This document shows, one piece after another, positions 1-64,000 of a DNA stretch of 64,000 nucleotides. A program made the position numbers and the translations under genes. The DNA is from a bacterium (GTDB lineage Bacteria > Bacillota > Clostridia > Lachnospirales > Lachnospiraceae). The stretch spans positions 25,234-89,233 of the forward strand of contig JAMPFT010000008.1 in assembly GCA_023664305.1 (NCBI GenBank), written 5' to 3'. Below the pieces are notes generated by a model, which was not told where the DNA came from, searched no databases, and worked only from the letters and a program-made list of their open reading frames with translations. The stretch's first letter is position 1. Every line of letters begins with the position of its first letter.

Positions 1-1018
1 TTCCAGTCGTGGCGCACGGAACTGGCGGATATTTGCCACGGCCAAGTGGAGGCACTGAACCCGGATCTGATTGCGGTACGTCTGCGTCTGCGCTATGTGG
101 AAAAGTACAAAGAGCGCCCCGCTTTCCAAGACATCAGAGAGGGTGACAAGAGCGAATTGATGCAATACATAGCACCGCTGGTGCAAATGGATGAGAAGGA
201 CGAATTTGCCAAGCGGTTTGACAATTTTATGTACGGGTTGATGCTGGCAAGCATGGAGAGAATGCCGTCTTTCAAGTATGCGAAAAAGCAGCTGTGCGAT
301 ATTGCGGCGCTGTTGGAGCGCAAAACAAGTATCCCTCAGGTGCAGGAGAAGTTGCCTTTGATACGGGGAATCGGCACAGATGCTTTCTGGGATGCAAATG
401 ACGTCCTGCTTTTTGAGAGAGTTCGCAGGGAATTGCGGGATTTGATCCAGTTTACTGTTGAGGCTGGTGCGGGTAGGCAAGTTGTCACAAGGCTGGCAGA
501 CCCCCATTCTCGTCCGGCAGGAGGGTAATCCGTTGGAAGCGGCGTATAATTTTGAAGATTATCGGGCAAAGGTCAGTCGTTATGTCAATGAACATGGGGA
601 TACTTTGGCAATTTTTAAATTGACGCACAATATTCCGTTGTCCTCTGGCGATTATCAGGAGTTGTCACGGGTGTTCACCAGCGAGTTAGGCAGCCATGAG
701 GATTACAAGCGTGAATTTGGTGATACGCCCTTTGGACTGCTGATCCGCAAGATCGCCAAACTGGATCACGACGCAGCAATGGATGCTTTTTCTGAATTTA
801 TCAATGACCAATCCCTCAATCAGAAACAGATTGCCTTCGTCCATAAAATCATTAACCATGTCGAGCAGAATGGATATATGGAGAATGTTGCATTACTGAC
901 AAAGCCGCCCTTCGATAAACCTCTGAACTTTACAAAACTCTTTGACAAGAAAACTCAAACAGCACTGATGAAAGCAATCAATCAGGTCAGAGAGAATGCC
1001 GTAACAGTTGTGGCTTGA
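1..1018 (+). pseudogene. hsdR: Type I restriction HsdR, C-terminal part, frameshifted
   Basis: This is the 3' part of a type I restriction endonuclease R subunit, the ATP-dependent translocase/nuclease of an HsdRMS complex. The gene enters from the left edge and reads in frame 1 to a stop near 528. The rest, including the helical C-terminal domain seen in EcoEI-type R proteins, continues in frame 2 to 1018. The two parts join cleanly (…RLADP then ILVRQEGNP…) if one C is removed from the five-C run at 501-505. A one-base insertion in a homopolymer is therefore the likely lesion. No intact hsdM or hsdS follows. A sequencing error cannot be excluded. Confidence 0.75.
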
Positions 1019-1242
1019 ACAGTTCCAGCGACTATGCCATCGCAAGGTGTAATCCCAGCCTTATGAAGATAAGGACGAATTGAGCCAAAGAGAATATCGC
1101 CTTTTCTCATCTCAAAAAGATTGGTGGTAAAATTGTTGCTACTGTTTAATTCGGTGATCCCAATCGAATCAGAACGCATTATGCTTAAATCAACAGCAGG
1201 CTTGGTGCTTGAGTAATTAAATGGGGTTGTGTTCTTCTGCAT
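982..1242 (-). pseudogene. HsdS specificity subunit fragment, inverted
   Basis: On the minus strand this segment encodes a short piece typical of a target-recognition domain of type I specificity subunits, with the hallmark FEMRKGDILFGSIRPYLHKAG. It opens after a stop at 1258-1260 and runs into the antisense of the hsdR 3' end, so both ends of a normal ~400-residue HsdS are missing. It lies convergent to the hsdR remnant. This is what an hsdS inversion or recombination remnant would leave. Assigned from the motif alone. Confidence 0.5.
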
Positions 1243-1302
1243 AATATCCGTTTTCTGTCAAAATGGAGGCAAGAAGGGTATATAGTTAGAATACTGCAAG
1301 AG

Positions 1303-1404
1303 ATGAAAAATGTCCTAAATGAGGTTATTGAACAAGAAGGTTTTTCTAAGGAAATGCTGATTAAACGCCATCAAAAAGTAGTGGACGCTCTGGCAGAGCC
1401 ATGA
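1303..1404 (+). CDS. Small ORF, possibly Spo0E-like
   Basis: A 33-codon ORF just upstream of the Rpn-family gene. The peptide (MKNVLNEVIEQEGFSKEML…) has the spacing of small Spo0E-type phosphatases: two short helices, the second carrying HQKVVDAL where the family has SQxLD. The signature is only partial. There is no clear ribosome site, and the frame is open further upstream to the region of the hsdS fragment. It may be the 3' remnant of a longer gene. Low certainty. Confidence 0.2.
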   Translation: MKNVLNEVIEQEGFSKEMLIKRHQKVVDALAEP

Positions 1405-1429
1405 TAAAATAAAATGAAGGAAGGTGAGG

Positions 1430-2386
1430 ATGCTGGACGCAGAAACTACAATTGCTCAAGGGTTGCATATCACGGATGACAGCGCGGGCTACGATGCGGC
1501 CTGCAAGCGAGTTCTGTCTGAGAAGGCAATACTTGCGCGGATTATGAAGGCTTGTCTGGATGAGTACAAGAATTGCGATGTCAACGGGATTGCAGAGAAA
1601 TACATAGAGGGCCAACCCCAAGTATCCGCCATCCCGGTGCTGCCGGACGAGGGCGGCACTATCATCAGCGGCATGGATACCGAGGACAAGTCGGTGCGTG
1701 AGGGGGCAGTTACCTATGACATTCGTTTCCGAGCCATTGCTCCCGACACAGGGGAGCTTATCGGCCTGATCATCAACGTGGAGGCGCAGAATGATTTCTA
1801 TCCCGGCTACCCGATTATCAAGCGCGGCATATATTATTGTTGCCGCATGATTTCTTCCCAATATGGCCAGGAGTTTACCAATTCCCATTTCGAAAAGATT
1901 AAGAAAGTTTACAGTATTTGGATTTGTATGCATCCGCCAAAGAGCCGGGAGAACACGATTACCCGGTATCGTCTGGTGGAGGAACATCTGGTTGGCAAAG
2001 CCGTCGAGTCGATCAGAAATTATGATTTGTTGTCTATCGTCATGCTGTGCCTTGGCGGGCCGGGTGGTAAGAACTATGACGGTGTGTTGCGGATGCTGGA
2101 TGTGCTTCTCGGGGGCGAAACCAGTGAGGCGGAGAAGCGAAAAATCTTACAGGATGACTATGACATTCAAATGACGCAGACAATGGAAAGGGAGGTGTCG
2201 GTCATGTGCAATTTGAGCAAGGGTGTTAGGGAAAGGGGCCGCGCCGAGGGCATAGCGGAGAACACTTTGACAAGCATCAAAAACCTTATGGAAACGCTGG
2301 GGCTGTCCCTTGATGCAGCTATGGCTGCGCTGAAAATCCCGGAAGCAGACCGACCCGGATATGTGAAACAGTTGAACAGCCAATAG
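1430..2386 (+). CDS. Rpn family recombination-promoting nuclease / putative transposase
   Basis: A 318-residue PD-(D/E)XK nuclease-family protein of the Rpn group, known for DNase activity that stimulates recombination. The nuclease core lies around residues 95-135 (YDIRF … GLIINVEAQNDF), followed by the family's RGIYYCCRMIS stretch and a charged C-terminal tail (EREVSVMCNLSKG). The ATG at 1430 is preferred over the GTG at 1424 because GGAAGG-type sequence precedes it. It sits in a decayed accessory region next to restriction remnants, which fits the family's scattered distribution. A second, unlike member lies at 24041. Confidence 0.8.
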   Translation: MLDAETTIAQGLHITDDSAGYDAACKRVLSEKAILARIMKACLDEYKNCDVNGIAEKYIEGQPQVSAIPVLPDEGGTIISGMDTEDKSVREGAVTYDIRFRAIAPDTGELIGLIINVEAQNDFYPGYPIIKRGIYYCCRMISSQYGQEFTNSHFEKIKKVYSIWICMHPPKSRENTITRYRLVEEHLVGKAVESIRNYDLLSIVMLCLGGPGGKNYDGVLRMLDVLLGGETSEAEKRKILQDDYDIQMTQTMEREVSVMCNLSKGVRERGRAEGIAENTLTSIKNLMETLGLSLDAAMAALKIPEADRPGYVKQLNSQ

Positions 2387-2488
2387 GGGATGCAGACATG
2401 CAGTAAGAGCAGGGCGGATTTGCACCTGCGGCAGCATACAACAAAAGCCTGCGCTTTTCGGTGTCAGGGGCGCGGGCTGCGGAAAGGT

Positions 2489-2965
2489 ATGGTCACGAAG
2501 ATGGATTTCAGAGAGGATATGTGCCGGATTTTCAACAAATACGCAGGCAGCATGAAAATGAGAAGCCTGAAATGGTACAGCCGCGGCGGCGGAAGGATTG
2601 CGGATCGGAAAATTGAAAAGTTTATCCGGTATTTTGTCCTGCCCATAAATGCGGATGTGGCAATTTCTTTTTTGGATACCACCGTTTTAAAGACGGCGCG
2701 GGAAGGGATGCTGTTTACCGTCTACGGGATTATTGTGAAGGAACCGCTGAACAAGCTGTATTATCTGGAGTATGAGAAGATCAAAGGGGCCGAGGTGCGT
2801 GAGGTGATCAACGAGGACGGGTGGCTTACGGGAACCGATCTGTATGTGCTCTTTCAGGACGGTACGGAGCGAAAGCTTTTTGACGGCTATATCAAAAAGG
2901 AATTTTTTGCGGAGTATGTAAACGAGGTGATTGCGCTGCTGAACGGGCAGGATCGTGCCGGATAA
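2489..2965 (+). CDS. Hypothetical protein whose 3' part is duplicated
   Basis: A protein of about 158 residues that I do not recognise. The middle (REGMLFTVYGIIVKE … YYLEYEKIKG) alternates short hydrophobic strands and polar turns and ends in an amphipathic helix, as in small PH-like β folds; this is only an impression. The start is uncertain (ATG 2489 or 2501). The last 66 codons are repeated exactly at 4194-4392, where a different C-terminus follows. This copy ends QDRAG and the distal copy ends QDHVGREEQG. The intact ancestral gene was probably split by an insertion with duplication. Confidence 0.5.
   Translation: MVTKMDFREDMCRIFNKYAGSMKMRSLKWYSRGGGRIADRKIEKFIRYFVLPINADVAISFLDTTVLKTAREGMLFTVYGIIVKEPLNKLYYLEYEKIKGAEVREVINEDGWLTGTDLYVLFQDGTERKLFDGYIKKEFFAEYVNEVIALLNGQDRAG
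2754..2952 (+). repeat. 199-bp direct repeat, copy 1
   Basis: Identical base for base to 4194-4392 by direct comparison. It lies in the 3' part of the hypothetical gene at 2489. The two copies are 1440 bp apart and enclose a phd-doc module. Exact identity suggests a recent duplication or an integration by homologous recombination. Confidence 0.95.
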
Positions 2966-3297
2966 TAGCAGAGGCTATGGGGATGGCGAGGATAATCTGG
3001 AAAAGCCGTTGGCAGCCAAGCCCTTCCTGCACTATGTCCGGGAGCATCAGAAAGAGATCGGCATTATCTATGATGACAAGTGCATCGGCAACAGTCGGGG
3101 ATTCCGCAACATCAGCCTGGCGCCGTTTGTGCCGGTTGACGAAGATAATCCAAGCTTGCCCTGGCACTGAAAAAAGTTTGAACGAAGTTGGAAAACACAC
3201 GCTCATTCCGCTCATGGTGTGCCAGCTTTCACAGGACGAGCAGAACGAGCGTATGTTTTTGAAGTCCGGCGCAAAATTTATTCCTGATGCTCAATGA
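2955..3297 (+). pseudogene. Unidentified broken reading frame
   Basis: Two overlapping open frames look like pieces of one protein. The first (2955-3170) ends in PFVPVDEDNPSLPWH. The next frame continues with KSLNEVGKHTLIPLMVCQ… to 3297. Codon use and hydrophobic patterning look protein-like, but I do not recognise a family. A frameshift near the A-run at 3171-3176 would join them. It overlaps the end of doc on the other strand by 20 bp. It may also be non-coding. Confidence 0.3.
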
Positions 3298-3655
3298 TCC
3301 AGCGGAGCAATCCGTTTTGGTCAATCTCCCCGGCGGCGAGGGCGAGTATCACGCCGGACAGTTCCTCTTGGGTGTAGTCCAGTTCAATGCCGTTCAAGGC
3401 GAGAAAGACCAGCATGGCGTGTGCGCCGATCCGCTTGTTGCCGTCTATGAACGGATGATTTTTCACAAGACCGAAGCACAGGCGGGCGGCTTTCTGCTGG
3501 AGGGACGGGTACACATCTTCCCCGGCAAAGGACTGGAACGGGGCGCTCATAGCGGATTCCAGCACCCCCTCGTCACGAAGCCCATCAATGCCGCCGGTCT
3601 CGGCAATCAGTTGGCTGTGGAGCATGAGAAGATGATTCTTTGACAGAATGGTCAT
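3278..3655 (-). CDS. doc: Doc family toxin (Fic/Doc fold)
   Basis: A 125-residue toxin of the Doc branch of the Fic fold. Doc phosphorylates elongation factor Tu and stops translation. The catalytic motif HPFIDGNKR is seen at residues ~66-74, matching HxFx(D/N)GNKR. The N-terminus (NHLLMLHSQLIAETGG) and length are typical. The start ATG overlaps the stop of the upstream antitoxin gene by 4 bp (ATGA), so the two are translationally coupled. The pair lies alone, transcribed leftward, between the two copies of the 199-bp repeat. Confidence 0.9.
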   Translation of the reverse strand: MTILSKNHLLMLHSQLIAETGGIDGLRDEGVLESAMSAPFQSFAGEDVYPSLQQKAARLCFGLVKNHPFIDGNKRIGAHAMLVFLALNGIELDYTQEELSGVILALAAGEIDQNGLLRWIIEHQE

Positions 3656-3894
3656 TTCGCAAGTTCCTCATAGGCCGCCCGGTTCTTCGCGATCAGCCGC
3701 CGGGAAATGGCGGTGATATCTTCATCGGCGGCGGTTTCTTCGGCTTCGGCGGTCTTGAACTCCATCACCATGTAGCGGGGGACATTGTTTTTCAAAATCA
3801 CGACCGGCCCGCCCTCGTCCACCAGTCGGGCGACCCGTGAGAAGTTTTGATTTGCCTCTGTGATGGAAACAAGATTTTTTGTACTGATATTCAT
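3652..3894 (-). CDS. phd: Phd/YefM family antitoxin
   Basis: An 80-residue antitoxin that neutralises Doc and, in the family, represses its own promoter. The DNA-binding N-terminus is clear (ISTKNLVSITEANQNFSRVAR, then GGPVVILKNNVPRYMVM), followed by an acidic disordered tail that would wrap the toxin. A strong GGAGG site precedes the ATG. It is the first gene of a two-gene operon with doc. Autoregulation by toxin:antitoxin ratio is expected from the family, and the promoter lies only about 40 bp upstream. Confidence 0.9.
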   Translation of the reverse strand: MNISTKNLVSITEANQNFSRVARLVDEGGPVVILKNNVPRYMVMEFKTAEAEETAADEDITAISRRLIAKNRAAYEELAK

Positions 3895-3929
3895 GTCATA
3901 CCCTCCTTCGAATATAGCATTACACTTCT

Positions 3930-3957
3930 ATTATAACCGATTTTAGGAGAAATTCAA
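3930..3957 (-). promoter_or_regulatory. phd-doc promoter
   Basis: On the minus strand TTGAAT is followed, after 16 bp, by a perfect TATAAT, ending ~35 bp before the phd ATG. GAAGGAGGG precedes the start codon. The Phd operator probably overlaps this interval. Confidence 0.65.
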
Positions 3958-4040
3958 CCTATTTCTCTAAAAATAAGGGATGGTAATAAATGGGAGGCTG
4001 TTCCACGTTCATTTCAAATGAGGGTGGATTTCCAACGGGC

Positions 4041-4191
4041 CAATGGGCAATGGTTGCCCATTGATGCTGTCCGGTTTTGCTGATTTGGGGTGGACAAACT
4101 TTGTCCATCCCACTCTGCCCGGACAAAGCGGAAGTCAGCGGTTTTCGGTAACCGCTACCGATGTTTTTGGTGGTGACGAAGGTTGTCACCA
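4041..4191. repeat. Cluster of four consecutive hairpins
   Basis: Four separate inverted repeats stand in a row: 4041-4063 (10-bp stem, 3-nt loop), 4091-4107 (8-bp stem extended by GGG/CCC pairs), 4137-4156 (7-bp stem) and 4171-4191 (7-bp stem). Their stems differ in sequence, so they are not copies of one repeat. Antisense reading gives VDK/DKVCPP-like words that resemble tails of mobile-element replication initiators, but this is weak. The cluster ends exactly at the start of the second 199-bp repeat. Confidence 0.6.
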
Positions 4192-4193
4192 TT

Positions 4194-4392
4194 AGCTGTA
4201 TTATCTGGAGTATGAGAAGATCAAAGGGGCCGAGGTGCGTGAGGTGATCAACGAGGACGGGTGGCTTACGGGAACCGATCTGTATGTGCTCTTTCAGGAC
4301 GGTACGGAGCGAAAGCTTTTTGACGGCTATATCAAAAAGGAATTTTTTGCGGAGTATGTAAACGAGGTGATTGCGCTGCTGAACGGGCAGGA
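4194..4392 (+). repeat. 199-bp direct repeat, copy 2
   Basis: Exact copy of 2754-2952. It marks the right border of the inserted phd-doc segment. Confidence 0.95.
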
Positions 4393-4420
4393 CCATGTCG
4401 GACGGGAAGAGCAGGGATAA
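4194..4420 (+). pseudogene. Duplicated 3' end of the hypothetical gene at 2489
   Basis: This reads in the same frame as the gene at 2489 but lacks its 5' two thirds. The C-terminus after the repeat differs (QDHVGREEQG, stop at 4418-4420) and is probably the original one. The first in-frame ATG is at 4235 without a ribosome site, so expression is unlikely. It is best read as the displaced 3' end of the interrupted gene. Confidence 0.6.
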
Positions 4421-4621
4421 AGCTTAAGGCTCACGGGGAAGAAGCTTTCGGTTTGAGAGATTCTTTCCTGTTTTTTTGCGCTCAGACAGTGAAAGCGATT
4501 TTAAATTAAGGGAGTTTTAATGGACTCATAATTTTATATGATATGCCTGTAAAGATCATTGAGAAGCGGGAACGGATGGCACGGTACGGCGGGGCATCCG
4601 TTCGGAAACGGAGGCGGGACA

Positions 4622-5014
4622 ATGAAAAGAGCGGGCGGTTTGAGGTTTTGGGCTGCAACGGTTTTGTTGGTACTAACTGCAGCCTTTTCCGTTGCGGGGA
4701 CGGTCAAGAGCGGAAACGGCTCGGACGGGGCCAAACGGGAGGAGTATTATCTGGAGAAGGAGACGCGGCTTGCAGAGGATGTGAGAGAGTACCTGAAAGA
4801 GCAGGGCTTCCTTTACAGCGGGGTGACGGTGACCCGCGTGGTGAATGAGGACGGCGGCAGGGAATATAAGGTCTCGGTGCATCACCGGGACATCGGGCGT
4901 CTGACCGGGCAGGAAAGGGAGGAGCTTGCCTTTGCGCTGGCGGAATTTGCCTTTACAGAGGAGGGCTGCGGATTTCGGTTTGAGTTTTCCGGCGGGGATA
5001 TGTCGCCGCGGTGA
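4622..5014 (+). CDS. Small secreted or membrane-anchored hypothetical protein
   Basis: A 130-residue protein with a basic N-terminus and one hydrophobic segment (residues ~8-26, RFWAATVLLVLTAAFSVAG), so a signal peptide or single membrane anchor. The remainder is charged, with a pattern of strands ending in FRFEFSGGDMSPR. The ATG at 4622 follows a GGAGGCGGGAC ribosome site; an earlier in-frame ATG at 4559 lacks one. I do not recognise a domain. In many Clostridia, genes of this shape are sporulation or stage III-type envelope proteins, but nothing here proves that. Confidence 0.6.
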   Translation: MKRAGGLRFWAATVLLVLTAAFSVAGTVKSGNGSDGAKREEYYLEKETRLAEDVREYLKEQGFLYSGVTVTRVVNEDGGREYKVSVHHRDIGRLTGQEREELAFALAEFAFTEEGCGFRFEFSGGDMSPR

Positions 5015-5059
5015 GAATGCGTTTTGTTACACTTTTTGCAAAGGATTCACAGGAATTAC

Positions 5060-5088
5060 ATGACATTTTTGTGAAATAGGGGTATACT
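5060..5088 (+). promoter_or_regulatory. Promoter for DUF1653 gene
   Basis: ATGACA, 17-bp spacer, TATACT, 37 bp before the ATG at 5126. An AAAGGGGGT ribosome site follows. Confidence 0.5.
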
Positions 5089-5125
5089 TTTCTGGAGAGT
5101 TTTTTGACAGAAAGGGGGTCCAAAA

Positions 5126-5809
5126 ATGTCGTTTATTCCAAAACCACAGGAAATTTATAAACATTTTAAGGGAAACCTGTATCAGATTACGGCGATAGCG
5201 GAGCACACGGAGACGGGGGAACAGCTGGTGATTTATCAGGCGCTGTACGGGGATTTCAGGACATATGCCAGACCGCTTGAAATGTTCGTAAGCAGGGTAG
5301 ACAGAGGTAAGTATCCGGACGCGGAGCAGGAGTTTCGGTTTGAGCTTCAGGGGCCGGACGCCGACAGACAGAGAGCGGAGTCCGAGACGCCGGAAGGAAA
5401 GGCCAAAAAGCAGGAAAGCGAAAGCTCTGAGCCGGAAGCCGGGGAGGCGGGGTCAAGGAGCGAAAGCCTTAAAGCAGAAACCGGAGAGCCGAAACCGAAA
5501 AGAGCAGATTCCGGGGTCGGAGAAAAAGAGCCGGAGGCCGGAGCCCCTGAAACGGACGCCGAGGTAACGGAGCCGGAGGACGCATCGGCGCTGGATCCCA
5601 TGCTTGTGCAGTTCCTGGATGCCGACAGCTATGAGGAGAGACTGAATATCCTGGCGGGTCTGCGTCATAGGATCACCGACGACATGATCACGACCATGGC
5701 GATTGCCTGCGGCGTGGAGGTGGAGGAGGGCGAGCTTCAGGAGCGATGCGAATCGCTGAAGGCCTGTCTGCTGACGATGCAGCGATACGAGTGTACCCGG
5801 CTGCGGTAG
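5126..5809 (+). CDS. DUF1653 domain protein with long acidic linker
   Basis: A 227-residue protein. The N-terminal ~65 residues form a DUF1653 domain (YKHFKGNLYQITAIAEHTETGEQLVIYQ … PLEMFVSRV), a small β-barrel of unknown function found widely in Firmicutes and Proteobacteria. Residues ~75-150 are a low-complexity linker rich in E, K, P, S and A. The C-terminus (~155-227) is helical, ending RYECTRLR. It has its own promoter and stands alone. Function is not established for the family. Confidence 0.8.
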   Translation: MSFIPKPQEIYKHFKGNLYQITAIAEHTETGEQLVIYQALYGDFRTYARPLEMFVSRVDRGKYPDAEQEFRFELQGPDADRQRAESETPEGKAKKQESESSEPEAGEAGSRSESLKAETGEPKPKRADSGVGEKEPEAGAPETDAEVTEPEDASALDPMLVQFLDADSYEERLNILAGLRHRITDDMITTMAIACGVEVEEGELQERCESLKACLLTMQRYECTRLR

Positions 5810-5889
5810 ATCCGCGGCAGGTTTCCCTTCCGATCGGTTGAAGCGCCTTTAAATCCTGCAGCGGCGGGAGAGGCGGAAGGGAGCGGCAT

Positions 5890-6816
5890 ATGAGTTACAG
5901 CTTAGACAGGAAAATGGTGATCGGCGTATCGTCCAGAGCGCTTTTTGATCTGACGGCGGAAAATGAGATATTTGAAAAACAGGGGCTGGAGGCTTACTGC
6001 AGATATCAGGTGGAGCATGAGCAGGAGGTTTTAAGGCCGGGGCCCGGTTTTCGGCTGATCCGGTCGCTTTTAAAGCTGAATGAACACGGCAGGGGGCGTG
6101 ATCTGATCGAGGTAATCATCATGTCGCACAACAGTCCGGACACGTCGCTGCGGGTCTTTAACACAATTGCGCACTACGGTCTTCCCATCACCCGGTCCGT
6201 GCTGGTAAGCGGCGCGTCCCTGGGGCCTTATCTTGCGGCCTTTCACACGGATCTCTTTCTGTCCGCCTGTGAGGAGGATGTGCAGTGTGCGATCGACGCG
6301 GGAATCGCGGCGGGGATCATCTGCACGGAGAGCGCGCAGTCCGGCAGGCAGATCATCCCCATGCCGCAGAATAACGGACAGATCCGGATCGCTTTTGACG
6401 GGGACGCCGTGCTTTTTACCGACGAGTCGGAGCTGATTTTTCAGGAGAAGGGGTTGAATGCCTTCGAGGAAAACGAAAAGCTTCACGCGAGGGAGCCGCT
6501 GGCGGAGGGACCCTTTGCCGGTTTTTTAAAGAAGCTGTCGGATCTGCAGCGGGAGCTGGGGACCCAAAACTGTCCCATCCGGACGGCGTTGGTGACCTCC
6601 CGAAGCGCGCCGGCCCACGAGCGGGTCATAAGAACCATGCGGGCGTGGAATGTACGGGTTGACGAGGCGTTTTTCCTGGGGGGACTGGATAAGAAAGAGA
6701 TTCTGAAAGCCTTTGGCGCGCAGATCTTTTTCGATGATCAGATCGTCCATACGCAGAGCGCGGCTCAGGAGGTCCCGGCGGCCCGGGTGCCTTACAGGAG
6801 CGCGGCGGCAAGGTGA
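5890..6816 (+). CDS. Cytosolic 5'-nucleotidase (cN-I-like)
   Basis: A 308-residue member of the 5'-nucleotidase family related to animal cytosolic nucleotidase I, which dephosphorylates nucleoside monophosphates. It shows the family's opening GVSSRALFDLTAE, the segments EVIIMSHNSPDTSLRVFNTI and FLSACEEDVQCAIDAGIAAG, then FDGDAVLFTDESE, the HAD-type Asp motif in its circularly arranged position, and the closing FFDDQIVH. The last residues run into a 39-bp tandem repeat array, which has probably replaced the original 3' end or terminator. Confidence 0.85.
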   Translation: MSYSLDRKMVIGVSSRALFDLTAENEIFEKQGLEAYCRYQVEHEQEVLRPGPGFRLIRSLLKLNEHGRGRDLIEVIIMSHNSPDTSLRVFNTIAHYGLPITRSVLVSGASLGPYLAAFHTDLFLSACEEDVQCAIDAGIAAGIICTESAQSGRQIIPMPQNNGQIRIAFDGDAVLFTDESELIFQEKGLNAFEENEKLHAREPLAEGPFAGFLKKLSDLQRELGTQNCPIRTALVTSRSAPAHERVIRTMRAWNVRVDEAFFLGGLDKKEILKAFGAQIFFDDQIVHTQSAAQEVPAARVPYRSAAAR

Positions 6817-6921
6817 GGCAGAGATGCGGTAAAGCGGCGTGCTGCGGCAAGGTAAGGCAGAGCCACGGTAAAGCGGCGTGCTGCGGCAAGGTAAGGCAGA
6901 GCCACGGCAAAGCGGCGCGCT
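6805..6921 (+). repeat. 39-bp tandem repeat, three units
   Basis: Three head-to-tail 39-bp units (6805-6843, 6844-6882, 6883-6921), each starting GCGGCAAGGT. Unit 2 differs from unit 1 at four positions and from unit 3 at two. The first unit contains the stop codon of the nucleotidase gene. The GC-rich array lies ~80 bp before the sfsA-mutY fusion. Confidence 0.9.
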
Positions 6922-7001
6922 GCAGCCGCAGCGTGTCATGCGGTTAAGATATTGCCGCGGGAGCACAAGGTTTTGAGAGGCGAAGGCAAAACGGAATAAT
7001 T

Positions 7002-8945
7002 ATGAAATACGGGGAAATCATACAGGGAAAATTTGTTCAGCGCCCCAATCGGTTTGTCGCCTATGTGGAGCTGTGCGGCAAAACGGAAAAGGTGCATGTC
7101 AAAAACACGGGGCGGTGTCGGGAGCTGCTTGTGCCGGGAGCTTCCGTTTATCTGGAGAGGAGCGGTAACGCGGGGCGCTCCACGGAATACGATCTCGTGG
7201 CGGTGGAAAAGGGGGAGCGGCTGATCAACATGGATTCCCAGGCTCCCAACAGAGTCGCCGGGGAATGGCTGAGGTCGGGAGGGCTTTTCCCCGAACCGAC
7301 GTTTGTGCGGCCGGAGACGGTTTACGGGCATTCCCGGTTTGACTTTTATGTGGAGACGAAAGAGGAAAAGATTTTTATAGAGGTAAAAGGGGTTACGCTG
7401 GAAGAGGGGGGAGTGGTCCGCTTCCCGGACGCCCCTTCCGAGAGAGCGGTGAAGCATGTGGAGGAGCTGATCGAGGCAAAGCATGACGGTTACCGCGTCT
7501 TTGTGCTGTTTGTGATCCAGATGGAGGGTGTGGAATATTTTACGCCAAACCGCGATACGCATCCGGAATTTGCAGAAGCGCTCTGCCGGGCGGCCGGGGA
7601 GGGAGTGGAGATTTTGGCCTACGACTGCAAGGTGACGCCGTCTTCCATGACGCTGAACCGGCCTGTGAGGGTGCGACTGGAGGCTGAGGAGGTCCGGACT
7701 GAGGGACAAACCCTGAGAACGCCTTGTCCGGAAGAGCAGGAGGCGGAAGAACCCTGTCCCGTGGGAGAGACTGCGGAGGAATCCCGCTCCCGGGAGCAGG
7801 CTGCGCCGCCCGCCCTTTTCAGTGAATCTTCAGGCGATATTAAGGAAACCTTAAGGCTCGCTTCTATTCCCAAACCGCTGTTGGAATGGTATGATAAGAA
7901 CAGAAGGATTCTTCCCTGGAGGGAGGAGCCTTCGCCTTATCGCGTGTGGGTCTCGGAAATCATGCTGCAGCAGACCAGGGTGGAGGCGGTGAAGCCGTAT
8001 TTTAAGCGGTTCATGGATGCTCTGCCGGATATTAAGGCGCTGGCGGAGGCAGAGGAAGAAGAGCTTTTAAAGCTCTGGGAGGGATTAGGCTACTATAACC
8101 GGGTGAGAAATCTGCAGAAGGCGGCAAGGCAGATTCAAAACGATTACGGCGGAAGGATGCCGTCCGACTACGACGAGCTGCGAAAGCTGGCGGGAGTCGG
8201 CAGCTATACGGCGGGAGCGATCTCCTCCATCGTCTACGGAGCAAAACACCCCGCGGTGGACGGAAACGTGCTGCGTGTGCTTTCCAGAATCAGGGAGGAT
8301 TTACGGCCGATCACGGACGGAAAGGTAAAGGCCGCGGTGGAGCGGGAATTGACTGAGATCATGCCCGGGGAGAGGCCCGGAGATTTTAATCAGGCGATGA
8401 TGGAGATCGGCGCCTGCGTGTGTCTGCCGAACGGCGCTCCGCTCTGCGGGGAATGTCCGCTGAACCGTGGCTGTCTGGCTTTTGCGCACGGTACGCAGCT
8501 GACTTTTCCGAAAAAGGAAGAAAAGAAGTCGCGGTTAATTCAGGAAAAAACGGTGCTTGTGATCCGGGACGCGGACAGGACGGCGATCCGCAGGCGTCCG
8601 GGGAAGGGGCTTTTGGCGGGAATGTACGAGTTCCCGACGCTGGAGGGCTTTTTCACGGCGGAGGAGGTCGCGGCGTTTCTGGCGGATAACGGGATCAGGG
8701 CGCTGCGTATCCTGCCGCTTCCGGATGCCAGGCACATTTTTACCCACAGAGAGTGGCATATGAAGGGCTATCTGGTTCGGGTGGACGAGCTGGAGAGCGG
8801 GCCGCCCGGAGAAAAGATAAGGGACTGGCTGTATATTGAACCGGCGGAGACGAAGGACAAATACCCGATTCCGTCCGCTTACGCCGCTTACACAAAAGGT
8901 CTGAGCATAAAACTTGGCAAAGAGAGATATGAGGAGGAACCGTAA
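7002..8945 (+). CDS. mutY: SfsA-MutY fusion: sugar fermentation stimulation domain plus A/G-specific adenine glycosylase
   Basis: A 647-residue fusion. Residues ~1-225 are a complete SfsA domain (VHVKNTGRCRELL, FDFYVE, FIEVKGVTLEE, FPDAPSERAVKHVEELIEA), a family with DNA-binding and nuclease-like features. Residues ~225-285 are an acidic linker. Residues ~288-630 are a full MutY, which removes adenine mispaired with 8-oxoguanine: the catalytic Glu in WVSEIMLQQTR, the helix-hairpin-helix LAGVGSYTAGAI, the catalytic Asp in AVDGNVLRV, the iron-sulfur cysteines C-x7-C-x2-C-x5-C, and a NUDIX-like C-terminus with HIFTHREWHM. Both domains look intact. Its stop directly abuts the GTG of the following glycosyltransferase gene. 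Confidence 0.92.
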   Translation: MKYGEIIQGKFVQRPNRFVAYVELCGKTEKVHVKNTGRCRELLVPGASVYLERSGNAGRSTEYDLVAVEKGERLINMDSQAPNRVAGEWLRSGGLFPEPTFVRPETVYGHSRFDFYVETKEEKIFIEVKGVTLEEGGVVRFPDAPSERAVKHVEELIEAKHDGYRVFVLFVIQMEGVEYFTPNRDTHPEFAEALCRAAGEGVEILAYDCKVTPSSMTLNRPVRVRLEAEEVRTEGQTLRTPCPEEQEAEEPCPVGETAEESRSREQAAPPALFSESSGDIKETLRLASIPKPLLEWYDKNRRILPWREEPSPYRVWVSEIMLQQTRVEAVKPYFKRFMDALPDIKALAEAEEEELLKLWEGLGYYNRVRNLQKAARQIQNDYGGRMPSDYDELRKLAGVGSYTAGAISSIVYGAKHPAVDGNVLRVLSRIREDLRPITDGKVKAAVERELTEIMPGERPGDFNQAMMEIGACVCLPNGAPLCGECPLNRGCLAFAHGTQLTFPKKEEKKSRLIQEKTVLVIRDADRTAIRRRPGKGLLAGMYEFPTLEGFFTAEEVAAFLADNGIRALRILPLPDARHIFTHREWHMKGYLVRVDELESGPPGEKIRDWLYIEPAETKDKYPIPSAYAAYTKGLSIKLGKERYEEEP

Positions 8946-9974
8946 GTGAAGCTTTTATCCGTGGTCATACCGTGCTACAATTCCGAAAAATATATGAAAA
9001 AGTGCATAGAATCGCTGCTTTTGGGAGGAGAGGACGTAGAGATCATTATTGTGGACGACGGCTCTACTCTGGACCGGACGGCGGAGATTGCGGACGAGTA
9101 CGCGGCGGCGTATCCGACTGTCGTCAAGGCGGTTCACAAGGCCAACGGCGGGCACGGATCGGCGGTAAACGCCGGGATTGACCATGCTTCCGGTCTCTAT
9201 TTCAAGGTGGTAGACAGCGACGACTGGGTGAAGGAGGACGCTTACCTCAAGGTGCTTGAAACCCTGCGTGAGATGGCGGGGGGAGCCCATGCGCTGGATA
9301 TGCTTATTTGCAATTATGTGTACGAAAAAGAGGGCGAAAAGAGAAAAAAGGTGATCCACTACCGCCACAGCCTTCCGGAGCAGAAGCTTTTTACCTGGGA
9401 GGACTGCCATCATTTCCTGAAGGGCCACTATATCCTGATGCATTCCGTCACCTTTCGGACGAAGCTTTTGAAGGAATGCGGGATCCGGCTTCCGGAGCAC
9501 ACCTTTTATGTGGACAACCTCTATGTGTTTGAACCGCTGCCTTATGTGAGATATATGTACTATCTGGACGTCAATTTTTACCGGTACTATATCGGCAGGG
9601 CGGATCAGTCCGTCAACGAAGAGGTTATGATCTCGCGGATCGACCAGCAGCTTACGGTCAACAGGATCATGATCGATTACCTGTCGGAGAAGAAGCAGGA
9701 GATCCTGAAGAACAAGCGGCTTTATCAGTACATGAGGAATTATCTGGAAATCATCACCACGGTCTCGTCGGTTCTATTGATCCGATCCGGCACAAAGGAA
9801 AATCTGGAGAAAAAGAAAGAGCTCTGGAAGTACCTGAAGGAGAAGGATGCCCCGCTTTACAGGAGGCTGCGCCACGGCATCATGGGAGAGGCCATGAATC
9901 TGCCGGGCCGCGGCGGGCGCAAAATTTCTGTGGAGGGTTATAAGATCGCTCAGAAAATCTTTAAATTTAACTAA
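8946..9974 (+). CDS. Family 2 glycosyltransferase
   Basis: A 342-residue GT-A glycosyltransferase that would move a sugar from a nucleotide donor to a surface polymer or lipid. The N-terminus has the nucleotide-binding pattern LSVVIPCYNSEKYMKKCIES and VDDGSTLDRT. The metal-binding DxD is seen as VDSDDW at residues ~92-97, after GGHGSAVNAG. No membrane segment follows. It starts with GTG immediately after the sfsA-mutY stop, with GAGGAGGAACC as ribosome site, so it is cotranscribed. The acceptor cannot be told from sequence. Confidence 0.85.
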   Translation: MKLLSVVIPCYNSEKYMKKCIESLLLGGEDVEIIIVDDGSTLDRTAEIADEYAAAYPTVVKAVHKANGGHGSAVNAGIDHASGLYFKVVDSDDWVKEDAYLKVLETLREMAGGAHALDMLICNYVYEKEGEKRKKVIHYRHSLPEQKLFTWEDCHHFLKGHYILMHSVTFRTKLLKECGIRLPEHTFYVDNLYVFEPLPYVRYMYYLDVNFYRYYIGRADQSVNEEVMISRIDQQLTVNRIMIDYLSEKKQEILKNKRLYQYMRNYLEIITTVSSVLLIRSGTKENLEKKKELWKYLKEKDAPLYRRLRHGIMGEAMNLPGRGGRKISVEGYKIAQKIFKFN

Positions 9975-9979
9975 AAGAA

Positions 9980-10013
9980 ACGCCTCAGGTCAACCGGCCT
10001 GGGGCGTCTTTTT
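9980..10013. terminator. Rho-independent terminator, possibly bidirectional
   Basis: A 12-bp stem (with two G-U-type positions) and a short loop, followed by TCTTTTTG. It sits between the glycosyltransferase and the convergent PAP2 gene, whose 3' end overlaps it. Confidence 0.8.
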
Positions 10014-10679
10014 GTTTTTGTTTTCGGGGCTGCCGATGAAGATCAGTTCCTTTCTGTAGACAGGAACATACATGATGAAACCGAACAGAAGCCCTGTCAC
10101 CACATCAAACATGGAGTGCTGCTTGATCAGGACGGTGGAGAGGATGATGGATACGGCGAGGATGCCGGAGGCCGCCCGCAGACGCCCCCCCCATTTCAAA
10201 GAGGCGATATCCCTGCTTCTCATCACCGCAAAGTGCGCGCCCAGAGAATTGTAAACATGAATGCTGGGCCAGAGGTTCGTAGCGGTATCGGTTTTCCAGA
10301 GCATACTCACAAGCCGGGTAAAGCAGTTGTCTCTGGGCAGCTCGGCGAGCCGCAGATGATGTCCGTTGGGCCACAGTGTGGATATGATCAGAAACAGCGT
10401 CATGCCGGTAAAGAGGAAGACGCATGTCTTATAGTAATCCTGTCTGTTTTTGAAAAAAAGATAGAGGACTACCGCCGCCACATAGCCGAACCATAAGAGG
10501 TAGGGAATGATGAATACCTCGCAGAAGGGGATATAGTCATCCAGAACCACATGTATCACATGATAGTTTTTTACATTTGTCTTTTCCAGCCAGGCAAACC
10601 ACATCAGGTAGATCGTCATATAGATCAGGAGAGGAATGCCGTGTTTATACTTTTTAAAAAAATTCCGCATATTTTTCAT
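9990..10679 (-). CDS. PAP2 superfamily membrane phosphatase/transferase
   Basis: A ~229-residue membrane protein with about six hydrophobic segments. The PAP2 catalytic motifs appear as LWPSIHVYNSLG (conserved His) and STVLIKQHSMFDVVTG (His and Asp of motif III). This arrangement is closest to the inositolphosphotransferase/Aur1-like branch of lipid phosphatases. The likely substrate is a phospholipid or polyprenyl phosphate. The ATG at 10679 is chosen; a TTG at 10691 is possible. The next gene on the same strand is a diacylglycerol-kinase-like protein, so both may act in lipid turnover. Confidence 0.8.
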   Translation of the reverse strand: MKNMRNFFKKYKHGIPLLIYMTIYLMWFAWLEKTNVKNYHVIHVVLDDYIPFCEVFIIPYLLWFGYVAAVVLYLFFKNRQDYYKTCVFLFTGMTLFLIISTLWPNGHHLRLAELPRDNCFTRLVSMLWKTDTATNLWPSIHVYNSLGAHFAVMRSRDIASLKWGGRLRAASGILAVSIILSTVLIKQHSMFDVVTGLLFGFIMYVPVYRKELIFIGSPENKNKKTPQAG

Positions 10680-10828
10680 GACACAAACCAAACCCTTTCA
10701 AGAAAAAGAAGCTGTCTGTCTTTTCTTCTTTTTAATGACAATTTCAGTATAGTCACCGGGCGGAAAAATGCAATGGCTTTTTTCACTTCTTAAGCAATCT
10801 TAAGAAAAAATTCAGGTTTGAAGGGCGG

Positions 10829-11755
10829 TCAGGGAACGATGATGTGGAGGGCGTTTTGCTCGCAGGTTACGGTGATGCGCCCGCTCTTTCTCGTCACCTC
10901 GCCGTCCGTATGTACCCACAGGGGAGAGCTGGCCTCAATTGTGACTTTTTTTGCCAGGTAGGGCGTGATGCCGTTAAAACGGTAATGCTTTCCCTTGAAG
11001 GCGGTGGGCAGGGCGAAGAGCACTAAAAGCTTCGAGAGATCGCCGGCGGCGCAGAGATCGAGCAGGCCGTCCGAAGCGTCCGCGCCGGGACAGAACATGA
11101 AGCCGCCGCCCTCGAAACGGTGGAGCATACAGGCGGTAAACAGGATGCTGCCGATGTCAACGGGCGGATTGTCGTCCAGGGTCAGCTTGGCGGAGACTGC
11201 CCTTGTGGCAAAGAGCTGCTTTAAGGCAATGCCCAGATAGGTGAGCTTCCCGAGGCCGATCTTATTCAGAAATTCCTTGACTTTGGAGCGGCTTGCCTCC
11301 TCGCACACCGCGGCGTCGAAGCCGATGCCGCAGCTCACCGCAAAACGGCGCTTTTTGCCGTCCGGATAGGAGACAGTTCCGAGATCCATGGACTGACATT
11401 TTCCAGAATGCAGGATGAGCTCCAACGCCGCGGCGGGATCCGTCGGGATTTTTAAGTCCCTCGCCAGATCGTTGCTGGAGCCGGTGGGAATGTAGCCCAG
11501 GGTTACCCCCGAAAAATCCGGGATGCCCTGCAGGGCTTCGTTTACCGTGCCGTCGCCGCCGAGTATGACAAGCGTCATCGGCCCGTCGGCGGAGGAGACA
11601 AGCTCTCCTGCCAGCCTGGGGACGTCGCCCGCCTTTTCGGAAAAGCAGACCTGATAGAGGACGTTGTTTTGACGCAGAGTCGGTTCTACCTGTTCTTTCC
11701 ATATTTTGAGCCCCTTCCCGGAACGGGAAGCGGGGTTGACGATGATATGATACAT
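10829..11755 (-). CDS. Diacylglycerol kinase family lipid kinase (YegS/BmrU type)
   Basis: A 308-residue lipid kinase. The nucleotide-binding loop LVILGGDGTVNEALQGI lies near residue 65, followed by YIPTGSSNDLARDL. The N-terminus (IIVNPASRSGKG) and the C-terminal β-sandwich region (LWVHTDGEV) are typical. These cytosolic enzymes phosphorylate diacylglycerol or related lipids using ATP. It is divergent from the rhamnose operon, separated by 212 bp holding that operon's promoter. Confidence 0.88.
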   Translation of the reverse strand: MYHIIVNPASRSGKGLKIWKEQVEPTLRQNNVLYQVCFSEKAGDVPRLAGELVSSADGPMTLVILGGDGTVNEALQGIPDFSGVTLGYIPTGSSNDLARDLKIPTDPAAALELILHSGKCQSMDLGTVSYPDGKKRRFAVSCGIGFDAAVCEEASRSKVKEFLNKIGLGKLTYLGIALKQLFATRAVSAKLTLDDNPPVDIGSILFTACMLHRFEGGGFMFCPGADASDGLLDLCAAGDLSKLLVLFALPTAFKGKHYRFNGITPYLAKKVTIEASSPLWVHTDGEVTRKSGRITVTCEQNALHIIVP

Positions 11756-11896
11756 GAAGCGCCTCTTTTCGTAGTTTTTCTTCTATTTTATCAGTGTTTT
11801 GTCCCGCGGTAAACCCTGAAATAACAGGAAGACGGCAAAATTGCAAATAAGGACACTTTTTTCACAAAAAAACGCCTTTTTTTGAGGCGGTTTCTG

Positions 11897-11905
11897 TGCT
11901 ATGAT
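11897..11905 (+). promoter_or_regulatory. Extended -10 promoter for the rhamnose operon
   Basis: TGCTATGAT is an extended -10 (TGn plus TATGAT) 63 bp before the rhaB start. No good -35 is seen, which fits dependence on an activator. A short CGCC/GGCG hairpin lies just upstream at about 11873-11889. Confidence 0.45.
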
Positions 11906-11967
11906 TAAAGAAAGGACAGGAAATTGCGGACGGTTTACGACTGCCCGGGCATAAAGGAGCGGATAAA

Positions 11968-13368
11968 ATGAAGACCTATTACCTTGCGATCGATATCGGA
12001 GCCTCCAGCGGAAGGCATATTCTGGCGCATCTGGAAAACGGGAAGATGGAGCTGGAGGAGGTTTACCGTTTCCCCAACCAGATGAAGGAGAGGGAAGGAC
12101 ACCTGATCTGGGATGTGGACGAACTGTTTGAGCGGATTAAGGAGGGGATGAAGAAATGCCGGGAGATCGGCAAAATTCCTGTCAGCGTCGGCATCGATAC
12201 CTGGGGCGTGGACTTTGTGCTGCTGGACGGGGACGGGAAGCGGATCGGGGAGGCGGCAGCCTACCGGGACGGTCGGACTAAGGGCATGGAGGAAGAGGTG
12301 TACCGGGTGATTTCCGAGGAGGCGCTGTACGAAAGAACCGGTATCCAGAGGCAGCCGTTCAACACGGTCTATCAGCTGATGGCGTTGAAGAAAAAGGCGC
12401 CGGAGCAGCTTGAGGAAGCGCAGACCCTGCTTATGATGCCGGATTACTTTCATTATCTGCTCTGCGGCGTGACGGCCACGGAATACACCAATGCCACCAC
12501 GGGGCAGCTTGTGGATCCGCAGACGAAGGACTGGGATTACGGGCTGATCCGCCTGCTGGGCTATCCGGAAAGAATTTTCCAAAAGCTTGTGACACCCGGC
12601 ACGACGCTGGGCGGCCTGAAGCAGGAGATTCGGGAGGAGGTCGGCTACGACTGCAGGGTGACGGTCCCGGCCACCCATGACACCGGGTCGGCGGTGATGG
12701 CGGTCCCGACTAAGGCGGACAACGCCCTGTATATCAGCTCCGGCACATGGTCCCTGATGGGGACGGAGCTTGAGAAGGCGGACTGCTCTCCCGAGAGCCG
12801 GCGGAATAATCTGACCAACGAGGGCGGATACGGTTACCGGTTCCGCTATCTGAAAAATATCATGGGACTTTGGATGATCCAGTCGGTAAAGAAGGAGATC
12901 GGCGGGGACTTAAGCTTCGGGGAAATCTGCGATATGGCTGCGGAGTGCGGCATTCCTTCTATCGTGGACTGTAACGACGGAAGATTCCTCGCGCCGGAAA
13001 ATATGACGGAGGAGGTAAGGCGGGCCTGTGAGGAGTCCGGGCAGCAGGTGCCGGAGGGGATTGCCGAGACCGCCTGCGTCATCTACAACAGTCTGGCGAA
13101 ATGCTACGCCAAAACCGTGGCGGAGCTGTCCGAAATAACCGGGCTTAAGTTTGACCGGATCCACATTGTGGGGGGCGGAGCCAATGCGGATTATCTGAAC
13201 CGGCTGACGGCCAGGGAGACGGCGCTTCCCGTGTACGCCGGTCCCGTGGAGGCCACCGCCGTCGGAAATCTGGCGGCCCAGATGATCGCGGCGGGAGAGC
13301 TAAAAGGTTTGAAAGAGGCGCGTGCCTGCGTGTACCGCTCTTTTGAAATAAAAGAATATCACGGATAA
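11968..13368 (+). CDS. rhaB: Rhamnulokinase
   Basis: A 466-residue FGGY-type sugar kinase that phosphorylates L-rhamnulose to L-rhamnulose-1-phosphate. The N-terminus has the ATPase-fold phosphate loop AIDIGASSGRHILAHLE. SVGIDTWGVDFVLLD and the substrate strand THDTGSAVMAVPT follow, then YISSGTWSLMG and the C-terminal HIVGGGANADYLNRL. Length and motifs match RhaB. It is the first gene of rhaB-rhaA-rhaD, with 11 bp to rhaA. No AraC-type regulator or rhamnose permease is adjacent, so these must be elsewhere. Confidence 0.95.
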   Translation: MKTYYLAIDIGASSGRHILAHLENGKMELEEVYRFPNQMKEREGHLIWDVDELFERIKEGMKKCREIGKIPVSVGIDTWGVDFVLLDGDGKRIGEAAAYRDGRTKGMEEEVYRVISEEALYERTGIQRQPFNTVYQLMALKKKAPEQLEEAQTLLMMPDYFHYLLCGVTATEYTNATTGQLVDPQTKDWDYGLIRLLGYPERIFQKLVTPGTTLGGLKQEIREEVGYDCRVTVPATHDTGSAVMAVPTKADNALYISSGTWSLMGTELEKADCSPESRRNNLTNEGGYGYRFRYLKNIMGLWMIQSVKKEIGGDLSFGEICDMAAECGIPSIVDCNDGRFLAPENMTEEVRRACEESGQQVPEGIAETACVIYNSLAKCYAKTVAELSEITGLKFDRIHIVGGGANADYLNRLTARETALPVYAGPVEATAVGNLAAQMIAAGELKGLKEARACVYRSFEIKEYHG

Positions 13369-13379
13369 GGAGAGAAGAG

Positions 13380-14630
13380 ATGACAAGATTTGAATCGGCA
13401 AAGGAAATTTACGCTTCCTACGGCGTGGATGTGGAAGCGGCCATGAAGCGGCTGGCGGAGACGCCTGTTTCCCTGCACTGCTGGCAGGGAGACGACGTGA
13501 TCGGGTTCGACCATGACGGCCCTCTGACCGGCGGGATCCAGACCACGGGCAATTACCCCGGAAAGGCAAAGACTCCGGAGGAGCTGATGGCGGACATGGA
13601 TCGGGCCATGAGCCTGATGCCCGGCAGGAAAAAACTGAACCTCCATGCCTCCTATGCGATTTTTGCCCCAGGAGAGTTTGCAGACCGGGATCAGCTTAAG
13701 CCCGCGCATTTTGCAAAGTGGGTGGAGTTTGCAAAGGAGAGGAATATGGGAATCGACTTTAATCCCACCTTTTTCTCCCATCCGAAAATGAAGGACGGAC
13801 TGACCTTGTCCAGCCCGGATCCCGAGATCCGGAAATTCTGGATCGACCATGGGCGGGCCTGCATCCGTATTTCCGAGTATTTTGCCAGGGAGACGGGGGT
13901 TCCCTGTGTCATGAATATCTGGACCGGCGACGGCTTCAAGGACGTGCCCGCGGACAGGATGGGGCCCAGGATGCGGTATAAGGATTCCATCGAGCAGATT
14001 CTGGCGGAGCCCTTTGACAAAAAGCTCGTGAAGCCCTGCGTGGAGTCGAAGGTCTTCGGAATCGGCGTGGAGGCCTACACGGCGGGCAGCGCCGAGTTTA
14101 CCTTAAGCTTTGCGGCGACCCACGACGGATGTCTGCCGTTGATGGATAACGGACATTACCATCCCACGGAGGTGGTTTCCGATAAGATTCCGGCTCTTTT
14201 GTGCTTCTATCCGGAGATCGCCCTGCACATCACCAGAGGGGTCCGCTGGGACAGCGACCATGTGCTTCTGCTGGACGACGAGACAAAGGAGATCGCAAAG
14301 GAAATCGTGAGAAACGACGGGATTGACCGGGTTTACATGGCACTTGACTATTTCGATGCCAGCATCAACCGGGTTTCTGCCTGGGCCGTGGGCTTCAGAA
14401 GCTGGCAGAAGGCGCTTCTGGCGGCCATGTGTACGCCCAATGAGATGTTAAAGGGACTGCAGGACGAGGCCAGGTTTACAGAGCTTATGGCGCTGCAGGA
14501 GGCGGTAAAGCTGCTGCCCCTGGGGGATATCTGGAACGAGTATTGCGAACGTCAGGGCGTGGTTTGTGACAGGGGACTTTACGGAGAAGTGAAGAAATAT
14601 GAGGACGAGGTGCTTTTGAAGCGCGGGTGA
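13380..14630 (+). CDS. rhaA: L-rhamnose isomerase
   Basis: A 416-residue TIM-barrel isomerase converting L-rhamnose to L-rhamnulose, the first step of the pathway. Diagnostic stretches are VSLHCWQGDDVIGF, LTGGIQTTGNYPGKA, KLNLHASYAIF, MNIWTGDGFKD, the metal-site segments LPLMDNGHYHPTE and WDSDHV, and VYMALDYFDASINR. The size matches the family. GGAGAG precedes the ATG. It is the second gene of the operon. Confidence 0.96.
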   Translation: MTRFESAKEIYASYGVDVEAAMKRLAETPVSLHCWQGDDVIGFDHDGPLTGGIQTTGNYPGKAKTPEELMADMDRAMSLMPGRKKLNLHASYAIFAPGEFADRDQLKPAHFAKWVEFAKERNMGIDFNPTFFSHPKMKDGLTLSSPDPEIRKFWIDHGRACIRISEYFARETGVPCVMNIWTGDGFKDVPADRMGPRMRYKDSIEQILAEPFDKKLVKPCVESKVFGIGVEAYTAGSAEFTLSFAATHDGCLPLMDNGHYHPTEVVSDKIPALLCFYPEIALHITRGVRWDSDHVLLLDDETKEIAKEIVRNDGIDRVYMALDYFDASINRVSAWAVGFRSWQKALLAAMCTPNEMLKGLQDEARFTELMALQEAVKLLPLGDIWNEYCERQGVVCDRGLYGEVKKYEDEVLLKRG

Positions 14631-14679
14631 CAGAGAGAGGCCTGCGGGCGGCAGGAAGCAAATTACAACGTGGCTGGGG

Positions 14680-14740
14680 AAGAATGCGAAGCATTCTTCA
14701 AAGCGTCACGAAGGGACGCTTTGTCACGGGGGGACGCTTT
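14680..14740 (+). other. Two stacked hairpins between rhaA and rhaD
   Basis: A perfect 8-bp stem with a 3-nt loop at 14680-14698 is followed at once by a perfect 8-bp stem at 14700-14722. The 3' arm of the second recurs as GGACGCTTT at 14732-14740, so an alternative pairing is possible. They may be mRNA processing or attenuation hairpins that tune rhaD. No T-run follows, so they are not a standard terminator. Confidence 0.6.
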
Positions 14741-14791
14741 TTGCCGCCGCAGGGGTAAGAAACCGACGGCAGGAAAAGGAGGAAAAGGCAG

Positions 14792-15652
14792 ATGGGCGGA
14801 ATTTGCGATGTGAGGGTGATCCGGGATTATATCCGGATGTGTACGGACGGCGTGGGCCAGGGGTGGCATGAGAGAAACGGCGGGAACCTGACCTATCGGA
14901 TGAAGGAGGAGGAGGTCAGGCAGTGCAGACCTTTCTTTCGGAAGGAGGCCGGGCCCTGGGTGAACATGGGGGTACAGGCCGAAAATCTGCAGGGGGAGTA
15001 TTTTATTTCCACGGGCAGCGGGAAATATTTGAGAAATGTGGAGCTGGAGCCCTGGAACAACCTGTGTATTGTGGAGATTAATTCCACCGGCGACTGCTGG
15101 CGTATCGTGTGGGGACTGGAGAAGGGCGGCAAGCCCACCAGCGAGTTTCCCAGCCACTTTATGAATCATTCCGTGAGAAAGCGCGTGACCGGCGGGGAAA
15201 ACCGCGTGATCTACCACGCGCATCCGCCCTACACGGTGGCGCTGACCTACCTTCTGCCCCTGACGGCGGAGGCCTTTACCAGAGTGCTCTGGAAGAGCGA
15301 GACGGAGTGCTGCGTCGTGTTCCCCGGCGGCGTGGGCGTGGTGCCCTGGATGGTGCCCGGCGGCGCGGAGATCGCAAGGGCCACCTGTGCGGAGATGGAG
15401 AAATACGACGCGGCGGTGTGGGCCTTCCACGGGCTTTTCGTGTCGGGGCCTGATTTCGACACGGCCTTCGGCCTGATGCATACGATCGAAAAAGCGGCGC
15501 AGATCGCCTGCATCACCCTGTCCGCTGGCGGAGGGAGGAGGACGAGACAGTGCATCACGGACGATAATCTCCGCGCCATCGGGCAGGAGTTTGGCGTAAC
15601 GCTGAACGAGGATATTTTGAATTACAGCTCCGACGAAGAACTGTTCCGCTAA
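14792..15652 (+). CDS. rhaD: Rhamnulose-1-phosphate aldolase
   Basis: A 286-residue class II aldolase that splits L-rhamnulose-1-phosphate into dihydroxyacetone phosphate and L-lactaldehyde. The zinc ligands are visible in IYHAHPPYTVALTYL and WAFHGLFVSG. The N-terminal GQGWHERNGGNLTYRMK and FISTGSGKYLRNVE are also diagnostic. It lies 161 bp after rhaA, behind two hairpins, and ahead of a strong terminator, closing the operon. No lactaldehyde reductase is nearby. Confidence 0.95.
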   Translation: MGGICDVRVIRDYIRMCTDGVGQGWHERNGGNLTYRMKEEEVRQCRPFFRKEAGPWVNMGVQAENLQGEYFISTGSGKYLRNVELEPWNNLCIVEINSTGDCWRIVWGLEKGGKPTSEFPSHFMNHSVRKRVTGGENRVIYHAHPPYTVALTYLLPLTAEAFTRVLWKSETECCVVFPGGVGVVPWMVPGGAEIARATCAEMEKYDAAVWAFHGLFVSGPDFDTAFGLMHTIEKAAQIACITLSAGGGRRTRQCITDDNLRAIGQEFGVTLNEDILNYSSDEELFR

Positions 15653-15673
15653 TTTTTCAGGTGCATTTTGGAG

Positions 15674-15708
15674 CCCCGTATGATATACTGTATCATACGG
15701 GGTTTTTT
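15674..15708 (+). terminator. Rho-independent terminator of the rhamnose operon
   Basis: A perfect 12-bp stem (CCCCGTATGATA with its complement) closes a 5-nt loop and is followed by six T residues, 21 bp after the rhaD stop. Confidence 0.93.
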
Positions 15709-15818
15709 GACGCCCCTGAAAGCGAGGTTAAAAGAGTATGAAATCGGAACAATTGAGAAACGATATGACGGCAGACGGCTGCAAAACCGTGCGGCTGACC
15801 GGGAAGGGGGATTGACTA

Positions 15819-17171
15819 TTGAGGAAGAATGAAGGATATCTGAACAGCTATGCGGCGCTGTGCAGGGAGGCTGACAGGCTGGATCCGCAGCTGTTCGATC
15901 AGTACGAAGTGCAGAGAGGACTGAGAGACAAAAACGGAAACGGGGTGGTGACGGGACTGACGAACATCTCCCGGATCGATTCCTTTCGAATGGTAGACGG
16001 AGTGAAGACGCCCTGCGAGGGTAAACTCTGGTACAGGGGATATGACTGTATCGAGCTTGTGAAGGGCTTTGGAGGCAGGCATACCGGGTTTGAGGAGGTT
16101 GCCTATCTGCTTTTGTTCGGACGGCTTCCGAACAGGCAGCAGTTGAAGGAATTTATGGATATTCTGGCGGCGAACAGGACGCTGCCCACAAACTTTACGA
16201 GAGACGTGATTATGAAGGCGCCCAGCAGCGATATTATGAATTCGCTTACGCGAAGCGTCCTGACGCTGGCTTCCTATGACAGGAACTGCAGCGATACTTC
16301 CATTGAAAACGTACTGCGCCAGTGCATCGGGTTGATCAGCGTGTTCCCCATGCTGTCCGTGTACGGGTATCATGCCTACAATCATTACCAGAACGATGAA
16401 AGCATGTATATACACCGTCCTTCCCGGAAGCTTTCCACGGCGGAAAATCTGCTGATGATGCTCAGGCCGGATAAGAAATATACAAACCTGGAGGCCGAGG
16501 TGCTGGATATCGCCCTGACGCTTCACATGGAGCACGGCGGCGGAAACAATTCGACCTTTACCACGCGCGTGGTCACCTCCTCGGGAGCGGATACTTATTC
16601 CGTGATCGCCGCGGCGCTTTCTTCCCTGAAGGGACCGAAGCACGGCGGAGCCAATATCAAGGTGGTAGAGATGATGCGTGATCTGGAGAAGAACGTGTCG
16701 GACAAGGAAGATGAGGATGAGGTGCGGGCTTATCTGAATAAAATTCTGGCAAAGGAGGCTTTTGACCGCAAAGGGCTGATCTATGGCATGGGACATGCCG
16801 TGTACTCGCTGTCGGATCCGAGAGCCCAGGTGTTTAAAGGGTTTGTGCGCAGACTGGCGGAGGCAAAGGGCCGTGAAAAGGACTTTGCCCTGTATTCGAT
16901 GATCGAGAGGCTTGCGCCGGAGATCATCGCGTCAAAAGCGCGTATTTATAAGGGTGTCAGCGCCAATGTGGACTTTTACAGCGGATTTGTCTACAGTATG
17001 CTGGAGATTCCGCTGGAAATGTACACGCCGATCTTTGCCATCGCGCGTATCGTGGGCTGGAGCGCCCACAGGATTGAAGAGCTGATCAACATGGATAAGA
17101 TCATCCGTCCCGCCTACAAGAGCGTGATGACGGTGCGGGAATACATCCCGATCGACGACAGAGAAGAGTAA
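15819..17171 (+). CDS. Citrate synthase
   Basis: A 450-residue citrate/2-methylcitrate synthase, condensing acetyl-CoA with oxaloacetate. The catalytic regions are recognisable: LHMEHGGGNNSTFTTRVV (first His), SLKGPKHGGANIKV, and LIYGMGHAVYSLSDPRA (second His), followed by the C-terminal GWSAHRIEEL. The start is taken as the TTG at 15819 behind GGAAGGGGG. No aconitase or isocitrate dehydrogenase is nearby, so a biosynthetic role toward glutamate is only likely. 7 bp separate it from the DUF2974 gene. Confidence 0.9.
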   Translation: MRKNEGYLNSYAALCREADRLDPQLFDQYEVQRGLRDKNGNGVVTGLTNISRIDSFRMVDGVKTPCEGKLWYRGYDCIELVKGFGGRHTGFEEVAYLLLFGRLPNRQQLKEFMDILAANRTLPTNFTRDVIMKAPSSDIMNSLTRSVLTLASYDRNCSDTSIENVLRQCIGLISVFPMLSVYGYHAYNHYQNDESMYIHRPSRKLSTAENLLMMLRPDKKYTNLEAEVLDIALTLHMEHGGGNNSTFTTRVVTSSGADTYSVIAAALSSLKGPKHGGANIKVVEMMRDLEKNVSDKEDEDEVRAYLNKILAKEAFDRKGLIYGMGHAVYSLSDPRAQVFKGFVRRLAEAKGREKDFALYSMIERLAPEIIASKARIYKGVSANVDFYSGFVYSMLEIPLEMYTPIFAIARIVGWSAHRIEELINMDKIIRPAYKSVMTVREYIPIDDREE

Positions 17172-17178
17172 ACGCGGT

Positions 17179-18351
17179 ATGGGTACGGTGCTTGATTATA
17201 TAAAAGAATACGGGGACTGCTCTTTCCGGGAAATGCCGATGACGGAGGTGGACAGTCTGGCGCTCTGCCAGCTTTCCTACCTGAAGTTTGACGGCATGGT
17301 GCCGGATGTGAGCCGCTACAGCGGGGCGGTCACCCTGGAAAGCCTGAAAAGTCATCCGGATTATGAAAAGCTGTTCGCGGATGTCCGCTATGCGGATGTG
17401 AACCGCGCGCTCATCGAGGGGATGCTTAAAGGAAAAAGATTTCGGAATCTGAAGCTGAACTGCTACGCGAATGTGATCGAGAAAAAGTGGGAGACACAGT
17501 TTTCCGCCCTCACTTATATTCTGGACGACGGCGCCGTCTATGTGGCCTACCGGGGAACCGACGAGACGATTGTGGGCTGGAAGGAGGATTTCAACATGGC
17601 CTTCCTCTCCCCGGTGCCCGGGCAGGAATACAGTGTGGATTACCTGAATTTTGTGGGGGAGAGGATACACTGTCCCTTTTATGTGGGAGGACACTCCAAG
17701 GGCGGGAACCTTGCGGTGTACAGTGCCATGAACTGCCGCCCGGAGATTCAGGACAGGATTCTGCGGATATACAGTCTGGACGGCCCGGGATTTCGGCCTG
17801 AGGTGTTGGAGAACTGTAATTATGAGAGGATTGCGGAAAGAGTGACGAAGATCCTGCCTCATTCCTCCCTGGTGGGAATGCTGTTCGAGTCGGATATGCG
17901 CTTTGAGGTGGTGGAGAGCAAGTCCTTCGGCCTGGCGCAGCATGACCCGTATACCTGGCTGGCGGAGGGGGATCATTTAAAGCATGTGAACGATATCTAC
18001 GAGAGCAGGAAGCGCGCGGACAACACGCTGAACGCCTGGATCCTTTCTCTGGACGAGGCGCAGCTTAAGACCTTTGTGGATACGCTTTATCAGGTGATCT
18101 CCGCCTCCGAAGCGGAGGATCTGATCCAGCTTACCGCGGAGTGGAAAAGCAGCATGAACCGGATGATCGCCGCCTTAAAGGAGGTAGACGCGGAGACCAA
18201 AGGGATCCTGAAGCAGGTCATCAGATCCCTGTTTGAGATAGCGGGCGCGGACATGAGGGAAAAGATGGCGAAGAATACGCAGAACGTCATTGCCGGGACG
18301 AAGGAATTAATGAAACAAAATAAGTCAAAACGTTCCCGCCGGAAAGCGTAG
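17179..18351 (+). CDS. DUF2974 (Mbeg1-like) α/β hydrolase
   Basis: A 390-residue lipase-like hydrolase. The nucleophile elbow is GGHSKGGNLAVYSAM around residue ~173. It is preceded by the oxyanion-side segment VAYRGTDETIVGWKEDF and followed by YSLDGPGFRPEVLE, as in DUF2974/Mbeg1-like proteins. The substrate is unknown. It probably shares a message with citrate synthase. Its 3' end overlaps the convergent C26 amidase gene by 65 bp, an unusually long convergent overlap. Confidence 0.85.
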   Translation: MGTVLDYIKEYGDCSFREMPMTEVDSLALCQLSYLKFDGMVPDVSRYSGAVTLESLKSHPDYEKLFADVRYADVNRALIEGMLKGKRFRNLKLNCYANVIEKKWETQFSALTYILDDGAVYVAYRGTDETIVGWKEDFNMAFLSPVPGQEYSVDYLNFVGERIHCPFYVGGHSKGGNLAVYSAMNCRPEIQDRILRIYSLDGPGFRPEVLENCNYERIAERVTKILPHSSLVGMLFESDMRFEVVESKSFGLAQHDPYTWLAEGDHLKHVNDIYESRKRADNTLNAWILSLDEAQLKTFVDTLYQVISASEAEDLIQLTAEWKSSMNRMIAALKEVDAETKGILKQVIRSLFEIAGADMREKMAKNTQNVIAGTKELMKQNKSKRSRRKA

Positions 18352-18934
18352 TTTTGGTGTTGTCGATCCGTTCCGGGTGCCACTGCAGGCCCAGAACGGG
18401 AAGGGTCTCGTGGACGACGGCCTCGGGACAGCCGTCCGCCTCGCAGCGCTGTATCACCCTAAGTCCCCGGCCCGGACGCCCGATTGCCTGATGGTGGGCG
18501 CTGTTGACCACGGCGCGGTCCCCGTACAGACGTCCCAGAAAAGAGGCGGGGTCGATGCGTGTGGCATGGTATTGGTCCCCGCCCTCGTACCGATGAAGCT
18601 GCGCGGTCTCCATGTCCTGAATGACGGTTCCGCCCAGTCCCACGTTGACAAGCTGCATCCCCTTGCAGATGCCCAAAATCGGCTTTGCGCTGCTCAAAAA
18701 GCGGCTTAGGATCTGAAGCTGCAGGATATCCAGCGCTGTGTCGATATTTTTGGAGCCGCGGTTTTTTTCCCCGAAAAAGGCTGGGGTGATATCGCCTCCC
18801 CCGGGAAGAATCAGGGCGTCGCACGCCGCCGCCTTTTCGGCGTCGAGTGTGACGAGGGGCGTAAGATGTGCTTTTTGTGTATACCGGACATAATTTCCGA
18901 CGTCTTCCGTTTTTCCTGCGATAGCGATCGTCAT
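18287..18934 (-). CDS. γ-Glutamyl-γ-aminobutyrate hydrolase-like amidase (peptidase C26)
   Basis: A 215-residue class I glutamine-amidotransferase-fold hydrolase of the C26 group, which cleaves γ-glutamyl bonds. The nucleophile is in PILGICKGMQLVNVGLGG. The rest of the triad sits in GLQWHPER (His, Glu). LILPGGGDITPAFFGE and NSAHHQAIGRPG are also typical. It is slightly shorter than the usual ~240 residues. The exact amide substrate is not shown. It is convergent with and overlaps the DUF2974 gene. Confidence 0.88.
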   Translation of the reverse strand: MTIAIAGKTEDVGNYVRYTQKAHLTPLVTLDAEKAAACDALILPGGGDITPAFFGEKNRGSKNIDTALDILQLQILSRFLSSAKPILGICKGMQLVNVGLGGTVIQDMETAQLHRYEGGDQYHATRIDPASFLGRLYGDRAVVNSAHHQAIGRPGRGLRVIQRCEADGCPEAVVHETLPVLGLQWHPERIDNTKTTLSGGNVLTYFVSLIPSSRQ

Positions 18935-19056
18935 GGGATTCCTCCGGGGAAGACGGCCCGCGTAAGGAGCCGTTTTCCGAAGAAGCGGTTTCCTTTCAGT
19001 ATATGCTGTGATGTCGGGAAAAATCTGTTAAAATAAAGAATAGAGGTTCCTGTGCC

Positions 19057-21573
19057 ATGAATAGTAAGAAAATGAAAACGGAGCGGGCGGCGCTCCTTCT
19101 CTCCTTTTTTCTGCCGATAGGGCTGATGCTGGTTTTGTTTGGTATAAAAGGCATTTATCCCTTCGGGGACAGGACGTTTCTGTCCGGGGATCTGTACCAT
19201 CAGTATATGCCGTTTTTCAGCGAACTGCTTCACAAGGTCAGGGGGGGCGAAAGCCTGAATTTTTCTTTTTATACGGGGATCGGCTCCAATTTTCTGGCGC
19301 TCTTTGTCTATTATCTTGCAAGTCCCTTCCACGCGCTGGCTTTTTTGTTTCCGGAAGCTTTTCTGACGGAGTTTATCGGTTATCTGACCGTGGTCAAGAC
19401 CGGTCTCTGCGGCCTGACGGCCTGCGTTTATCTGCAGAAGCATTTTCGGACAAAGGACTTCGGGACGGTCCTTTTTGCGATGTTTTATGCCTTTTCCGGC
19501 TTTATGGCCGCCTATAACTACAACATCATGTGGGTGGACTGCATCTGGGTTTTCCCGCTGATTATGCTGGGACTTGAGCGGCTGGTGCGGGAAGGAAAGT
19601 GCGGACTGTACTGCACGGCGCTTGGCTTCTGCATCTTTACCAATTTTTACATCTCCATTATGATCTGCATTTTTCTCGTGCTGTATTTCGGCTGTCTGCT
19701 GGCGGCCCGCGGCGTAAAAAGGCTGCGAAGCGTCGGCATGTTTGCCCTGTTTTCTCTTTTGGCGGGTGGGATGGCGGCCGTGCTTTGGGTTCCGGAGGTC
19801 TGCGCCCTGCTGCAGACCGACTTTGGCGACATGGCGTTTCCCGACAAGATAGAATCCTATTTTTCCGTGCTGGATATGCTGGCGAGACACTGTGTCTGCG
19901 TCGGCACGGAGCGGGGACTGGATCACTGGCCGAATATCTACTGCGGCAGCGCGGTGCTTTTGCTGATCCCGATGTATCTGATGAACAGGGAAATCTCCGT
20001 GAGGGAGAAATTTTTCAGGATGGCGCTTGCGGGCTTTCTCCTGTTAAGCTTTTCCACCAACATTTTGGATTTTATCTGGCACGGCTTCAACTATCCGGAC
20101 TCTCTGCCGGGGAGACAGTCCTTCCTTTATATTTTCCTGGTGCTTGTCATGTGCTGCGAGGCGTATCTGAGGGTCCGGGAAACGGACAGGCAGCAGATCC
20201 TGTACGGCTATCTGTGTGCGGCGGGGTTTATTCTGTTCTGCCAGAAATTTGTGGAGCATGAGGATTTTGAGACCGGCGTAAAGCTTCTGACGCTTTTCTT
20301 TGTCACGCTGTACGCGGCGCTTTTGTGGCTGCACCGCACCCGGAGCGGGAGGCATGTGGTTTGGGCCGTGGCGGCGGTGGCGCTTACGGCGGCGGTGGCG
20401 GAGTGCGGCGCCAATACCTGGGCCACAAGCCTCGGCACCACAGGCCGGACGGCTTATCTGGGGCAGCAGGAGGATTACAGGGCTCTCTACGAGATGGTCA
20501 GAGAGCGGGAGGAGGGTTTCTGCCGGGTGGAAAAATTCACCCGCAAGACGAAGAACGACGCCACACTGACGGGATATCCTTCCGCCAGCGTGTTTTCCTC
20601 CACCATGAATTCTCAGGTCATGGATCTGTATCAAAGGCTCGGTATGCGCCACAGCAAGGTGTATTACTGCTTTGACGGGGCGACGGCCCTGACGGCGGCC
20701 ATGCTGAACGTAAATTATATGTTTGGGGAATCGGACGGCTACGAGTGCAGCCTTTACCGGCTGCTGGCTCAGAGCGGGGACATTTACCTGTATGAGTGTA
20801 CGGCGGTTCTGCCCTTCGGCTATGTCGTGCCGACAGGGTACGATCTTCCGGAAGGATACGAGAATCAGGCCCTCGCCCTGCAGAACGAGATCGTGCAGAG
20901 CCTTGGGATCCCCGGCAGGCTTTTTGTGAAGGAGAAGGCGGAGGAGACGGGGGACAATGTGACCTTTACGGCAAAAGAGGGCGGCGTCTATTATGCGATC
21001 CTCACCGGCTCCGGCACAAAAAAAGTGGAGTATATCGGCGGCGCCGTGGCGGAAACGGTTTTTGGCGATTTAAAGCGAGGGTGTGTCCTGTATCTCGGGT
21101 ATCTGGAAAAGGATGATACCGTATCCCTGATCAACGGCGACAGCGAGGATGAGACGCCGAAGATCCGGGCGGACGTCTACAGGATGGATGAGGAGGTGCT
21201 GGCGCGGACACTGGCGCTTTTATCCGAACAGCATCTGGAGAACGTAACCTGGGAGAGCGACCGCCTCAGCGGCGAAATCACCGTGGAGACGGCGGGACGG
21301 CTGGTGCTTTCCGTGCCCTATGAGGACGGCTGGACGGTGAGGTTAAACGGGGAAAGGACGGAAGGGGAGCTGTTCGGCGGATGCCTTATGGCGCTTGATC
21401 TGGAACCGGGGCAGTATCTGCTGGAGATGGAATACCGTCCTGCGGGATCGGCGGCAGGCATGGCCGTCAGCGCCGTAAGCGTTGTCTGCTTTGCGGGGAT
21501 TCTGCTGCTGCAAAGAAGGAGAAAGGGGAAGAAAGAAAATGGCGGAGAGGAACGGATGGAAGGAGAAGCTTGA
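19057..21573 (+). CDS. YfhO family membrane protein
   Basis: An 838-residue multi-pass membrane protein of the YfhO family, thought to be GT-C-type glycosyltransferases that modify lipoteichoic acid or other surface polymers. The first loop carries the family signature FLSGDLYHQYMPFFSELLHK and NFSFYTGIGSNF. About 12 hydrophobic segments follow, then a long extracytoplasmic part (~450-800) with the closing VPYEDGWTVRLNGE and a last membrane helix before a basic tail. Its last 35 bp overlap the following acetyltransferase gene. Confidence 0.88.
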   Translation: MNSKKMKTERAALLLSFFLPIGLMLVLFGIKGIYPFGDRTFLSGDLYHQYMPFFSELLHKVRGGESLNFSFYTGIGSNFLALFVYYLASPFHALAFLFPEAFLTEFIGYLTVVKTGLCGLTACVYLQKHFRTKDFGTVLFAMFYAFSGFMAAYNYNIMWVDCIWVFPLIMLGLERLVREGKCGLYCTALGFCIFTNFYISIMICIFLVLYFGCLLAARGVKRLRSVGMFALFSLLAGGMAAVLWVPEVCALLQTDFGDMAFPDKIESYFSVLDMLARHCVCVGTERGLDHWPNIYCGSAVLLLIPMYLMNREISVREKFFRMALAGFLLLSFSTNILDFIWHGFNYPDSLPGRQSFLYIFLVLVMCCEAYLRVRETDRQQILYGYLCAAGFILFCQKFVEHEDFETGVKLLTLFFVTLYAALLWLHRTRSGRHVVWAVAAVALTAAVAECGANTWATSLGTTGRTAYLGQQEDYRALYEMVREREEGFCRVEKFTRKTKNDATLTGYPSASVFSSTMNSQVMDLYQRLGMRHSKVYYCFDGATALTAAMLNVNYMFGESDGYECSLYRLLAQSGDIYLYECTAVLPFGYVVPTGYDLPEGYENQALALQNEIVQSLGIPGRLFVKEKAEETGDNVTFTAKEGGVYYAILTGSGTKKVEYIGGAVAETVFGDLKRGCVLYLGYLEKDDTVSLINGDSEDETPKIRADVYRMDEEVLARTLALLSEQHLENVTWESDRLSGEITVETAGRLVLSVPYEDGWTVRLNGERTEGELFGGCLMALDLEPGQYLLEMEYRPAGSAAGMAVSAVSVVCFAGILLLQRRRKGKKENGGEERMEGEA

Positions 21574-22252
21574 AAAGGCGCTTTTGTGGACGGCAACCGT
21601 ATTTTTCGGGTGTATTGTGGTAAATCTTCTGCACAACGAGCCGGTAGACTGGCTGAACGCGGTGCTGGCCGGACTTGCGGTGGGAATCCTGAATTATCTG
21701 TGGAACCTTTTGACGGAAAAAATCAGGAATGCCAAAAAAAGGAAAAAGAGGAAAATAAGAAAAGCCGGGCGGCAGGATTGGGAGGAGATTCTGAGGATTT
21801 ACGCCGGGGCCAGACGCTTTATGGCGGAGCACGGCAACGCGGGACAGTGGGGAGAGAATTATCCGCCGAAGGAGCTGCTGGAAAGAGACATGGCGGAGGG
21901 AAAGCTGTATGTCTGCACCGCGGGGAAGCAGATTGAGGCGGTGTTCTATTTTGCGGTGGAGGAGGAGCCCTCCTACCGTGTGATCGAGGACGGCGCATGG
22001 CTGGATGAAGCGCCTTACGGGGTGGTACACAGGATCGCTTCCGCGGGGACGTCGAAGGGAGCCGCGTCCTTCTGTCTGGGATGGGCCTACGGACAGGCGG
22101 GGAATATCAGGATCGATACCCATGAAAATAATTTGCCCATGCAGAATGTGCTGAAAAAGAACGGATTTCGGTACTGCGGCAGGATTTATCTGGAAAACGG
22201 GGAGCCGCGGCTCGCCTTTCAGCTGTCACGCCTTTCAGAAAAGAAAAAATAA
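21539..22252 (+). CDS. GNAT family acetyltransferase with N-terminal membrane segments
   Basis: A 237-residue protein. Residues ~12-60 hold two hydrophobic helices (LLWTATVFFGCIVVNLL and LNAVLAGLAVGILNYLW), then a very basic stretch. The GNAT acetyltransferase domain fills residues ~76-230 (DWEEILRIYAGARRFMAEHGN, IRIDTHENNLPMQNVLKKNGF). The start is the ATG at 21539, inside the 3' end of yfhO, with GGGGAAGAAAG before it. The coupling with YfhO suggests acetylation of the same envelope polymer; this is an inference. Confidence 0.8.
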   Translation: MAERNGWKEKLEKALLWTATVFFGCIVVNLLHNEPVDWLNAVLAGLAVGILNYLWNLLTEKIRNAKKRKKRKIRKAGRQDWEEILRIYAGARRFMAEHGNAGQWGENYPPKELLERDMAEGKLYVCTAGKQIEAVFYFAVEEEPSYRVIEDGAWLDEAPYGVVHRIASAGTSKGAASFCLGWAYGQAGNIRIDTHENNLPMQNVLKKNGFRYCGRIYLENGEPRLAFQLSRLSEKKK

Positions 22253-22274
22253 TGTGGCGTAGAAAGAAAAAGTC

Positions 22275-22283
22275 TGTTATAAT
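22275..22283 (+). promoter_or_regulatory. Extended -10 promoter for the chemoreceptor gene
   Basis: TGTTATAAT (TGn plus perfect TATAAT) stands 112 bp before the start at 22396. A -35 is not obvious. Confidence 0.5.
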
Positions 22284-22395
22284 GAAAAGGCAACACGTCC
22301 ACAGAGATTCGTCCGGATGCACAGGAGAAAAGCCTGAACGGAACGCTCGGACTTAAATAAGGATGGCCGCGGGAAAGCGGGCAGAGAGGAGTATC

Positions 22396-23814
22396 ATGAG
22401 AGACAAAAAAATCGTATACAGCATCGGCAGGATGATTCCGGTGGATAATAACAGAAACCCGGAGGCCGCGCAGGTCCAGAAGCGCCTGCAGTCCGGCAGA
22501 GAGCGCTTTACCCAGCTGGTGCAGGGCGTGTTTTCTTCCGTCATGAAGATCAGCGCGCTGGATCTTGCCATGAAGGACTGCACGGAGCGGATGACCGAGG
22601 TCAGCGGCAACATGCGGGGCGTGGTGGATAATGTGGTAGATACGGCCAGAATCACGGAGGAGAGCATGGCGGACGTGGTTTCCGTTCACGAGAGCTTCAA
22701 CGAAAATATCCAGCAGGTGGCGGAGGCGGCCTCGGATATCAAGGACGAGATGGCGGACAGCAACGAGGATCTTCATTTTATCGCCAAAAAGTCTGAGGAG
22801 ACCATAGAAAATTCCAACGAGATGAAGCGCGACATGGAGCAGCTGATGAGCGTGCTGAACAGCATGACCGAGGTGATCCGGGGGATCAACTCCATCTCCA
22901 ATCAGACGAACCTTCTGGCACTGAACGCTTCCATCGAGGCGGCGAGAGCGGGAGAGGCGGGCCGCGGCTTTGCCGTGGTGGCGGAGGAGATCAGGGGACT
23001 GGCCAACGAGACCAAGCAGATGACCGACAATATGGACGGCCTCGTGAGCAGGATCGAGGAAGCCTCCAAGATGACCTGCGCAAGTCTGGATAAGACGGTG
23101 GAGGAGATCGACCTGATGCGGGAGAATCTCTTCAAGGTGTTGGAAAACAATAAGAAGAACGAGGCCAGCGTGGCGAGCATCGCGGATTCCGTGACGACGA
23201 TCGCGGCTTCCGGCGAGGAAATCTTCAGCTCCGTGATCAACGTTCAGGAGCAGATGAGCAGACTCAAGGAGGATTCCGACAGCCTGAACTCGGAGGCGGA
23301 GATCTTAGGCTCTATCTCCGACGATTTGAAGAGGAGCGCGGAGCCCGTAGCTACGGTGGAGAAGGAACTGGACGACACGGCAAAGAGGATGGGCGTCATG
23401 GTGCAGGACGTCTTTTACATGCTGGATAACCAGGCCTTTATCGGGACGGTGGAAAACGCGATCAAGGCGCACCAGAACTGGCTGGGAACTTTGGGCAATA
23501 TGGTGAAGCAGCGTCAGTGTACGCCGCTGCAGACGGACGATACCAAATGTGCTTTCGGACATTTTTATTACGCGATGTCGCCCCAGAACAAGGCGGTATC
23601 GGGGATCTGGAACGCGCTCGGCGCCAAGCACAGAACCTTCCACAGCGGCGGCAAGATCGTCATGCAGGCGATCCGTCAGGGCGACTACGGAAAGGCGGAG
23701 CGGGAGTACCGCCGTCTGGAGGAGCTTTCCAGAGAGCTGATCGGCGACTTTAATACCATTATCGAACAGACAAGGCTTCTGGACCAGAAGAAGCTGGCGG
23801 TTTTTGAGCAGTAA
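22396..23814 (+). CDS. Soluble methyl-accepting chemotaxis protein with C-terminal CZB zinc domain
   Basis: A 472-residue cytoplasmic chemoreceptor without any membrane segment. The signalling hairpin tip is unmistakable ([20 protein letters not shown], then [17 protein letters not shown]). Long helices flank it. Residues ~350-440 form a CZB domain, with the His/Cys zinc set in [19 protein letters not shown] and [11 protein letters not shown] receptors sense zinc or hypochlorous acid in other bacteria. The start at 22396 follows a GAGAGGAG site. No che genes are adjacent. Confidence 0.9.
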
Positions 23815-23826
23815 TCGGGATCAGGG

Positions 23827-23857
23827 TTGACAAATACCGGTTTTCTGCTATCATAAT
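23827..23857 (+). promoter_or_regulatory. Promoter for the second Rpn gene
   Basis: A perfect TTGACA is followed by overlapping -10 candidates TATCAT (16-bp spacer) and CATAAT (19-bp spacer). A long leader of about 180 bp follows, with a small hairpin (GGAGTA…TACTCC) near 23998-24016. Confidence 0.55.
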
Positions 23858-24040
23858 CATATACTTATCAAAAGAACATATGTGAAAATCTAATCGACTG
23901 TATCAACAGATCGTCTATGGCGTTCCGCCGGCATTTTCACATTCAAAAACTGAAAAGTCGGCAGGTTCGCCATAGGCTTTATCCGCGTTTTCTGCGCGGA
24001 GTATTGTGTTTACTCCGGGCCTGCCGGAATGAGGAGGCTT

Positions 24041-24985
24041 ATGGGATACACGACGAAAACGTTGGAAGAAATGAGCTGTCTGGACGACTTCCTGATCAAT
24101 GCCGTCGCCGAGGATCCGGAAGTAGGGACAGCTTTCTGCAAAAGACTGCTCTCCGGGCTTTTGCAGCAGGAACTTGGAGAAATCCGTGTTACGGTACAGC
24201 ATGCGATACAGGGCGAGACCCCGGATCGGAAAGGGATTCGACTTGACGTAGAGGTGGAGGAATTGGCCGGGGAAGAAGGCCGGGTAAAAAAGATTTACGA
24301 TGTGGAGCCCCATTTGCGGGACGGTCTGGATTTTTGGAGGCATAACCGTTTTTTTCATGCCAGAATTGACGGAAAAAACCTGAAAAGCGGCGAAAAGGAT
24401 TATTCCAGACTGCCGGATCTGTGTATCATCACAATTATGAATTATGATCCGCTGGGGTATGACCGTCTGGTGTATACGGTCAGGAACCGCTGTGAAGAGG
24501 AGGCTGGTGCAGAATGTCCGGATGGTCTGAATTTTCTTTATTTTTACACGAACGGGACAAGGGGAGGCAGTGAAGAGCTTCGGACGCTGCTTCGATATCT
24601 TCAGCACAGTACGGAGGAAAACGCGGTAGATGACGTTACGCGGGAGCTTCACAGGTATGTAAGCAAGGTGAAGGCAAGGCCGGGAATGGAGGAAAGATTA
24701 ATGGATTTTGAGGAGTATGTTTGGTATCTGAAGAAAGAGGTTGAGAAGGAGACCACAGAAAGGGTTGAGAAGGAAACCACAGAAAGGGTTGAAAAGGAGA
24801 CCGCAGAAAGAACGATGCGTGATAATATTATGGGATTTCTTGAGGAATACGGTCAGATCCCGGAGCAGCTGCGGCAGGCATTGGCGCAGACGTCGGACAG
24901 CGGATTGCTGAAGAGATACCTCAAGCTTGCGGCAAGGGTGAACAGCGTCGGGGAGTTTATGAACGGGATGGAAACTATGGGATAA
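24041..24985 (+). CDS. Rpn family recombination-promoting nuclease
   Basis: A 314-residue PD-(D/E)XK nuclease of the Rpn group, unlike the one at 1430. The opening KTLEEMSCLDDFLINAVAEDP is typical of Lachnospiraceae members. The nuclease core is IRLDVEVEE … KKIYDVEPH. A hydrophobic middle (LPDLCIITIMNYDPLG) follows, and the C-terminal coiled coil holds three tandem 8-residue units VEKETTER/VEKETAER. The ATG at 24041 fits the family's N-terminus, although GAGGAGG stands only 3 bp before it. An earlier ATG at 24029 is possible. Confidence 0.8.
   Translation: MGYTTKTLEEMSCLDDFLINAVAEDPEVGTAFCKRLLSGLLQQELGEIRVTVQHAIQGETPDRKGIRLDVEVEELAGEEGRVKKIYDVEPHLRDGLDFWRHNRFFHARIDGKNLKSGEKDYSRLPDLCIITIMNYDPLGYDRLVYTVRNRCEEEAGAECPDGLNFLYFYTNGTRGGSEELRTLLRYLQHSTEENAVDDVTRELHRYVSKVKARPGMEERLMDFEEYVWYLKKEVEKETTERVEKETTERVEKETAERTMRDNIMGFLEEYGQIPEQLRQALAQTSDSGLLKRYLKLAARVNSVGEFMNGMETMG
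24741..24811 (+). repeat. 24-bp coding tandem repeat in the Rpn gene
   Basis: Three in-frame 24-bp units encode VEKETTER-type octapeptides in the coiled-coil region. The first two units differ by a single G/A change. Length changes by whole units would keep the frame. Confidence 0.85.
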
Positions 24986-25124
24986 CCGATAGCAGTTTTT
25001 TCTATTCAACCGGCTGGCATATTCTATATGCACAATAGACATCGGGGGAACAGAGAAAATATAAGCAAAATTGACAATAGCTCTTGCGCTTCCATGTGAT
25101 ATGTGTTACAATACCACATAGGGA

Positions 25125-25138
25125 TGTAACCGCTTTCA
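25125..25138 (+). promoter_or_regulatory. cre site (catabolite control)
   Basis: TGTAACCGCTTTCA matches the CcpA operator consensus TGWNANCGNTNWCA at every defined position. It lies ~73 bp before the binding-protein start, so the importer is probably repressed by preferred sugars. The exact promoter elements are not clear. Confidence 0.6.
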
Positions 25139-25210
25139 ATTACTGAAATGTCGAAACAGGAAGAAAAAACGGTGCATCGCACTAATCTATCTTTTCAGGA
25201 GGAGGAAAAA

Positions 25211-26839
25211 ATGAGAAAGAGTAAATTTCTATCTGTTGCAGTCTCCAGCGCAATGGTGGCGTCCATGCTGATGACCGGCTGCGGAAGCGACGGCAACGGG
25301 GGGGGCAACAACGTAAATGAGAACGGTGAATTTGAGCTCACCAGCCTGAAGGTTCTGGTAGACGGCACCGTGAACTCCGTAAAGCAGGAGACGGAAGATC
25401 AGCGTACCGTAAGAGACGCTTTTATTCCCCAGCTGGAGGAGGCAATCGGCGAGGCGATCGGCCATGAGATCGATATCGAGTTCGAAGTGGGCGATCATAC
25501 CGGTTATAACGATTATGTAGGCCGTAAGTTTGTCGGCCAGCAGTATCCCGACGTTATGATCATGAGCGCGAACATGATGAAGCAGTACGCGAGCTCGGGT
25601 CTTCTCTGGGATATGGCGGACGCTTACGCTAACGCAGAGTTCCAGAGCAGACTTACGCTTCCCGGCGTAAACGAGGGTATGAAGGACGCTCAGGGCCATC
25701 TGTACGGTTTTGCTCCTACCTACGGCAACGGCTGCGTTACATATGTAAAACAGTCCTGGCTGGATAACGTAGGCATCAACGGCGACGATATCAAGACCTA
25801 CGACGATTTCTATAACATGCTGCTGGCGTTCAAGAACGGCGATCCTGACGGAAACGGCGTAAACGGCGATACCTACGGCTTTATCTCCGCAGGCTTGATC
25901 GGTACGGAGGCTCCCTGGATCAATTATACGGCTGAGTTCTGGCAGGACGCTTATCCCAGCATCATTCAGGGTGAGGACGGCGTATGGTACGACGGTTTCC
26001 AGACCGACGCGACAAAGGCTGCTCTGGAGAGATTAAAGCAGGCTTATTATGTTGACAAGGTAATTGACCCCGACAGCTTTACCGCAGGCACGAAGCAGGC
26101 CCGTGAGAAATGGTGGGGCGCGGAGCAGTCCGGTTCCGCAGGCGTGTTTACTTACTGGGCAGGCACCTGGTACAAGAACGTTATCACGAACCTTGAGAAG
26201 AATAACAATCCCAGCGAGGTTTACGAGCTGGCGCCCATCGCTGAGATTCAGAACAGCTACGGCGGATATCTGAACAGAGAAGCTCCCGTTTGGGTTATTA
26301 TCGACGACGGCGACGGCGACGACACCAGAGAGCAGGCGATCTTTGACGCATTCCTGGCGACCATGCTGGACGGCGACAGAGTACAGAGCCTCTGGACCTA
26401 CGGCGCGGAGGGAATTGAGTGGTCTACTCAGGCGGAAGAATTTTCCACCAACGTAGGAAAGGACAACCAGAAGGATTATTCCTACGCAGAGGGTGAGTTC
26501 CATCAGAGACCCAGTCTGGCGGACGAAAATGTCATTTCCACCAAGAACCATCTGGATCCCCTGCTTGTCATTGCTCCTCTGGCAAACGGTTATGTATCGA
26601 TCAACGATTATGAGGCTGTCAGCAACAAGTTCTTTACGGACAACTGCGTGGACGCGCCTACATCTCCTTCTTCCGATACTTACAGCGAGAGATCTGCGGA
26701 TATCGTTGACGCGAGGGCGGTTGCCATTTCTTCCGTAGTAGTAAGCGGCGGCGACGTGGACGCGGCGATGGATGCCTATAAGGCAGCGGTTGGCGACCTC
26801 ATCGATCAGATTCTGGCAGAGTTGAATGCGGCTGAGTAA
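25211..26839 (+). CDS. Carbohydrate ABC transporter substrate-binding lipoprotein
   Basis: A 542-residue extracellular binding protein. It begins with a lipoprotein signal (MRKSKFLSVAVSSAMVASML, then MTGCGSD with the lipidated Cys near residue 22). The mature part is a large, acidic family 1-type solute-binding protein of the LplA/YtcQ kind, which bind complex oligosaccharides. The ATG at 25211 follows GGAGGAGGAAAAA; an ATG 63 bp upstream lacks one. It precedes two permeases of the matching LplB/YtcP type. With the acetylesterase downstream, pectic oligosaccharides are a reasonable guess for the substrate. Confidence 0.9.
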   Translation: MRKSKFLSVAVSSAMVASMLMTGCGSDGNGGGNNVNENGEFELTSLKVLVDGTVNSVKQETEDQRTVRDAFIPQLEEAIGEAIGHEIDIEFEVGDHTGYNDYVGRKFVGQQYPDVMIMSANMMKQYASSGLLWDMADAYANAEFQSRLTLPGVNEGMKDAQGHLYGFAPTYGNGCVTYVKQSWLDNVGINGDDIKTYDDFYNMLLAFKNGDPDGNGVNGDTYGFISAGLIGTEAPWINYTAEFWQDAYPSIIQGEDGVWYDGFQTDATKAALERLKQAYYVDKVIDPDSFTAGTKQAREKWWGAEQSGSAGVFTYWAGTWYKNVITNLEKNNNPSEVYELAPIAEIQNSYGGYLNREAPVWVIIDDGDGDDTREQAIFDAFLATMLDGDRVQSLWTYGAEGIEWSTQAEEFSTNVGKDNQKDYSYAEGEFHQRPSLADENVISTKNHLDPLLVIAPLANGYVSINDYEAVSNKFFTDNCVDAPTSPSSDTYSERSADIVDARAVAISSVVVSGGDVDAAMDAYKAAVGDLIDQILAELNAAE

Positions 26840-26887
26840 TTCCAAAAATAATTTGTATTACCTGAATTGTACTATCGCGGCGGAATA

Positions 26888-26958
26888 CCGGGTATGCTTT
26901 GAAAGCATACCCGGCGGCTGCCGCAAAGTCAAAGATCCCGCAGTCCGCCGGACTGCGG
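26888..26958 (+). other. Two strong intercistronic hairpins
   Basis: A perfect 13-bp stem around a single base (26888-26914) and a perfect 9-bp stem with loop GCC (26938-26958) lie between the binding-protein and permease genes. No T-run follows directly. Such structures usually protect the 3' end of the upstream message, giving more binding protein than permease. Confidence 0.7.
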
Positions 26959-27026
26959 TCAGAAGGGCAGTCGGCTTGCTGGGGGGTTTTTGACACGAAA
27001 CTGTCATAAGAAAGGAAAAGGATGGT

Positions 27027-27995
27027 ATGAGCAAAAAGAAAAAAATCGTGACTTCCACCGGCGTCGAGGTCAGACAGAAATCCCTGAAGCTTCGGATCTG
27101 GAATAACCGTGGTCACTATCTGATGTTTTTACCGGTATTCATCTTCGTGTTAATTATGAACTACTGGCCGATGCTGGGTATCCGTTACGCGTTCATGGAG
27201 TATAAGCCGGGACCGGCCGGACCGCACCTGATCGGCTTTGATCATTTTGTCAGAATGTTCCAGGCGGACGCTTTCTGGTCAGCTTTCGGGAATACGCTAA
27301 TTTTAAGTATTGTGAAGCTGTTTCTGACAACCTTTGCCTCTGTGCTCGTATCTGTCCTGCTGAATGAGATGGGAAGCCTCATGGCAAAGAAGACTCTGCA
27401 GACCGTGATCTATCTGCCCCACTTCATGTCCTGGGCGGTAGTGGCTTCCATTTTCACCCTGATTCTTTCTCCTTCCAACACAGGTATGCTGAACGGTATG
27501 CTGAGAGAGTGGGGAATCCTGGGCGCAAACGACAACAATATTCATTTCCTGGCAACCTCCAGTATGTGGCGGCCGATTTTCTACATCATCAATATCTGGA
27601 AGGAGACAGGATGGGGCACCATCATCTTCCTGGCGACCCTCTCCGGCATCAGCCCCGAGCTGTACGAGGCGGCGGACATCGACGGTGCGTCCCGTTTCCA
27701 GAAGATCCGTTATGTCACCATGCCCGCGCTGGCAAACACGATCATCACCGTGCTGATTCTGAACCTGGCAAAGGTGCTGAACCTGTTCGAGTCCGTATTC
27801 GTATTGTATAACTCTGCAGTATATGATGTATCCGATGTTATCGGTACCTATATTTACCGCCAGACCTTCCAGGTGGCAAGGCCGGACTACGGTTTCTCTA
27901 CGGCGGTCGGCCTGTTCCGCTCCATCGTCGGCTGTATTTTGGTATTGATTTGTAACCATGCCAGCAAGAAAGTCCGCGGTCGCGGTATTGTATAA
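27027..27995 (+). CDS. Sugar ABC transporter permease (LplB type)
   Basis: A 322-residue inner-membrane permease with six hydrophobic segments. The cytoplasmic coupling motif is LYEAADIDGASRFQKIRYVTMP. The N-terminus (RGHYLMFLPVFIFVLIMNYWPMLGI) is typical of LplB-like permeases. It forms the channel with the next gene product, 13 bp downstream. No ATPase is encoded nearby; this class normally shares an MsmX-type ATPase encoded elsewhere. Confidence 0.92.
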   Translation: MSKKKKIVTSTGVEVRQKSLKLRIWNNRGHYLMFLPVFIFVLIMNYWPMLGIRYAFMEYKPGPAGPHLIGFDHFVRMFQADAFWSAFGNTLILSIVKLFLTTFASVLVSVLLNEMGSLMAKKTLQTVIYLPHFMSWAVVASIFTLILSPSNTGMLNGMLREWGILGANDNNIHFLATSSMWRPIFYIINIWKETGWGTIIFLATLSGISPELYEAADIDGASRFQKIRYVTMPALANTIITVLILNLAKVLNLFESVFVLYNSAVYDVSDVIGTYIYRQTFQVARPDYGFSTAVGLFRSIVGCILVLICNHASKKVRGRGIV

Positions 27996-28007
27996 GGAGG
28001 TACGGAT

Positions 28008-28874
28008 ATGGCTGAAAAGAAAGCGGTTTACCGGAAACCGAAGAAAAAGGTTACGGTTTTTGCTGTAGTAAACTATGTTATGTTTATCATCATCGGACTG
28101 ATTATTCTGATGCCCATGTGGAAGGTCTTAGTGGACTCCTTCAACGCGGTGGGCGTGTATCAGTTCCGGCTTTGGCCCAGCGATTTTACCCTGGACGGCT
28201 ATCGCGTGATTCTGGGAGAGAGAGGACTTTTGAGGCCCCTGCTGAACTCCTTTATCACAACGATTTTCGGAACGCTGTTTGGTCTGGTGCTCTGTACCCT
28301 CGGAGGCTATGTGCTGATCCAGTTTGATATGCCGGGACGTAACCTGCTGGCGTATTTCCTGCTCTTTACCATGATCTTCTCCGGCGGCATGATCCCCGAG
28401 TATCTGGTGATGAGACAGCTGGGACTGGTTGACAATATGTGGATTCTGGTCTTCAAGCACGGTATTAACGTTTATAATATCGTCCTGATGAGGAACTTCT
28501 TTGAGGGAATCCCGGCCAGCCTTTACGAGGCGGCCAGAATCGACGGCTGTAGCCCCATGGGTATTTTCTGGAAGATCGTGCTTCCGCTCTCCAAGGCGGC
28601 GCTGGCTTCCATCGGACTGATGTTTGCGGTAGGTGTCTGGAACGATTACTCCACGGTTCAGGTCTATATTACGAATCCGGATTATGTAAACTTCCAGTAT
28701 AAGCTCCGCGTTATGATTATGGACGGCGATACGCCGCCTACCGCCTATGCGGTGTCCCAGACGACGCTGTACAATGCGGGTATCATCGCGGCGATTCTTC
28801 CCTTCATGATCCTGTATCCTTTCCTTCAGAAGTATTTCGTGAAAGGCGTAAATATCGGAGCAGTAAAAGAGTAA
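28008..28874 (+). CDS. Sugar ABC transporter permease (YtcP/LplC type)
   Basis: A 288-residue permease of the MalG-like group. It has six membrane helices and the coupling motif LYEAARIDGCSPMGIFWKIVLP. The N-terminus (VVNYVMFIIIGLIILMPMWKVLVDS) and C-terminal QKYFVKGVNIGAVKE match YtcP-like proteins. It is the last gene of the importer operon and is followed by a UUCG-loop terminator. Confidence 0.92.
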   Translation: MAEKKAVYRKPKKKVTVFAVVNYVMFIIIGLIILMPMWKVLVDSFNAVGVYQFRLWPSDFTLDGYRVILGERGLLRPLLNSFITTIFGTLFGLVLCTLGGYVLIQFDMPGRNLLAYFLLFTMIFSGGMIPEYLVMRQLGLVDNMWILVFKHGINVYNIVLMRNFFEGIPASLYEAARIDGCSPMGIFWKIVLPLSKAALASIGLMFAVGVWNDYSTVQVYITNPDYVNFQYKLRVMIMDGDTPPTAYAVSQTTLYNAGIIAAILPFMILYPFLQKYFVKGVNIGAVKE

Positions 28875-28888
28875 ACATGAATCAGTTG

Positions 28889-28915
28889 AAAAGGATGGCT
28901 TCGGCCATCCTTTTT
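28889..28915 (+). terminator. Rho-independent terminator of the importer operon
   Basis: An 11-bp stem (AAAAGGATGGC) capped by the stable TTCG tetraloop and followed by five T residues. Confidence 0.93.
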
Positions 28916-28962
28916 ATACAGTGGTAAATAGAAACGAAGGTTTTGGTGGAGAATTAAGAAAT

Positions 28963-30311
28963 ATGGCAGAAAGTCAAAACATAGAGTATAAAGAATCATG
29001 GAGAGATGAATATCTGAAGTGGGTGTGTGGTTTTGCCAATGCGCAAGGAGGATGCATTTATATTGGATTTGATGATAATGGGAATGTTGTTGGTGTGGCT
29101 GACTGCAAAAACTTCTTGAAGATATTCCCAATAAAATCAGGGATACAATGGGAATTATAGCTGATGTAAATTGTCTGGAGGAGAGTGGAAGACAATTTAT
29201 TCAGATTATTGTAAATCCAAGTTCCTATCCGGTCAGTTATCGTGGCGAGTATCATTATAGAAGTGGAAGTACAAAACAACAACTGCGCGGCTCGGCATTG
29301 ACAGAGTTTCTTGTCAGAAAGACGGGTTACCGTTGGGATGCGGTTCCAATAGACAATGTTTCTGCTACAGATTTAGACGTGGAAAGCTTTGAAATTTTTC
29401 GTCGGGAAGCTGTTCGTACAGAACGAATGACGCGTAAAGATTTAGAATGTACAAATGAGGAATTACTCAATAAACTGGGGTTGATTGTTGATGGGAAACT
29501 GAAACGGGCAGCGGTTTTGCTGTTCCACCGTAATCCGCAACGTTTTTTTACCGGCTGTTATGTGAAAATTGGGAAATTTGGTATAGGCTCTGATCTTCAA
29601 TATCAGGATGTGGTAGAGGGATCGCTTATTTTAATTGCAGACAGAGTGGTTGAACTGATTTATTTGAAATACTTAAAGGCATCTATATCCTACGATAAAG
29701 AAGTGCGGGTGGAGACATATCCTTATGCAAGGGAGGCAGTGAGAGAGGCAGTATTCAATGCGTTAATCCACTGCAAACGGGAAGACGGTATTCCGGTTCA
29801 AATTCGGATCGAAGACGAGCACATGTATATCAGCAATGCGTGTGTATTTCCCAGTGACTGGACAACAGAAAATCTTATGAAAACTCATAATTCCAGACCT
29901 TATAATCCGGATTTGGCTAATACCTTTTTCAGAGCCGGGTATATAGAAGCATGGGGGCGAGGAATACAAAAGATTTGTGAGGAATGCGATTTGATTGGCG
30001 CCAGGGCTCCGGAATACAGTATTCTTGGAGATGATATAACAATTAAATTTGCTGCGATTGCGAATGAAAAAGCTTTTAATAGGACAAATGATGTCCGAAA
30101 AGAAAAGGGCGTAAATACAAAGGTTTTAGAGCTTATAGACGCCCAAACGGACATTTCGTTGTCCGAAATAGCTGACCGTTTGGGAGTGTCATATAAAACA
30201 GTACAAAGGTCAGTGGCTGACTTGAAAAAGATTGGCGCTATTGAAAGAATCGGAGGAAAAAGAAACGGGTATTGGAGGATAAGACAAGGATCAGACATTA
30301 AAAAAGAATGA
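28963..30311 (+). pseudogene. AlbA_2 (Schlafen-like) ATP-binding regulator, split by a one-base deletion
   Basis: This is one gene in two frames. 28963-29160 encodes the N-terminus of an AlbA_2 domain (NIEYKESWRDEYLKW, GGCIYIGFDDNGNVVGV) and stops. 29148-30311 carries the rest: an ATPase-like segment, a GHKL-like region (AREAVREAVFNALIHC) and a C-terminal winged helix (SLSEIADRLGVSYKTVQRSV). The frames join (…DCKKLLEDIPNKIRDTMGII…) if the five-A run at 29107-29111 had six. These regulators are common near mobile DNA. The gene is AT-richer than its neighbours, a sign of transfer. Sequencing error or slippage is possible. Confidence 0.75.
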
Positions 30312-30324
30312 GGAGGACATTACA

Positions 30325-31002
30325 ATGCACATAATATTTTGGGCGGGAGATTCCACCGTACAGACAAATGACTGCGAAACCTATCCGCAGGCCGGAATCG
30401 GCCAGCTGTTTTCCATTTTTTTAAAGGAAGGATACAGGGTGGAAAATCACGCGAGGAACGGCAGAAGCACAAAGAGTTTTATCGACGAAGGCCGTCTGGC
30501 GGCCATCGGGGAGAGAATAGGGGAGGGAGATTTCCTTTTTATCCAGTTCGGTCATAACGACGAGAAAAAGGAGGATCCCACACGCTACACCGATCCTGCA
30601 TCCACGTTCCAGGAAAATCTGGGACGCTTCATCGAGACGGCACGGAGCAGGAAAGCGTTTCCTTTGTTGATTACGCCCCTGGAGCGCCGGACTTTTCAGG
30701 AGGACGGACAATTAAGTCCGGGAGCTCACGGAGAGTATGTGGAAGCCATGAAGCAGACGGCCCGTAGGCTGGAAGTTCCCCTCGTGGATCTCAATGCTAT
30801 GAGCCGGGCGTATCTAAAAGAGCTGGGAGAGGAGAAAAGCCGCAGACTTTACCTGTACTACGAGGCCGGGCTGTATGCCGGTCATCCGGAAGCCTCCCGT
30901 GACAACACCCATTTAAGATACGAGGGCGCGGCAGAGTACGGCGGGATGATCGCGGAAGGATTAAAAGAGATCGGGGGCGTTTACGGGGCGATGATCCGCT
31001 AA
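30325..31002 (+). CDS. Rhamnogalacturonan acetylesterase-like SGNH hydrolase
   Basis: A 225-residue SGNH/GDSL esterase of the rhamnogalacturonan acetylesterase group. All four blocks are seen: WAGDSTVQTND (nucleophile Ser), HARNGRSTKSF, FIQFGHNDEKK (Asn) and RDNTHLRYEGA (Asp-His). No signal peptide is present, so it would act on imported oligosaccharides, as with Bacillus YesT-like enzymes. The nearby importer and the rha and kdu operons support a role in removing acetyl groups from pectin fragments. Confidence 0.87.
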   Translation: MHIIFWAGDSTVQTNDCETYPQAGIGQLFSIFLKEGYRVENHARNGRSTKSFIDEGRLAAIGERIGEGDFLFIQFGHNDEKKEDPTRYTDPASTFQENLGRFIETARSRKAFPLLITPLERRTFQEDGQLSPGAHGEYVEAMKQTARRLEVPLVDLNAMSRAYLKELGEEKSRRLYLYYEAGLYAGHPEASRDNTHLRYEGAAEYGGMIAEGLKEIGGVYGAMIR

Positions 31003-31017
31003 AAGTGAACGGAATGA

Positions 31018-31101
31018 AGATTTTCTAAGGTCAGAAAGTACCTGACCTAAGAAAATCTAAGTCATTCCGGGAAGAATCCGCAAGCGGATTCTTCCGGGAT
31101 T
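31018..31101. terminator. Two long inverted repeats, likely terminators
   Basis: A 17-bp near-perfect stem (31018-31034 with 31042-31058) is followed by a second of at least 12 bp with an AA loop (~31069-31101). They separate the convergent acetylesterase and CofE-like genes. Neither has a long T-run, so function is inferred from position. Confidence 0.6.
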
Positions 31102-31133
31102 GCACCGGTATACAGATTGGTTTGTGCCGCCGC

Positions 31134-31859
31134 TTATGTCTGTGGCGCGGACAGCTTCCGCACAATGGCGATGGGGGTAGACTGGGCGGACTGTCCCAGC
31201 GGATTATCCCGGAAGACCTGCCTGCAGAAGTCCGCAGGAATCCGGCGGCTGCTCCGCCCCAGCACTTCTACGCTTAAATCGTTGGCGTCTATGATGACTA
31301 CAGGACAGCCGATATGCTCGGAAAGTATCCTGGCCGTGCGGTTGGGATGCGCCGGAGCCATTTTCGCGTAGTGATTGTAGGGAGGAATGGTGCAGGCGCA
31401 GGGGCCGTCCACGGCTCTTGCCCTGAAACCGGCAATTTTGTAAAAGACGCCTCTTAAGCCAAAGGGCTTTGTGAGAGCGGAGCAGAGAGCCGCAAGCAGA
31501 ATCCGGAAAACGCCTGCGTCTCTTAGGGCGAGTTCCATGGTCCAGGGGGAGCCCAGACCGATGCCGTAGGGCGAGCGGTAGACGAAGCGGCAGAGAAACC
31601 TGGCGAGTGGGCGGGGGTCAATATCGTCGATATCAAAGGCGCGCCCCTGACAGATCGCCACCAGTTTTTCGCTGAGGAAAACGCAGTCGTCCTTTTTTAT
31701 TCTCCCGGTCACATACTGATCCATAACGGACAGGATATCCTCCCTGACCGCCACCACATGAGTCTTTACGGGATACCTTGCAAAGCTGCCGTAATCCTTC
31801 GTATGGATATACATTTGTTTACCCGGATTTGGCTGACAGACAGAATAATCGTATATCAT
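31134..31859 (-). CDS. CofE-like (coenzyme F420-0:L-glutamate ligase family) protein
   Basis: A 241-residue protein resembling F420-0:γ-glutamyl ligase in length and pattern: an N-terminal strand with YPVKTHVVAVREDI, a conserved central DDCVFLSEKLVAICQGR, and a C-terminal half with NRTARILSEHIGCPVVIIDAND. In archaea and actinobacteria CofE adds glutamates to coenzyme F420. Lachnospiraceae are not known to make F420, so the true substrate is probably different. It stands alone, and no cofC, cofD or cofG-like gene is in the window. Confidence 0.65.
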   Translation of the reverse strand: MIYDYSVCQPNPGKQMYIHTKDYGSFARYPVKTHVVAVREDILSVMDQYVTGRIKKDDCVFLSEKLVAICQGRAFDIDDIDPRPLARFLCRFVYRSPYGIGLGSPWTMELALRDAGVFRILLAALCSALTKPFGLRGVFYKIAGFRARAVDGPCACTIPPYNHYAKMAPAHPNRTARILSEHIGCPVVIIDANDLSVEVLGRSSRRIPADFCRQVFRDNPLGQSAQSTPIAIVRKLSAPQT

Positions 31860-32024
31860 AGTACCTCATATCTTCTTTCTTTTGTATTTGACTACCTATC
31901 CGACATCGTATCAAAGCGAAAAATGAAGTTTGTTTTTTCACACCTGACAAATTTATGACGAAATCAATAACGTTTTGTTTATTTTTTCCTAACGGCCGCG
32001 AGATTACTTCATACCTTGCAGATG

Positions 32025-32200
32025 CGCACCGTGCAGAATATCACAGTCATGCAGTCACAGCGCACCGTGCAGAATATCACAGCCATCCAGTCACAGCGCA
32101 CCGTGCAGAATATCACAGTCATGCAGCCACGCGCACCGTGTGGAATATCACGGTCATACGGTTATTGCAACCGCTCAGAGCCCCACAGTCACACGGTTAC
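32025..32200 (+). repeat. Degenerate 36-bp tandem repeat
   Basis: About three good units of 36 bp (period word GCACCGTGCAGAATATCACA), then one or two decayed ones. The array lies in the 690-bp gene-free interval between the CofE-like gene and purC. It is open in two frames because 36 is divisible by 3, but has no ribosome site or codon bias of a gene. Confidence 0.85.
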
Positions 32201-32224
32201 GCACACTGCGCAGAATACCAGCTT

Positions 32225-32351
32225 CACCCGGGCGACGGTCTTCTGCGGACCGTAAAGGCACATCGGCGCTTAGCGAGGTACTTTCGAGCTTAGCGTCCGC
32301 TATGTGCCGACCCGAGTGCAAACGAGTCCGCAGAAGACCGTCGCCCGGGTG
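32225..32351. repeat. Large inverted repeat with perfect 26-bp arms
   Basis: Arms 32225-32250 and 32326-32351 are perfect complements (CACCCGGGCGACGGTC…). The 75-bp interior holds a weaker nested stem (GGCACAT/ATGTGCC) and a duplicated GCTTAGCG. It could form a ~127-bp cruciform or RNA hairpin. It may be a miniature inverted-repeat element; no clear target duplication was seen. Confidence 0.9.
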
Positions 32352-32418
32352 GAGCGTCCCAAGTGGAGCGTCCCAAGTGGAGCGTCCCAAGTGGAGCGTC
32401 CCAAGTGGAGCGTCCCTC
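32349..32418 (+). repeat. 14-bp tandem repeat, about five units
   Basis: Units of GTGGAGCGTCCCAA run from 32349 to 32404, with a fifth partial unit to 32418, starting inside the right arm of the inverted repeat. They end ~55 bp before the purC -35 box, so unit number might affect the promoter. Confidence 0.93.
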
Positions 32419-32474
32419 TGTAGACGGCCTGCTGAACTATCCCTTTCTGACGATGCGAACCAGCCGCGTAAGTG

Positions 32475-32503
32475 TTGACTTTTCCCCGCGAATACAATAC
32501 ACT
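32475..32503 (+). promoter_or_regulatory. purC promoter
   Basis: TTGACT, 17-bp spacer, TACACT, 45 bp before the ATG at 32549. The start is preceded by ACGGAGGAGAAG. No purine riboswitch aptamer is recognised in this short leader. Confidence 0.6.
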
Positions 32504-32548
32504 TTAAGAAGAGATTTCCATATTTATCATAATTTAACGGAGGAGAAG

Positions 32549-33430
32549 ATGAGCGTGCAGGAGTTTAAACCGATCAAAGAAGGCAAGGTGCGTGAGATTT
32601 ATGACAACGGGGACAGCCTGATCATGGTTGCCACCGACAGGATCAGCTGTTTCGACGTGATCCTGAACAACAGGGTGGATAAGAAGGGAGCCGTTTTGAC
32701 CCAGATGTCGAAATTCTGGTTCGATATGACCCGGGATATTCTTCCCAATCACATGATATCGACAGACATAAACGATATGCCGGAGTTTTTCAGGCAGGAG
32801 AGATTTGACGGAAACAGCATGATGTGCAGAAAGCTGACCATGCTGCCCATAGAGTGTATCGTCCGCGGCTATATCACGGGGAGCGGCTGGGCGAGCTACC
32901 GGGAAAACGGCACGGTATGCGGGATCCGGCTGCCGGAGGGACTAAGGGAGTCCGATAAACTGCCGGAGCCGATCTATACGCCGTCTACAAAGGCGGAAAT
33001 CGGGGACCACGACGAGAATATTTCCTTTGAACAGAGCGTGGACTACCTAAAAAAGCGTTTCCCCGGGAAAGGGGCGGAGTATGCGGCAAAGCTTCGGGAT
33101 TACACGGTTGCGCTTTATAAAAAGTGTGCGGAGTACGCGCTGACAAAGGGTATCATTATTGCGGATACGAAGTTTGAGTTTGGACTGGACGAGGCGGGAA
33201 ATATTGTGATCGGGGATGAGATGCTGACCCCGGACAGCTCCCGGTTTTGGCCGGCGGAAGGGTACGAGCCGGGCCACGGACAGCCCTCCTTTGACAAACA
33301 GTTTGCCAGGGACTGGCTGAAGGCAAACCCGGACAACGACTGGACGCTGCCGGATGAGATCGTAAAAAAGACCATCGCAAAATATCTGCAGGGCTACGAG
33401 CTGTTGACGGGGAAGCCGCTGACGGTCTGA
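32549..33430 (+). CDS. purC: Phosphoribosylaminoimidazole-succinocarboxamide synthase
   Basis: A 293-residue SAICAR synthetase of purine biosynthesis, joining aspartate to carboxyaminoimidazole ribotide with ATP. Signatures are KEGKVREIYDNGD, VATDRISCFDVI, CIVRGYITGSGWASY, IIIADTKFEFGLD, and DEMLTPDSSRFWPAEGYEPG. Length is that of the longer (~290) form. The ATG at 32549 has an excellent ribosome site; an open frame upstream through the 14-bp repeats is spurious. It stands apart from other pur genes. Confidence 0.95.
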   Translation: MSVQEFKPIKEGKVREIYDNGDSLIMVATDRISCFDVILNNRVDKKGAVLTQMSKFWFDMTRDILPNHMISTDINDMPEFFRQERFDGNSMMCRKLTMLPIECIVRGYITGSGWASYRENGTVCGIRLPEGLRESDKLPEPIYTPSTKAEIGDHDENISFEQSVDYLKKRFPGKGAEYAAKLRDYTVALYKKCAEYALTKGIIIADTKFEFGLDEAGNIVIGDEMLTPDSSRFWPAEGYEPGHGQPSFDKQFARDWLKANPDNDWTLPDEIVKKTIAKYLQGYELLTGKPLTV

Positions 33431-33459
33431 GACCGTGCGGACGGGTCGGGAGGCTGCAG

Positions 33460-33935
33460 CGGCACGGAAAAAGGTTGAAAGCAGCTGCAGAAGGAACGGA
33501 CGGAAAAAGGTTGAGAGCAGCAGAAGGGCACGGACGGAAAAAGGTTGAAAGCAGCTGCAGAAGGGCACGGACGGAAAAAGGTTGAGAGCAGCAGCAGAAG
33601 GGCACGGACGGAAAAAGGTTGAAAGCAGCTGCAGAAGGGCACGGACGGAAAAAGGTTGAGAGCAGCAGCAGAAGGGCACGGACGGAAAAAGGTTGAAAGC
33701 AGCTGCAGAAGGGCACGGACGGAAAAAGGTTGAGAGCAGCAGAAGGGCACGGACGGAAAAAGGTTGAAAGCAGCTGCAGAAGGGCACGGACGGAAAAAGG
33801 TTGAGAGCAGCAGCAGAAGGGCACGGACGGGAAAAGGGTGAAAGCAGCTGCAGAAGGGCATGGACGGAAGAAGGTTGAGAGCAGTTGTAGAAGGGCATGG
33901 ACGGAAAAAGGTTGAAAGCAGCTGCAGAAAGGCAT
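33460..33935 (+). repeat. Alternating 37/34-bp tandem repeat, 13 units
   Basis: Thirteen units fill the gap between purC and mazG. Two versions alternate strictly: one with GAAAGCAGCTGCAG (7 copies) and one with GAGAGCAGCAG (6 copies), each after GGACGGAAAAAGGTT. Some of the second type are 3 bp shorter. Units decay toward mazG, the last ones having GGCATGG instead of GGCACGG. Long open frames on the minus strand here are repeat artefacts. Confidence 0.95.
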
Positions 33936-33940
33936 GGAAG

Positions 33941-34369
33941 ATGAAAGAACACAACGGAAAAACATATGCGGAGAAGGCGCCGCACACCATGGAGGAGCTG
34001 CTGGAAATTATAAAGATTCTGCGCAGTCCCCAGGGGTGCTCCTGGGACAGGGAGCAGACACACGAGTCCTTAAAGAAGTGCCTGACCGACGAGACGGAGG
34101 AGGTCCTGCAGGCGATAGACAGGCGGGACGACGAGAACCTGTGCGAAGAGCTGGGGGATTTGCTGCTGCAGGTGCTTTTGCACTGCGAGATCGCCGGAGA
34201 GCGGGGAGCCTTTACCTTTTCGGACGTGGTTCAGACGCTTTCGGAGAAGATGATCCGCAGGCACCCGCATGTATTCGGCGATATCAAGAGTCCGGAGTCC
34301 CCCGAGGAGGCTCTTGCACTTTGGAAGGAAGTCAAACGTGTCGAGAAAGAACGAAAAGAGCGGCAATGA
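33941..34369 (+). CDS. mazG: MazG-type nucleotide pyrophosphohydrolase
   Basis: A 142-residue single-domain MazG, which hydrolyses (d)NTPs to monophosphates and pyrophosphate. The metal-binding pattern is present: GCSWDREQTHESLKKCL, ETEEVLQAID and EELGDLLLQVLLHCEIA (EExxE…ExxD). RRHPHVFGD is also typical. Full-length MazG has two such domains; this is the short form. The ATG at 33941 is formed at the decayed end of the tandem repeat, whose last unit supplies the leader. A start within the repeats (33860) is unlikely. Confidence 0.85.
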   Translation: MKEHNGKTYAEKAPHTMEELLEIIKILRSPQGCSWDREQTHESLKKCLTDETEEVLQAIDRRDDENLCEELGDLLLQVLLHCEIAGERGAFTFSDVVQTLSEKMIRRHPHVFGDIKSPESPEEALALWKEVKRVEKERKERQ

Positions 34370-34424
34370 AAACAGAAAACTGCACGGAAAAACCAAAAAT
34401 TGTATGGAAAGATTAGGAATTGTA

Positions 34425-34433
34425 TGCTATAAT
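34425..34433 (+). promoter_or_regulatory. Extended -10 promoter for the kdu operon
   Basis: TGCTATAAT (TGn plus perfect TATAAT), 50 bp before the kduI GTG. No clear -35 or regulator operator is seen. Confidence 0.6.
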
Positions 34434-34483
34434 GTAGATACTTACAGGATCTGATATCATTTTTGGAAGGAGAGGTATGATCA

Positions 34484-35344
34484 GTGGAACTTAGAACAGC
34501 AGTATCCCCAAAAGATGTGAAATACTATACCACAGAACGCCTGCGGGAAGAGTTTCTGATTCAGAATCTTTTCGTGCCCGGCGAGATCAGGCTGGTATAC
34601 AGCCACATCGACAGAATCATCACAGGCGCGGCAGTGCCGGTAAAGCCGATCGCGCTGACAGCCGGTGACGAGCTTAGGGCGGAGTATTTCTGCCAGAGAA
34701 GAGAGCTGGGCGTCATCAACATCGGAGGAGCGGGAACGGTCACCGTTGACGGCAGGGTATACAGGGTAGGCTTCAAAGAGGCCATGTATATCGGAATGGG
34801 CTCGAAGGAGATCGTGTTTGACAGCGAGGACGCGGCCGCTCCTGCGAAATTCTATCTCAATTCCGCGCCTGCTCACAGGACATGCCCTACCGTGCTGATT
34901 AAGCCGGAAGGAGTTCCGGAAGAAGGCGTCGTTATCGTCAAGCCGGAGAATAAGGTGGAGCTCGGTTCGCTGGAGGACGCAAACCACAGAGTAATCTGCA
35001 AGTACATCCTGCCCGGCCAGGTGGAAAGCTGCCAGCTTGAAATGGGTATGACGAAGCTGGAGCCGGGAAGCGTCTGGAATACCATGCCCTGCCATACCCA
35101 CGACAGGCGTATGGAGGTTTATCTGTATTTTGAGATGCCGGAGGACGCTTTTGTGATGCATTACATGGGTGAACCCGACGAGACGCGCCACATCGTCATG
35201 AGAAACGAGGAGGCCGTGATTTCTCCCAGCTGGTCCATCCACTCCGGCTGCGGATCCAGAGCGTACACCTTTATCTGGGGAATGGTGGGAGAAAATCAGG
35301 ACTTTGACGACATGGACGGCGTGGCGATGAAGGATCTGAAGTGA
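34484..35344 (+). CDS. kduI: 5-Keto-4-deoxyuronate isomerase
   Basis: A 286-residue cupin isomerase converting 4-deoxy-L-threo-5-hexosulose uronate, the product of pectate-lyase-derived unsaturated uronates, to 2,5-diketo-3-deoxygluconate. The metal site is seen in MPCHTHDRRMEVYLYFE and SPSWSIHSGCG. YTTERLREEFLIQNLF and TRHIVMRNEEAVIS also match KduI. It starts at GTG 34484 after GGAAGGAGAGG; the nearby ATG at 34477 is out of frame and stops at once. First gene of a five-gene operon. Confidence 0.95.
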   Translation: MELRTAVSPKDVKYYTTERLREEFLIQNLFVPGEIRLVYSHIDRIITGAAVPVKPIALTAGDELRAEYFCQRRELGVINIGGAGTVTVDGRVYRVGFKEAMYIGMGSKEIVFDSEDAAAPAKFYLNSAPAHRTCPTVLIKPEGVPEEGVVIVKPENKVELGSLEDANHRVICKYILPGQVESCQLEMGMTKLEPGSVWNTMPCHTHDRRMEVYLYFEMPEDAFVMHYMGEPDETRHIVMRNEEAVISPSWSIHSGCGSRAYTFIWGMVGENQDFDDMDGVAMKDLK

Positions 35345-35382
35345 TTAAGGCAATTATTTTTTAAAGAAAAGGAGAATATAAA

Positions 35383-36189
35383 ATGGGAAACTTTGTGAAT
35401 AACTTTTCACTGGAGGGCAAGGTTGCTCTTGTGACCGGCGCTTCCTACGGAATCGGCTTTGCTATCGCGTCCGCTTATGCGGAGGCCGGCGCTACCATCG
35501 TTTTTAACGATATCAAGCAGGAGCTGGTGGACAAGGGTCTTGCGGCTTATGCCGAAAAAGGAATCAAGGCTCACGGCTATGTGTGCGACGTGACGGACGA
35601 GGCGGCTGTAAACGCCATGGTGGCAAAAATTGAAGAAGAGGTTGGCGTGATCGATATTCTGGTAAACAATGCCGGAATCATCAAGAGGATTCCCATGCTC
35701 GATATGACGGCAGAGCAGTTCAGACAGGTGATCGACGTGGATCTGAACGCTCCCTTCATCGTTTCCAAGGCAGTGATCCCGTCCATGATTAAGAAGGGAC
35801 ACGGCAAGATTATCAACATCTGCTCCATGATGTCGGAGCTGGGCAGAGAGACCGTATCCGCGTATGCGGCGGCAAAGGGCGGCCTGAAGATGCTGACCAA
35901 GAATATCTGTTCCGAGTACGGCCAGTACAATATCCAGTGTAACGGCATCGGACCCGGCTACATCGAGACCCCTCAGACGGCGCCTCTCAGAGAGATCCAG
36001 CCCGACGGAAGCAGACATCCCTTCGATCAGTTTATCTGTGCGAAGACTCCCGCGAACAGATGGCTGAAGGCGGAAGAGCTTGCCGGCCCCGCGGTATTTC
36101 TGGCTTCCGACGCCTCCGATGCGGTAAACGGCCATATTCTGTATGTGGACGGCGGTATCCTTGCTTATATCGGCAAGCAGCCTGAATAA
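35383..36189 (+). CDS. kduD: 2-Keto-3-deoxygluconate/2-deoxygluconate dehydrogenase (SDR)
   Basis: A 268-residue short-chain dehydrogenase. The NAD(P) motif is TGASYGIGFAIA; NNAG and the catalytic NICSMMSELGRETVSAYAAAKGG (Ser-Tyr-Lys) follow. The C-terminal GHILYVDGGILAYIG is typical of gluconate 5-dehydrogenase/KduD enzymes. Next to kduI, the reaction should be reduction of 2,5-diketo-3-deoxygluconate to 2-keto-3-deoxygluconate. Spacing to kduI is 38 bp with GAAAAGGAG before the ATG. Confidence 0.92.
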   Translation: MGNFVNNFSLEGKVALVTGASYGIGFAIASAYAEAGATIVFNDIKQELVDKGLAAYAEKGIKAHGYVCDVTDEAAVNAMVAKIEEEVGVIDILVNNAGIIKRIPMLDMTAEQFRQVIDVDLNAPFIVSKAVIPSMIKKGHGKIINICSMMSELGRETVSAYAAAKGGLKMLTKNICSEYGQYNIQCNGIGPGYIETPQTAPLREIQPDGSRHPFDQFICAKTPANRWLKAEELAGPAVFLASDASDAVNGHILYVDGGILAYIGKQPE

Positions 36190-36220
36190 GTGTGACACGC
36201 GCGGCAAGAGAGGACGGAAA

Positions 36221-36856
36221 ATGAAAATTGCATTGATTAACGAAAACAGTCAGGCGGCGAAGAATGAGATGATCTGCAGTACCTTAAAAAAGGTTGTGGA
36301 GCCCATGGGACATGAGGTGTTTAACTACGGCATGTGCGGGGCGGAGGATCCCAACTCCCTGACTTATGTGCAGAACGGCATCCTGGCGGCGGTGCTCTTA
36401 AACTCCGGCGCGGCGGATTACTGTATCACGGGCTGCGGCACGGGAGAAGGGGCCATGCTGGCCTGCAACGCTTTTCCCAGGGTGCTTTGCGGACACATTG
36501 AATCTCCGCTGGACGCCTACCTGTTTTCCCAGGTAAACGACGGAAACTGTGTGGCTCTTCCCTTTGCGGAGAACTTTGGCTGGGGCGGGGAGCTGAATCT
36601 GCAGTATATCTTTGAAAAGCTGTTCTGCGCTCCCGGCGGCGGAGGATATCCCCCGGAGAGAGTGGAGCCGGAGCAGAGAAACAAAAAGATTCTGGATCAG
36701 GTGAAAGAGGTAACGCACACGGATATGGTTACTATCCTGAAAAACCTTGATAGGGAGCTTGTAAAGGGAGCTCTGGCGGGCGACCGTTTCCGGGAATATT
36801 TCTTCGCAAACTGTAAGTGCGATGAGATTGCGGCAGCGGTAAAGGAAATAGTGTGA
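36221..36856 (+). CDS. RpiB/LacAB family isomerase, DhuI-like
   Basis: A 211-residue sugar isomerase of the RpiB/LacA/LacB fold (IALINENSQAAKNEMICS, YCITGCGTGEGAMLACNAF, LCGHIESPLDAYL). It is longer than ribose-5-phosphate isomerase B (~150) and has a C-terminal extension (DMVTILKNLDRELVKGAL). Streptococcal DhuI, an RpiB-type 4-deoxy-5-hexosulose-uronate isomerase, has this kind of fold and acts on the substrate of KduI. In this operon it may duplicate or broaden the KduI step. Assignment to the exact reaction is an inference. Confidence 0.78.
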   Translation: MKIALINENSQAAKNEMICSTLKKVVEPMGHEVFNYGMCGAEDPNSLTYVQNGILAAVLLNSGAADYCITGCGTGEGAMLACNAFPRVLCGHIESPLDAYLFSQVNDGNCVALPFAENFGWGGELNLQYIFEKLFCAPGGGGYPPERVEPEQRNKKILDQVKEVTHTDMVTILKNLDRELVKGALAGDRFREYFFANCKCDEIAAAVKEIV

Positions 36857-36870
36857 AACGGAGGTATTAT

Positions 36871-37830
36871 ATGAACGCAGTGTTAGAGCAGATCAGTAAG
36901 ATCGGTATTGTTCCTGTGGTAAAGATTGACAGAGAAGAGGACGCGCTTCCTTTGGCGAAGGCTCTGTGCGCGGGAGGACTTCCCTGCGCCGAGGTAACCT
37001 TCCGCACCGGCGCGGCTGCAGGCGCTATTAAGATCATGACGGAGCATTTCCCGGACATGTGCGTAGGCGCGGGAACCGTTTTGAATGCGCAGCAGGTTGA
37101 CGCGGCGGTGGAGGCAGGCGCAAAATTCATTGTCAGCCCCGGCTTAAACCCTAAAACGGTGCAGTATTGTATCGACAAGGGCGTGCCCATCACACCCGGC
37201 ACCTCAAGCCCTTCCGATATCGAACAGGCGATTGAATTTGGGCTGGATGTGGTAAAGTTCTTCCCGGCGGAGCAGTCCGGCGGACTGGCAAAGATCAAGG
37301 CCATGGCGGCGCCCTATGTGAATATGAAGTTTATGCCCACCGGCGGCGTGAATGCAAAAAATCTGACCAGCTATCTCGATTTCCCGAAGATCATTGCCTG
37401 CGGCGGTTCCTGGATGGTGCCCGGAGACCTCATCAACGAGGGCGCGTGGGACAAGATCGAGCAGCTGACGAGAGAAGCGGTTCAGACGATGCTGGGCTTC
37501 GAGCTGGTGCATATCGGGATCAACGCGGCCAACGAGGAGGAAGCGCTGAAGGTAGCCAACCGCTACGCTTTCCTGTTCGGTATGCCTGTAAAAGCGGGCA
37601 ACAGCTCTGTCTTTGCGGGGACGGCGGTGGAAGTGATGAAGAAGCCCGGCAGGGGAACGAACGGACACATTGCAATCCGCACCAACTATATCGAAAGGGC
37701 GGTCAACTATATGAGTACCGTCTTAGGCGTAGAGTTTGAGGAGCCCAAGAAAGACGACAAAGGCAAGTACAAGGCGATCTACCTGAAGGAAGAGGTAGGC
37801 GGATTTGCAATTCATCTCATGCAGAAGTAA
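36871..37830 (+). CDS. eda: KDPG/KHG aldolase fused to a VOC-like domain
   Basis: A 319-residue protein. Residues ~1-212 form a class I KDPG aldolase, which splits 2-keto-3-deoxy-6-phosphogluconate into pyruvate and glyceraldehyde-3-phosphate: ALCAGGLPCAEVTFRTGAA (catalytic Glu), VGAGTVLN, PGTSSPSDIEQA, VVKFFPAEQSGG (Schiff-base Lys) and FMPTGGVN. Residues ~213-319 are a glyoxalase/VOC-like domain (ELVHIGINAANEEEALKVAN … IYLKEEVGGFAIHLMQK). The start is the ATG at 36871 after ACGGAGG. The added domain's role is unknown. Confidence 0.9.
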   Translation: MNAVLEQISKIGIVPVVKIDREEDALPLAKALCAGGLPCAEVTFRTGAAAGAIKIMTEHFPDMCVGAGTVLNAQQVDAAVEAGAKFIVSPGLNPKTVQYCIDKGVPITPGTSSPSDIEQAIEFGLDVVKFFPAEQSGGLAKIKAMAAPYVNMKFMPTGGVNAKNLTSYLDFPKIIACGGSWMVPGDLINEGAWDKIEQLTREAVQTMLGFELVHIGINAANEEEALKVANRYAFLFGMPVKAGNSSVFAGTAVEVMKKPGRGTNGHIAIRTNYIERAVNYMSTVLGVEFEEPKKDDKGKYKAIYLKEEVGGFAIHLMQK

Positions 37831-37854
37831 AGTGAGGAAAGGAAACTGAAAGAA

Positions 37855-38886
37855 ATGGCAAAAGTGATTACCATGGGTGAGATTATGCTGAGATTATCCA
37901 CCCCTAACTTTGAAAAACTGATCCAGGCAGATGAGTTTGACATCAATTACGGCGGCGGAGAGGCCAATGTGGCGGTGTCTCTGGCAAATTACGGACACGA
38001 CGCGGAGTTTGTCACCGCCGTTCCCAACAACGAGATCGGCGAGTGCGCGGTCGCGGCGCTGAGAAAGTACAATGTAGGAACAGAGCATATCGCAAAATGC
38101 GGCGAGAGACTGGGCATTTATTTCCTGGAGAGCGGCTGCTCCATGAGACCCTCCAAGGTGGTGTACGACAGGGCGCATTCTTCTATCTCTACGGCGACCG
38201 CTGCAGATTTTGATTTCGACGATATCTTCAGGGATGCCGACTGGTTCCACTTTACCGGGATCACGCCGGCGGTATCCGATACGGCTGCCGTGCTGACCGA
38301 GGAAGCGTTAAAGGCGGCGAAGAAGCACGGCGTAAAGGTTTCCGTTGATCTGAACTTCCGCAAGAAGCTCTGGTCCTCCGAGAAGGCACAGAAGGTTATG
38401 AAGAACCTGATGCAGTACGTTGACGTATGCATCGGAAACGAAGAGGACGCGGAGCTGGTGCTCGGCTACAAGCCCGGCAAGACGGACGTTACCAGCGGCG
38501 ATCTGGAGCTTGCAGGCTACAAGTCCATTTTTGAGCAGATGGTGGCAGACTACAATTTTGAGTATTGCATCTCTTCCCTGCGCGTAAGCCATTCCGCTTC
38601 GGATAACGGATGGTCCGCATGTATTTATTCCAGAGATACCAGGGAGTTTTACCACTCCAAGGAATACAGCATCCATCCCATCGTAGACCGCGTGGGCGGC
38701 GGCGATTCCTTTGCGGGCGGCGTGATCTGCGGTATGCTGGACGGAAAGGATTTCAGGGATGCGCTGGAATTTGGCGTGGCGGCTTCCGCGCTGAAGCATA
38801 CCATCCCCGGCGACTTTAACCTGGTATCCAGAAAAGAGGTTGAGACACTGGCGGGCGGAGACGCGTCCGGCCGTGTGCAGAGATAA
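37855..38886 (+). CDS. kdgK: 2-Keto-3-deoxygluconate kinase (PfkB family)
   Basis: A 343-residue ribokinase/PfkB kinase. It shows the substrate motif YGGGEANVAVSLANYG, the dimer-strand region and the catalytic anion-hole motif DRVGGGDSFAGGVICG. The operon context identifies the substrate as 2-keto-3-deoxygluconate, phosphorylated to KDPG for the preceding aldolase. FRKKLW and CIGNEEDAELVLG are usual for KdgK-like proteins. It is the last gene before a bidirectional terminator. Confidence 0.92.
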   Translation: MAKVITMGEIMLRLSTPNFEKLIQADEFDINYGGGEANVAVSLANYGHDAEFVTAVPNNEIGECAVAALRKYNVGTEHIAKCGERLGIYFLESGCSMRPSKVVYDRAHSSISTATAADFDFDDIFRDADWFHFTGITPAVSDTAAVLTEEALKAAKKHGVKVSVDLNFRKKLWSSEKAQKVMKNLMQYVDVCIGNEEDAELVLGYKPGKTDVTSGDLELAGYKSIFEQMVADYNFEYCISSLRVSHSASDNGWSACIYSRDTREFYHSKEYSIHPIVDRVGGGDSFAGGVICGMLDGKDFRDALEFGVAASALKHTIPGDFNLVSRKEVETLAGGDASGRVQR

Positions 38887-38913
38887 GCAGATAAAGAATT
38901 TTAAGACATGAAA

Positions 38914-38955
38914 AAGCGCCGCTCAGGCTCCCGAAGCGAAACCTGAGCGGCGCTT
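38914..38955. terminator. Bidirectional terminator
   Basis: A perfect 14-bp stem (AAGCGCCGCTCAGG with its complement) and 14-nt loop, with T-rich sequence on one side and A-rich on the other. It serves the kdu operon and the convergent lipoprotein gene. Confidence 0.92.
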
Positions 38956-38969
38956 ATTTTGTCTGCTTT

Positions 38970-39506
38970 TTACTGTTTGGATGCCTCAAAGAATACAAAG
39001 AAAGTGTCGCCTACGGACTCGTCGTCAAAAAGCTCCCGGTAGGAGATGGAAAATTCATTGTATCCGGCGGGAACGCTGAAAACCAGGTGACCAGTACGGC
39101 TTTCATCCTTCCCCAGCGTGTAGATGCCGGGAAGCATATCGTCGCTTAAGGGCTCCCCGTCCTCCGTGTAGAAGGTGAGAGAGAAATCAAATGCGTCGTC
39201 TGCATCGTCGTTCCACTGAACCTGGAAGTCGGAGTCATACATTTCCACGGTAGAGCTTTTGATGTTTTTGACGGTGACGTCCGCCACGAGAAGCTCACAG
39301 CCCGCGTCCGCATCGTAGCCGCCGTAGGAGTCGCAAAGATACGCGCTGTTTACGGTGTAGTCGAAAAAGTAAGTGCGCATCGTGTCTCCCAGTCCGCCCT
39401 CTGCGAAACCGTCGGAATCGGGACGGACGATCCTTCCGGAGCTTCCGCAGGCGGTAAGGCAGAGGAAGGCTGCAGCTGTCAAAAAGAATGTGATAATTTT
39501 TTTCAT
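38970..39506 (-). CDS. DUF4352-like lipoprotein
   Basis: A 178-residue lipoprotein. The signal MKKIITFFLTAAAFLCLTAC ends in a good lipobox (LTAC). The mature part has the immunoglobulin-like β pattern of DUF4352 proteins (ELLVADVTVKNIKSSTVEMYDSDF, SFSISYRELF-type ending). The ATG at 39506 is chosen because GGAGG stands 7 bp before it. The frame is open further upstream, but that part is antisense to the tRNA and not coding. Function unknown; surface exposed. Confidence 0.75.
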   Translation of the reverse strand: MKKIITFFLTAAAFLCLTACGSSGRIVRPDSDGFAEGGLGDTMRTYFFDYTVNSAYLCDSYGGYDADAGCELLVADVTVKNIKSSTVEMYDSDFQVQWNDDADDAFDFSLTFYTEDGEPLSDDMLPGIYTLGKDESRTGHLVFSVPAGYNEFSISYRELFDDESVGDTFFVFFEASKQ

Positions 39507-39696
39507 TTCTGCCTCCATAAAAATTTTTTTCGTCTGTATGAATTGTAGCACTGTTTTGGGGAAATGACAATTCATAACATGGCGGAAAAAGAGGTTTTTC
39601 TGCAAAATGCTACTGTTTGGGGCGTCTGTCAGAAGCCGGTGCTTTGCAGGATGCGCGGTACACGGGCGGAACGGGCGGAAATATTTGAAAAACAGA

Positions 39697-39725
39697 TTGA
39701 CTTTGAGAACCGTTCGTGCTATGAT
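39697..39725 (+). promoter_or_regulatory. tRNA-Leu promoter
   Basis: TTGACT, 17-bp spacer, TATGAT, ending 20 bp before the tRNA 5' end. Confidence 0.7.
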
Positions 39726-39745
39726 AACAATTGCGCAGTGAGCAT

Positions 39746-39829
39746 GCGGAAGTGTCGGAACTGGCAGACGAGCAAGACTAAGGATCTTGTGGTGGTTACA
39801 CCGTGTGGGTTCAAGTCCCATCTTCCGCA
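39746..39829 (+). tRNA. tRNA-Leu (AAG anticodon)
   Basis: A complete class II tRNA of 84 nt. The acceptor stem GCGGAAG pairs with CTTCCGC, and the discriminator is A. The anticodon stem CAAGA/TCTTG encloses CTAAGGA, giving anticodon AAG (CUU/CUC leucine). A long variable arm and the T-loop GTTCAAGTC follow. CCA is not encoded. The gene lies alone between a lipoprotein gene and an ABC operon. Confidence 0.93.
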
Positions 39830-39925
39830 GTAAAATACAGGATTCTTCAGGCATTCCGGAAGATGAGATGTATATGGCAGACAGTGGAGCCCGTAAACCG
39901 TGTTGAAGAGAAAGGAGGCAATAAA

Positions 39926-40048
39926 ATGACGAAGTTGAGGATGCACAGCAAAGTAAAAGAGCGAATCAGGAAATGTATTGTCTCCCGGGAAATAAGGCTG
40001 CGCACTGATCAGGCGTGGCAGGAGCGGGCGCACAGAGCGGATTCATGA
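39926..40048 (+). CDS. Small basic ORF
   Basis: A 40-codon ORF (MTKLRMHSKVKERIRKCIVS…) directly behind an excellent AAAGGAGGCAATAAA ribosome site, shortly after the tRNA. The peptide is strongly basic and probably helical. No family is recognised. The 250 bp after it, up to the ABC gene, hold only a small CCCGC-type hairpin near 40140-40158 and nothing else I can support. Confidence 0.4.
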   Translation: MTKLRMHSKVKERIRKCIVSREIRLRTDQAWQERAHRADS

Positions 40049-40298
40049 GCGGCATGACATACATTTGTATGGCATGCCGTTTTCATATGGCGTTTCTGCA
40101 GCGGCCCGGCATACGGCACCGCAGGGTCAGAATTGTGTTCCCGCGCAATTTTGCGGGTTTGTCTTTATCGGTTGGGACGCAGGATTGGCAGATGACGTTT
40201 CGGGAGAAACAGGGGGCTTAAGGCTTTTGCCCCGAATCGGAAGCGGTATATCGGGAAATGTAAAAATGCGCCCGGAGAGGCGCGGATGAGAGGACATT

Positions 40299-42611
40299 AT
40301 GAATTTACCGAGCAGTTTTATAAAAGTAACGGAAAAATACGGCATCGGCCAAAAGGACATCGTATTTGCGGCGGTGGCGGATCTGGACGAGGAGTTCAGG
40401 TTTGCGGACTCGATCGTGGCGATCACGGACAAAAAGCTTATCGTGGCGAGGTATCCTTACCTGGAAAGGCAGGAATGCCGTCTGGGCGGCTATGACAGCT
40501 GGGCGATGCAGGAAAACAAGGCGGAGGAACCGGCGGTGCTGCTTTATGACCTGGAAGAGGTAGAGAAGCTGGAGGTGCTCCGTCAGGTCAGCACAGGCGT
40601 GTTGATGGGCAAGATCAGGGAAACGGAGCAGTATCTGTGCCAGTTTTCCAACACAAAGATGGAAGCCTTCATGCGGATGAGCCGTCTGCTGGAAAAAAGC
40701 AGGAAAGGCGAGGAGATCACAAAGGAGGATCTGGACGTCAAAAAGGGGAAGGAATGCTGTCCCAAATGCGGCATGATTTACCCGGACCAGGAGAGAAAGG
40801 TCTGCCCCAAATGTATGGATAAAAAGTCGATCCTGCTGCGGGTGGTGGGCTATTTTAAGCCTTATAAGGCGAAGCTGGCGCTCATGATGATCTGTTATCT
40901 TCTGACGGCGGGGCTGAACCTTGCCTGGCCATACTTAAGCGGCACGATGCTCTACGACGGCGTTCTTGCCAGGGATGAAACCTTTTTAGCCATGCTGGGG
41001 ATTCCGGCAGGGAGATTTCTGACGGCGCTGGCGGTGCTGGTGATCGCCATGATTGTGACAAAGGTGGCCATTCAGGGGCTGGGTATCCTGCAGGGCGTTT
41101 TTACGGCCCAGATCGCGACGGACGTCATGGCAAAGCTTAAGAGCCAGGTGTTTGATTCCATGGGAAAGCTTTCTATCAGCTTTTTTACCAAAAGGCAGAC
41201 GGGAGGCCTGATGACGCGGGTATCCGACGACGCGGACGAAATTTCCAGCTTTTTTATCGACGGTATTCCTTACTTTTTTATCAATGTGGGAACCATCGTG
41301 GCTACCTGTGTGATCATGTTTATTTTAAATCCCCTGCTGGCGCTGGCATCCATCGTCATGATGCCGATTCTGTTTTACATCAGTTATCATATGATGCCCA
41401 GGCTGTGGCATTATTACGGGAAAAGGCACCGGGCGAACCGCCGTCTGAACAGTCAGATGAACGAAAATTTTACCGGCGCACGCGTGGTAAAGGCTTTCGG
41501 ACAGGAGGAGCAGGAGATTACCCGGTTTAAGAAAAATAACGGGCGGGTGAAGGAAGCCGAGCTGGATGTGGCGCGGTATGACTGTCGGTTTTCGGCGCTG
41601 TATTACCTGGTGGAGGACTTTCTGACCTTCCTGGTGTGGGCGGTGGGCTCGGCCCTGATTATCAGCGGCTCCGACATGGAGCTGGGGCTTTTGATCACCT
41701 TCTCCGGGTATGTGGGACAGCTGAAAGGTCCTCTGGAATTTATGTCCAGGATTATCCGCTGGTATACCAATGCCATGAACTCCGCGCAGCGTATGTTTGA
41801 GATCATCGACGCCGTGCCGGAGGTGAAGGAGGTGCCGGATCCGGTGCGCCCGGAAAGTCTGCGGGGAGAGATCGAACTGAAAAACGTTACCTTCGGGTAT
41901 GAGCCGAACAAACCGATTCTCAAGGACGTGAGCTTTAAGGTGGAGGCCGGGGAGGTACTGGGAATCGTGGGCCGTTCCGGCGCGGGAAAGTCCACGCTGG
42001 TCAATCTCATCTCCCGTCTGTACGATACGGGCGAGGGAGAGGTGCTGGTGGACGGCGTCAACGTGAGGCGGTACGGCTTCCGGGAGCTGCGCAGGAATGT
42101 GGCCATGGTGTCACAGGAAACCTATATTTTCGTGGGAACGGTGGCGGAGAATATCGCTTACGCCAGACCTGACGCCGGGAGAGAAGAGATCATCCGGGCG
42201 GCGGTGCAGGCCAGCGCCCATGACTTTATCTGCAAGATGCCGCAGGGATACGATACGATTCTGGGGCCTGCCAACCGGTCGCTGTCGGGCGGAGAGAAGC
42301 AGCGTATTTCCATTGCCAGAGCCATTTTGGCGGATCCGAAGATTCTGATTTTGGATGAGGCGACCTCGGCGGTGGATACGGAGACGGAGCTTGCCATCCA
42401 GAAATCCCTTGAGCGGCTGGAGAAGGGAAGAACGGTGCTGTCTATCGCTCACAGGCTTTCCACGCTGCGAAACGCTACGCACCTGATCGTGCTGGACGAC
42501 GGGCGTGTGACGGAGTCGGGAACCCATGACGAGCTGATGGCAAAGAAGGGAACCTTTTACAAGCTCAGTGAGCTGCAGACCAGGGCTTTGGCCATGCGGG
42601 GCGTGGAGTAA
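40299..42611 (+). CDS. ABC transporter half (fused TMD-NBD) with N-terminal PH-like and zinc-ribbon region
   Basis: A 770-residue ABC exporter half. Residues ~1-140 are a soluble, PH-like-looking domain, then a zinc ribbon (CCPKCGMIYPD … VCPKC, ~150-170). The six-helix membrane domain (~180-490) and ATPase follow, with Walker A GRSGAGKST, signature LSGGEKQR, Walker B ILILDEATS and H-loop IAHRLS. It is paired with the gene at 43278, which has the same unusual layout, suggesting a heterodimer. Related pairs with DUF1854 are named after cyanophycin gene neighbourhoods, from memory. Confidence 0.88.
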   Translation: MNLPSSFIKVTEKYGIGQKDIVFAAVADLDEEFRFADSIVAITDKKLIVARYPYLERQECRLGGYDSWAMQENKAEEPAVLLYDLEEVEKLEVLRQVSTGVLMGKIRETEQYLCQFSNTKMEAFMRMSRLLEKSRKGEEITKEDLDVKKGKECCPKCGMIYPDQERKVCPKCMDKKSILLRVVGYFKPYKAKLALMMICYLLTAGLNLAWPYLSGTMLYDGVLARDETFLAMLGIPAGRFLTALAVLVIAMIVTKVAIQGLGILQGVFTAQIATDVMAKLKSQVFDSMGKLSISFFTKRQTGGLMTRVSDDADEISSFFIDGIPYFFINVGTIVATCVIMFILNPLLALASIVMMPILFYISYHMMPRLWHYYGKRHRANRRLNSQMNENFTGARVVKAFGQEEQEITRFKKNNGRVKEAELDVARYDCRFSALYYLVEDFLTFLVWAVGSALIISGSDMELGLLITFSGYVGQLKGPLEFMSRIIRWYTNAMNSAQRMFEIIDAVPEVKEVPDPVRPESLRGEIELKNVTFGYEPNKPILKDVSFKVEAGEVLGIVGRSGAGKSTLVNLISRLYDTGEGEVLVDGVNVRRYGFRELRRNVAMVSQETYIFVGTVAENIAYARPDAGREEIIRAAVQASAHDFICKMPQGYDTILGPANRSLSGGEKQRISIARAILADPKILILDEATSAVDTETELAIQKSLERLEKGRTVLSIAHRLSTLRNATHLIVLDDGRVTESGTHDELMAKKGTFYKLSELQTRALAMRGVE

Positions 42612-42674
42612 AAGGCTTTGCGCGCAACGGTGAATGAATAAAGATACCCGCGGAAGCGGGCTGGGGGTATAAAG

Positions 42675-43256
42675 ATGGAAGAAAACAGAGGATATGAGAT
42701 GCCGGATCTGCTGGATCTGCAGGAGTTCGACGAGGAGGAGCTGAAGCGGGAATCGGAGGAGGTGCTGCAGATGCGCTTCCTGAGCGCGGAGAACGCAGAG
42801 TTTTCCCGGACGCCGGGGGGCTTTCTGGCACTTAAAACAAAAGAAAAGGAGTATGGGCGCGTGGGTGTGTACCTGACCTTTCCGCTGACGAATCCCGATG
42901 AGTTTATATCGATCCGGGAGTCGGATGAAAAGGCAAAGGAGATCGGTATGATCCGGTCGATTCAGGATCTGCGCAGGGAAGAACAGGAGATGATCCGGGA
43001 ACAGGTAAGGCTGCGCTACTTTATGCCCGTGATCCGCAAGGTCATGGATGTGAAGGACGAGTACGGCTATGCTTACTGGCATGTGGCAACGGATTTCGGC
43101 GTCTGCCGGTTCACCACGCATATGGGCGGCGACGCGGTTGTAAATCTGGGAGAGGCCAGATACCAGGTGACGGATATTGACGGAAACAGATATGAGATCC
43201 CTGATTTGTACGCCCTGACGGTTATGGAGCGGAAGAAGCTGGATTTGTTTATCTGA
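42675..43256 (+). CDS. DUF1854 protein
   Basis: A 193-residue protein of the DUF1854 family. It begins with an acidic region, then shows FSRTPGGFLALK, YLTFPLTNPDEFISIRE and the conserved HVATDFGVCRFTTHMGGDAVVNLG, ending YEIPDLYALTVMERKKLDLF. No membrane segment. It lies between two ABC half-transporter genes with short gaps (64 and 22 bp). In other bacteria DUF1854 genes accompany this ABC type, so it is probably an accessory subunit or substrate carrier. Its molecular role is unknown. Confidence 0.8.
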   Translation: MEENRGYEMPDLLDLQEFDEEELKRESEEVLQMRFLSAENAEFSRTPGGFLALKTKEKEYGRVGVYLTFPLTNPDEFISIRESDEKAKEIGMIRSIQDLRREEQEMIREQVRLRYFMPVIRKVMDVKDEYGYAYWHVATDFGVCRFTTHMGGDAVVNLGEARYQVTDIDGNRYEIPDLYALTVMERKKLDLFI

Positions 43257-43277
43257 TACGGGAATGGAGATTGCTAT

Positions 43278-45518
43278 ATGAAATTATTGTACGCGTTGAA
43301 GGAGCCGCAGCAGAAAGCGCTGGCTCTGCGAGGCGGAGAGGAAATCTGGTACTGCGTGCCGGTGGATCTTGGATTTGATAACAGTAAAAAGCTGGCGGAG
43401 AGCGCTTATACGGATACCGTCTGGATCGTGGTGACAACGCAGCGTTTCATGGTGCTGGAGGGAGAAGCCAAAGCGGCGGAATATGAGCTGAAGGACTGTG
43501 AAAAGATTAAATGTGAGCATCAGGTCTACAGCGGGATTGTGACGGTATTCGGCAAGGACGGCAGCGAGTTCTGCGCGGCGCGTTTTTCCATGCGTCATAT
43601 CGTCCGGGCGGCGTACGCCGTGCGGGGGGCTCAGACTATTATAAGCGCCCTAAAGGCGGGCAGATCCCTGACGGAAGAGGACAGGGTGGAGAGCCGCGAG
43701 TACGAGAAATACTGTGAAAAATGCGGCCGGGCGCTGCCGGGCACCAGCAAGTGTCCCTACTGCGACGGGAAGGCCGACGTATTGAAAAAGCTGATGGCGC
43801 TGTGCGGGGAGTTTGTGGGAAGACTGCTGTTGATTTCCCTGCTGATGGTATTTGTGGCGGCGATCAATCTGGTCTCGCCCATGGTGCAGAGAAACTTTAT
43901 CGACGGTTCCTTAGCCACCGGGCAGGGAACTCAGGCGGATTTGTGGAAATTTATCGGTATTACATTTTTTCTGATGGTGTCGGGAGTGGCGCTGGGAATT
44001 TTCCGGTATTGGAACTGTGTGAAGCTGGGGGCGTCCATCAGCATGAGCCTGCGGCGGAAGCTCTATTATAAAATCCAGATTCTGTCGCTGTCCTTTATCA
44101 ACAACAGAAGGCCGGGAGAGCTGATGAACAGGGTTTCCAAGGATACCAGACAGATCAGAGAGTTTATGGAGGAGGTATTCGGGGATATGTTCTCTACCCT
44201 GCTCACCATGCTGGTATCTCTTGTGATGATGTTGATTATCAGCTGGAAGATGACCCTCCTTTCTTTGGCATTTATCGTCGTGGTGTTCGTAATTACCAGA
44301 GTGTTCTGGCATCAGATTCACACGATATTCCACAGACAGTGGCTGAAATTTGACGATATGCACAGCAGCCTGCAGGATATCATATCGGGTATGCGCGTGG
44401 TAAAGTCCTTCGGTCAGGAGGAGCGCGAGAGCGCGAGGTTTACGGCAAAGACCCGGGAGTTTGCGGCAGTGCAGAGGAAAAATGAGACCTTTTGGGCGAT
44501 TTTCTTCCCGATTCTGACCTTTTTGCTGGGAGTGGGAACCTATATCGCGATCTTTTTCGGCGGTATCCATGTGCTGGAGGGGGAGATGACTGTGGGGCAG
44601 CTGGTGCAGTTTGTGACCTACAGCGGCTATCTGTACGGACCTTTAAGCTGGATGACCCATATGCCCAGGATGATTATGCAGATGATCACCAGCCTGAACA
44701 GGATCTACGACGTGCTGGATGAAGAACCTATGCTTGCAGACCGGGAAAACAGTAAGGCGTTTCCCGTGGAGGGAGCCTTTACCTTTGAGAATGTATCCTT
44801 TGGTTATCAGACCTACGAGCCGGTGCTGGAAAACATCAGCTTTACCGTGGAGCCGGGAGAGATGATCGGTCTTGTGGGGGCATCCGGCACGGGAAAATCG
44901 ACGTTGATTAACCTGATCATGCGTCTTTACGATGTGGATCAGGGCCGTATTACCCTGGATGGCTGTGACTTGAGAGATATTCAGAAGGAAAGCCTTCACT
45001 CCCAGATCGGTGTGGTGCTGCAGGAGACCTTTCTGTTCTCTGGCAGTATTCTGGCAAACATCCGGTTTGCAAAGCAGGATGCCAGCCTTGAGGAGGTGAT
45101 CCGGGCTGCAAGGGCGGCGAACGCCCATGATTTTATCTGTAAGACGCCGGACGGCTACAATACTTATGTGGGAGAGCACGGTTACAATCTGTCCGGAGGC
45201 GAGAGACAGAGGATTGCCATTGCGAGGGCGATTCTGAACAATCCCAGGATTCTGATTCTTGACGAGGCCACCTCAGCGCTGGATACGGAGAGCGAGTTTT
45301 TGATCCAGCAGGCGCTCGACAGGCTGGTGAAGGGCAGGACGACCTTTGCCATCGCGCACAGACTTTCCACCCTGCGCAACGCGAACCGGCTTGTGGTCAT
45401 CGACCGCCACGGTATCGCCGAGATTGGGACGCATAATGAGCTTCTGGAAAAGAAAGGAATTTATTACGGGCTGGTCAACGCGCAGCTGAAGATGAGCGAG
45501 ACCGGTGCCGGGGCCTGA
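43278..45518 (+). CDS. ABC transporter half, partner of the 40299 gene
   Basis: A 746-residue fused ABC exporter half. The N-terminal ~135 residues form a soluble domain (VWIVVTTQRFMVLEGEAK) that looks PH-like. A compact zinc ribbon (YCEKCGRALPGTSKCPYC, ~145-165) follows, then six membrane helices and the ATPase: Walker A GASGTGKST, signature LSGGERQR, Walker B ILILDEATS, H-loop IAHRLS. It shares the layout of the 770-residue partner. The cargo is unknown. Confidence 0.88.
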   Translation: MKLLYALKEPQQKALALRGGEEIWYCVPVDLGFDNSKKLAESAYTDTVWIVVTTQRFMVLEGEAKAAEYELKDCEKIKCEHQVYSGIVTVFGKDGSEFCAARFSMRHIVRAAYAVRGAQTIISALKAGRSLTEEDRVESREYEKYCEKCGRALPGTSKCPYCDGKADVLKKLMALCGEFVGRLLLISLLMVFVAAINLVSPMVQRNFIDGSLATGQGTQADLWKFIGITFFLMVSGVALGIFRYWNCVKLGASISMSLRRKLYYKIQILSLSFINNRRPGELMNRVSKDTRQIREFMEEVFGDMFSTLLTMLVSLVMMLIISWKMTLLSLAFIVVVFVITRVFWHQIHTIFHRQWLKFDDMHSSLQDIISGMRVVKSFGQEERESARFTAKTREFAAVQRKNETFWAIFFPILTFLLGVGTYIAIFFGGIHVLEGEMTVGQLVQFVTYSGYLYGPLSWMTHMPRMIMQMITSLNRIYDVLDEEPMLADRENSKAFPVEGAFTFENVSFGYQTYEPVLENISFTVEPGEMIGLVGASGTGKSTLINLIMRLYDVDQGRITLDGCDLRDIQKESLHSQIGVVLQETFLFSGSILANIRFAKQDASLEEVIRAARAANAHDFICKTPDGYNTYVGEHGYNLSGGERQRIAIARAILNNPRILILDEATSALDTESEFLIQQALDRLVKGRTTFAIAHRLSTLRNANRLVVIDRHGIAEIGTHNELLEKKGIYYGLVNAQLKMSETGAGA

Positions 45519-45573
45519 AAAGTGCGCGGGGAGACCGGAACGAAGAGGTTTTGCGGAAAGGGAGCGGGGAATT

Positions 45574-46821
45574 ATGCCGATTCAGATTGTCAGGAATGAT
45601 ATTACGAAAATGGAATGCGACGCCATCGTCAACGCGGCAAATCCATCGCTTTTGGGCGGAGGCGGCGTAGACGGAGCGATTCACCGCGCCGCCGGGAGAG
45701 GGCTGTTGGAAGAATGCTCGAAGCTGGGAGGATGCGAAACCGGCCAGGCAAAAATTACGGGAGCTTATGATCTGCCCTGCAGATATGTGATTCATACCGT
45801 GGGACCGGTGTGGCAGGGCGGACAGAGCGATGAGGAAAAAAATCTGATCTCGTGCTACCGGCGTTCTCTGGAGCTTGCAGAGGAATATCACTGCGAATCG
45901 GTGGCGTTTCCCCTGATTTCCGCCGGAGCATACGGTTATCCCAGAGAGCAGGCGCTTCAGGTTGCCGTAAGTGAGATCAGCAGATTCCTGACGGATCATG
46001 ACATGCTGGTATATATTGTCGTGTTCGATAAGGGCAGCTTTCAAATCAGCAGAAAGCTGATACAGGATATCGCGGAATATATTGACGAATGCTATGTGGA
46101 AGCCCATTCTATGGAACGGGGCAGGAGCCTGAGCGCCTGCCCGCAGGAGGATGCGGGCGGACTCTTTGAGCGGAATGCATTTTGGGCTGAAGAGTATCTG
46201 GGGCAGACAAAAGAGGACGCGTCCGGAGCCGAAACAGATGCAGAGCAAAAGCGGCACGGTTCCTGGTTTGCCCGGCGTAAAAAAAGCGCGTCCGTTTCCG
46301 AACCGCTGCAGCCGAATGCTTACAGGGCCGGGGCAGCATCATCGGCAGCTCCGATGATGCCGACGCCGCTTTCCATGCCGCAGGCTGCGGTGAAGAAGGT
46401 CTCGCAGTCCGTTTTGGCCGAAACCTCGAATACGGCGGCTTACATGAGCCTGGACGAGGTAGTCAGCCAAATCGATGAAAGCTTTTCCCAAATGCTTTTG
46501 CGCAAGATCGACGAAAAGGGGATGACGGACGCGGAATGCTATAAAAAGGCCAATATTGACCGGAAGCTTTTTTCCAAGATCCGCGGCGACGTTCACTATA
46601 AGCCGAGTAAGCAGACGGCCATTGCATTTGCGGTGGCTTTGGAGCTGCCGCTGGAGGAGACGAAGGATATGCTCATGAAGGCGGGGTATGCATTGTCGCA
46701 CAGCAATAAATTTGATATTATCATCGAGTTTTTTATCAACAGGAGAAATTACGATATTTTTGAAATTAACGAAGCGCTGTTTGCCTTTGACCAGAGCCTG
46801 CTGGGCGGAAAAAGTGTTTAA
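45574..46821 (+). CDS. Macro domain protein with C-terminal helical (HTH-like) domain
   Basis: A 415-residue protein. Residues ~1-170 form an ADP-ribose-binding macro domain: ITKMECDAIVNAANPSLLGG, GVDGAIHRAAG and VAFPLISAGAYGYP. Such domains hydrolyse ADP-ribose esters or O-acetyl-ADP-ribose. Residues ~200-310 are a low-complexity linker. The C-terminus (~315-415) is helical, with DAECYKKANIDRKLFSKIRGD resembling a Cro/XRE-type helix-turn-helix. The start is the ATG at 45574 after a GGAGCGGGG site. The next gene, a VWA protein, lies 116 bp downstream. Confidence 0.87.
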   Translation: MPIQIVRNDITKMECDAIVNAANPSLLGGGGVDGAIHRAAGRGLLEECSKLGGCETGQAKITGAYDLPCRYVIHTVGPVWQGGQSDEEKNLISCYRRSLELAEEYHCESVAFPLISAGAYGYPREQALQVAVSEISRFLTDHDMLVYIVVFDKGSFQISRKLIQDIAEYIDECYVEAHSMERGRSLSACPQEDAGGLFERNAFWAEEYLGQTKEDASGAETDAEQKRHGSWFARRKKSASVSEPLQPNAYRAGAASSAAPMMPTPLSMPQAAVKKVSQSVLAETSNTAAYMSLDEVVSQIDESFSQMLLRKIDEKGMTDAECYKKANIDRKLFSKIRGDVHYKPSKQTAIAFAVALELPLEETKDMLMKAGYALSHSNKFDIIIEFFINRRNYDIFEINEALFAFDQSLLGGKSV

Positions 46822-46937
46822 AGCGCAGGCGTTTCCATTTGTCGCATGAAAAGCGACCACGGTAAGACCCTCCGGAAGTATACTGTAGTTACAAGGTTCG
46901 GAAAACGGACGACTACAGGGAAAACGGAGGGCTTTCT

Positions 46938-47615
46938 ATGAGAAATCAAATTACGGAACTGGTATTCATTCTGGATCGGAGCGGATCAATGGCAGGCCTT
47001 GAGGGCGACACGATCGGAGGATTTAACGCACTGATTGAAAAGCAGCGCAGGCAGGAGGGAGAGTGCCTGGTCTCCACGGTTCTCTTTGACAATGTGAGCG
47101 AGGTGCTTTACGACCGGGTCAGACTGAAAGAGGTCAGAAAGATGACGGAGGATGACTATACCGTGCGGGGATGTACCGCGCTGGTGGACGCGATCGGCTG
47201 CGCGATCAAACATATCGGCAATATCCATAAATACGCCAGACCGGAGGACGTGCCGGAGCACACGCTTTTTGTGATCACTACGGACGGAATGGAAAACGCG
47301 AGCCATATTTACAGCAGCGACGAGGTCAGGGAAATGGTAGAGCGGCAGAAGGAAAAGTACGGCTGGGAGTTTCTTTTTATCGGAGCGAATATCGACGCGG
47401 TGGAGACGGCGGGACATTTTGGAATCAGGGCCGACAGAACTGCCAATTATCATGCGGACAGCCGCGGGACGGCGGTAGTATTCGACGCGGTTGCAAGAAC
47501 CGTCTGTCAGGTCAGGGAGAACGCACCGTTGGCGGCAAGCTGGAACGAGAGTATCAACGAGGATTATAAAAGCAGGAAGAAAGGTTCCGGACTGTTTTCG
47601 AAGCGGGCGCGGTAA
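46938..47615 (+). CDS. VWA domain protein
   Basis: A 225-residue single von Willebrand A domain, cytoplasmic (no signal peptide). The metal-ion-dependent adhesion site is complete: FILDRSGSM (DxSxS), the Thr in RGCTALVDAI and the Asp in ITTDGMEN. The tail is basic. Stand-alone VWA proteins of this type act as scaffolds in stress or tellurite-resistance (TerY-like) systems. It follows the macro-domain gene, with ACGGAGGGC before the ATG. Confidence 0.85.
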   Translation: MRNQITELVFILDRSGSMAGLEGDTIGGFNALIEKQRRQEGECLVSTVLFDNVSEVLYDRVRLKEVRKMTEDDYTVRGCTALVDAIGCAIKHIGNIHKYARPEDVPEHTLFVITTDGMENASHIYSSDEVREMVERQKEKYGWEFLFIGANIDAVETAGHFGIRADRTANYHADSRGTAVVFDAVARTVCQVRENAPLAASWNESINEDYKSRKKGSGLFSKRAR

Positions 47616-47647
47616 TTCCTGAGAATCCCGCCGGGACGGACAAAAAA

Positions 47648-47672
47648 CCGCCGCGACATCGCGTCGCGGCGG
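47648..47672 (-). terminator. Minus-strand terminator, probably of the split tRNA
   Basis: A perfect 10-bp stem (CCGCCGCGAC) with a 5-nt loop. The T-run lies on the minus strand (AAAAAA at 47642-47647), so it ends leftward transcription. The only leftward unit pointing into it is the tRNA whose 3' end remains at 47779-47803. Confidence 0.75.
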
Positions 47673-47778
47673 GAAAATGTGAGATTTGTAGAGGAGTTTC
47701 CTGATTTAGCAGGATGTGTGACGGAAGAGAGGTAAAAACGCCTGAACCGGAAAAGCCCGGAGTTTGCGGCACAAAAAA

Positions 47779-47805
47779 TGGAAGCAAGGGGGCTCGAACC
47801 CCTGA
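47779..47805 (-). other. tRNA 3'-end remnant, prophage attachment site
   Basis: On the minus strand this is the 3' part of a tRNA: T-arm AGGGG-TTCGAGC-CCCCT (perfect stem, canonical loop), acceptor strand TGCTTCC and discriminator A. The sequence 5' of it does not form an anticodon arm, so only the last ~25 nt are tRNA. This is the expected product of prophage integration into a tRNA 3' end. The intact tRNA should be rebuilt at the other prophage end, beyond the window. GATTAC repeats at about 47853-47869 may be arm-type integrase sites. Confidence 0.7.
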
Positions 47806-48118
47806 TAAATTACCATTTTTGATAGGAAACAGGCACTTTTTCAAGTTTTCATCTGATTACTTTTGATTACCTAATTAGTATATGTCAAAAAAACGAGAAA
47901 GGAGTATCTTGCACATATGATACTAAAAATACTCCAATCAAAACATAATTGATACTTGAAACGAATTCATTCTCTGAGTGTGTTGGTTTCAGATATTAAT
48001 ATGGCACCAATGAAGCGTGCTATTGGCCTCATACAGGCATTTTATTTCATCTTTGCTATAATTTATTAGATAACAAACATTTTTCTGTAATTTGCCTAAA
48101 TATGATGATTACAAAAGG
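47806..48118. other. Prophage left end, no gene seen
   Basis: AT-rich stretch between the attachment site and the first shufflon site. It holds two close GATTAC copies but no ORF with a ribosome site. Confidence 0.6.
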
Positions 48119-48161
48119 AATGAGGATATGTGAGTATGGTAAATACCTGCATATCCTCATT
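48119..48161 (-). terminator. Likely terminator of the leftward late operon
   Basis: A perfect 12-bp stem (AATGAGGATATG with its complement) and 19-nt loop. On the minus strand it is followed by CCTTTTG. It lies just outside the outermost shufflon site, where leftward late transcription would end. Confidence 0.55.
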
Positions 48162-48182
48162 ATTAATTAAACACGAGTTTAG
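48161..48182 (+). repeat. Shufflon recombination site 1
   Basis: TATTAATTAAACACGAGTTT followed by AG. The 14-bp core AAACACGAGTTTAG occurs in all four sites. The 22-bp version is shared exactly with sites 2 and 3. Orientation plus; the cassette-1 coding segment follows directly. Confidence 0.85.
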
Positions 48183-48238
48183 AAAATGTTCCAACATTCA
48201 CCCTGTCTGGCACAACGCTTGACATTACAATAAAATAG
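48170..48238 (+). other. Silent C-terminal segment, cassette 1
   Basis: Read in the frame used at site 4, the site gives NTSL and continues as ENVPTFTLSGTTLDITIK to a stop at 48236. It has no start codon or ribosome site of its own. It would replace the C-terminus of the tail gene at 54690 after inversion between sites 1 and 4. Confidence 0.75.
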
Positions 48239-48251
48239 GGGGACGCAAAAT

Positions 48252-49019
48252 ATGGCATTTACTGCAAACGAATCAGTAGCTATAAAAACTGTAAAAGTAA
48301 TAAAAGACGAAAACACTACCATCCTTAAAAAGATAACTGTAAATGATTCAATTGTTGTGTGGTCAGCCGGGAATACTGTAACCTACATTTGCAACGGGAA
48401 AACTTACCAAGAGGAACGGGAAGAAGGGGAATCCTGCTTAACTCCAAAAACATTTACACCAGCAAAATCGGGATGGACGTTTAAAGGATGGTCAAACAAT
48501 AAGGGCTCGGCGTCTGTTTTAAGCAGTCTGGCGATGGGGGAGGAACCGGTAACTCTTTATGCAGTGTTTTCCCACGCAGGGACAACGATCACCACAGGAC
48601 AGTATTACTATAGCAGTAACGGAAACGGTAATGTGACGATAGAAAAGGAGCAATCAAGCGGGCGAATATATATTGATACATCAGCGTATTCGGCGGTCGC
48701 TGTGAGAACAACAAGTACAAGTGACTGGAGAAGCAATTACCTGACGGCTAAGCATAACGGTGACAGCGTCAGCATGTATTATAAAATCGGAAGTAGTTCA
48801 GCACTGGTCGTTACGGCTACTCATCCATGGAATGACTCGGGAGATGTTACGGAATACCCTTGCTATAAGACGGTCAGCTTTAATCTTGCTGACGAGGGCA
48901 CACAATATTTTGCAATCAGACTTAGTATAACGGCGGGCTATGCAAACGGTTGGTCGGTCGAAATGGATGTTGAGCCCGGACTAACGATAACTTTGACCGG
49001 CAGGACAATGGTAGGATAA
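48252..49019 (+). CDS. Adhesin-like tail protein, cassette 1
   Basis: A 255-residue protein, 13 bp after the cassette-1 segment with AGGGGG before the ATG. Residues ~35-105 resemble an InlB-type β-repeat (GKTYQEEREEGESC, WTFKGWSNNKGSASV, LYAVFS). The rest is strand-rich, with many Ser, Thr, Gly and Tyr (ITTGQYYYSSNGNGNV). This is consistent with a receptor-binding or tail-decoration protein. Its 3' end lies 18 bp from that of the oppositely oriented cassette 2, so the two form an invertible pair. In the present arrangement it faces away from the late promoter and should be silent. Confidence 0.7.
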   Translation: MAFTANESVAIKTVKVIKDENTTILKKITVNDSIVVWSAGNTVTYICNGKTYQEEREEGESCLTPKTFTPAKSGWTFKGWSNNKGSASVLSSLAMGEEPVTLYAVFSHAGTTITTGQYYYSSNGNGNVTIEKEQSSGRIYIDTSAYSAVAVRTTSTSDWRSNYLTAKHNGDSVSMYYKIGSSSALVVTATHPWNDSGDVTEYPCYKTVSFNLADEGTQYFAIRLSITAGYANGWSVEMDVEPGLTITLTGRTMVG

Positions 49020-49036
49020 GTAAAGAGTAAGTGCCA

Positions 49037-50056
49037 TTACCCTACCTCCTTATCGCCCAGCCTAAGACCAATCACCTCTTTGTCCCCTATGTAAAGCGCG
49101 TCAACAGGCAGATCGCCGAGATATATGGTTGGGACTGATTTTTCTAAAAGTTCGACCACCACCGATGGAGTACCGGTTGAACCGCCCATGGTGGTAACAC
49201 CATTTTCTACAATGGGATTAATATACCCAGAACCGCCGCCACCTGGAGAAGGACCGTTATAATTTCCGCCGGCTCCTCCCCCATACCAGCCGCCGCCTCC
49301 TGCAGCTCCAATAGTATGCTCACTGCCGAGTCCGCTCAAAAGTGCTCCTCCACCTTGACCGAACGAGCCGCGTTCATACTGTTCAGCAATTACCATACCC
49401 GGAGTGTTATCTGTTCTGCCGGTATATATTGATTTTCCGCCTGCTGTCTGGGTTGCGCCATATCCTAAACCAGTACCCATATTCGACCCGCCGTTTTGCG
49501 AAGTCGTTCCTCTTGCTCCACTATTACCGCCCCCAACTCCTCCGTATCCATATCCGATGGCCCGTTGAAATTGGCCGCTGTTCTGATTTCCACCAGACCC
49601 GACATAGGTGCTATTTTCACTGTAGGCATTTCCTCCGGCACCTCCGGCGACCATCAGAATATCATTTTTATAGTTTACAAGTTCTTTTAATAAACCTGTT
49701 CTTCTTGCTATATGGGTAGCTCCACCTCCTCCTGACCGCTCCCCATATGCTTTACCCACATAGCCAGGACCAGTAGCACTTCCGGTAGTACCGGATTGCG
49801 AGGTTCCTCCTCCGTTATATCCCCCGGCATAAGTTCCTCCATTCCCTCCGACCACTACATAGATGATTTCCCCTTTTTCCAAGGTCAGAGTTCCTTTTGT
49901 TTGTCCTCCACGGCTGGCAGGCGGAACACATTTGCAAGTTCCACCATTGCCTCCGTTTAAGACAAACCGATACTTCCCGCTATACGGAGCAACAAAGATC
50001 TGGATTGTTCCCGTATAGCTGAATGTCTGACTTTCCCCTACTTTCGTAATCGCCAT
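49037..50056 (-). CDS. Glycine-rich tail adhesin, cassette 2
   Basis: A 339-residue glycine-rich protein. The opening MAITKVGESQTFSYTGTIQI and SGKYRFVLNGGNGG are followed by long GG-repeats with SGGGGATHIARRTG and MVAGGAGG. It ends in PVDALYIGDKEVIGLRLGDK. The first ~10 and last ~23 residues nearly match cassette 3 on the opposite strand. Glycine-rich folds of this sort occur at phage fibre tips. The ATG at 50056 follows GGGGTGATAGGT; the GTG at 50065 overlaps the stop of the preceding segment. Predicted to be expressed only when brought behind site 4. Confidence 0.75.
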   Translation of the reverse strand: MAITKVGESQTFSYTGTIQIFVAPYSGKYRFVLNGGNGGTCKCVPPASRGGQTKGTLTLEKGEIIYVVVGGNGGTYAGGYNGGGTSQSGTTGSATGPGYVGKAYGERSGGGGATHIARRTGLLKELVNYKNDILMVAGGAGGNAYSENSTYVGSGGNQNSGQFQRAIGYGYGGVGGGNSGARGTTSQNGGSNMGTGLGYGATQTAGGKSIYTGRTDNTPGMVIAEQYERGSFGQGGGALLSGLGSEHTIGAAGGGGWYGGGAGGNYNGPSPGGGGSGYINPIVENGVTTMGGSTGTPSVVVELLEKSVPTIYLGDLPVDALYIGDKEVIGLRLGDKEVG

Positions 50057-50061
50057 ACCTA

Positions 50062-50163
50062 TCACCCCACAATCACATAAATGGTGTTAGTTTCATGGCT
50101 GTTCATCGCATTATACTCTGCCTGTGTGCATGAGGCGAGAGATAAGCCACCTAAACTCGTGTT
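50062..50163 (-). other. Silent C-terminal segment, cassette 2
   Basis: From site 2 leftward the frame reads NTSL then GGLSLASCTQAEYNAMNSHE and on to NTIYVIVG and a stop. The CTQAEYNA…NTIYVI pattern is a common ending of Firmicute phage tail/baseplate proteins. No start codon; it needs fusion to the N-terminus at 54690. Confidence 0.8.
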
Positions 50164-50172
50164 TAATTAATA
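50151..50172 (-). repeat. Shufflon recombination site 2
   Basis: The same 22-bp sequence as sites 1 and 3, in minus orientation. It faces site 1, enclosing cassettes 1 and 2. Confidence 0.85.
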
Positions 50173-50369
50173 AAGTTCTAATATCTATAATTTTATACCC
50201 TATCATAATCCATAACCTTATATATTCTACAAATTGAAAATGGATAAATAAGGAAATTCTTGAGTCAAAAAGCAGAAGATATATTTTACATGATAAAAAC
50301 ATATGTTCACAAAATCGTGTGACTATATAAAAAGGAGAGTTGAGATTTTATATTTCAACATAAAGACCA

Positions 50370-51359
50370 ATGGATATTAGAACAAACATAATTCAAAATA
50401 TGGTTAATCATTTTTCAGGGAAAATTGATGATTCTCTTATCAATACAATTCAAGATATTTTGACCATCGAACTTAACAATTATGAAATTCAAAACAGAAG
50501 TACAGAAATTGTCGTTTATGATAACAGCAACGAAAAGATTCTAAAGAAGTTTGTTGCATCAAAGAGAGTAGATGGTATTGCAGAATCCACTTTAAAAAGA
50601 TATATAGAACAAATTAGGGCATTACTATATTTTCTTGGAAAACCTATAGTTGAAATTAATACATATGATATAAGATTTTATTTTTCTGTAAAAAGGGAAC
50701 GCGATAAAGTATGTAATAGAACGTTAGATGGTACGCGTAGATGTTACAACAGTTTCTTCAAATGGGTAGCTAATGAAGGATATATAGCTAAAAATCCGTG
50801 TGCTTCAATTGCGCAAATCAAATACAAAAGAACAATTAAAAAACCATATTCAGCAGTCGAATTAGAAAAACTAAGGAAATCATGTAGCGATATAAGGGAT
50901 CTGGCATTAGTTGAATTTTTATATGCTACAGGGTGTCGTGTTTCTGAAGTGTCAAATCTGAATATGATGGATGTGGATTTTGAGAATATGCAATGTACTG
51001 TACTTGGCAAAGGTAATAAAGAACGAATTGTTTATTTAACTGATGTTGCCTCTATGTATCTACAGGAATATCTATCTACCAGAAAACATCTCTCTGATGC
51101 ATTATTTATTGGGAAAAAGGGAAAAAGACTAAGTAAAAACGGGATAGAGGCATTACTAAAACGTTTGGGACAAAAAGCAAAAGTTGAAAATGTACATCCG
51201 CATCGATATCGAAGAACACTTGCTACTAATTTGCTTGATCACGGAATGAGTATTCAAGATGTAGCAATGATACTGGGACACGCCGATCTTAAAACTACGC
51301 AAGTATATTGTTATATATCTCAGAAAAATGTAAGTAATGCATATAAAAAATATGCATAA
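50370..51359 (+). CDS. Tyrosine recombinase (XerC/D-like), likely shufflon recombinase
   Basis: A 329-residue tyrosine site-specific recombinase. The N-terminal SAM-like core-binding domain spans ~60-165. The catalytic domain has Arg in ATGCRVSEVSNLN, Lys in GKGNKERIV, HPHRYRRTLATNLLDHG (His-x-x-Arg), LGHADLKTTQVYCY (His and Tyr). All catalytic residues are present. It lies between sites 2 and 3, at the centre of the invertible region. The ribosome site is weak (AAGGAGAG lies ~30 bp upstream). It could instead be the prophage integrase, but that is usually at the other end of a prophage whose late genes abut the att site. Confidence 0.88.
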   Translation: MDIRTNIIQNMVNHFSGKIDDSLINTIQDILTIELNNYEIQNRSTEIVVYDNSNEKILKKFVASKRVDGIAESTLKRYIEQIRALLYFLGKPIVEINTYDIRFYFSVKRERDKVCNRTLDGTRRCYNSFFKWVANEGYIAKNPCASIAQIKYKRTIKKPYSAVELEKLRKSCSDIRDLALVEFLYATGCRVSEVSNLNMMDVDFENMQCTVLGKGNKERIVYLTDVASMYLQEYLSTRKHLSDALFIGKKGKRLSKNGIEALLKRLGQKAKVENVHPHRYRRTLATNLLDHGMSIQDVAMILGHADLKTTQVYCYISQKNVSNAYKKYA

Positions 51360-51414
51360 TAATAGACATAACAAATAAGAGCGAGAGTGTTTTAAAAAAG
51401 TTAAAATCGTAAAA

Positions 51415-51467
51415 AAATAGGTTATCAATTTTTATATTTCTTAAAATATAAAAGTGATAACCTATTT
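51415..51467. terminator. Bidirectional terminator
   Basis: A perfect 13-bp outer stem (AAATAGGTTATCA) with a second AT-rich stem inside. It separates the convergent recombinase and membrane-protein genes. Confidence 0.75.
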
Positions 51468-51475
51468 ACAATATT

Positions 51476-51961
51476 TTACATTCTAAATGGCATTCTTCTT
51501 AGAAACTCTTTACCAAATATTTTGTAATATGGTTGTTCGTTGTCTTTACATATATAGTACCAATATGCATCACAAAAGAAAATACCAAATCCACCAACAA
51601 TCAAAAGCCATGCAAACACAAAGAATAAATTACACTGTCCGTAAAAGAATGTAAATGGAAGGCTGCTATAATCCCATACATTTAGACCTAATTTGACATT
51701 TACAATTATACCAGTAAATCCTTCACCTATTGTACATAAAATTGTAGATATTAATACCTGTATAGAATAATCCAAGTCATATCCAAATATGTTATTTGGA
51801 GTATCTATGCAAAAGATCCCTAATAAACCAGAAAGCAATGCCATAGACCAATGCGTATATCCCCTGTATAATATTTCTATGAAACAATATATAACAGAAC
51901 ACAACAAAAATAATATAGCCTTACGGGTTACTGTTTTTATAAAATTACTATGCATTATCAA
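51476..51961 (-). CDS. Small membrane protein of the CmpB-type (putative ABC permease) family
   Basis: A ~161-residue membrane protein with four hydrophobic helices. The stretch GEGFTGIIVNVKLGLNVWDYSSLPFTF followed by GQCNLFFVFAWLL is the hallmark of the putative ABC-transporter permease (CmpB) family. Phages of Firmicutes often carry such a gene near the lysis module. The role is unknown. Its start overlaps the end of the DUF4376-like gene by 14 bp, so the two are coupled. Both lie in the central segment that could invert together with the recombinase gene. Confidence 0.7.
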   Translation of the reverse strand: MIMHSNFIKTVTRKAILFLLCSVIYCFIEILYRGYTHWSMALLSGLLGIFCIDTPNNIFGYDLDYSIQVLISTILCTIGEGFTGIIVNVKLGLNVWDYSSLPFTFFYGQCNLFFVFAWLLIVGGFGIFFCDAYWYYICKDNEQPYYKIFGKEFLRRMPFRM

Positions 51962-52805
51962 TTTCCTCTATATCTTGTTGATCTTTGTTATTATTAATTA
52001 TTTCTTCATAGACTTCATTATTTTCTTGCATAATAACCTCTTCCTTATGAGTACCTATTTTTAGTAATGTGTTCATTCCTAATTCAGCTTGTTCTATAGC
52101 AGCATTGTATGTACTTAAATAATCTCCTTCTAATTGATATCCATATTCTATAGACTCAATATCCTCAGATGCACATAAAGTATTTATATACATTTTTAAT
52201 TGATTAAAATAAGTAATATGGCGCATTTTATTCATAGCTGCTGTAGTATATAATGAAACAATTTGCTCTACAGTATATTCCTTACAACTACTTCCATTGG
52301 CATGATAGTATAATGGTGTATTTGTTTGTACAGCTAAATCAAATAATTCTTTGATATTAACCTGATCTTCTTCATCATAACTAAAAAATTCCATTATTCC
52401 ATTAATATTGATAGCTACACCGCTAATAATCATATTGTTGCAAAAAGAAGACAACTCGGAGATTTTTTTGTTCCTTATCTCCTCAATAGTTGGAGTATAT
52501 TCTTCTTGAATAAAATCAGGATCGCTATCTGGGAGTTGTGGCTCAACATAGACATCATCCTTATCATTTGTTAATATATAAGTTGTGTCATCTAATTTGT
52601 GATAAATATAATTCATATCTATAAAATCAGACTGTTCAATATAATTATGTTCATTTAATTCAACAAATCCACCAAGTAAAATTGTTTCTTTCGGAATATT
52701 TTTTTCGTCAGTAAAAATCATCTTAATTCGCCCGTTAGGATAAGAGGATAAGTTTACTTCTATAGGCTTACTACTAGAAGATTTCTTAAATAATATAAGT
52801 GACAT
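51948..52805 (-). CDS. DUF4376-like phage protein
   Basis: A 285-residue phage protein. The middle (~105-210) has the pattern of DUF4376-type tail-region proteins: KISELSSFCNNMIISGVAIN, FSYDEEDQVNIKELFDLA, LYYHANGSSCKEYTVEQI, NQLKMYINTL. The C-terminus is acidic. AAAGGAGAT precedes the ATG. These proteins are usually encoded next to tail-fibre genes, possibly as assembly factors. Here the gene sits between sites 2 and 3 and reads leftward, like the late operon. Confidence 0.7.
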   Translation of the reverse strand: MSLILFKKSSSSKPIEVNLSSYPNGRIKMIFTDEKNIPKETILLGGFVELNEHNYIEQSDFIDMNYIYHKLDDTTYILTNDKDDVYVEPQLPDSDPDFIQEEYTPTIEEIRNKKISELSSFCNNMIISGVAININGIMEFFSYDEEDQVNIKELFDLAVQTNTPLYYHANGSSCKEYTVEQIVSLYTTAAMNKMRHITYFNQLKMYINTLCASEDIESIEYGYQLEGDYLSTYNAAIEQAELGMNTLLKIGTHKEEVIMQENNEVYEEIINNNKDQQDIEEIDNA

Positions 52806-52910
52806 TATAAAATCTCCTTTATTTTTCGATTTTTATTTTATTAAATGAGTAAATCAACTACAATAAATCATTGGTAATAGATATTACTTTGAGTGAAATA
52901 GATATTATTT

Positions 52911-52932
52911 TATTAATTAAACACGAGTTTAG
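52911..52932 (+). repeat. Shufflon recombination site 3
   Basis: Identical to the 22-bp sites 1 and 2, plus orientation. The next bases make an 8-bp inverted repeat with the site (CGAGTTTA…TAAACTCG). It faces site 4, enclosing cassettes 3 and 4. Confidence 0.85.
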
Positions 52933-53027
52933 GAGGTCTTAAACTCGTTATTTGCACTCCAAGTGAGTATGAAGCATTAGAAGTAAAGGATTCTAATACG
53001 TTATACTTTACTTTTCTATATGAATAG
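52920..53027 (+). other. Silent C-terminal segment, cassette 3
   Basis: From site 3 the frame reads NTSL then GGLKLVICTPSEYEALEVKD and on to SNTLYFTFLYE and a stop at 53025. It parallels the cassette-2 segment in pattern and length (31 and 29 residues after the site). No start codon of its own. Confidence 0.8.
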
Positions 53028-53038
53028 GGGTGACGGGT

Positions 53039-53923
53039 ATGGCGATTACGAAAGTAGGGGAAAGTCAGAGCTGGAGTACAACATACGGAACAAATGTAAT
53101 TTTTATCGTCCCGGAATCTGGGTTATACCGTCTGGAAGCGTGGGGTGCATCCGGATGCAGCACAGACGGTGGAGTAGCAGGCAGAGGTGGTTATGCATCT
53201 GGCTATATACTACTGGAAAAGGGGGAGATGTTGTACTGCTATCTCGGAGGAGTAGGGCAGGCTGGAAGTGGTGTCCCCTCGTTTAATGGTGGTGGCGAAG
53301 GACGTTACGCATCACACGGCAGCGGAATGCGAGGAGGCTCTGGTGGGGGAGCCACTCATATCGCAAGAGTAAACGGATTTTTAGCAGATATCGGCTATGA
53401 GGATTTTGTGACAAATAAAAAGGGTTTAATTGTTGCCGGTGGCGGAGGATCGGCAGGCGGGAGCGGCAACACTGGCGGCCATGGAGGGGGATTATCCGGG
53501 ACACACGGCCAAACAAATGGTTCTAACAATGATTATGGCAGAGGTTCTGGTGGGACACAAACAGGAGGAGGTAATTTCAACGGCAGATTCGGTAAAGGCG
53601 GAGGATTAACTAATAACGATGGAAGTTACCCTTGGTTCGGCGGAGGCGGTGGGTTATTCGGAGGCGGTTCTAACACCTACACTTCAAGCGGAGGCGGTTC
53701 TTCTTTTATCGGAAATTTGCCAGAAATACGTTTCCACGGTACTATTTATTCTCCAGTAACGATCGCCGGAGGAAATTATACGGCAGGAGGCGGCAGGATC
53801 ACCATCACATACATTGCAGAAGCAGCACCTTACTTGTATCTCGGCAATTTACCTGTTGACGCGCTTTATTTGGGGGACAAAGAGGTGATTGGTCTTAGGC
53901 TGGGCGATAAGGAGGTAGCGTAA
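53039..53923 (+). CDS. Glycine-rich tail adhesin, cassette 3
   Basis: A 294-residue glycine-rich protein, related to cassette 2 but with a different centre. It opens MAITKVGESQSWSTTYGTNV, then shows SGLYRLEAWGASGC, RGGSGGGATHIARVNG and IVAGGGGSAGG. It closes with LPVDALYLGDKEVIGLRLGD, nearly identical to cassette 2. The ATG at 53039 follows AGGGGTGACGGGT. The gene reads rightward, against the late operon, so it should be silent until the 52.9-54.4 kb segment inverts. 20 bp separate its end from that of cassette 4. Confidence 0.78.
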   Translation: MAITKVGESQSWSTTYGTNVIFIVPESGLYRLEAWGASGCSTDGGVAGRGGYASGYILLEKGEMLYCYLGGVGQAGSGVPSFNGGGEGRYASHGSGMRGGSGGGATHIARVNGFLADIGYEDFVTNKKGLIVAGGGGSAGGSGNTGGHGGGLSGTHGQTNGSNNDYGRGSGGTQTGGGNFNGRFGKGGGLTNNDGSYPWFGGGGGLFGGGSNTYTSSGGGSSFIGNLPEIRFHGTIYSPVTIAGGNYTAGGGRITITYIAEAAPYLYLGNLPVDALYLGDKEVIGLRLGDKEVA

Positions 53924-53943
53924 AATTGACTTTTTAATATTTT

Positions 53944-54690
53944 TTATATCCGAAACACAAGCAGTTCTGCATATACGGCTAATGCGTATGTGGAAAACGA
54001 TTTTCCATTTACAGTAAAGGAAATTGTCTGATTCCCTTTTGCTATATAGTATAAATTACTATGTTTGATACTTCCTTGTCCGCCATCGGTGTATGCACTT
54101 TGTGTGAATATGTTTAAAGTTGTTCCAACCGAAGTACCGCCAGATTTGAGCGTTACGGTTATTGAATCATAGAAAAAATTTTCGTTGATTTCTTCTCCAT
54201 TGGCCACTATTAAATACGTTCCGCCGTCTGCAATGGAATATGATGTACTTGTCGAGCAGGAACCAATACCTTGTTTTGTAGTATAGGTCTTGCTGATTAA
54301 TGTGGCAGAACCTCCAGTTTTAATATTTGCTATATTTTCTGCCATTGTCGAAAAATTTGCGTTGCTATTCGTGTTTACCCCTTTTGCCGTTATAGCTGAC
54401 GCTATCGAGGTTTTACCGTCAGCTACAGATTCCCCCAAGGTTTCTAAACTCGTGTTTAGTTCAGTTACTTGATCTTGTAAGTCTTTACCGGCTGCAGCGG
54501 ATAATGCAATATTTTTGCTGGTAGAAACCAGAGAACTGGTGATTCCATTTATTGCCCCCAGTTTTATCTGGGCAGTTTTTCCATCATCAAATTCTATTGT
54601 GTTAGAGTTAGTCCATTGTGAACACAGTTTATATCCATCGTCGGTTAATGTATATCTTTTGTATTTTCCGTATCCAGTTAATACGCTCAT
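53944..54690 (-). CDS. Tail protein with variable C-terminus (expressed copy, cassette 4)
   Basis: A 248-residue tail protein. Residues 1-82 are the constant part (MSVLTGYGKYKRYTLTDDGY … DLQDQVTELNTSL); recombination site 4 encodes its end. Residues 83-248 are the current variable part: a helical start (ETLGESVADGK), then a strand-rich region ending YAELLVFRI. It is the last late gene that reads in the operon direction before the invertible segments. AAAAAGGAGGGAAG precedes the ATG, which overlaps the stop of a 57-codon ORF. In the other states the same start would make a much shorter protein followed by a separate adhesin gene. Confidence 0.78.
   Translation of the reverse strand: MSVLTGYGKYKRYTLTDDGYKLCSQWTNSNTIEFDDGKTAQIKLGAINGITSSLVSTSKNIALSAAAGKDLQDQVTELNTSLETLGESVADGKTSIASAITAKGVNTNSNANFSTMAENIANIKTGGSATLISKTYTTKQGIGSCSTSTSYSIADGGTYLIVANGEEINENFFYDSITVTLKSGGTSVGTTLNIFTQSAYTDGGQGSIKHSNLYYIAKGNQTISFTVNGKSFSTYALAVYAELLVFRI
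54444..54459 (-). repeat. Shufflon recombination site 4, inside a coding frame
   Basis: Minus-strand CTAAACACGAGTTTAG contains the 14-bp core; the upstream TTAATT part of sites 1-3 is replaced by coding sequence. It is itself a 6-bp inverted repeat around ACGA. It encodes LNTSL at residues 78-82 of the tail protein. Confidence 0.85.
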
Positions 54691-54860
54691 AAACTTCCCT
54701 CCTTTTTACATGGTTGTATCCAGAATTTTTTATTATGTAAGACCATCCATTCAACAGTAGGTTCGATTAAATCATAGTATTCATCCTGTTTCGCAACAAA
54801 TTTATTTAAAAACCAAATGTAAATTTTATCACGCATGTTTAAAATAAATTTCATATTCAT
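54687..54860 (-). CDS. Small phage ORF coupled to the variable tail gene
   Basis: A 57-codon ORF (MNMKFILNMRDKIYIWFLNK … KFWIQPCKKEGSL). Its TGA overlaps the ATG of the tail gene (ATGA), and its last codons contain that gene's ribosome site. GAGGTAAATT lies before its own start. It fills the gap after the 108-residue tail gene. The peptide is basic and aromatic-rich, family unknown. Many phages encode a similar tiny protein just before a fibre gene. Confidence 0.6.
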   Translation of the reverse strand: MNMKFILNMRDKIYIWFLNKFVAKQDEYYDLIEPTVEWMVLHNKKFWIQPCKKEGSL

Positions 54861-54877
54861 AACTAATTTACCTCATC

Positions 54878-55204
54878 TTAATATTCCTGAACCCATGAAT
54901 CCCCAATAAGTTGAGTATTAGAATCTGGCTCAGTATTAGATAAAACAGAAGATACACCAGATGAATTTGATACTCTCTTTATCCATTGATCCGTATCTTT
55001 TCCTAATAGCCAAACGGATCCGTCTTCCAAACACAAACACTGAGAACCTGGCGCACATTTATTCTTACATACAGTATCATTTTCTTGTGGTTGTCCTTCT
55101 TTAGTAGCTGTTGGAAGATCGCGCAAATTACTTAAAGAATCGCACATAAAAAATCGCCATAACGAATTGTTTTTATTACCCGCTTCATGTATCCAATATG
55201 CCAT
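54878..55204 (-). CDS. Small phage tail protein
   Basis: A 108-residue protein with the segment CAPGSQCLCLEDGSVWLLGKDTDQWIK, common in small tail or fibre-associated proteins of Firmicute phages. Its ending (NTEPDSN … GDSWVQEY) resembles the end of the BppU-type protein encoded just upstream (STEPSVGDQNVGDFWLQEY), so the two probably share an end module. 15 bp separate the genes. Confidence 0.65.
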   Translation of the reverse strand: MAYWIHEAGNKNNSLWRFFMCDSLSNLRDLPTATKEGQPQENDTVCKNKCAPGSQCLCLEDGSVWLLGKDTDQWIKRVSNSSGVSSVLSNTEPDSNTQLIGDSWVQEY

Positions 55205-55219
55205 AAATTACCACCTCCC

Positions 55220-56755
55220 TTAATATTCCTGTAACCAAAAATCACCTACATTCTGATCCCCAACTGAGGGTTCTGTAGATGATAGTATTTCTATAGTTAT
55301 ATCTGGCAATTGAGTTTTTGGTATTTTTTTATTTTCATCAAGTGTTGCAACCCCATTAGCGGCATCTTTTTCTGTGCTCGCGATAAAACCAGTACCAGAA
55401 ACGATATCTTCACAAGATTTGGCTGCAGTATTTGCTCTTTCAGTTGCCTTTTCCGCATTAGCAACGGCATTAGCAACTTGAGATTGCCTATCAGATTCAT
55501 TGGTTTGACGTAGAGATTCATTTATAACGCGAGTTGCTTCACTTTCTGCTCGTATGTTTTCTGCGTCTGCTCTTTCTGTTTCCTTTAGCAATCGCTCCGT
55601 TTCATTTTCAGTTCTATCATTTTCTCCTTCAATTCGAGCAAGTTCGTTTTCTTTCCGTAGATTTTCGGCATCTATTCGCTCTAATTCTGCGTTATTTCTA
55701 ATATCTTCAGCAGAAACCCTAATATTCTCATCGACAGTTCTTTTCTTCTCATTTTCGATTCGAGTATCTTCATTTTCGACACGGACAGATTCATTATCAT
55801 CACGTTCTTTTTCTGCAAGAATTCTGATATCTTCAGAATTTATCCTGATTTCTTCATCCTGTTTTCTTAAATCTTCATTTTGAACTCTGATAGATTCTGC
55901 GGAAGTACGATCTTCTTCAGCACTTAATCTCTCTGCTTCTGCATCAATGCGGATTAACTCAGAATTGGCTCGATTTATTTCGTTACTGATTCGTTCATTT
56001 TCACTTACTTCACGAATTTGCTCTTGTTCTTCTCTTGCTTTTTCTGAATTGCTACGTTCATTTTCAGCTTCGACTCGAATGTTTTCTGATGTAATACGTT
56101 CTTCTTCAGCGTTTATTCTATCTGTTTCAGCACTACTTCTTTCATTCTCGTTGGCATTTCTAATATTTTCAGTCTGTTCTCGAAGTTCCTCAGTTTTAGT
56201 TCTATCTATTTCTGCATTAACTCTTAATTTTTCTGCGTTGTCTCGCTTTAATTCTTCTTCGCTTACATAAGTTTCCAACTGACGCATATCTGAAATTGCA
56301 TGATTTGCATTATTAATTGTATTTTCGGCGCGGGTAATATTTGAAGTAAGAATTTGAAATTCGTCCGATGATGCAATGTAATCTGCGTCAAAGGTTGCAG
56401 AAGTAGTTAAGATATAGAACGGGAAAGATTTTAATTGTGTATTTGTGGTTTTACTCATCAATACGATTTGATAATCACCACGTCCTTTAACGGCGCTCAT
56501 TTGTGGTGTTATATTTACAAAAATATACCCATCATCTGTTAGTTCACACAAGTTCATGACTTGTTTAGTATCTGGTTTTGTGCCGACAATAGAGACAATG
56601 GTATCTTCTTTGTCGATTTGATACTGTATACCGTTTTGAATCAGTTCAACTTCAAATCCACGAATATCGTTTCCGTCCCCTTGCACAGTTGGAACTTGTA
56701 CAAAATTGTTGTTGGATGATAAATCTATTATGTAGTGTTGATATATACCATTCAT
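55220..56755 (-). CDS. BppU-type upper baseplate protein with long coiled coil
   Basis: A 511-residue protein. The N-terminal ~140 residues match the BppU family of baseplate upper proteins (HYIIDLSSNNNFVQVP, GDYQIVLMSKTTNTQLKSFP). Residues ~155-430 consist of seven-residue coiled-coil repeats of the type ENERxxx/ExxRxxA, dozens of units long. The C-terminus carries a short end module (IPKTQLPDITIEIL, GDFWLQEY). Such proteins link the baseplate to receptor-binding proteins. It fits the following variable tail gene as the part that carries it. Confidence 0.85.
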   Translation of the reverse strand: MNGIYQHYIIDLSSNNNFVQVPTVQGDGNDIRGFEVELIQNGIQYQIDKEDTIVSIVGTKPDTKQVMNLCELTDDGYIFVNITPQMSAVKGRGDYQIVLMSKTTNTQLKSFPFYILTTSATFDADYIASSDEFQILTSNITRAENTINNANHAISDMRQLETYVSEEELKRDNAEKLRVNAEIDRTKTEELREQTENIRNANENERSSAETDRINAEEERITSENIRVEAENERSNSEKAREEQEQIREVSENERISNEINRANSELIRIDAEAERLSAEEDRTSAESIRVQNEDLRKQDEEIRINSEDIRILAEKERDDNESVRVENEDTRIENEKKRTVDENIRVSAEDIRNNAELERIDAENLRKENELARIEGENDRTENETERLLKETERADAENIRAESEATRVINESLRQTNESDRQSQVANAVANAEKATERANTAAKSCEDIVSGTGFIASTEKDAANGVATLDENKKIPKTQLPDITIEILSSTEPSVGDQNVGDFWLQEY

Positions 56756-56810
56756 TATTAAGTTTCTTCACCTCACTTAGTGTAAATTAACGTCCCAGTT
56801 TATTGTTGTG

Positions 56811-57035
56811 TCATCGGGAAGTGTAGCAACATATCGTATACGCAACCTCAAAGGACTTTTTCAAAATAATCCGCATAACCTCCTCGGGCAGTTTTTTTCT
56901 TACATAGTCATGAATTGTTCGTTCGCGGAATACCCTATTGATTTTTTTGGCAACAAGTAAGCGCCCTTTGCAAAGGGCGCTTACCTTCTTGATTAAATAT
57001 GCGAGGATTATATCATAATTTTTGGCGTGATTCAA
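56811..57035 (-). CDS. Doubtful ORF between tail genes
   Basis: A 74-codon frame in the 280-bp gap between the spike and BppU genes. It is less AT-rich than its surroundings, lacks a clear ribosome site and contains a 28-bp perfect palindrome. The peptide (RTIHDYVRKKLPEEVMRIIL) has no family I recognise. It may be a remnant of an inserted element rather than a gene. Confidence 0.2.
   Translation of the reverse strand: MNHAKNYDIILAYLIKKVSALCKGRLLVAKKINRVFRERTIHDYVRKKLPEEVMRIILKKSFEVAYTICCYTSR
56957..56984. repeat. 28-bp perfect palindrome
   Basis: GTAAGCGCCCTTTG and its exact complement with no loop. It could act as a hairpin between the two late genes or be part of a small inserted element. 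No T-run follows on either strand within a few bases. Confidence 0.8.
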
Positions 57036-59753
57036 CTATTGACAAAGTACCGTATAAAAAGTTCCATTAGATTCTATTGTTCCCCAATGGCAAGTTGATC
57101 CTATTGTTAATGTACCAAGTGTAAGTCTTTTGCAATGTACACCGTCAGTTGCAGTTAAATCTACAACTTGCACTAGGCTTGCTTGTTGCAATTTTGATGT
57201 TATTGTGTTGACATCTATCCTGTCTGCCGATATAGTTCCTGACTTAATATTACTTGCATTTAAATTGTTAAATTTTGCATTTACCGCATTCAAACTCTCA
57301 ACACTTACATGATCAGCCTCCAATGCGCCTATTCTTGCTGTGGCGGCATTCAGATCGGTTATAGTTGCCTTTGTCGCAATTAGGTTACCTAATTGAGCTT
57401 CATTGGCATATAAATTTTTAATATCAGCATTTATTGCATCTAAATAATTAACTTTGATATAATTTGCAGCCAATGATTCAATATGTGGAATAGTGGTTCC
57501 GCTAAACGGATTAGCTACAGTACTTCCATAGGTAGCATTGTCTGTTATTACTATGTTTTTAAAGGATGTGCTACCGTCAGAATTAATCAACCAATTGTTG
57601 TCTGAAGAGTGGATAGAATTATCCGATATAACAGCCCCTCCAATATTTCCTTTTGTAGCCGATAAAACACCGTTTTCATCTACCGAAAAAGTACCGTTTC
57701 CATTATTAAATCTGGATCCGGTTATCGTTCCGCCTATAATTTCAGTACCCTCAATAACGGAACCAGCAATATATCCGGCAATTAAAAAATCGGCAAAGGT
57801 TCCAAAACGTGATTGTGTAACACCCTTTATCGTCACATCAGCACGTCCAACACTCATTGCAACAGTTTTCCAGTTATCATCAGTAAAAAGGATTCGGCCT
57901 CCTCCTAAGAAAATAGAATCTTTATACGCGTATTCTCCGGAAGTAGTATTTATAAAAATACCACGCGTATCGATGACCATTTCTGAATCATCACCATTTT
58001 TAAGGTATTTCCCAGCGGCAATCAGCCCCTCATCAAGAATTTGCCCAATAATAGAGGTATCCTTAGCTGACTGGCTCCAATAAGAAGCATTAAAGGATAC
58101 TGATGTAGCAGCATTAGATGCTTTGTTGAGAACCTCCACAATATCATAGCAACGATCTTTTGACTTCCTTACAACATTGCCAAAAGTTACTGAGAAATCA
58201 GTTGTATCGTAGAAATTGACATGAACAGATAACAATTTCGCTTTTATAGAAAAATCATCTCTCAAAGTTACCCAGATATAGTTACCTGGAACAAAGTCAT
58301 CATAAATTTTTTCAAATTCTGGAATGGCAAACAAATTAGCTATATCTGCTTCAAATGATAATTGTGGAACAGAAGCTTTTGCTAATTCTTTCTCACCAAA
58401 TTCCAGCATACTGTTTAACATTTCAAATCTTTCGTCATCCGTCATTATATCTGTCACAACATAATTAGAACTGTTTAATTCCTCTTCGCGGATAAAACTA
58501 TTTAACTCATCCAGTTCTTCTTTGGTGAAATTATTTTGCATAGATGTGATACGAATGATTTCAGACATTTGATTTGAGATAGAAGTTTGTTGATCTTTCA
58601 GTGAATTGATTTGCTGTTCTACAATTTGAATTTGTGAATTGATACCTTGAATTGTGTTATAAATAGGCAGATATAATGACTCGTAGAACTGATTTGACGG
58701 ATCTCCGTGACCAGCCTTCATAGATACGGCTTGTTGCTGTTCATAAGCAGCCAGTTGTTCCTTTAGTGACTGTAACCCGTATTCTGACCAGTCTGTACTA
58801 CCTGTAACGGATGGCATTTTCTGGTGATTAAGATAATTAATTTGTGTGTAAAAATCTTGATATTGGGATAGAAGAGAAGTATATATTGGAAGCTGTGAAT
58901 TTCTAAGTACAATCCACTTGTTATATGCTTCATATAATTTTCGACTCATAAATTCCGTTGAGTTATAATAATCAAAATTATATATTTTGTCATACCCCAT
59001 ATTAATTTCACGAACCGTTAAATCGTCAGATCCGGTTATCGTTAAACAGGTTTTGATATCATCTGTTGAATAAGATAAAGTTGTATTTTTTAAAAGATTG
59101 GTATACGAAATATGTATATTAGTGTCTTTACTAACAGTTTCTTCTTTATAAATATTAATGGTATTTGTGAGTGTATCGAATAGAAAGAAGCATCCAAAAG
59201 CCTCAGCAACATCATTCATCAAGAAAGAGTAAATATCTTGTCTGTCTATTTCAAAACTGCGCTGCATCGTCATTAGCGCTGGATCTATATGACCGATTTT
59301 CCATTCTGGTGCCTTTTCCAGTATCAGGTTTAATAGACTATGTGACGCATCCGATAGATTATAAAACTGAACTGAATCTATACTTTCAACGGTTCCCATA
59401 TTGATTACAAAATTTTCCAAGTATCTCTGAGCAAGTAAACATTCATAACTTTTTGCCGTAACATCTTTAGATTCAAATTCTGTACCTTCGGATTGAATAT
59501 TTATAGAAGTGATTGAAAAAAATCCCACATCTGGAACAAAGATGTATTTCATTACATCAACATCATTATAAAAAGGATTCTCTTCGCCATTCATGAAATA
59601 ATATATTGTAAAATTTATTTCATCTAAGTTGTTAAATTTGAAATCAATTGTCTTATCGGTACATTGTAATACACCGATTCGTTCTTTATTTGCTTTACAT
59701 AGTACATAATCAGGTATAACAGGATTGTCAAAAAAATCCCTATTTATTCTCAT
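57036..59753 (-). CDS. Phage tail spike / tail-associated protein
   Basis: A 905-residue structural protein. The first ~480 residues follow the pattern of Gp44/prophage tail proteins of Siphoviridae (KTIDFKFNNLDEINFTIYYF, SYECLLAQRYLENF, FVPGNYIWVTLRDDFSIKAKLL). Residues ~320-440 include coiled coil. The C-terminal third is repetitive β/helical fibre (GYIAGSVIEGTEIIGGTITG; LNAATARIGALEADHVSVES). No peptidase motif was recognised. Its ATG overlaps the stop of the distal tail gene, so they are coupled. Confidence 0.82.
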   Translation of the reverse strand: MRINRDFFDNPVIPDYVLCKANKERIGVLQCTDKTIDFKFNNLDEINFTIYYFMNGEENPFYNDVDVMKYIFVPDVGFFSITSINIQSEGTEFESKDVTAKSYECLLAQRYLENFVINMGTVESIDSVQFYNLSDASHSLLNLILEKAPEWKIGHIDPALMTMQRSFEIDRQDIYSFLMNDVAEAFGCFFLFDTLTNTINIYKEETVSKDTNIHISYTNLLKNTTLSYSTDDIKTCLTITGSDDLTVREINMGYDKIYNFDYYNSTEFMSRKLYEAYNKWIVLRNSQLPIYTSLLSQYQDFYTQINYLNHQKMPSVTGSTDWSEYGLQSLKEQLAAYEQQQAVSMKAGHGDPSNQFYESLYLPIYNTIQGINSQIQIVEQQINSLKDQQTSISNQMSEIIRITSMQNNFTKEELDELNSFIREEELNSSNYVVTDIMTDDERFEMLNSMLEFGEKELAKASVPQLSFEADIANLFAIPEFEKIYDDFVPGNYIWVTLRDDFSIKAKLLSVHVNFYDTTDFSVTFGNVVRKSKDRCYDIVEVLNKASNAATSVSFNASYWSQSAKDTSIIGQILDEGLIAAGKYLKNGDDSEMVIDTRGIFINTTSGEYAYKDSIFLGGGRILFTDDNWKTVAMSVGRADVTIKGVTQSRFGTFADFLIAGYIAGSVIEGTEIIGGTITGSRFNNGNGTFSVDENGVLSATKGNIGGAVISDNSIHSSDNNWLINSDGSTSFKNIVITDNATYGSTVANPFSGTTIPHIESLAANYIKVNYLDAINADIKNLYANEAQLGNLIATKATITDLNAATARIGALEADHVSVESLNAVNAKFNNLNASNIKSGTISADRIDVNTITSKLQQASLVQVVDLTATDGVHCKRLTLGTLTIGSTCHWGTIESNGTFYTVLCQ

Positions 59754-60574
59754 CCAATAACTCCCACCTTTCTTGGGACTCTATATTTCATTGAAATAGT
59801 GATATCCATATTTGAAACATACTCATTTTTGTCAGGAACCAATCTGATCCATTTAAGATTAAAGTCATCCAGTAATAAATCATGTAAGAGATTGGATGAT
59901 ATAAGTTGATGTTGTGAATCAATTGTTATTTGCTCATTTTGTTTTACATTTTCGATTTCAGAAATATATTCATTATCGCTCTTATTTGTTAAGGAAATTG
60001 TGCCAGTAGAAGATGAGATTATAGAAACGAGGGGATAAACATAATTGCGTAGATCGTCTGTATTATTAAAAATATAGAATGGATGATTTGCTGTAGCATG
60101 AATTGTTATATTTTGTTCTGTAGACCATGCATAAAAGGAGTCACACTCAAATTCAAAAATTAGCCCAGCTATACGATTGCCAACACGATTATATGAGACA
60201 CCCTTAACTTTTGTTCTATACCATAAGTCTTCTTCTGAGTCGTATGTTACGATTTTCGTCCATTGATAGCCTTTTTTACCAGTCAATTCCCGCAACAGCC
60301 ATCTGCAGTCCTTTTCTGTAAAGAACATATCATTCTGAAAAATACAAGGATCTCTTATTAAAGTAATTTGTAGATTTAATTTATCAGTATATTTGTCTCC
60401 AAGATAAACGGGGATAGGATAGCCGCCTATAAATTCCTCTGATGTATTTACGGTCATTCCAATGTCATCCGCTGATGTACCTCCGTAAGAAAATGATGCA
60501 ATTATAAGTCCATAATCAGATGCTCTGAAATTATCCCAAATAAAATCTTTGCTAAATATTTCTATCTTTATCAC
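59750..60574 (-). CDS. Distal tail protein (Dit-like)
   Basis: A ~274-residue phage tail protein of the Dit type, which joins the tail tube to the baseplate. The N-terminus has FIWDNFRASDYGLIIASF; then YPIPVYLGDKYTDKLNLQITL and the C-terminal galectin-like region (FYAWSTEQNITIHATANHPF). The start is uncertain: a GTG at 60574 gives the usual N-terminus, while a TTG at 60613 extends it. It sits between the tape measure and spike genes, as in most siphoviruses, but here a 290-bp element intervenes. Confidence 0.78.
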   Translation of the reverse strand: MIKIEIFSKDFIWDNFRASDYGLIIASFSYGGTSADDIGMTVNTSEEFIGGYPIPVYLGDKYTDKLNLQITLIRDPCIFQNDMFFTEKDCRWLLRELTGKKGYQWTKIVTYDSEEDLWYRTKVKGVSYNRVGNRIAGLIFEFECDSFYAWSTEQNITIHATANHPFYIFNNTDDLRNYVYPLVSIISSSTGTISLTNKSDNEYISEIENVKQNEQITIDSQHQLISSNLLHDLLLDDFNLKWIRLVPDKNEYVSNMDITISMKYRVPRKVGVIG

Positions 60575-60722
60575 CTGCTTTCTGAAATACTGAAATAAAA
60601 ATATATTTGCCAATAATTGTATAAACTGTTATAATAAATTTGCGTCCCAAAACGGATCAGCGGTTCGTCTCTTGCCATATGATTACATATGAGAACTTCC
60701 GGAATCAACAGGAGGTGATTCA

Positions 60723-60877
60723 ATGGAAAATATACAAGAGGAAATTTCTTTGAGATGTTGGAAACGATTCTTAAGGTTGCCGGAATGATCGTTACTGCAA
60801 TCAGTACGATCGTGAAAGCAATCGACATGATCAATCAATTCAGACATCAAAAAAGCAACCGCACCGACCAAAGCTAG
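60723..60877 (+). CDS. Small hydrophobic toxin-like or holin-like peptide
   Basis: AGGAGGTGATTCA stands before an ATG at 60723 that opens a 21-codon frame. An overlapping frame from ATG 60755 encodes a 40-residue amphipathic hydrophobic peptide (MLETILKVAGMIVTAISTIV, then KAIDMINQFRHQKS). One more T in the run near 60748 would join them into a 51-residue protein MENIQEEISFEMLETIL…, so either a deletion or coupling of a leader peptide is likely. Size, hydrophobic core and polar tail resemble Fst/TxpA-like toxins or tiny holins. An antisense RNA was not identified. Confidence 0.45.
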
Positions 60878-60889
60878 GTTGCTTTTTTG
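60849..60889 (+). terminator. Terminator of the small peptide gene
   Basis: A perfect 12-bp stem (AAAAAAGCAACC with GGTTGCTTTTTT) overlapping the end of the ORF. Confidence 0.88.
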
Positions 60890-61080
60890 ATAAAGTTACT
60901 ATAGTTGAGGCGAACCGTTGTCTTACGGGACGCTTTAAAATTATTATAACCCTCTGCAAAGAGGAAATCAACAAAAATTTCTATATTAAGATATAAACTT
61001 CAGCATAAACCTTTACATAATAGAAAAACCCTTACAAAATACAACCATACCTATATTTCAAAGTATGGTTGTCAAGTCAA

Positions 61081-62904
61081 TTATGCCCCATATGTTACCC
61101 CATCGTTAATTCTTTTAATGAGTTTATCAACAGCATTATTTGCAATAGTTTCCATCTGCTTAATATTGGATTTGTCTACACTGCCTTGAACATTTACCAG
61201 ATTACCAATTGTAACTGGGGTAAGTGTTTTTGCAGACTTTCCGGATACGATGTCTGGTATTTTGGTCATCTTTAGTAAATCCGCCATTAGCGTATCTGAT
61301 ATTTGTTTGCTAATCAGAGAATCATTAGGATTAATTTTCGCCCATTCGAAAATATTGTCTGTCTGTGCTTTGGTTAGAATCTGCGTACCCTCATTCGCAA
61401 TAGTATATTTACCGCTGGAAAGTTTGGGAAACTTCAACTCATAACCTTTTTCGTCTGTAACGATAAGATTTCCCTTAGAAGACCGAGTACCAGTTGCATA
61501 ATTCATCATTGTGTATGAAAGTGCCTTAGATCCGATCCCGCCACCGCCACCGCTTGAATAGTTCTTTGTAACTGTTGTAGAAGTTGTCTGAATATCGCCT
61601 AATTTTTTAACAGATTCATTAGCGGCATCTGCTGATGCTTTAATGCTATTGATAGCCGAGGTGATTTTACTTACATCGTACCCTCGTTCCAGCGTATTAA
61701 TTAGACTGTCACGCAGTGATTGCGTCATGTAAGCTAAATTGGACTCCGCATAATAAGAAGTCGTCAATTCATTTACAAGGTTATCCGCTTTTGTGGAGAA
61801 CATACATGCGAGTGAATCAGCGGTAGTATTTGCTTTTGCCTGCAGATTCTTTACTTCGTTTTCAACGCCCTTGACATTGCCGATAAAGGCAGATGTTTTC
61901 TGGGATAGCACTTCACCGTAACCTGCAATGGCATTTTCGCCAGATTGCCAAGATGAGATTAGTGTATTCGACACGGTAATTCCGTGCTCAGCGGCTATGG
62001 TTGCGATTTCCTGACCAACAAGAGAAGCATTGTCCTTTACAGTGGTTAAGGAGTCAGAAATAATTTTCTCGCGGTCATTTAAGGATTCGCGCAATGCATC
62101 AATTTCGGCATTACGTTCTTCTTCGTACTGTTCAAACTGTTTGTTGAGAGCATCTTCCTGTGTTTCGATGGAATGGTTATATTCGGTTTCCTCTAAATCC
62201 TTTTTAGCATCGGATAATTTCTGTTCAAACTTCTTGCGTTTCGCAGTAGTACTGGCTGACGTATCATTAGTCATTTCGGCAATCTGACGTTCCAGATCGG
62301 TTATTGATTTTGTTTTCTCGGCAATGCTGTTTTCATACTCATGAAGATCTTTTGACGCCTTTAAGGCATCAATCTGTGCATTTGTCAATTCTTCATAAGC
62401 GTCAATCTCTTTCTCGATGCCTTTGATCTGATTTTCTACTCTGGTCTCATTTAAATCCATGATAGAATCTTTTGTCGCTTCAGCTGCATCTACGGCATTC
62501 CATTGCGCAGAATTTAATTCCGCTAACTGATCTGCATACTCGGTAGCAGAGTACTTACCCGCGAGATACTGCTTATTCAGTTCGTCAAGTTCATCATTAT
62601 ATTGCTGTACCTGGTACTGTGCTAATTCATATTGCTGTGAAAGAAGTCCCAGCTGGGCGATTGCCTCTTTAGACCAGATTCCTTTTTCGTCCGACACTTC
62701 AAATTCATCGAATAGACCTATGATATTTGAGATCTCAGAATCAAGGTTAGAAAATTGTTCTTGAATTCTATCAAAAACTTCTGTGTGGAGGTTGAGAATT
62801 TCGTTGTCAAATTCCTCGATGGATTTTTTGCAGTCAAGAATACTGCCATCCACATCAGAAAGAGCATCTACCATCTCAAGCCATTCCTCTGTTCCGGATT
62901 TTCA
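61081..62904 (-). CDS. Tail tape measure protein, C-terminal exon
   Basis: A ~600-codon segment encoding the C-terminal part of a tail tape measure protein, which sets tail length. It opens GTEEWLEMVDALSDVDGSIL just before the ATG at 62874, so the ATG is probably not the true start: homologous sequence runs upstream to the intron border at about 62902. Long coiled coils follow (RVENQIKGIEKEIDAYEELT, TDLERQIAEM, KRKKFEQKLSDAKKDLEE), then a glycine-rich turn and a C-terminal domain (ITDEKGYELKFPKLSS-like). The N-terminal exon is not in the window. Confidence 0.8.
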
Positions 62905-63125
62905 TTCTGTTACTTTCGGTTATAAAACCTACTGACCATATGAATATATGGCGACCAGGCATTTCTACCTGATTCTCACATTTTTATGATTTGGGATTAT
63001 TGTGTGAGATCGGACTATATATACATCCTGCAAAAGAGTAGGAGCGTAACTTCACGATGCATATTACTATGCAACGCCTGTAGTCTCTACGGTTACTGAT
63101 TTTAGATTTTTATATAGCATAAATA
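62905..63125 (-). ncRNA. Group I intron, 3' catalytic half
   Basis: On the minus strand GTAGAGACTACAGG is followed ~65 nt later by ATATAGTCCG. AGACTA (63081-63086) pairs with TAGTCC (63012-63017) as the P7 helix that binds guanosine. P9-like hairpins follow: CTCACA/TGTGAG, CAGG/CCTG and CCATAT/ATATGG. The intron then ends with ...GAATG next to in-frame tape-measure codons, fitting a 3' splice site after a G. The 5' half (P1-P6) is not recognised; the region beyond 63130 holds ORFs and then a transposase remnant. Confidence 0.72.
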
Positions 63126-63129
63126 CAGA

Positions 63130-63324
63130 CTACATGAAAGATTTATTCTTCTTGCCTGTAAAATATTTTTTAATAAACTCCTCATTTGGTTTTAGTTTGT
63201 TTTCTTTAATTTTGGTTATATGCGTTGCATTTTCTGGTTTGATATATGTATTGATAAAGTTTACATTTCCAGTTTCAGATGTTTTATATGTGTGTGAATT
63301 ATTTATTCCCAATTTATTTCCCAT
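63130..63324 (-). CDS. Small ORF upstream of the intron core
   Basis: A 64-codon ORF, basic and Asn/Lys-rich (HTYKTSETGNVNFINTYIKP … KKYFTGKKNKSFM). Its ATG overlaps the end of the preceding ORF by 22 bp, suggesting coupling. It ends 5 bp before the group I core. No endonuclease motif is visible. It may be carried in an intron loop or be a remnant. Confidence 0.4.
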   Translation of the reverse strand: MGNKLGINNSHTYKTSETGNVNFINTYIKPENATHITKIKENKLKPNEEFIKKYFTGKKNKSFM

Positions 63325-63761
63325 GTTTCTACATACTCCTTTGTGATTTTCGGCTCAGTAAGTTGTAAAATTTCAATCACTTTTAATTTTGTTTTTGTTT
63401 CGTTTTCACAATTCCAAAAATGATGTACCAATTCTTCTGTAAATACAAATGCAACTTGGTCTGCACCTCTTAATTTTCTTATTTCCCTCATATTATAAAC
63501 AGCTATTCTTGCATATTTGCCTTGCCCTATAGTTTTAGGTATAAATCCAAAGGATCCATCAGCTGAAAATACAACAATTAAATCGAACATACCATTCAAC
63601 AGTCCATCTTTTTTCAATATTTCAGCAATATCTTTTAAGCAAATATCAAATATTTGTAATTCAATAGTTTCAAGCGGAGTTGATCCAACAAAAGTAATTT
63701 TATTAGATAGTTCTGATGGTAAATTTGGTATCCTAGTTGTTACATAATTTACTAATTGCAT
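63303..63761 (-). CDS. Unrecognised protein upstream of the intron core
   Basis: A ~152-residue protein with its ATG at 63761 behind GGAGGGCGAAT. It alternates strands and helices (FDLIVVFSADGSFGFIPKTI, ARIAVYNMREIRKLRGADQV). A segment FTEELVHHFWN has the look of a zinc-binding E-x-x-H-H site; this is only an impression. It lies either in a loop of the group I intron or between intron and transposase remnant. It is not a LAGLIDADG, GIY-YIG or HNH homing endonuclease by its visible motifs. Confidence 0.5.
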   Translation of the reverse strand: MQLVNYVTTRIPNLPSELSNKITFVGSTPLETIELQIFDICLKDIAEILKKDGLLNGMFDLIVVFSADGSFGFIPKTIGQGKYARIAVYNMREIRKLRGADQVAFVFTEELVHHFWNCENETKTKLKVIEILQLTEPKITKEYVETWEINWE

Positions 63762-63848
63762 ATTCGCCCTCCAATTATTAATATATCTCATTATATACTA
63801 ACCGGACGTTTGACACCCAAAATCCTTAGCCGTTTTTTGCATCAAATG

Positions 63849-64000
63849 AATATGACGGTTTTATATCGTTGAAACAAACCTTGATGATGAAGTCTCTGAT
63901 ATTCTTGAGATCAACCGCGGGAAATGGGAAATCGAAGAATCCTTTCGTATCATGAAGGATGAATTTCTGGCAAGACCGGCATATCTGAGCCGGGGAGACC
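63849..64000 (+). pseudogene. IS1634/IS4-family transposase fragment
   Basis: The right edge encodes part of a DDE transposase of the IS1634 (IS4-like) group. EINRGKWEIEESFRIMKDEF with the catalytic Glu, and RPAYLSRGD, are family hallmarks. The upstream piece EYDGF is in another frame; one extra T at 63861-63864 would restore EYDGFYIVETNLDDEVSDIL. The fragment starts abruptly near 63849 and runs off the window. Whether the copy beyond is complete cannot be seen. Confidence 0.72.

Follow-up and report, generated by a model that had tools for sequence, protein, structure and literature searches.

What does a tyrosine recombinase do when its gene stands between short repeats beside a phage tail-fibre gene? 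The window considered here, a stretch of 64,000 nucleotides from a Lachnospiraceae bacterium, raises that question, and our answer, to which we assign a probability of about 0.88, is that the locus is a prophage tail-fibre shufflon whose sites are recombined by its own tyrosine recombinase. This reading is supported by in-frame sites, a full-length recombinase with its presumed catalytic residues, an upstream tail operon, and kin with a matching layout, and also by two pairs of related loci that differ by inversions at their repeats. The locus can be placed in a prophage because of the tail operon upstream at 55220..60613 (−), whose genes (55220-56755, 57036-59753, and 59750-60613) have kin in the same order in A. 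muris (L050) and in L155, the continuation of L050.

The initial annotation described a 14-bp core present four times in the order + − + −, and this was borne out. The core, AAACACGAGTTTAG, occurs with 0 mismatches at 48169-48182 (+), 50151-50164 (−), 52919-52932 (+), and 54444-54457 (−), within sites 1 (48167..48182, +), 2 (50151..50166, −), 3 (52917..52932, +), and 4 (54444..54459, −). These are the only four copies in the whole host assembly (3.58 Mb, 94.64% complete), where the reversed control gives 0, and no 14-mer exceeded 2 copies in 300 dinucleotide shuffles of 46000-57000. With 3 mismatches allowed there are 9 matches, about as many as in the shuffles, so only exact copies were counted. 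All four sites are identical over 15 bp; sites 1–3 are identical over 23 bp, part of which falls outside any fibre gene.

Site 4, CTAAA-CACGAG-TTTAG, encodes L-N-T-S-L and lies, as first annotated, in frame inside the tail gene, which reads through from 54690 to 53944 (−). Every window site (4/4) is open in the fibre-gene phase. Counted from the codons for NTSL, that phase stays open for 22 aa at site 1, 33 at site 2, and 35 at site 3; counted after NTSL, the fibre ends have the 18, 29, and 31 residues originally given. The 22-aa frame at site 1 is unimpressive alone, as 16 aa are open there in a different phase.

The constant N-terminal part of the fibre gene (54441..54690, −; 83 aa including the site) is 73% identical in A. 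muris. It has a weak match to the phage tail fibre repeat PF22337 (E 0.058) at residues 54-78, adjoining the site; the A. muris counterpart matches at E 0.0024, which is below the family cut-off. Joined to it at present is cassette 4 (53944..54444, −), a long C-terminal fibre part without a separate adhesin gene. At sites 1–3 an adhesin-like gene does follow each fibre end, as had been proposed. Cassette 1 comprises a fibre end (18 residues and stop, 48182..48238, +) and a gene with the Listeria-Bacteroides repeat PF09479 (48252..49019, +; E 5.4e-08). Cassettes 2 and 3 comprise open-frame fibre ends (29 residues and stop, 50062..50151, −; 31 residues and stop, 52932..53027, +) and genes with the glycine-rich domain PF12810 (49037..50056, −, E 5.1e-10; 53039..53923, +, E 1.1e-26), the start codons of both genes having been chosen by eye. 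The cassettes are tail to tail in pairs, although the spacings of 18 and 20 bp stated earlier hold only for the second: stop codons at 49019/49037 have 17 nt between them and those at 53923/53944 have 20.

Cassettes might instead be exchanged by ordinary homologous recombination between phages, the repeats being merely common coding motifs. The common ends of glycine-rich cassettes 2 and 3 would fit such exchange, as would a cassette-2-like gene in the genome's second prophage (56% over 156 aa). We consider it very improbable, however, given that the 23 bp common to sites 1–3 extends outside any fibre gene, that the sites alternate in orientation, that the core has no copy elsewhere in the genome, and that relatives invert exactly at sites.

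Between the cassette pairs, where the initial annotation had placed it, is the gene for a tyrosine recombinase of 329 aa (50370..51359, +). Above Pfam cut-offs the protein has only PF13495 (57-136) and PF00589 (168-315), without an arm-type domain. R190, K214/K217, H278, R281, H304, and Y313, which we take to be its catalytic residues, are invariant in a four-row recombinase alignment. That the gene could be a prophage integrase or an XerC/D-type dimer resolvase is the least probable of the alternatives considered here. The protein matches integrase PHROGs and passes the cut-off of NF040815 (XerA-type recombinase/integron integrase; 225.7 bits against 220), as does the hsdS-linked recombinase of L058 (233.2 bits), but it falls far below the cut-offs for XerC (192.5 of 335 bits) and XerD (181 of 330 bits), is separate from four XerC/D-like rows in our tree, and is encoded between its own repeats.

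In the shufflon reading, the recombinase would pair two oppositely oriented sites and invert the DNA between them, cutting within the 6-bp centre, CACGAG, at a position that we infer. The 83-residue constant start would thereby be joined in frame to one of four cassettes. Such joins would keep the frame, since N-T-S-L is encoded in one phase at every site, and fibre end and adhesin would switch together because cassettes 1–3 each consist of a short fibre end and its own adhesin gene. An inversion model with four alternating sites yields 16 arrangements, four per cassette, with the + − + − order always restored; in this model, inversion should give four tails. The prophage can thus probably change which cells the phage attaches to by means of four swappable tail-tip pieces, the cassette adhesins being the putative cell-binding parts.

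Some considerations count against this reading. Same-direction site pairs (1 and 3, 2 and 4) could delete the recombinase block, and turning the middle block would leave two of its genes facing against the tail operon. These two phage genes, absent from the initial annotation, lie between the recombinase and site 3. One (51948..52805, −) encodes a DUF4376/tail-fibre-family protein (PF14301, phrog_1348) that is 71% identical in L049 and 57% in A. muris; the other (51476..51961, −) encodes a membrane protein (phrog_20274; CmpB-like below the Pfam cut-off) whose relatives in related phages lie close to lysis genes. Because the block between sites 2 and 3 (recombinase, DUF4376, and membrane genes) is turned in 8 of the 16 arrangements, the recombinase might mainly turn this block as an on/off switch for late genes, with tail variants as a by-product. 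This seems distinctly improbable: in L156 the recombinase is the only recognised gene between the inner sites, yet cassettes and in-frame sites are kept, and all the window sites share the fibre frame.

Kin of the locus were sought through the recombinase, with 16 relatives examined and the broken second recombinase of A. muris left out. At least three repeated sites were found in 14 of the 16. Seven have at least four copies (A. muris, 8; L101, 7; L156, L165, L166, L168, and L169, 4 each) and seven have three (L049, L158, L160, L162, L163, L164, and L167). A three-copy 11-mer carries no weight by itself, because L161 and stretches without a recombinase (L155 and L157) yield such 11-mers too; the seven three-copy loci were accepted on the place of the copies around the recombinase and their common reading phase. 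Inexact copies were accepted with up to 2 mismatches of 14 in L101 and up to 2 of 11 in L162 and L163. Copies dropped as chance or overlapping were L160 11627− (also given as 11617+) and 12794−; L162 6601−; L166 9417−, 11522−, and 11710−; L167 10874+; L168 10561+; L169 10666+; and all those of L159. L161 has neither sites nor tail context and was rejected as a shufflon, and L159, at a contig end beside a repressor and with a 7-base core, was left out of the counts as uncertain. Baseplate J, gpW, and tail I, as used for the neighbours in L160, are our own names rather than database matches.

In the window and these 14 relatives, 59 of 60 sites (41 in nine loci and 19 in six) are open, over 17 to 195 aa, in a single phase at each locus. 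This phase matches the fibre gene wherever the contig includes that gene, and was assigned from kin for L049 and L158. The sixtieth site is an L163 copy with 2 mismatches. Sites alternate strictly in 13 of the 14, the exception being L101 (+ + − + − − −). A. muris shares the tail operon and has eight strictly alternating sites, with its cassettes in four tail-to-tail pairs.

A search of related genomes for other arrangements, suggested with the initial annotation, was productive among these relatives, where two pairs show inversions, but viral_contigs held no close relative for comparison. L168 and L169 differ by an inversion of 521 bp (99.0% identical) that ends exactly at sites, with flanks collinear at 97.5% and 84%. 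In L163 and L164, one N-terminus, MGIVYQKDASAEKQALSANL, is followed by a different C-terminus in each; these loci are short remnants, in neither of which a tail operon was found, and their outer flanks are not alignable. The recombinases of these inversion-showing relatives are only about 39% identical to that of the window.

Both flip cases come from relatives, and a single arrangement is known for the window locus, where switching by the prophage copy itself is predicted from sequence. It is therefore conceivable, if unlikely, that this is a former shufflon, now frozen, in which cassettes and sites remain in a copy that no longer switches. Such loci do decay, as the broken second recombinase in A. 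muris indicates, and the best match of the membrane gene covers just 48 aa in L049 and 88 aa in A. muris. Arguing for a working locus, the recombinase frame is uninterrupted through 329 codons, its active-site residues are conserved, and the four sites retain their 15-bp identity and open frames.

Outside the phage group, the recombinases closest in sequence whose context is known are HsdS invertases, which belong to type I restriction loci. The hsd-linked recombinases form a clade of 41 rows (35 hsd-linked, 6 unassigned; support 100/100) that excludes the window, and no hsdM, hsdS, or hsdR was found within 9 kb of the window recombinase (searched from 44000). L049 and L061, with an hsdM-like match, were not labelled hsd in the tree. 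Seventeen rows labelled tail by hand (L064, L071, and L159 included) need four label changes, two of them forced by starred branches, and so do not form a single clade; L064 and L071 sit on long branches whose placement is uncertain. In 16 of 35 hsdS loci some k-mer is present exactly four times in alternating orientation, with two copies to either side of the recombinase gene. The form TAAA-N6-TTTA is exact at 4/4 window sites and 57/64 hsd sites, against about 1% or less of random stretches. The window's closest phage kin lack the exact form, and across the phage relatives the best-match mismatches are 1-3 (L049, L156), 2-3 (L050), 0-3 (L101), 1-2 (L164), 3-4 (L165, L166), and 0-2 (L160, L167, L168, L169). 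Since the form is not exact in most phage relatives, common site recognition by phage-tail and hsdS invertases is suggestive only. Tentatively, and at slightly less than even odds, Lachnospiraceae phage tail shufflons and host hsdS shufflons may use one switching module, in which related invertases act on TAAA-N6-TTTA-like sites coding N-x-x-L in a linker; one kind of enzyme would re-aim restriction enzymes in defence and phage tails in attack, and may have passed between them.

No relative was found in viral_contigs with the window recombinase, the fibre start, or a DUF4376 alignment as query; a recombinase alignment recovered just two distant recombinases, L064 and L065, and the 15-mer core gave one match in each of 20 stretches, taken as chance. 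The L064 recombinase adjoins a tail gene, but without clear repeated sites L064 was rejected as a shufflon. Phage records matched in 748 cases, and six among the matches listed (L066-L071) were examined: L066, L067, and L069 carry hsd genes, and Terrisporobacter phage L071 was rejected because its three-copy 12-mer is not around its recombinase. Tail shufflons recur as a family in Lachnospiraceae, a major gut bacterial group, and involve several kinds of fibre gene. They offer a direct route to testing how gut phages diversify their receptor binding without mutation, and to studying how a restriction-system-type invertase comes to serve a phage.

The Rci shufflon of plasmid R64 combines a tyrosine recombinase, several sfx sites, and interchangeable C-termini of one surface protein, a pilV-type pilus. 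The initial annotation saw R64 Rci logic in a phage tail; the shufflon reading stands, but the nearest relatives are not Rci: in function the locus resembles the Rin phage shufflon, and in sequence its nearest non-phage recombinases of known context are HsdS invertases. No Rci-named family is among the profile matches of the window recombinase, and unlike R64 the window has a phage tail gene, another site structure, and another gene order. In phage Mu, switching changes a fibre end along with its partner gene. Gin, Cin, and Min of phages Mu, P1, and p15B switch tail fibres by inversion, as described in PMC6109161, but are serine recombinases, whereas the window enzyme is a PF00589 tyrosine recombinase. 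HsdS invertases, for example PsrA of Streptococcus pneumoniae (PMC7096588), act on hsdS; 16 of the 35 loci found here resemble the window in their four alternating copies, and most hsd sites have its TAAA-N6-TTTA form, but the window recombinase is beside a tail gene and outside the hsd-linked clade.

As far as our literature searches reach, tyrosine-recombinase tail shufflons have been described in two actinobacterial genera, namely Rin of Bifidobacterium prophages (PMC6109161) and a Rin-like locus of Eggerthella lenta clade 1 prophages (PMC8778435), and within the same reach the Lachnospiraceae family is new, although the kind itself is known. The comparison with Rin was made by published description. 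With Rin the window shares a tyrosine recombinase that lacks an arm domain and is encoded in a prophage tail locus, a receptor-binding start that is constant, C-termini that can be swapped, and a short asymmetric site ahead of each cassette. Rin, as described there, has a recombinase gene at one end of the locus, cassettes of 95-100 residues in tandem, and two directly repeated sites at the gene, with the site TTCCCTAACCC, whereas the window has a different site, alternating tail-to-tail cassette pairs on both sides of the recombinase, and separate adhesin genes.

The core AAACACGAGTTTAG occurs four times in the window, without mismatch and in the order + − + −, at 48169, 50151, 52919, and 54444. 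A search of the whole 3.58-Mb assembly returned four matches, all at the shufflon locus (control, 0), and the initial annotation's description of a 14-bp core in four alternating copies is thus borne out, with exact copies that are found nowhere else in the assembly. Dinucleotide shuffles of 46000–57000 (n = 300) yielded at most 2 copies of any 14-mer versus the 4 observed. Sites 1–3 have 23 bp in common, the right 15 of which are also present in site 4, inside the fiber gene. Each site consists of arms flanking a 6-bp center (TTAAA-CACGAG-TTTAG in sites 1–3 and CTAAA-CACGAG-TTTAG in site 4), and has a direction because this center is asymmetric. Within the fiber gene (54690–53944, − strand), the site translates as L-N-T-S-L. 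The phase of this gene is open for 22, 33, 35, and 170 residues at sites 1, 2, 3, and 4, respectively, and the other phases for 3–16 residues only; these lengths confirm that site 4 lies in frame and that sites 1–3 are open in the same frame, as had been claimed.

Cassette 4 is a single long C-terminal part. The fiber ends of cassettes 2 and 3 are alike (..YNAMNSHETNTIYVIVG and ..YEALEVKDSNTLYFTFLYE), and a glycine-rich protein (Pfam PF12810) comes after each of them; in cassette 1, the protein after the fiber end has a Listeria-Bacteroides repeat (PF09479). Family membership suggests that the glycine-rich or repeat protein adjoining each fiber end is a putative adhesin. A search for a solved-structure relative of the cassette 3 protein found none. 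The same genome contains another prophage (contig C6, locus L054), in which a cassette 2–like gene comes after the same kind of fiber end, and the assembly-wide search did not find core AAACACGAGTTTAG on this contig; such units therefore occur outside the shufflon of the window. This prophage (L054, 3–1687) is contractile tail–like, and its contig ends in the glycine-rich adhesin-like gene, which matches cassette 2 at 56% over 156 residues. In the related locus L160 (8800–9254), the sequence of the joined cassette, INSKIDALKKSVADGKT.., closely resembles the beginning of window cassette 4 (LETLGESVADGKT..); two shufflons with differing sites share one type of cassette.

If inversion takes place only between opposed sites of the + − + − order, 16 arrangements can be reached, 4 per cassette, and the order of directions stays constant. 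Joining takes 0 steps for cassette 4, 1 step for cassettes 3 and 1, and 2 steps for cassette 2. The earlier prediction of four or more tail-tip variants agrees with this computed, purely predictive model of four cassettes in 16 arrangements. Site pairs 1 + 3 and 2 + 4 are direct repeats, and recombination at either pair would delete the middle block, a puzzle also posed in the paper on Rin, the tyrosine-recombinase tail shufflon of Bifidobacterium prophages (PMC6109161).

The recombinase (50370–51359, + strand; 329 residues) contains SAM-like and catalytic domains only, as assigned by Pfam. Residues Arg190, Lys214/Lys217, His278, Arg281, His304, and Tyr313, which we take to be the catalytic residues of a tyrosine recombinase, are invariant in a four-row alignment. 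The solved proteins nearest in sequence are XerD, a XerC-like protein, and XerA. Between the recombinase and site 3 lie a gene of the DUF4376 tail-fiber family and a membrane-protein gene, the relatives of which are located near lysis genes in other phages. The shufflon locus lies at the edge of the prophage. Directly before site 1, the window matches two related loci, L049 over 141 bp (from 47896) and L050 over 42 bp (from 47897). At this edge, the stretch at about 47781–47806 (− strand), read by eye, is similar to the 3′ end of a tRNA gene and is possibly the attachment site; ARAGORN called no complete tRNA there. A tail protein encoded at 55220–56755 (− strand) shows by eye a long run of seven-residue units rich in Asn, Ala, Glu, and Arg, a probable coiled coil.

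Five loci came from a search of genome contigs, and two of these are close: L049 of a Roseburia sp. MAG (recombinase 84% identical; three sites, then the contig end) and L050 of Acetatifactor muris DSM 23669 (75%; eight alternating sites in four tail-to-tail pairs). All eight L050 sites are open in phase, for 85–195 residues, and the tail operon is the same as that of the window. The Roseburia prophage adjoins a shortened hsdM-like gene (L049, 7184–7837), as if integrated there, and the A. muris prophage carries a second, broken recombinase of the same family between two cassette pairs (L050, 6835–7579). Within the window's genus, 6 of the 138 genomes searched carry such a recombinase (E 1e-80 or better), the window's own among them. 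This genus search added L156 (66%; 4/4 sites alternating and in phase, with neighbors that we label baseplate-type), L158 (62%; three sites, at a contig start), and L159 (55%; an uncertain locus). A family search of 397 genomes, drawn evenly from a larger group, matched nine, again including the window's own, and gave 11 loci besides the window; repeated sites surround the recombinase in 10 (L101, L160, and L162–L169) and were not found around that of L161. PHROGs or Pfam names a tail, fiber, or baseplate family for the fiber candidates of L156, L160, L162, L164, L165, L166, and L168, with a weak assignment for L101; the candidates of L163 and L167 gave no match, that of L169 being outside the scan. 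Near a distant recombinase (L043, G039:C42), a 34-bp-spaced repeat (ACAATGGGGACGG) forms oppositely oriented groups.

When the window is taken together with the 14 site-bearing relatives, a single phase per locus is open at 59 of 60 sites (41/41 in the window, L049, L050, L156, L158, L101, L165, L168, and L169; 18/19 in L160, L162, L163, L164, L166, and L167). The shortest opening, 17 residues, is at the contig start of L158. Wherever the contig holds the fiber gene, the common phase is that of the gene. At most loci, the sites encode a similar stretch despite different site letters: LNTSL in the window, LNTG in L049, L050, L156, and L158, NSSL in L101, NSDL in L168 and L169, INSKI/L and INSNL in L160 and L167, and NSKI in L166; L162–L164 encode QALSAN. 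A weak match to the tail-fiber repeat PF22337 ends close to the site in the L050 and L160 fibers.

Loci L168 and L169 belong to the same genome, which consists of a single contig (completeness 99, contamination 8), and are separated by ∼0.94 Mb. Relative to each other, they show an inversion of 521 bp between the third and fourth sites (99.0% identity; no match in direct orientation); the recombinase side is collinear (97.5% over 1,216 bp), as is the other side (84% over 1,206 columns), and divergence starts right after ATAGTGATTTAGCT. The fiber start there is joined to a different pair from the flipped one, and that pair shows no match between the two loci. In L163 and L164, both in another genome, an identical 20 residues, MGIVYQKDASAEKQALSANL, are joined to QGVSVKWPDYG.. 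versus YPVGAVYMSFDS..; a cassette matches directly at 93% and the recombinase in inverted orientation at 90%, and the outer flanks could not be aligned. The proposed check of relatives revealed inversions in these two pairs of loci, but the recombinases of these four loci are only about 39% identical to that of the window, so the inversions speak to the behavior of the family and not to the activity of the window copy.

Among recombinases of known context that lie outside the phage group, the nearest are found in type I restriction loci. The tree comprises 66 loci, of which 35 have hsdM or hsdS nearby and were labeled hsd accordingly; 16 of these 35 have a k-mer, found with no motif assumed, in exactly four alternating copies, two per recombinase side. 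The resulting 64 sites match TAAA-N6-TTTA exactly in 57 cases, with one mismatch in 6, and with two in 1; of 3,200 stretches drawn at random from these loci, 1% match exactly. All four window sites match exactly (random stretches, 0.4%). The phage relatives vary in this respect: in L049 and L050, which are the closest, the left arm is kept and the right is not (1–3 mismatches), so the site match is strong for the window, not for the whole phage group. In the tree, the hsd-linked rows form one clade (41 rows, 6 unassigned; support 100/100) with the window outside, XerC/D-like rows are far off, and the base of the 66 loci is not resolved. Such an hsd locus, with another recombinase (41% identical), is also present in the genome that carries the window (contig C11; L056, 12830–13831).

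Published accounts describe in vitro DNA inversion at a 15-bp repeat by PsrA, an HsdS recombinase of Streptococcus pneumoniae (PMC7096588), and inversions around prophage tail fibers in four species of Proteobacteria (PMC5903667). A study of invertons in a defined community associates tyrosine recombinases with Clostridia invertons and with restriction subunit S; its main text contains neither the word phage nor the word prophage (PMC11892184). Among the titles listed, with most subscription papers and all bioRxiv preprints outside the scope, none mentions a tail shufflon with a tyrosine recombinase in phages of Lachnospiraceae. Rin (PMC6109161) and the Rin-like locus of E. lenta (PMC8778435) are of the same kind as the shufflon of the window. 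Given these precedents and no such title for Lachnospiraceae, we regard the kind of system as known and take its Lachnospiraceae variant to be new.
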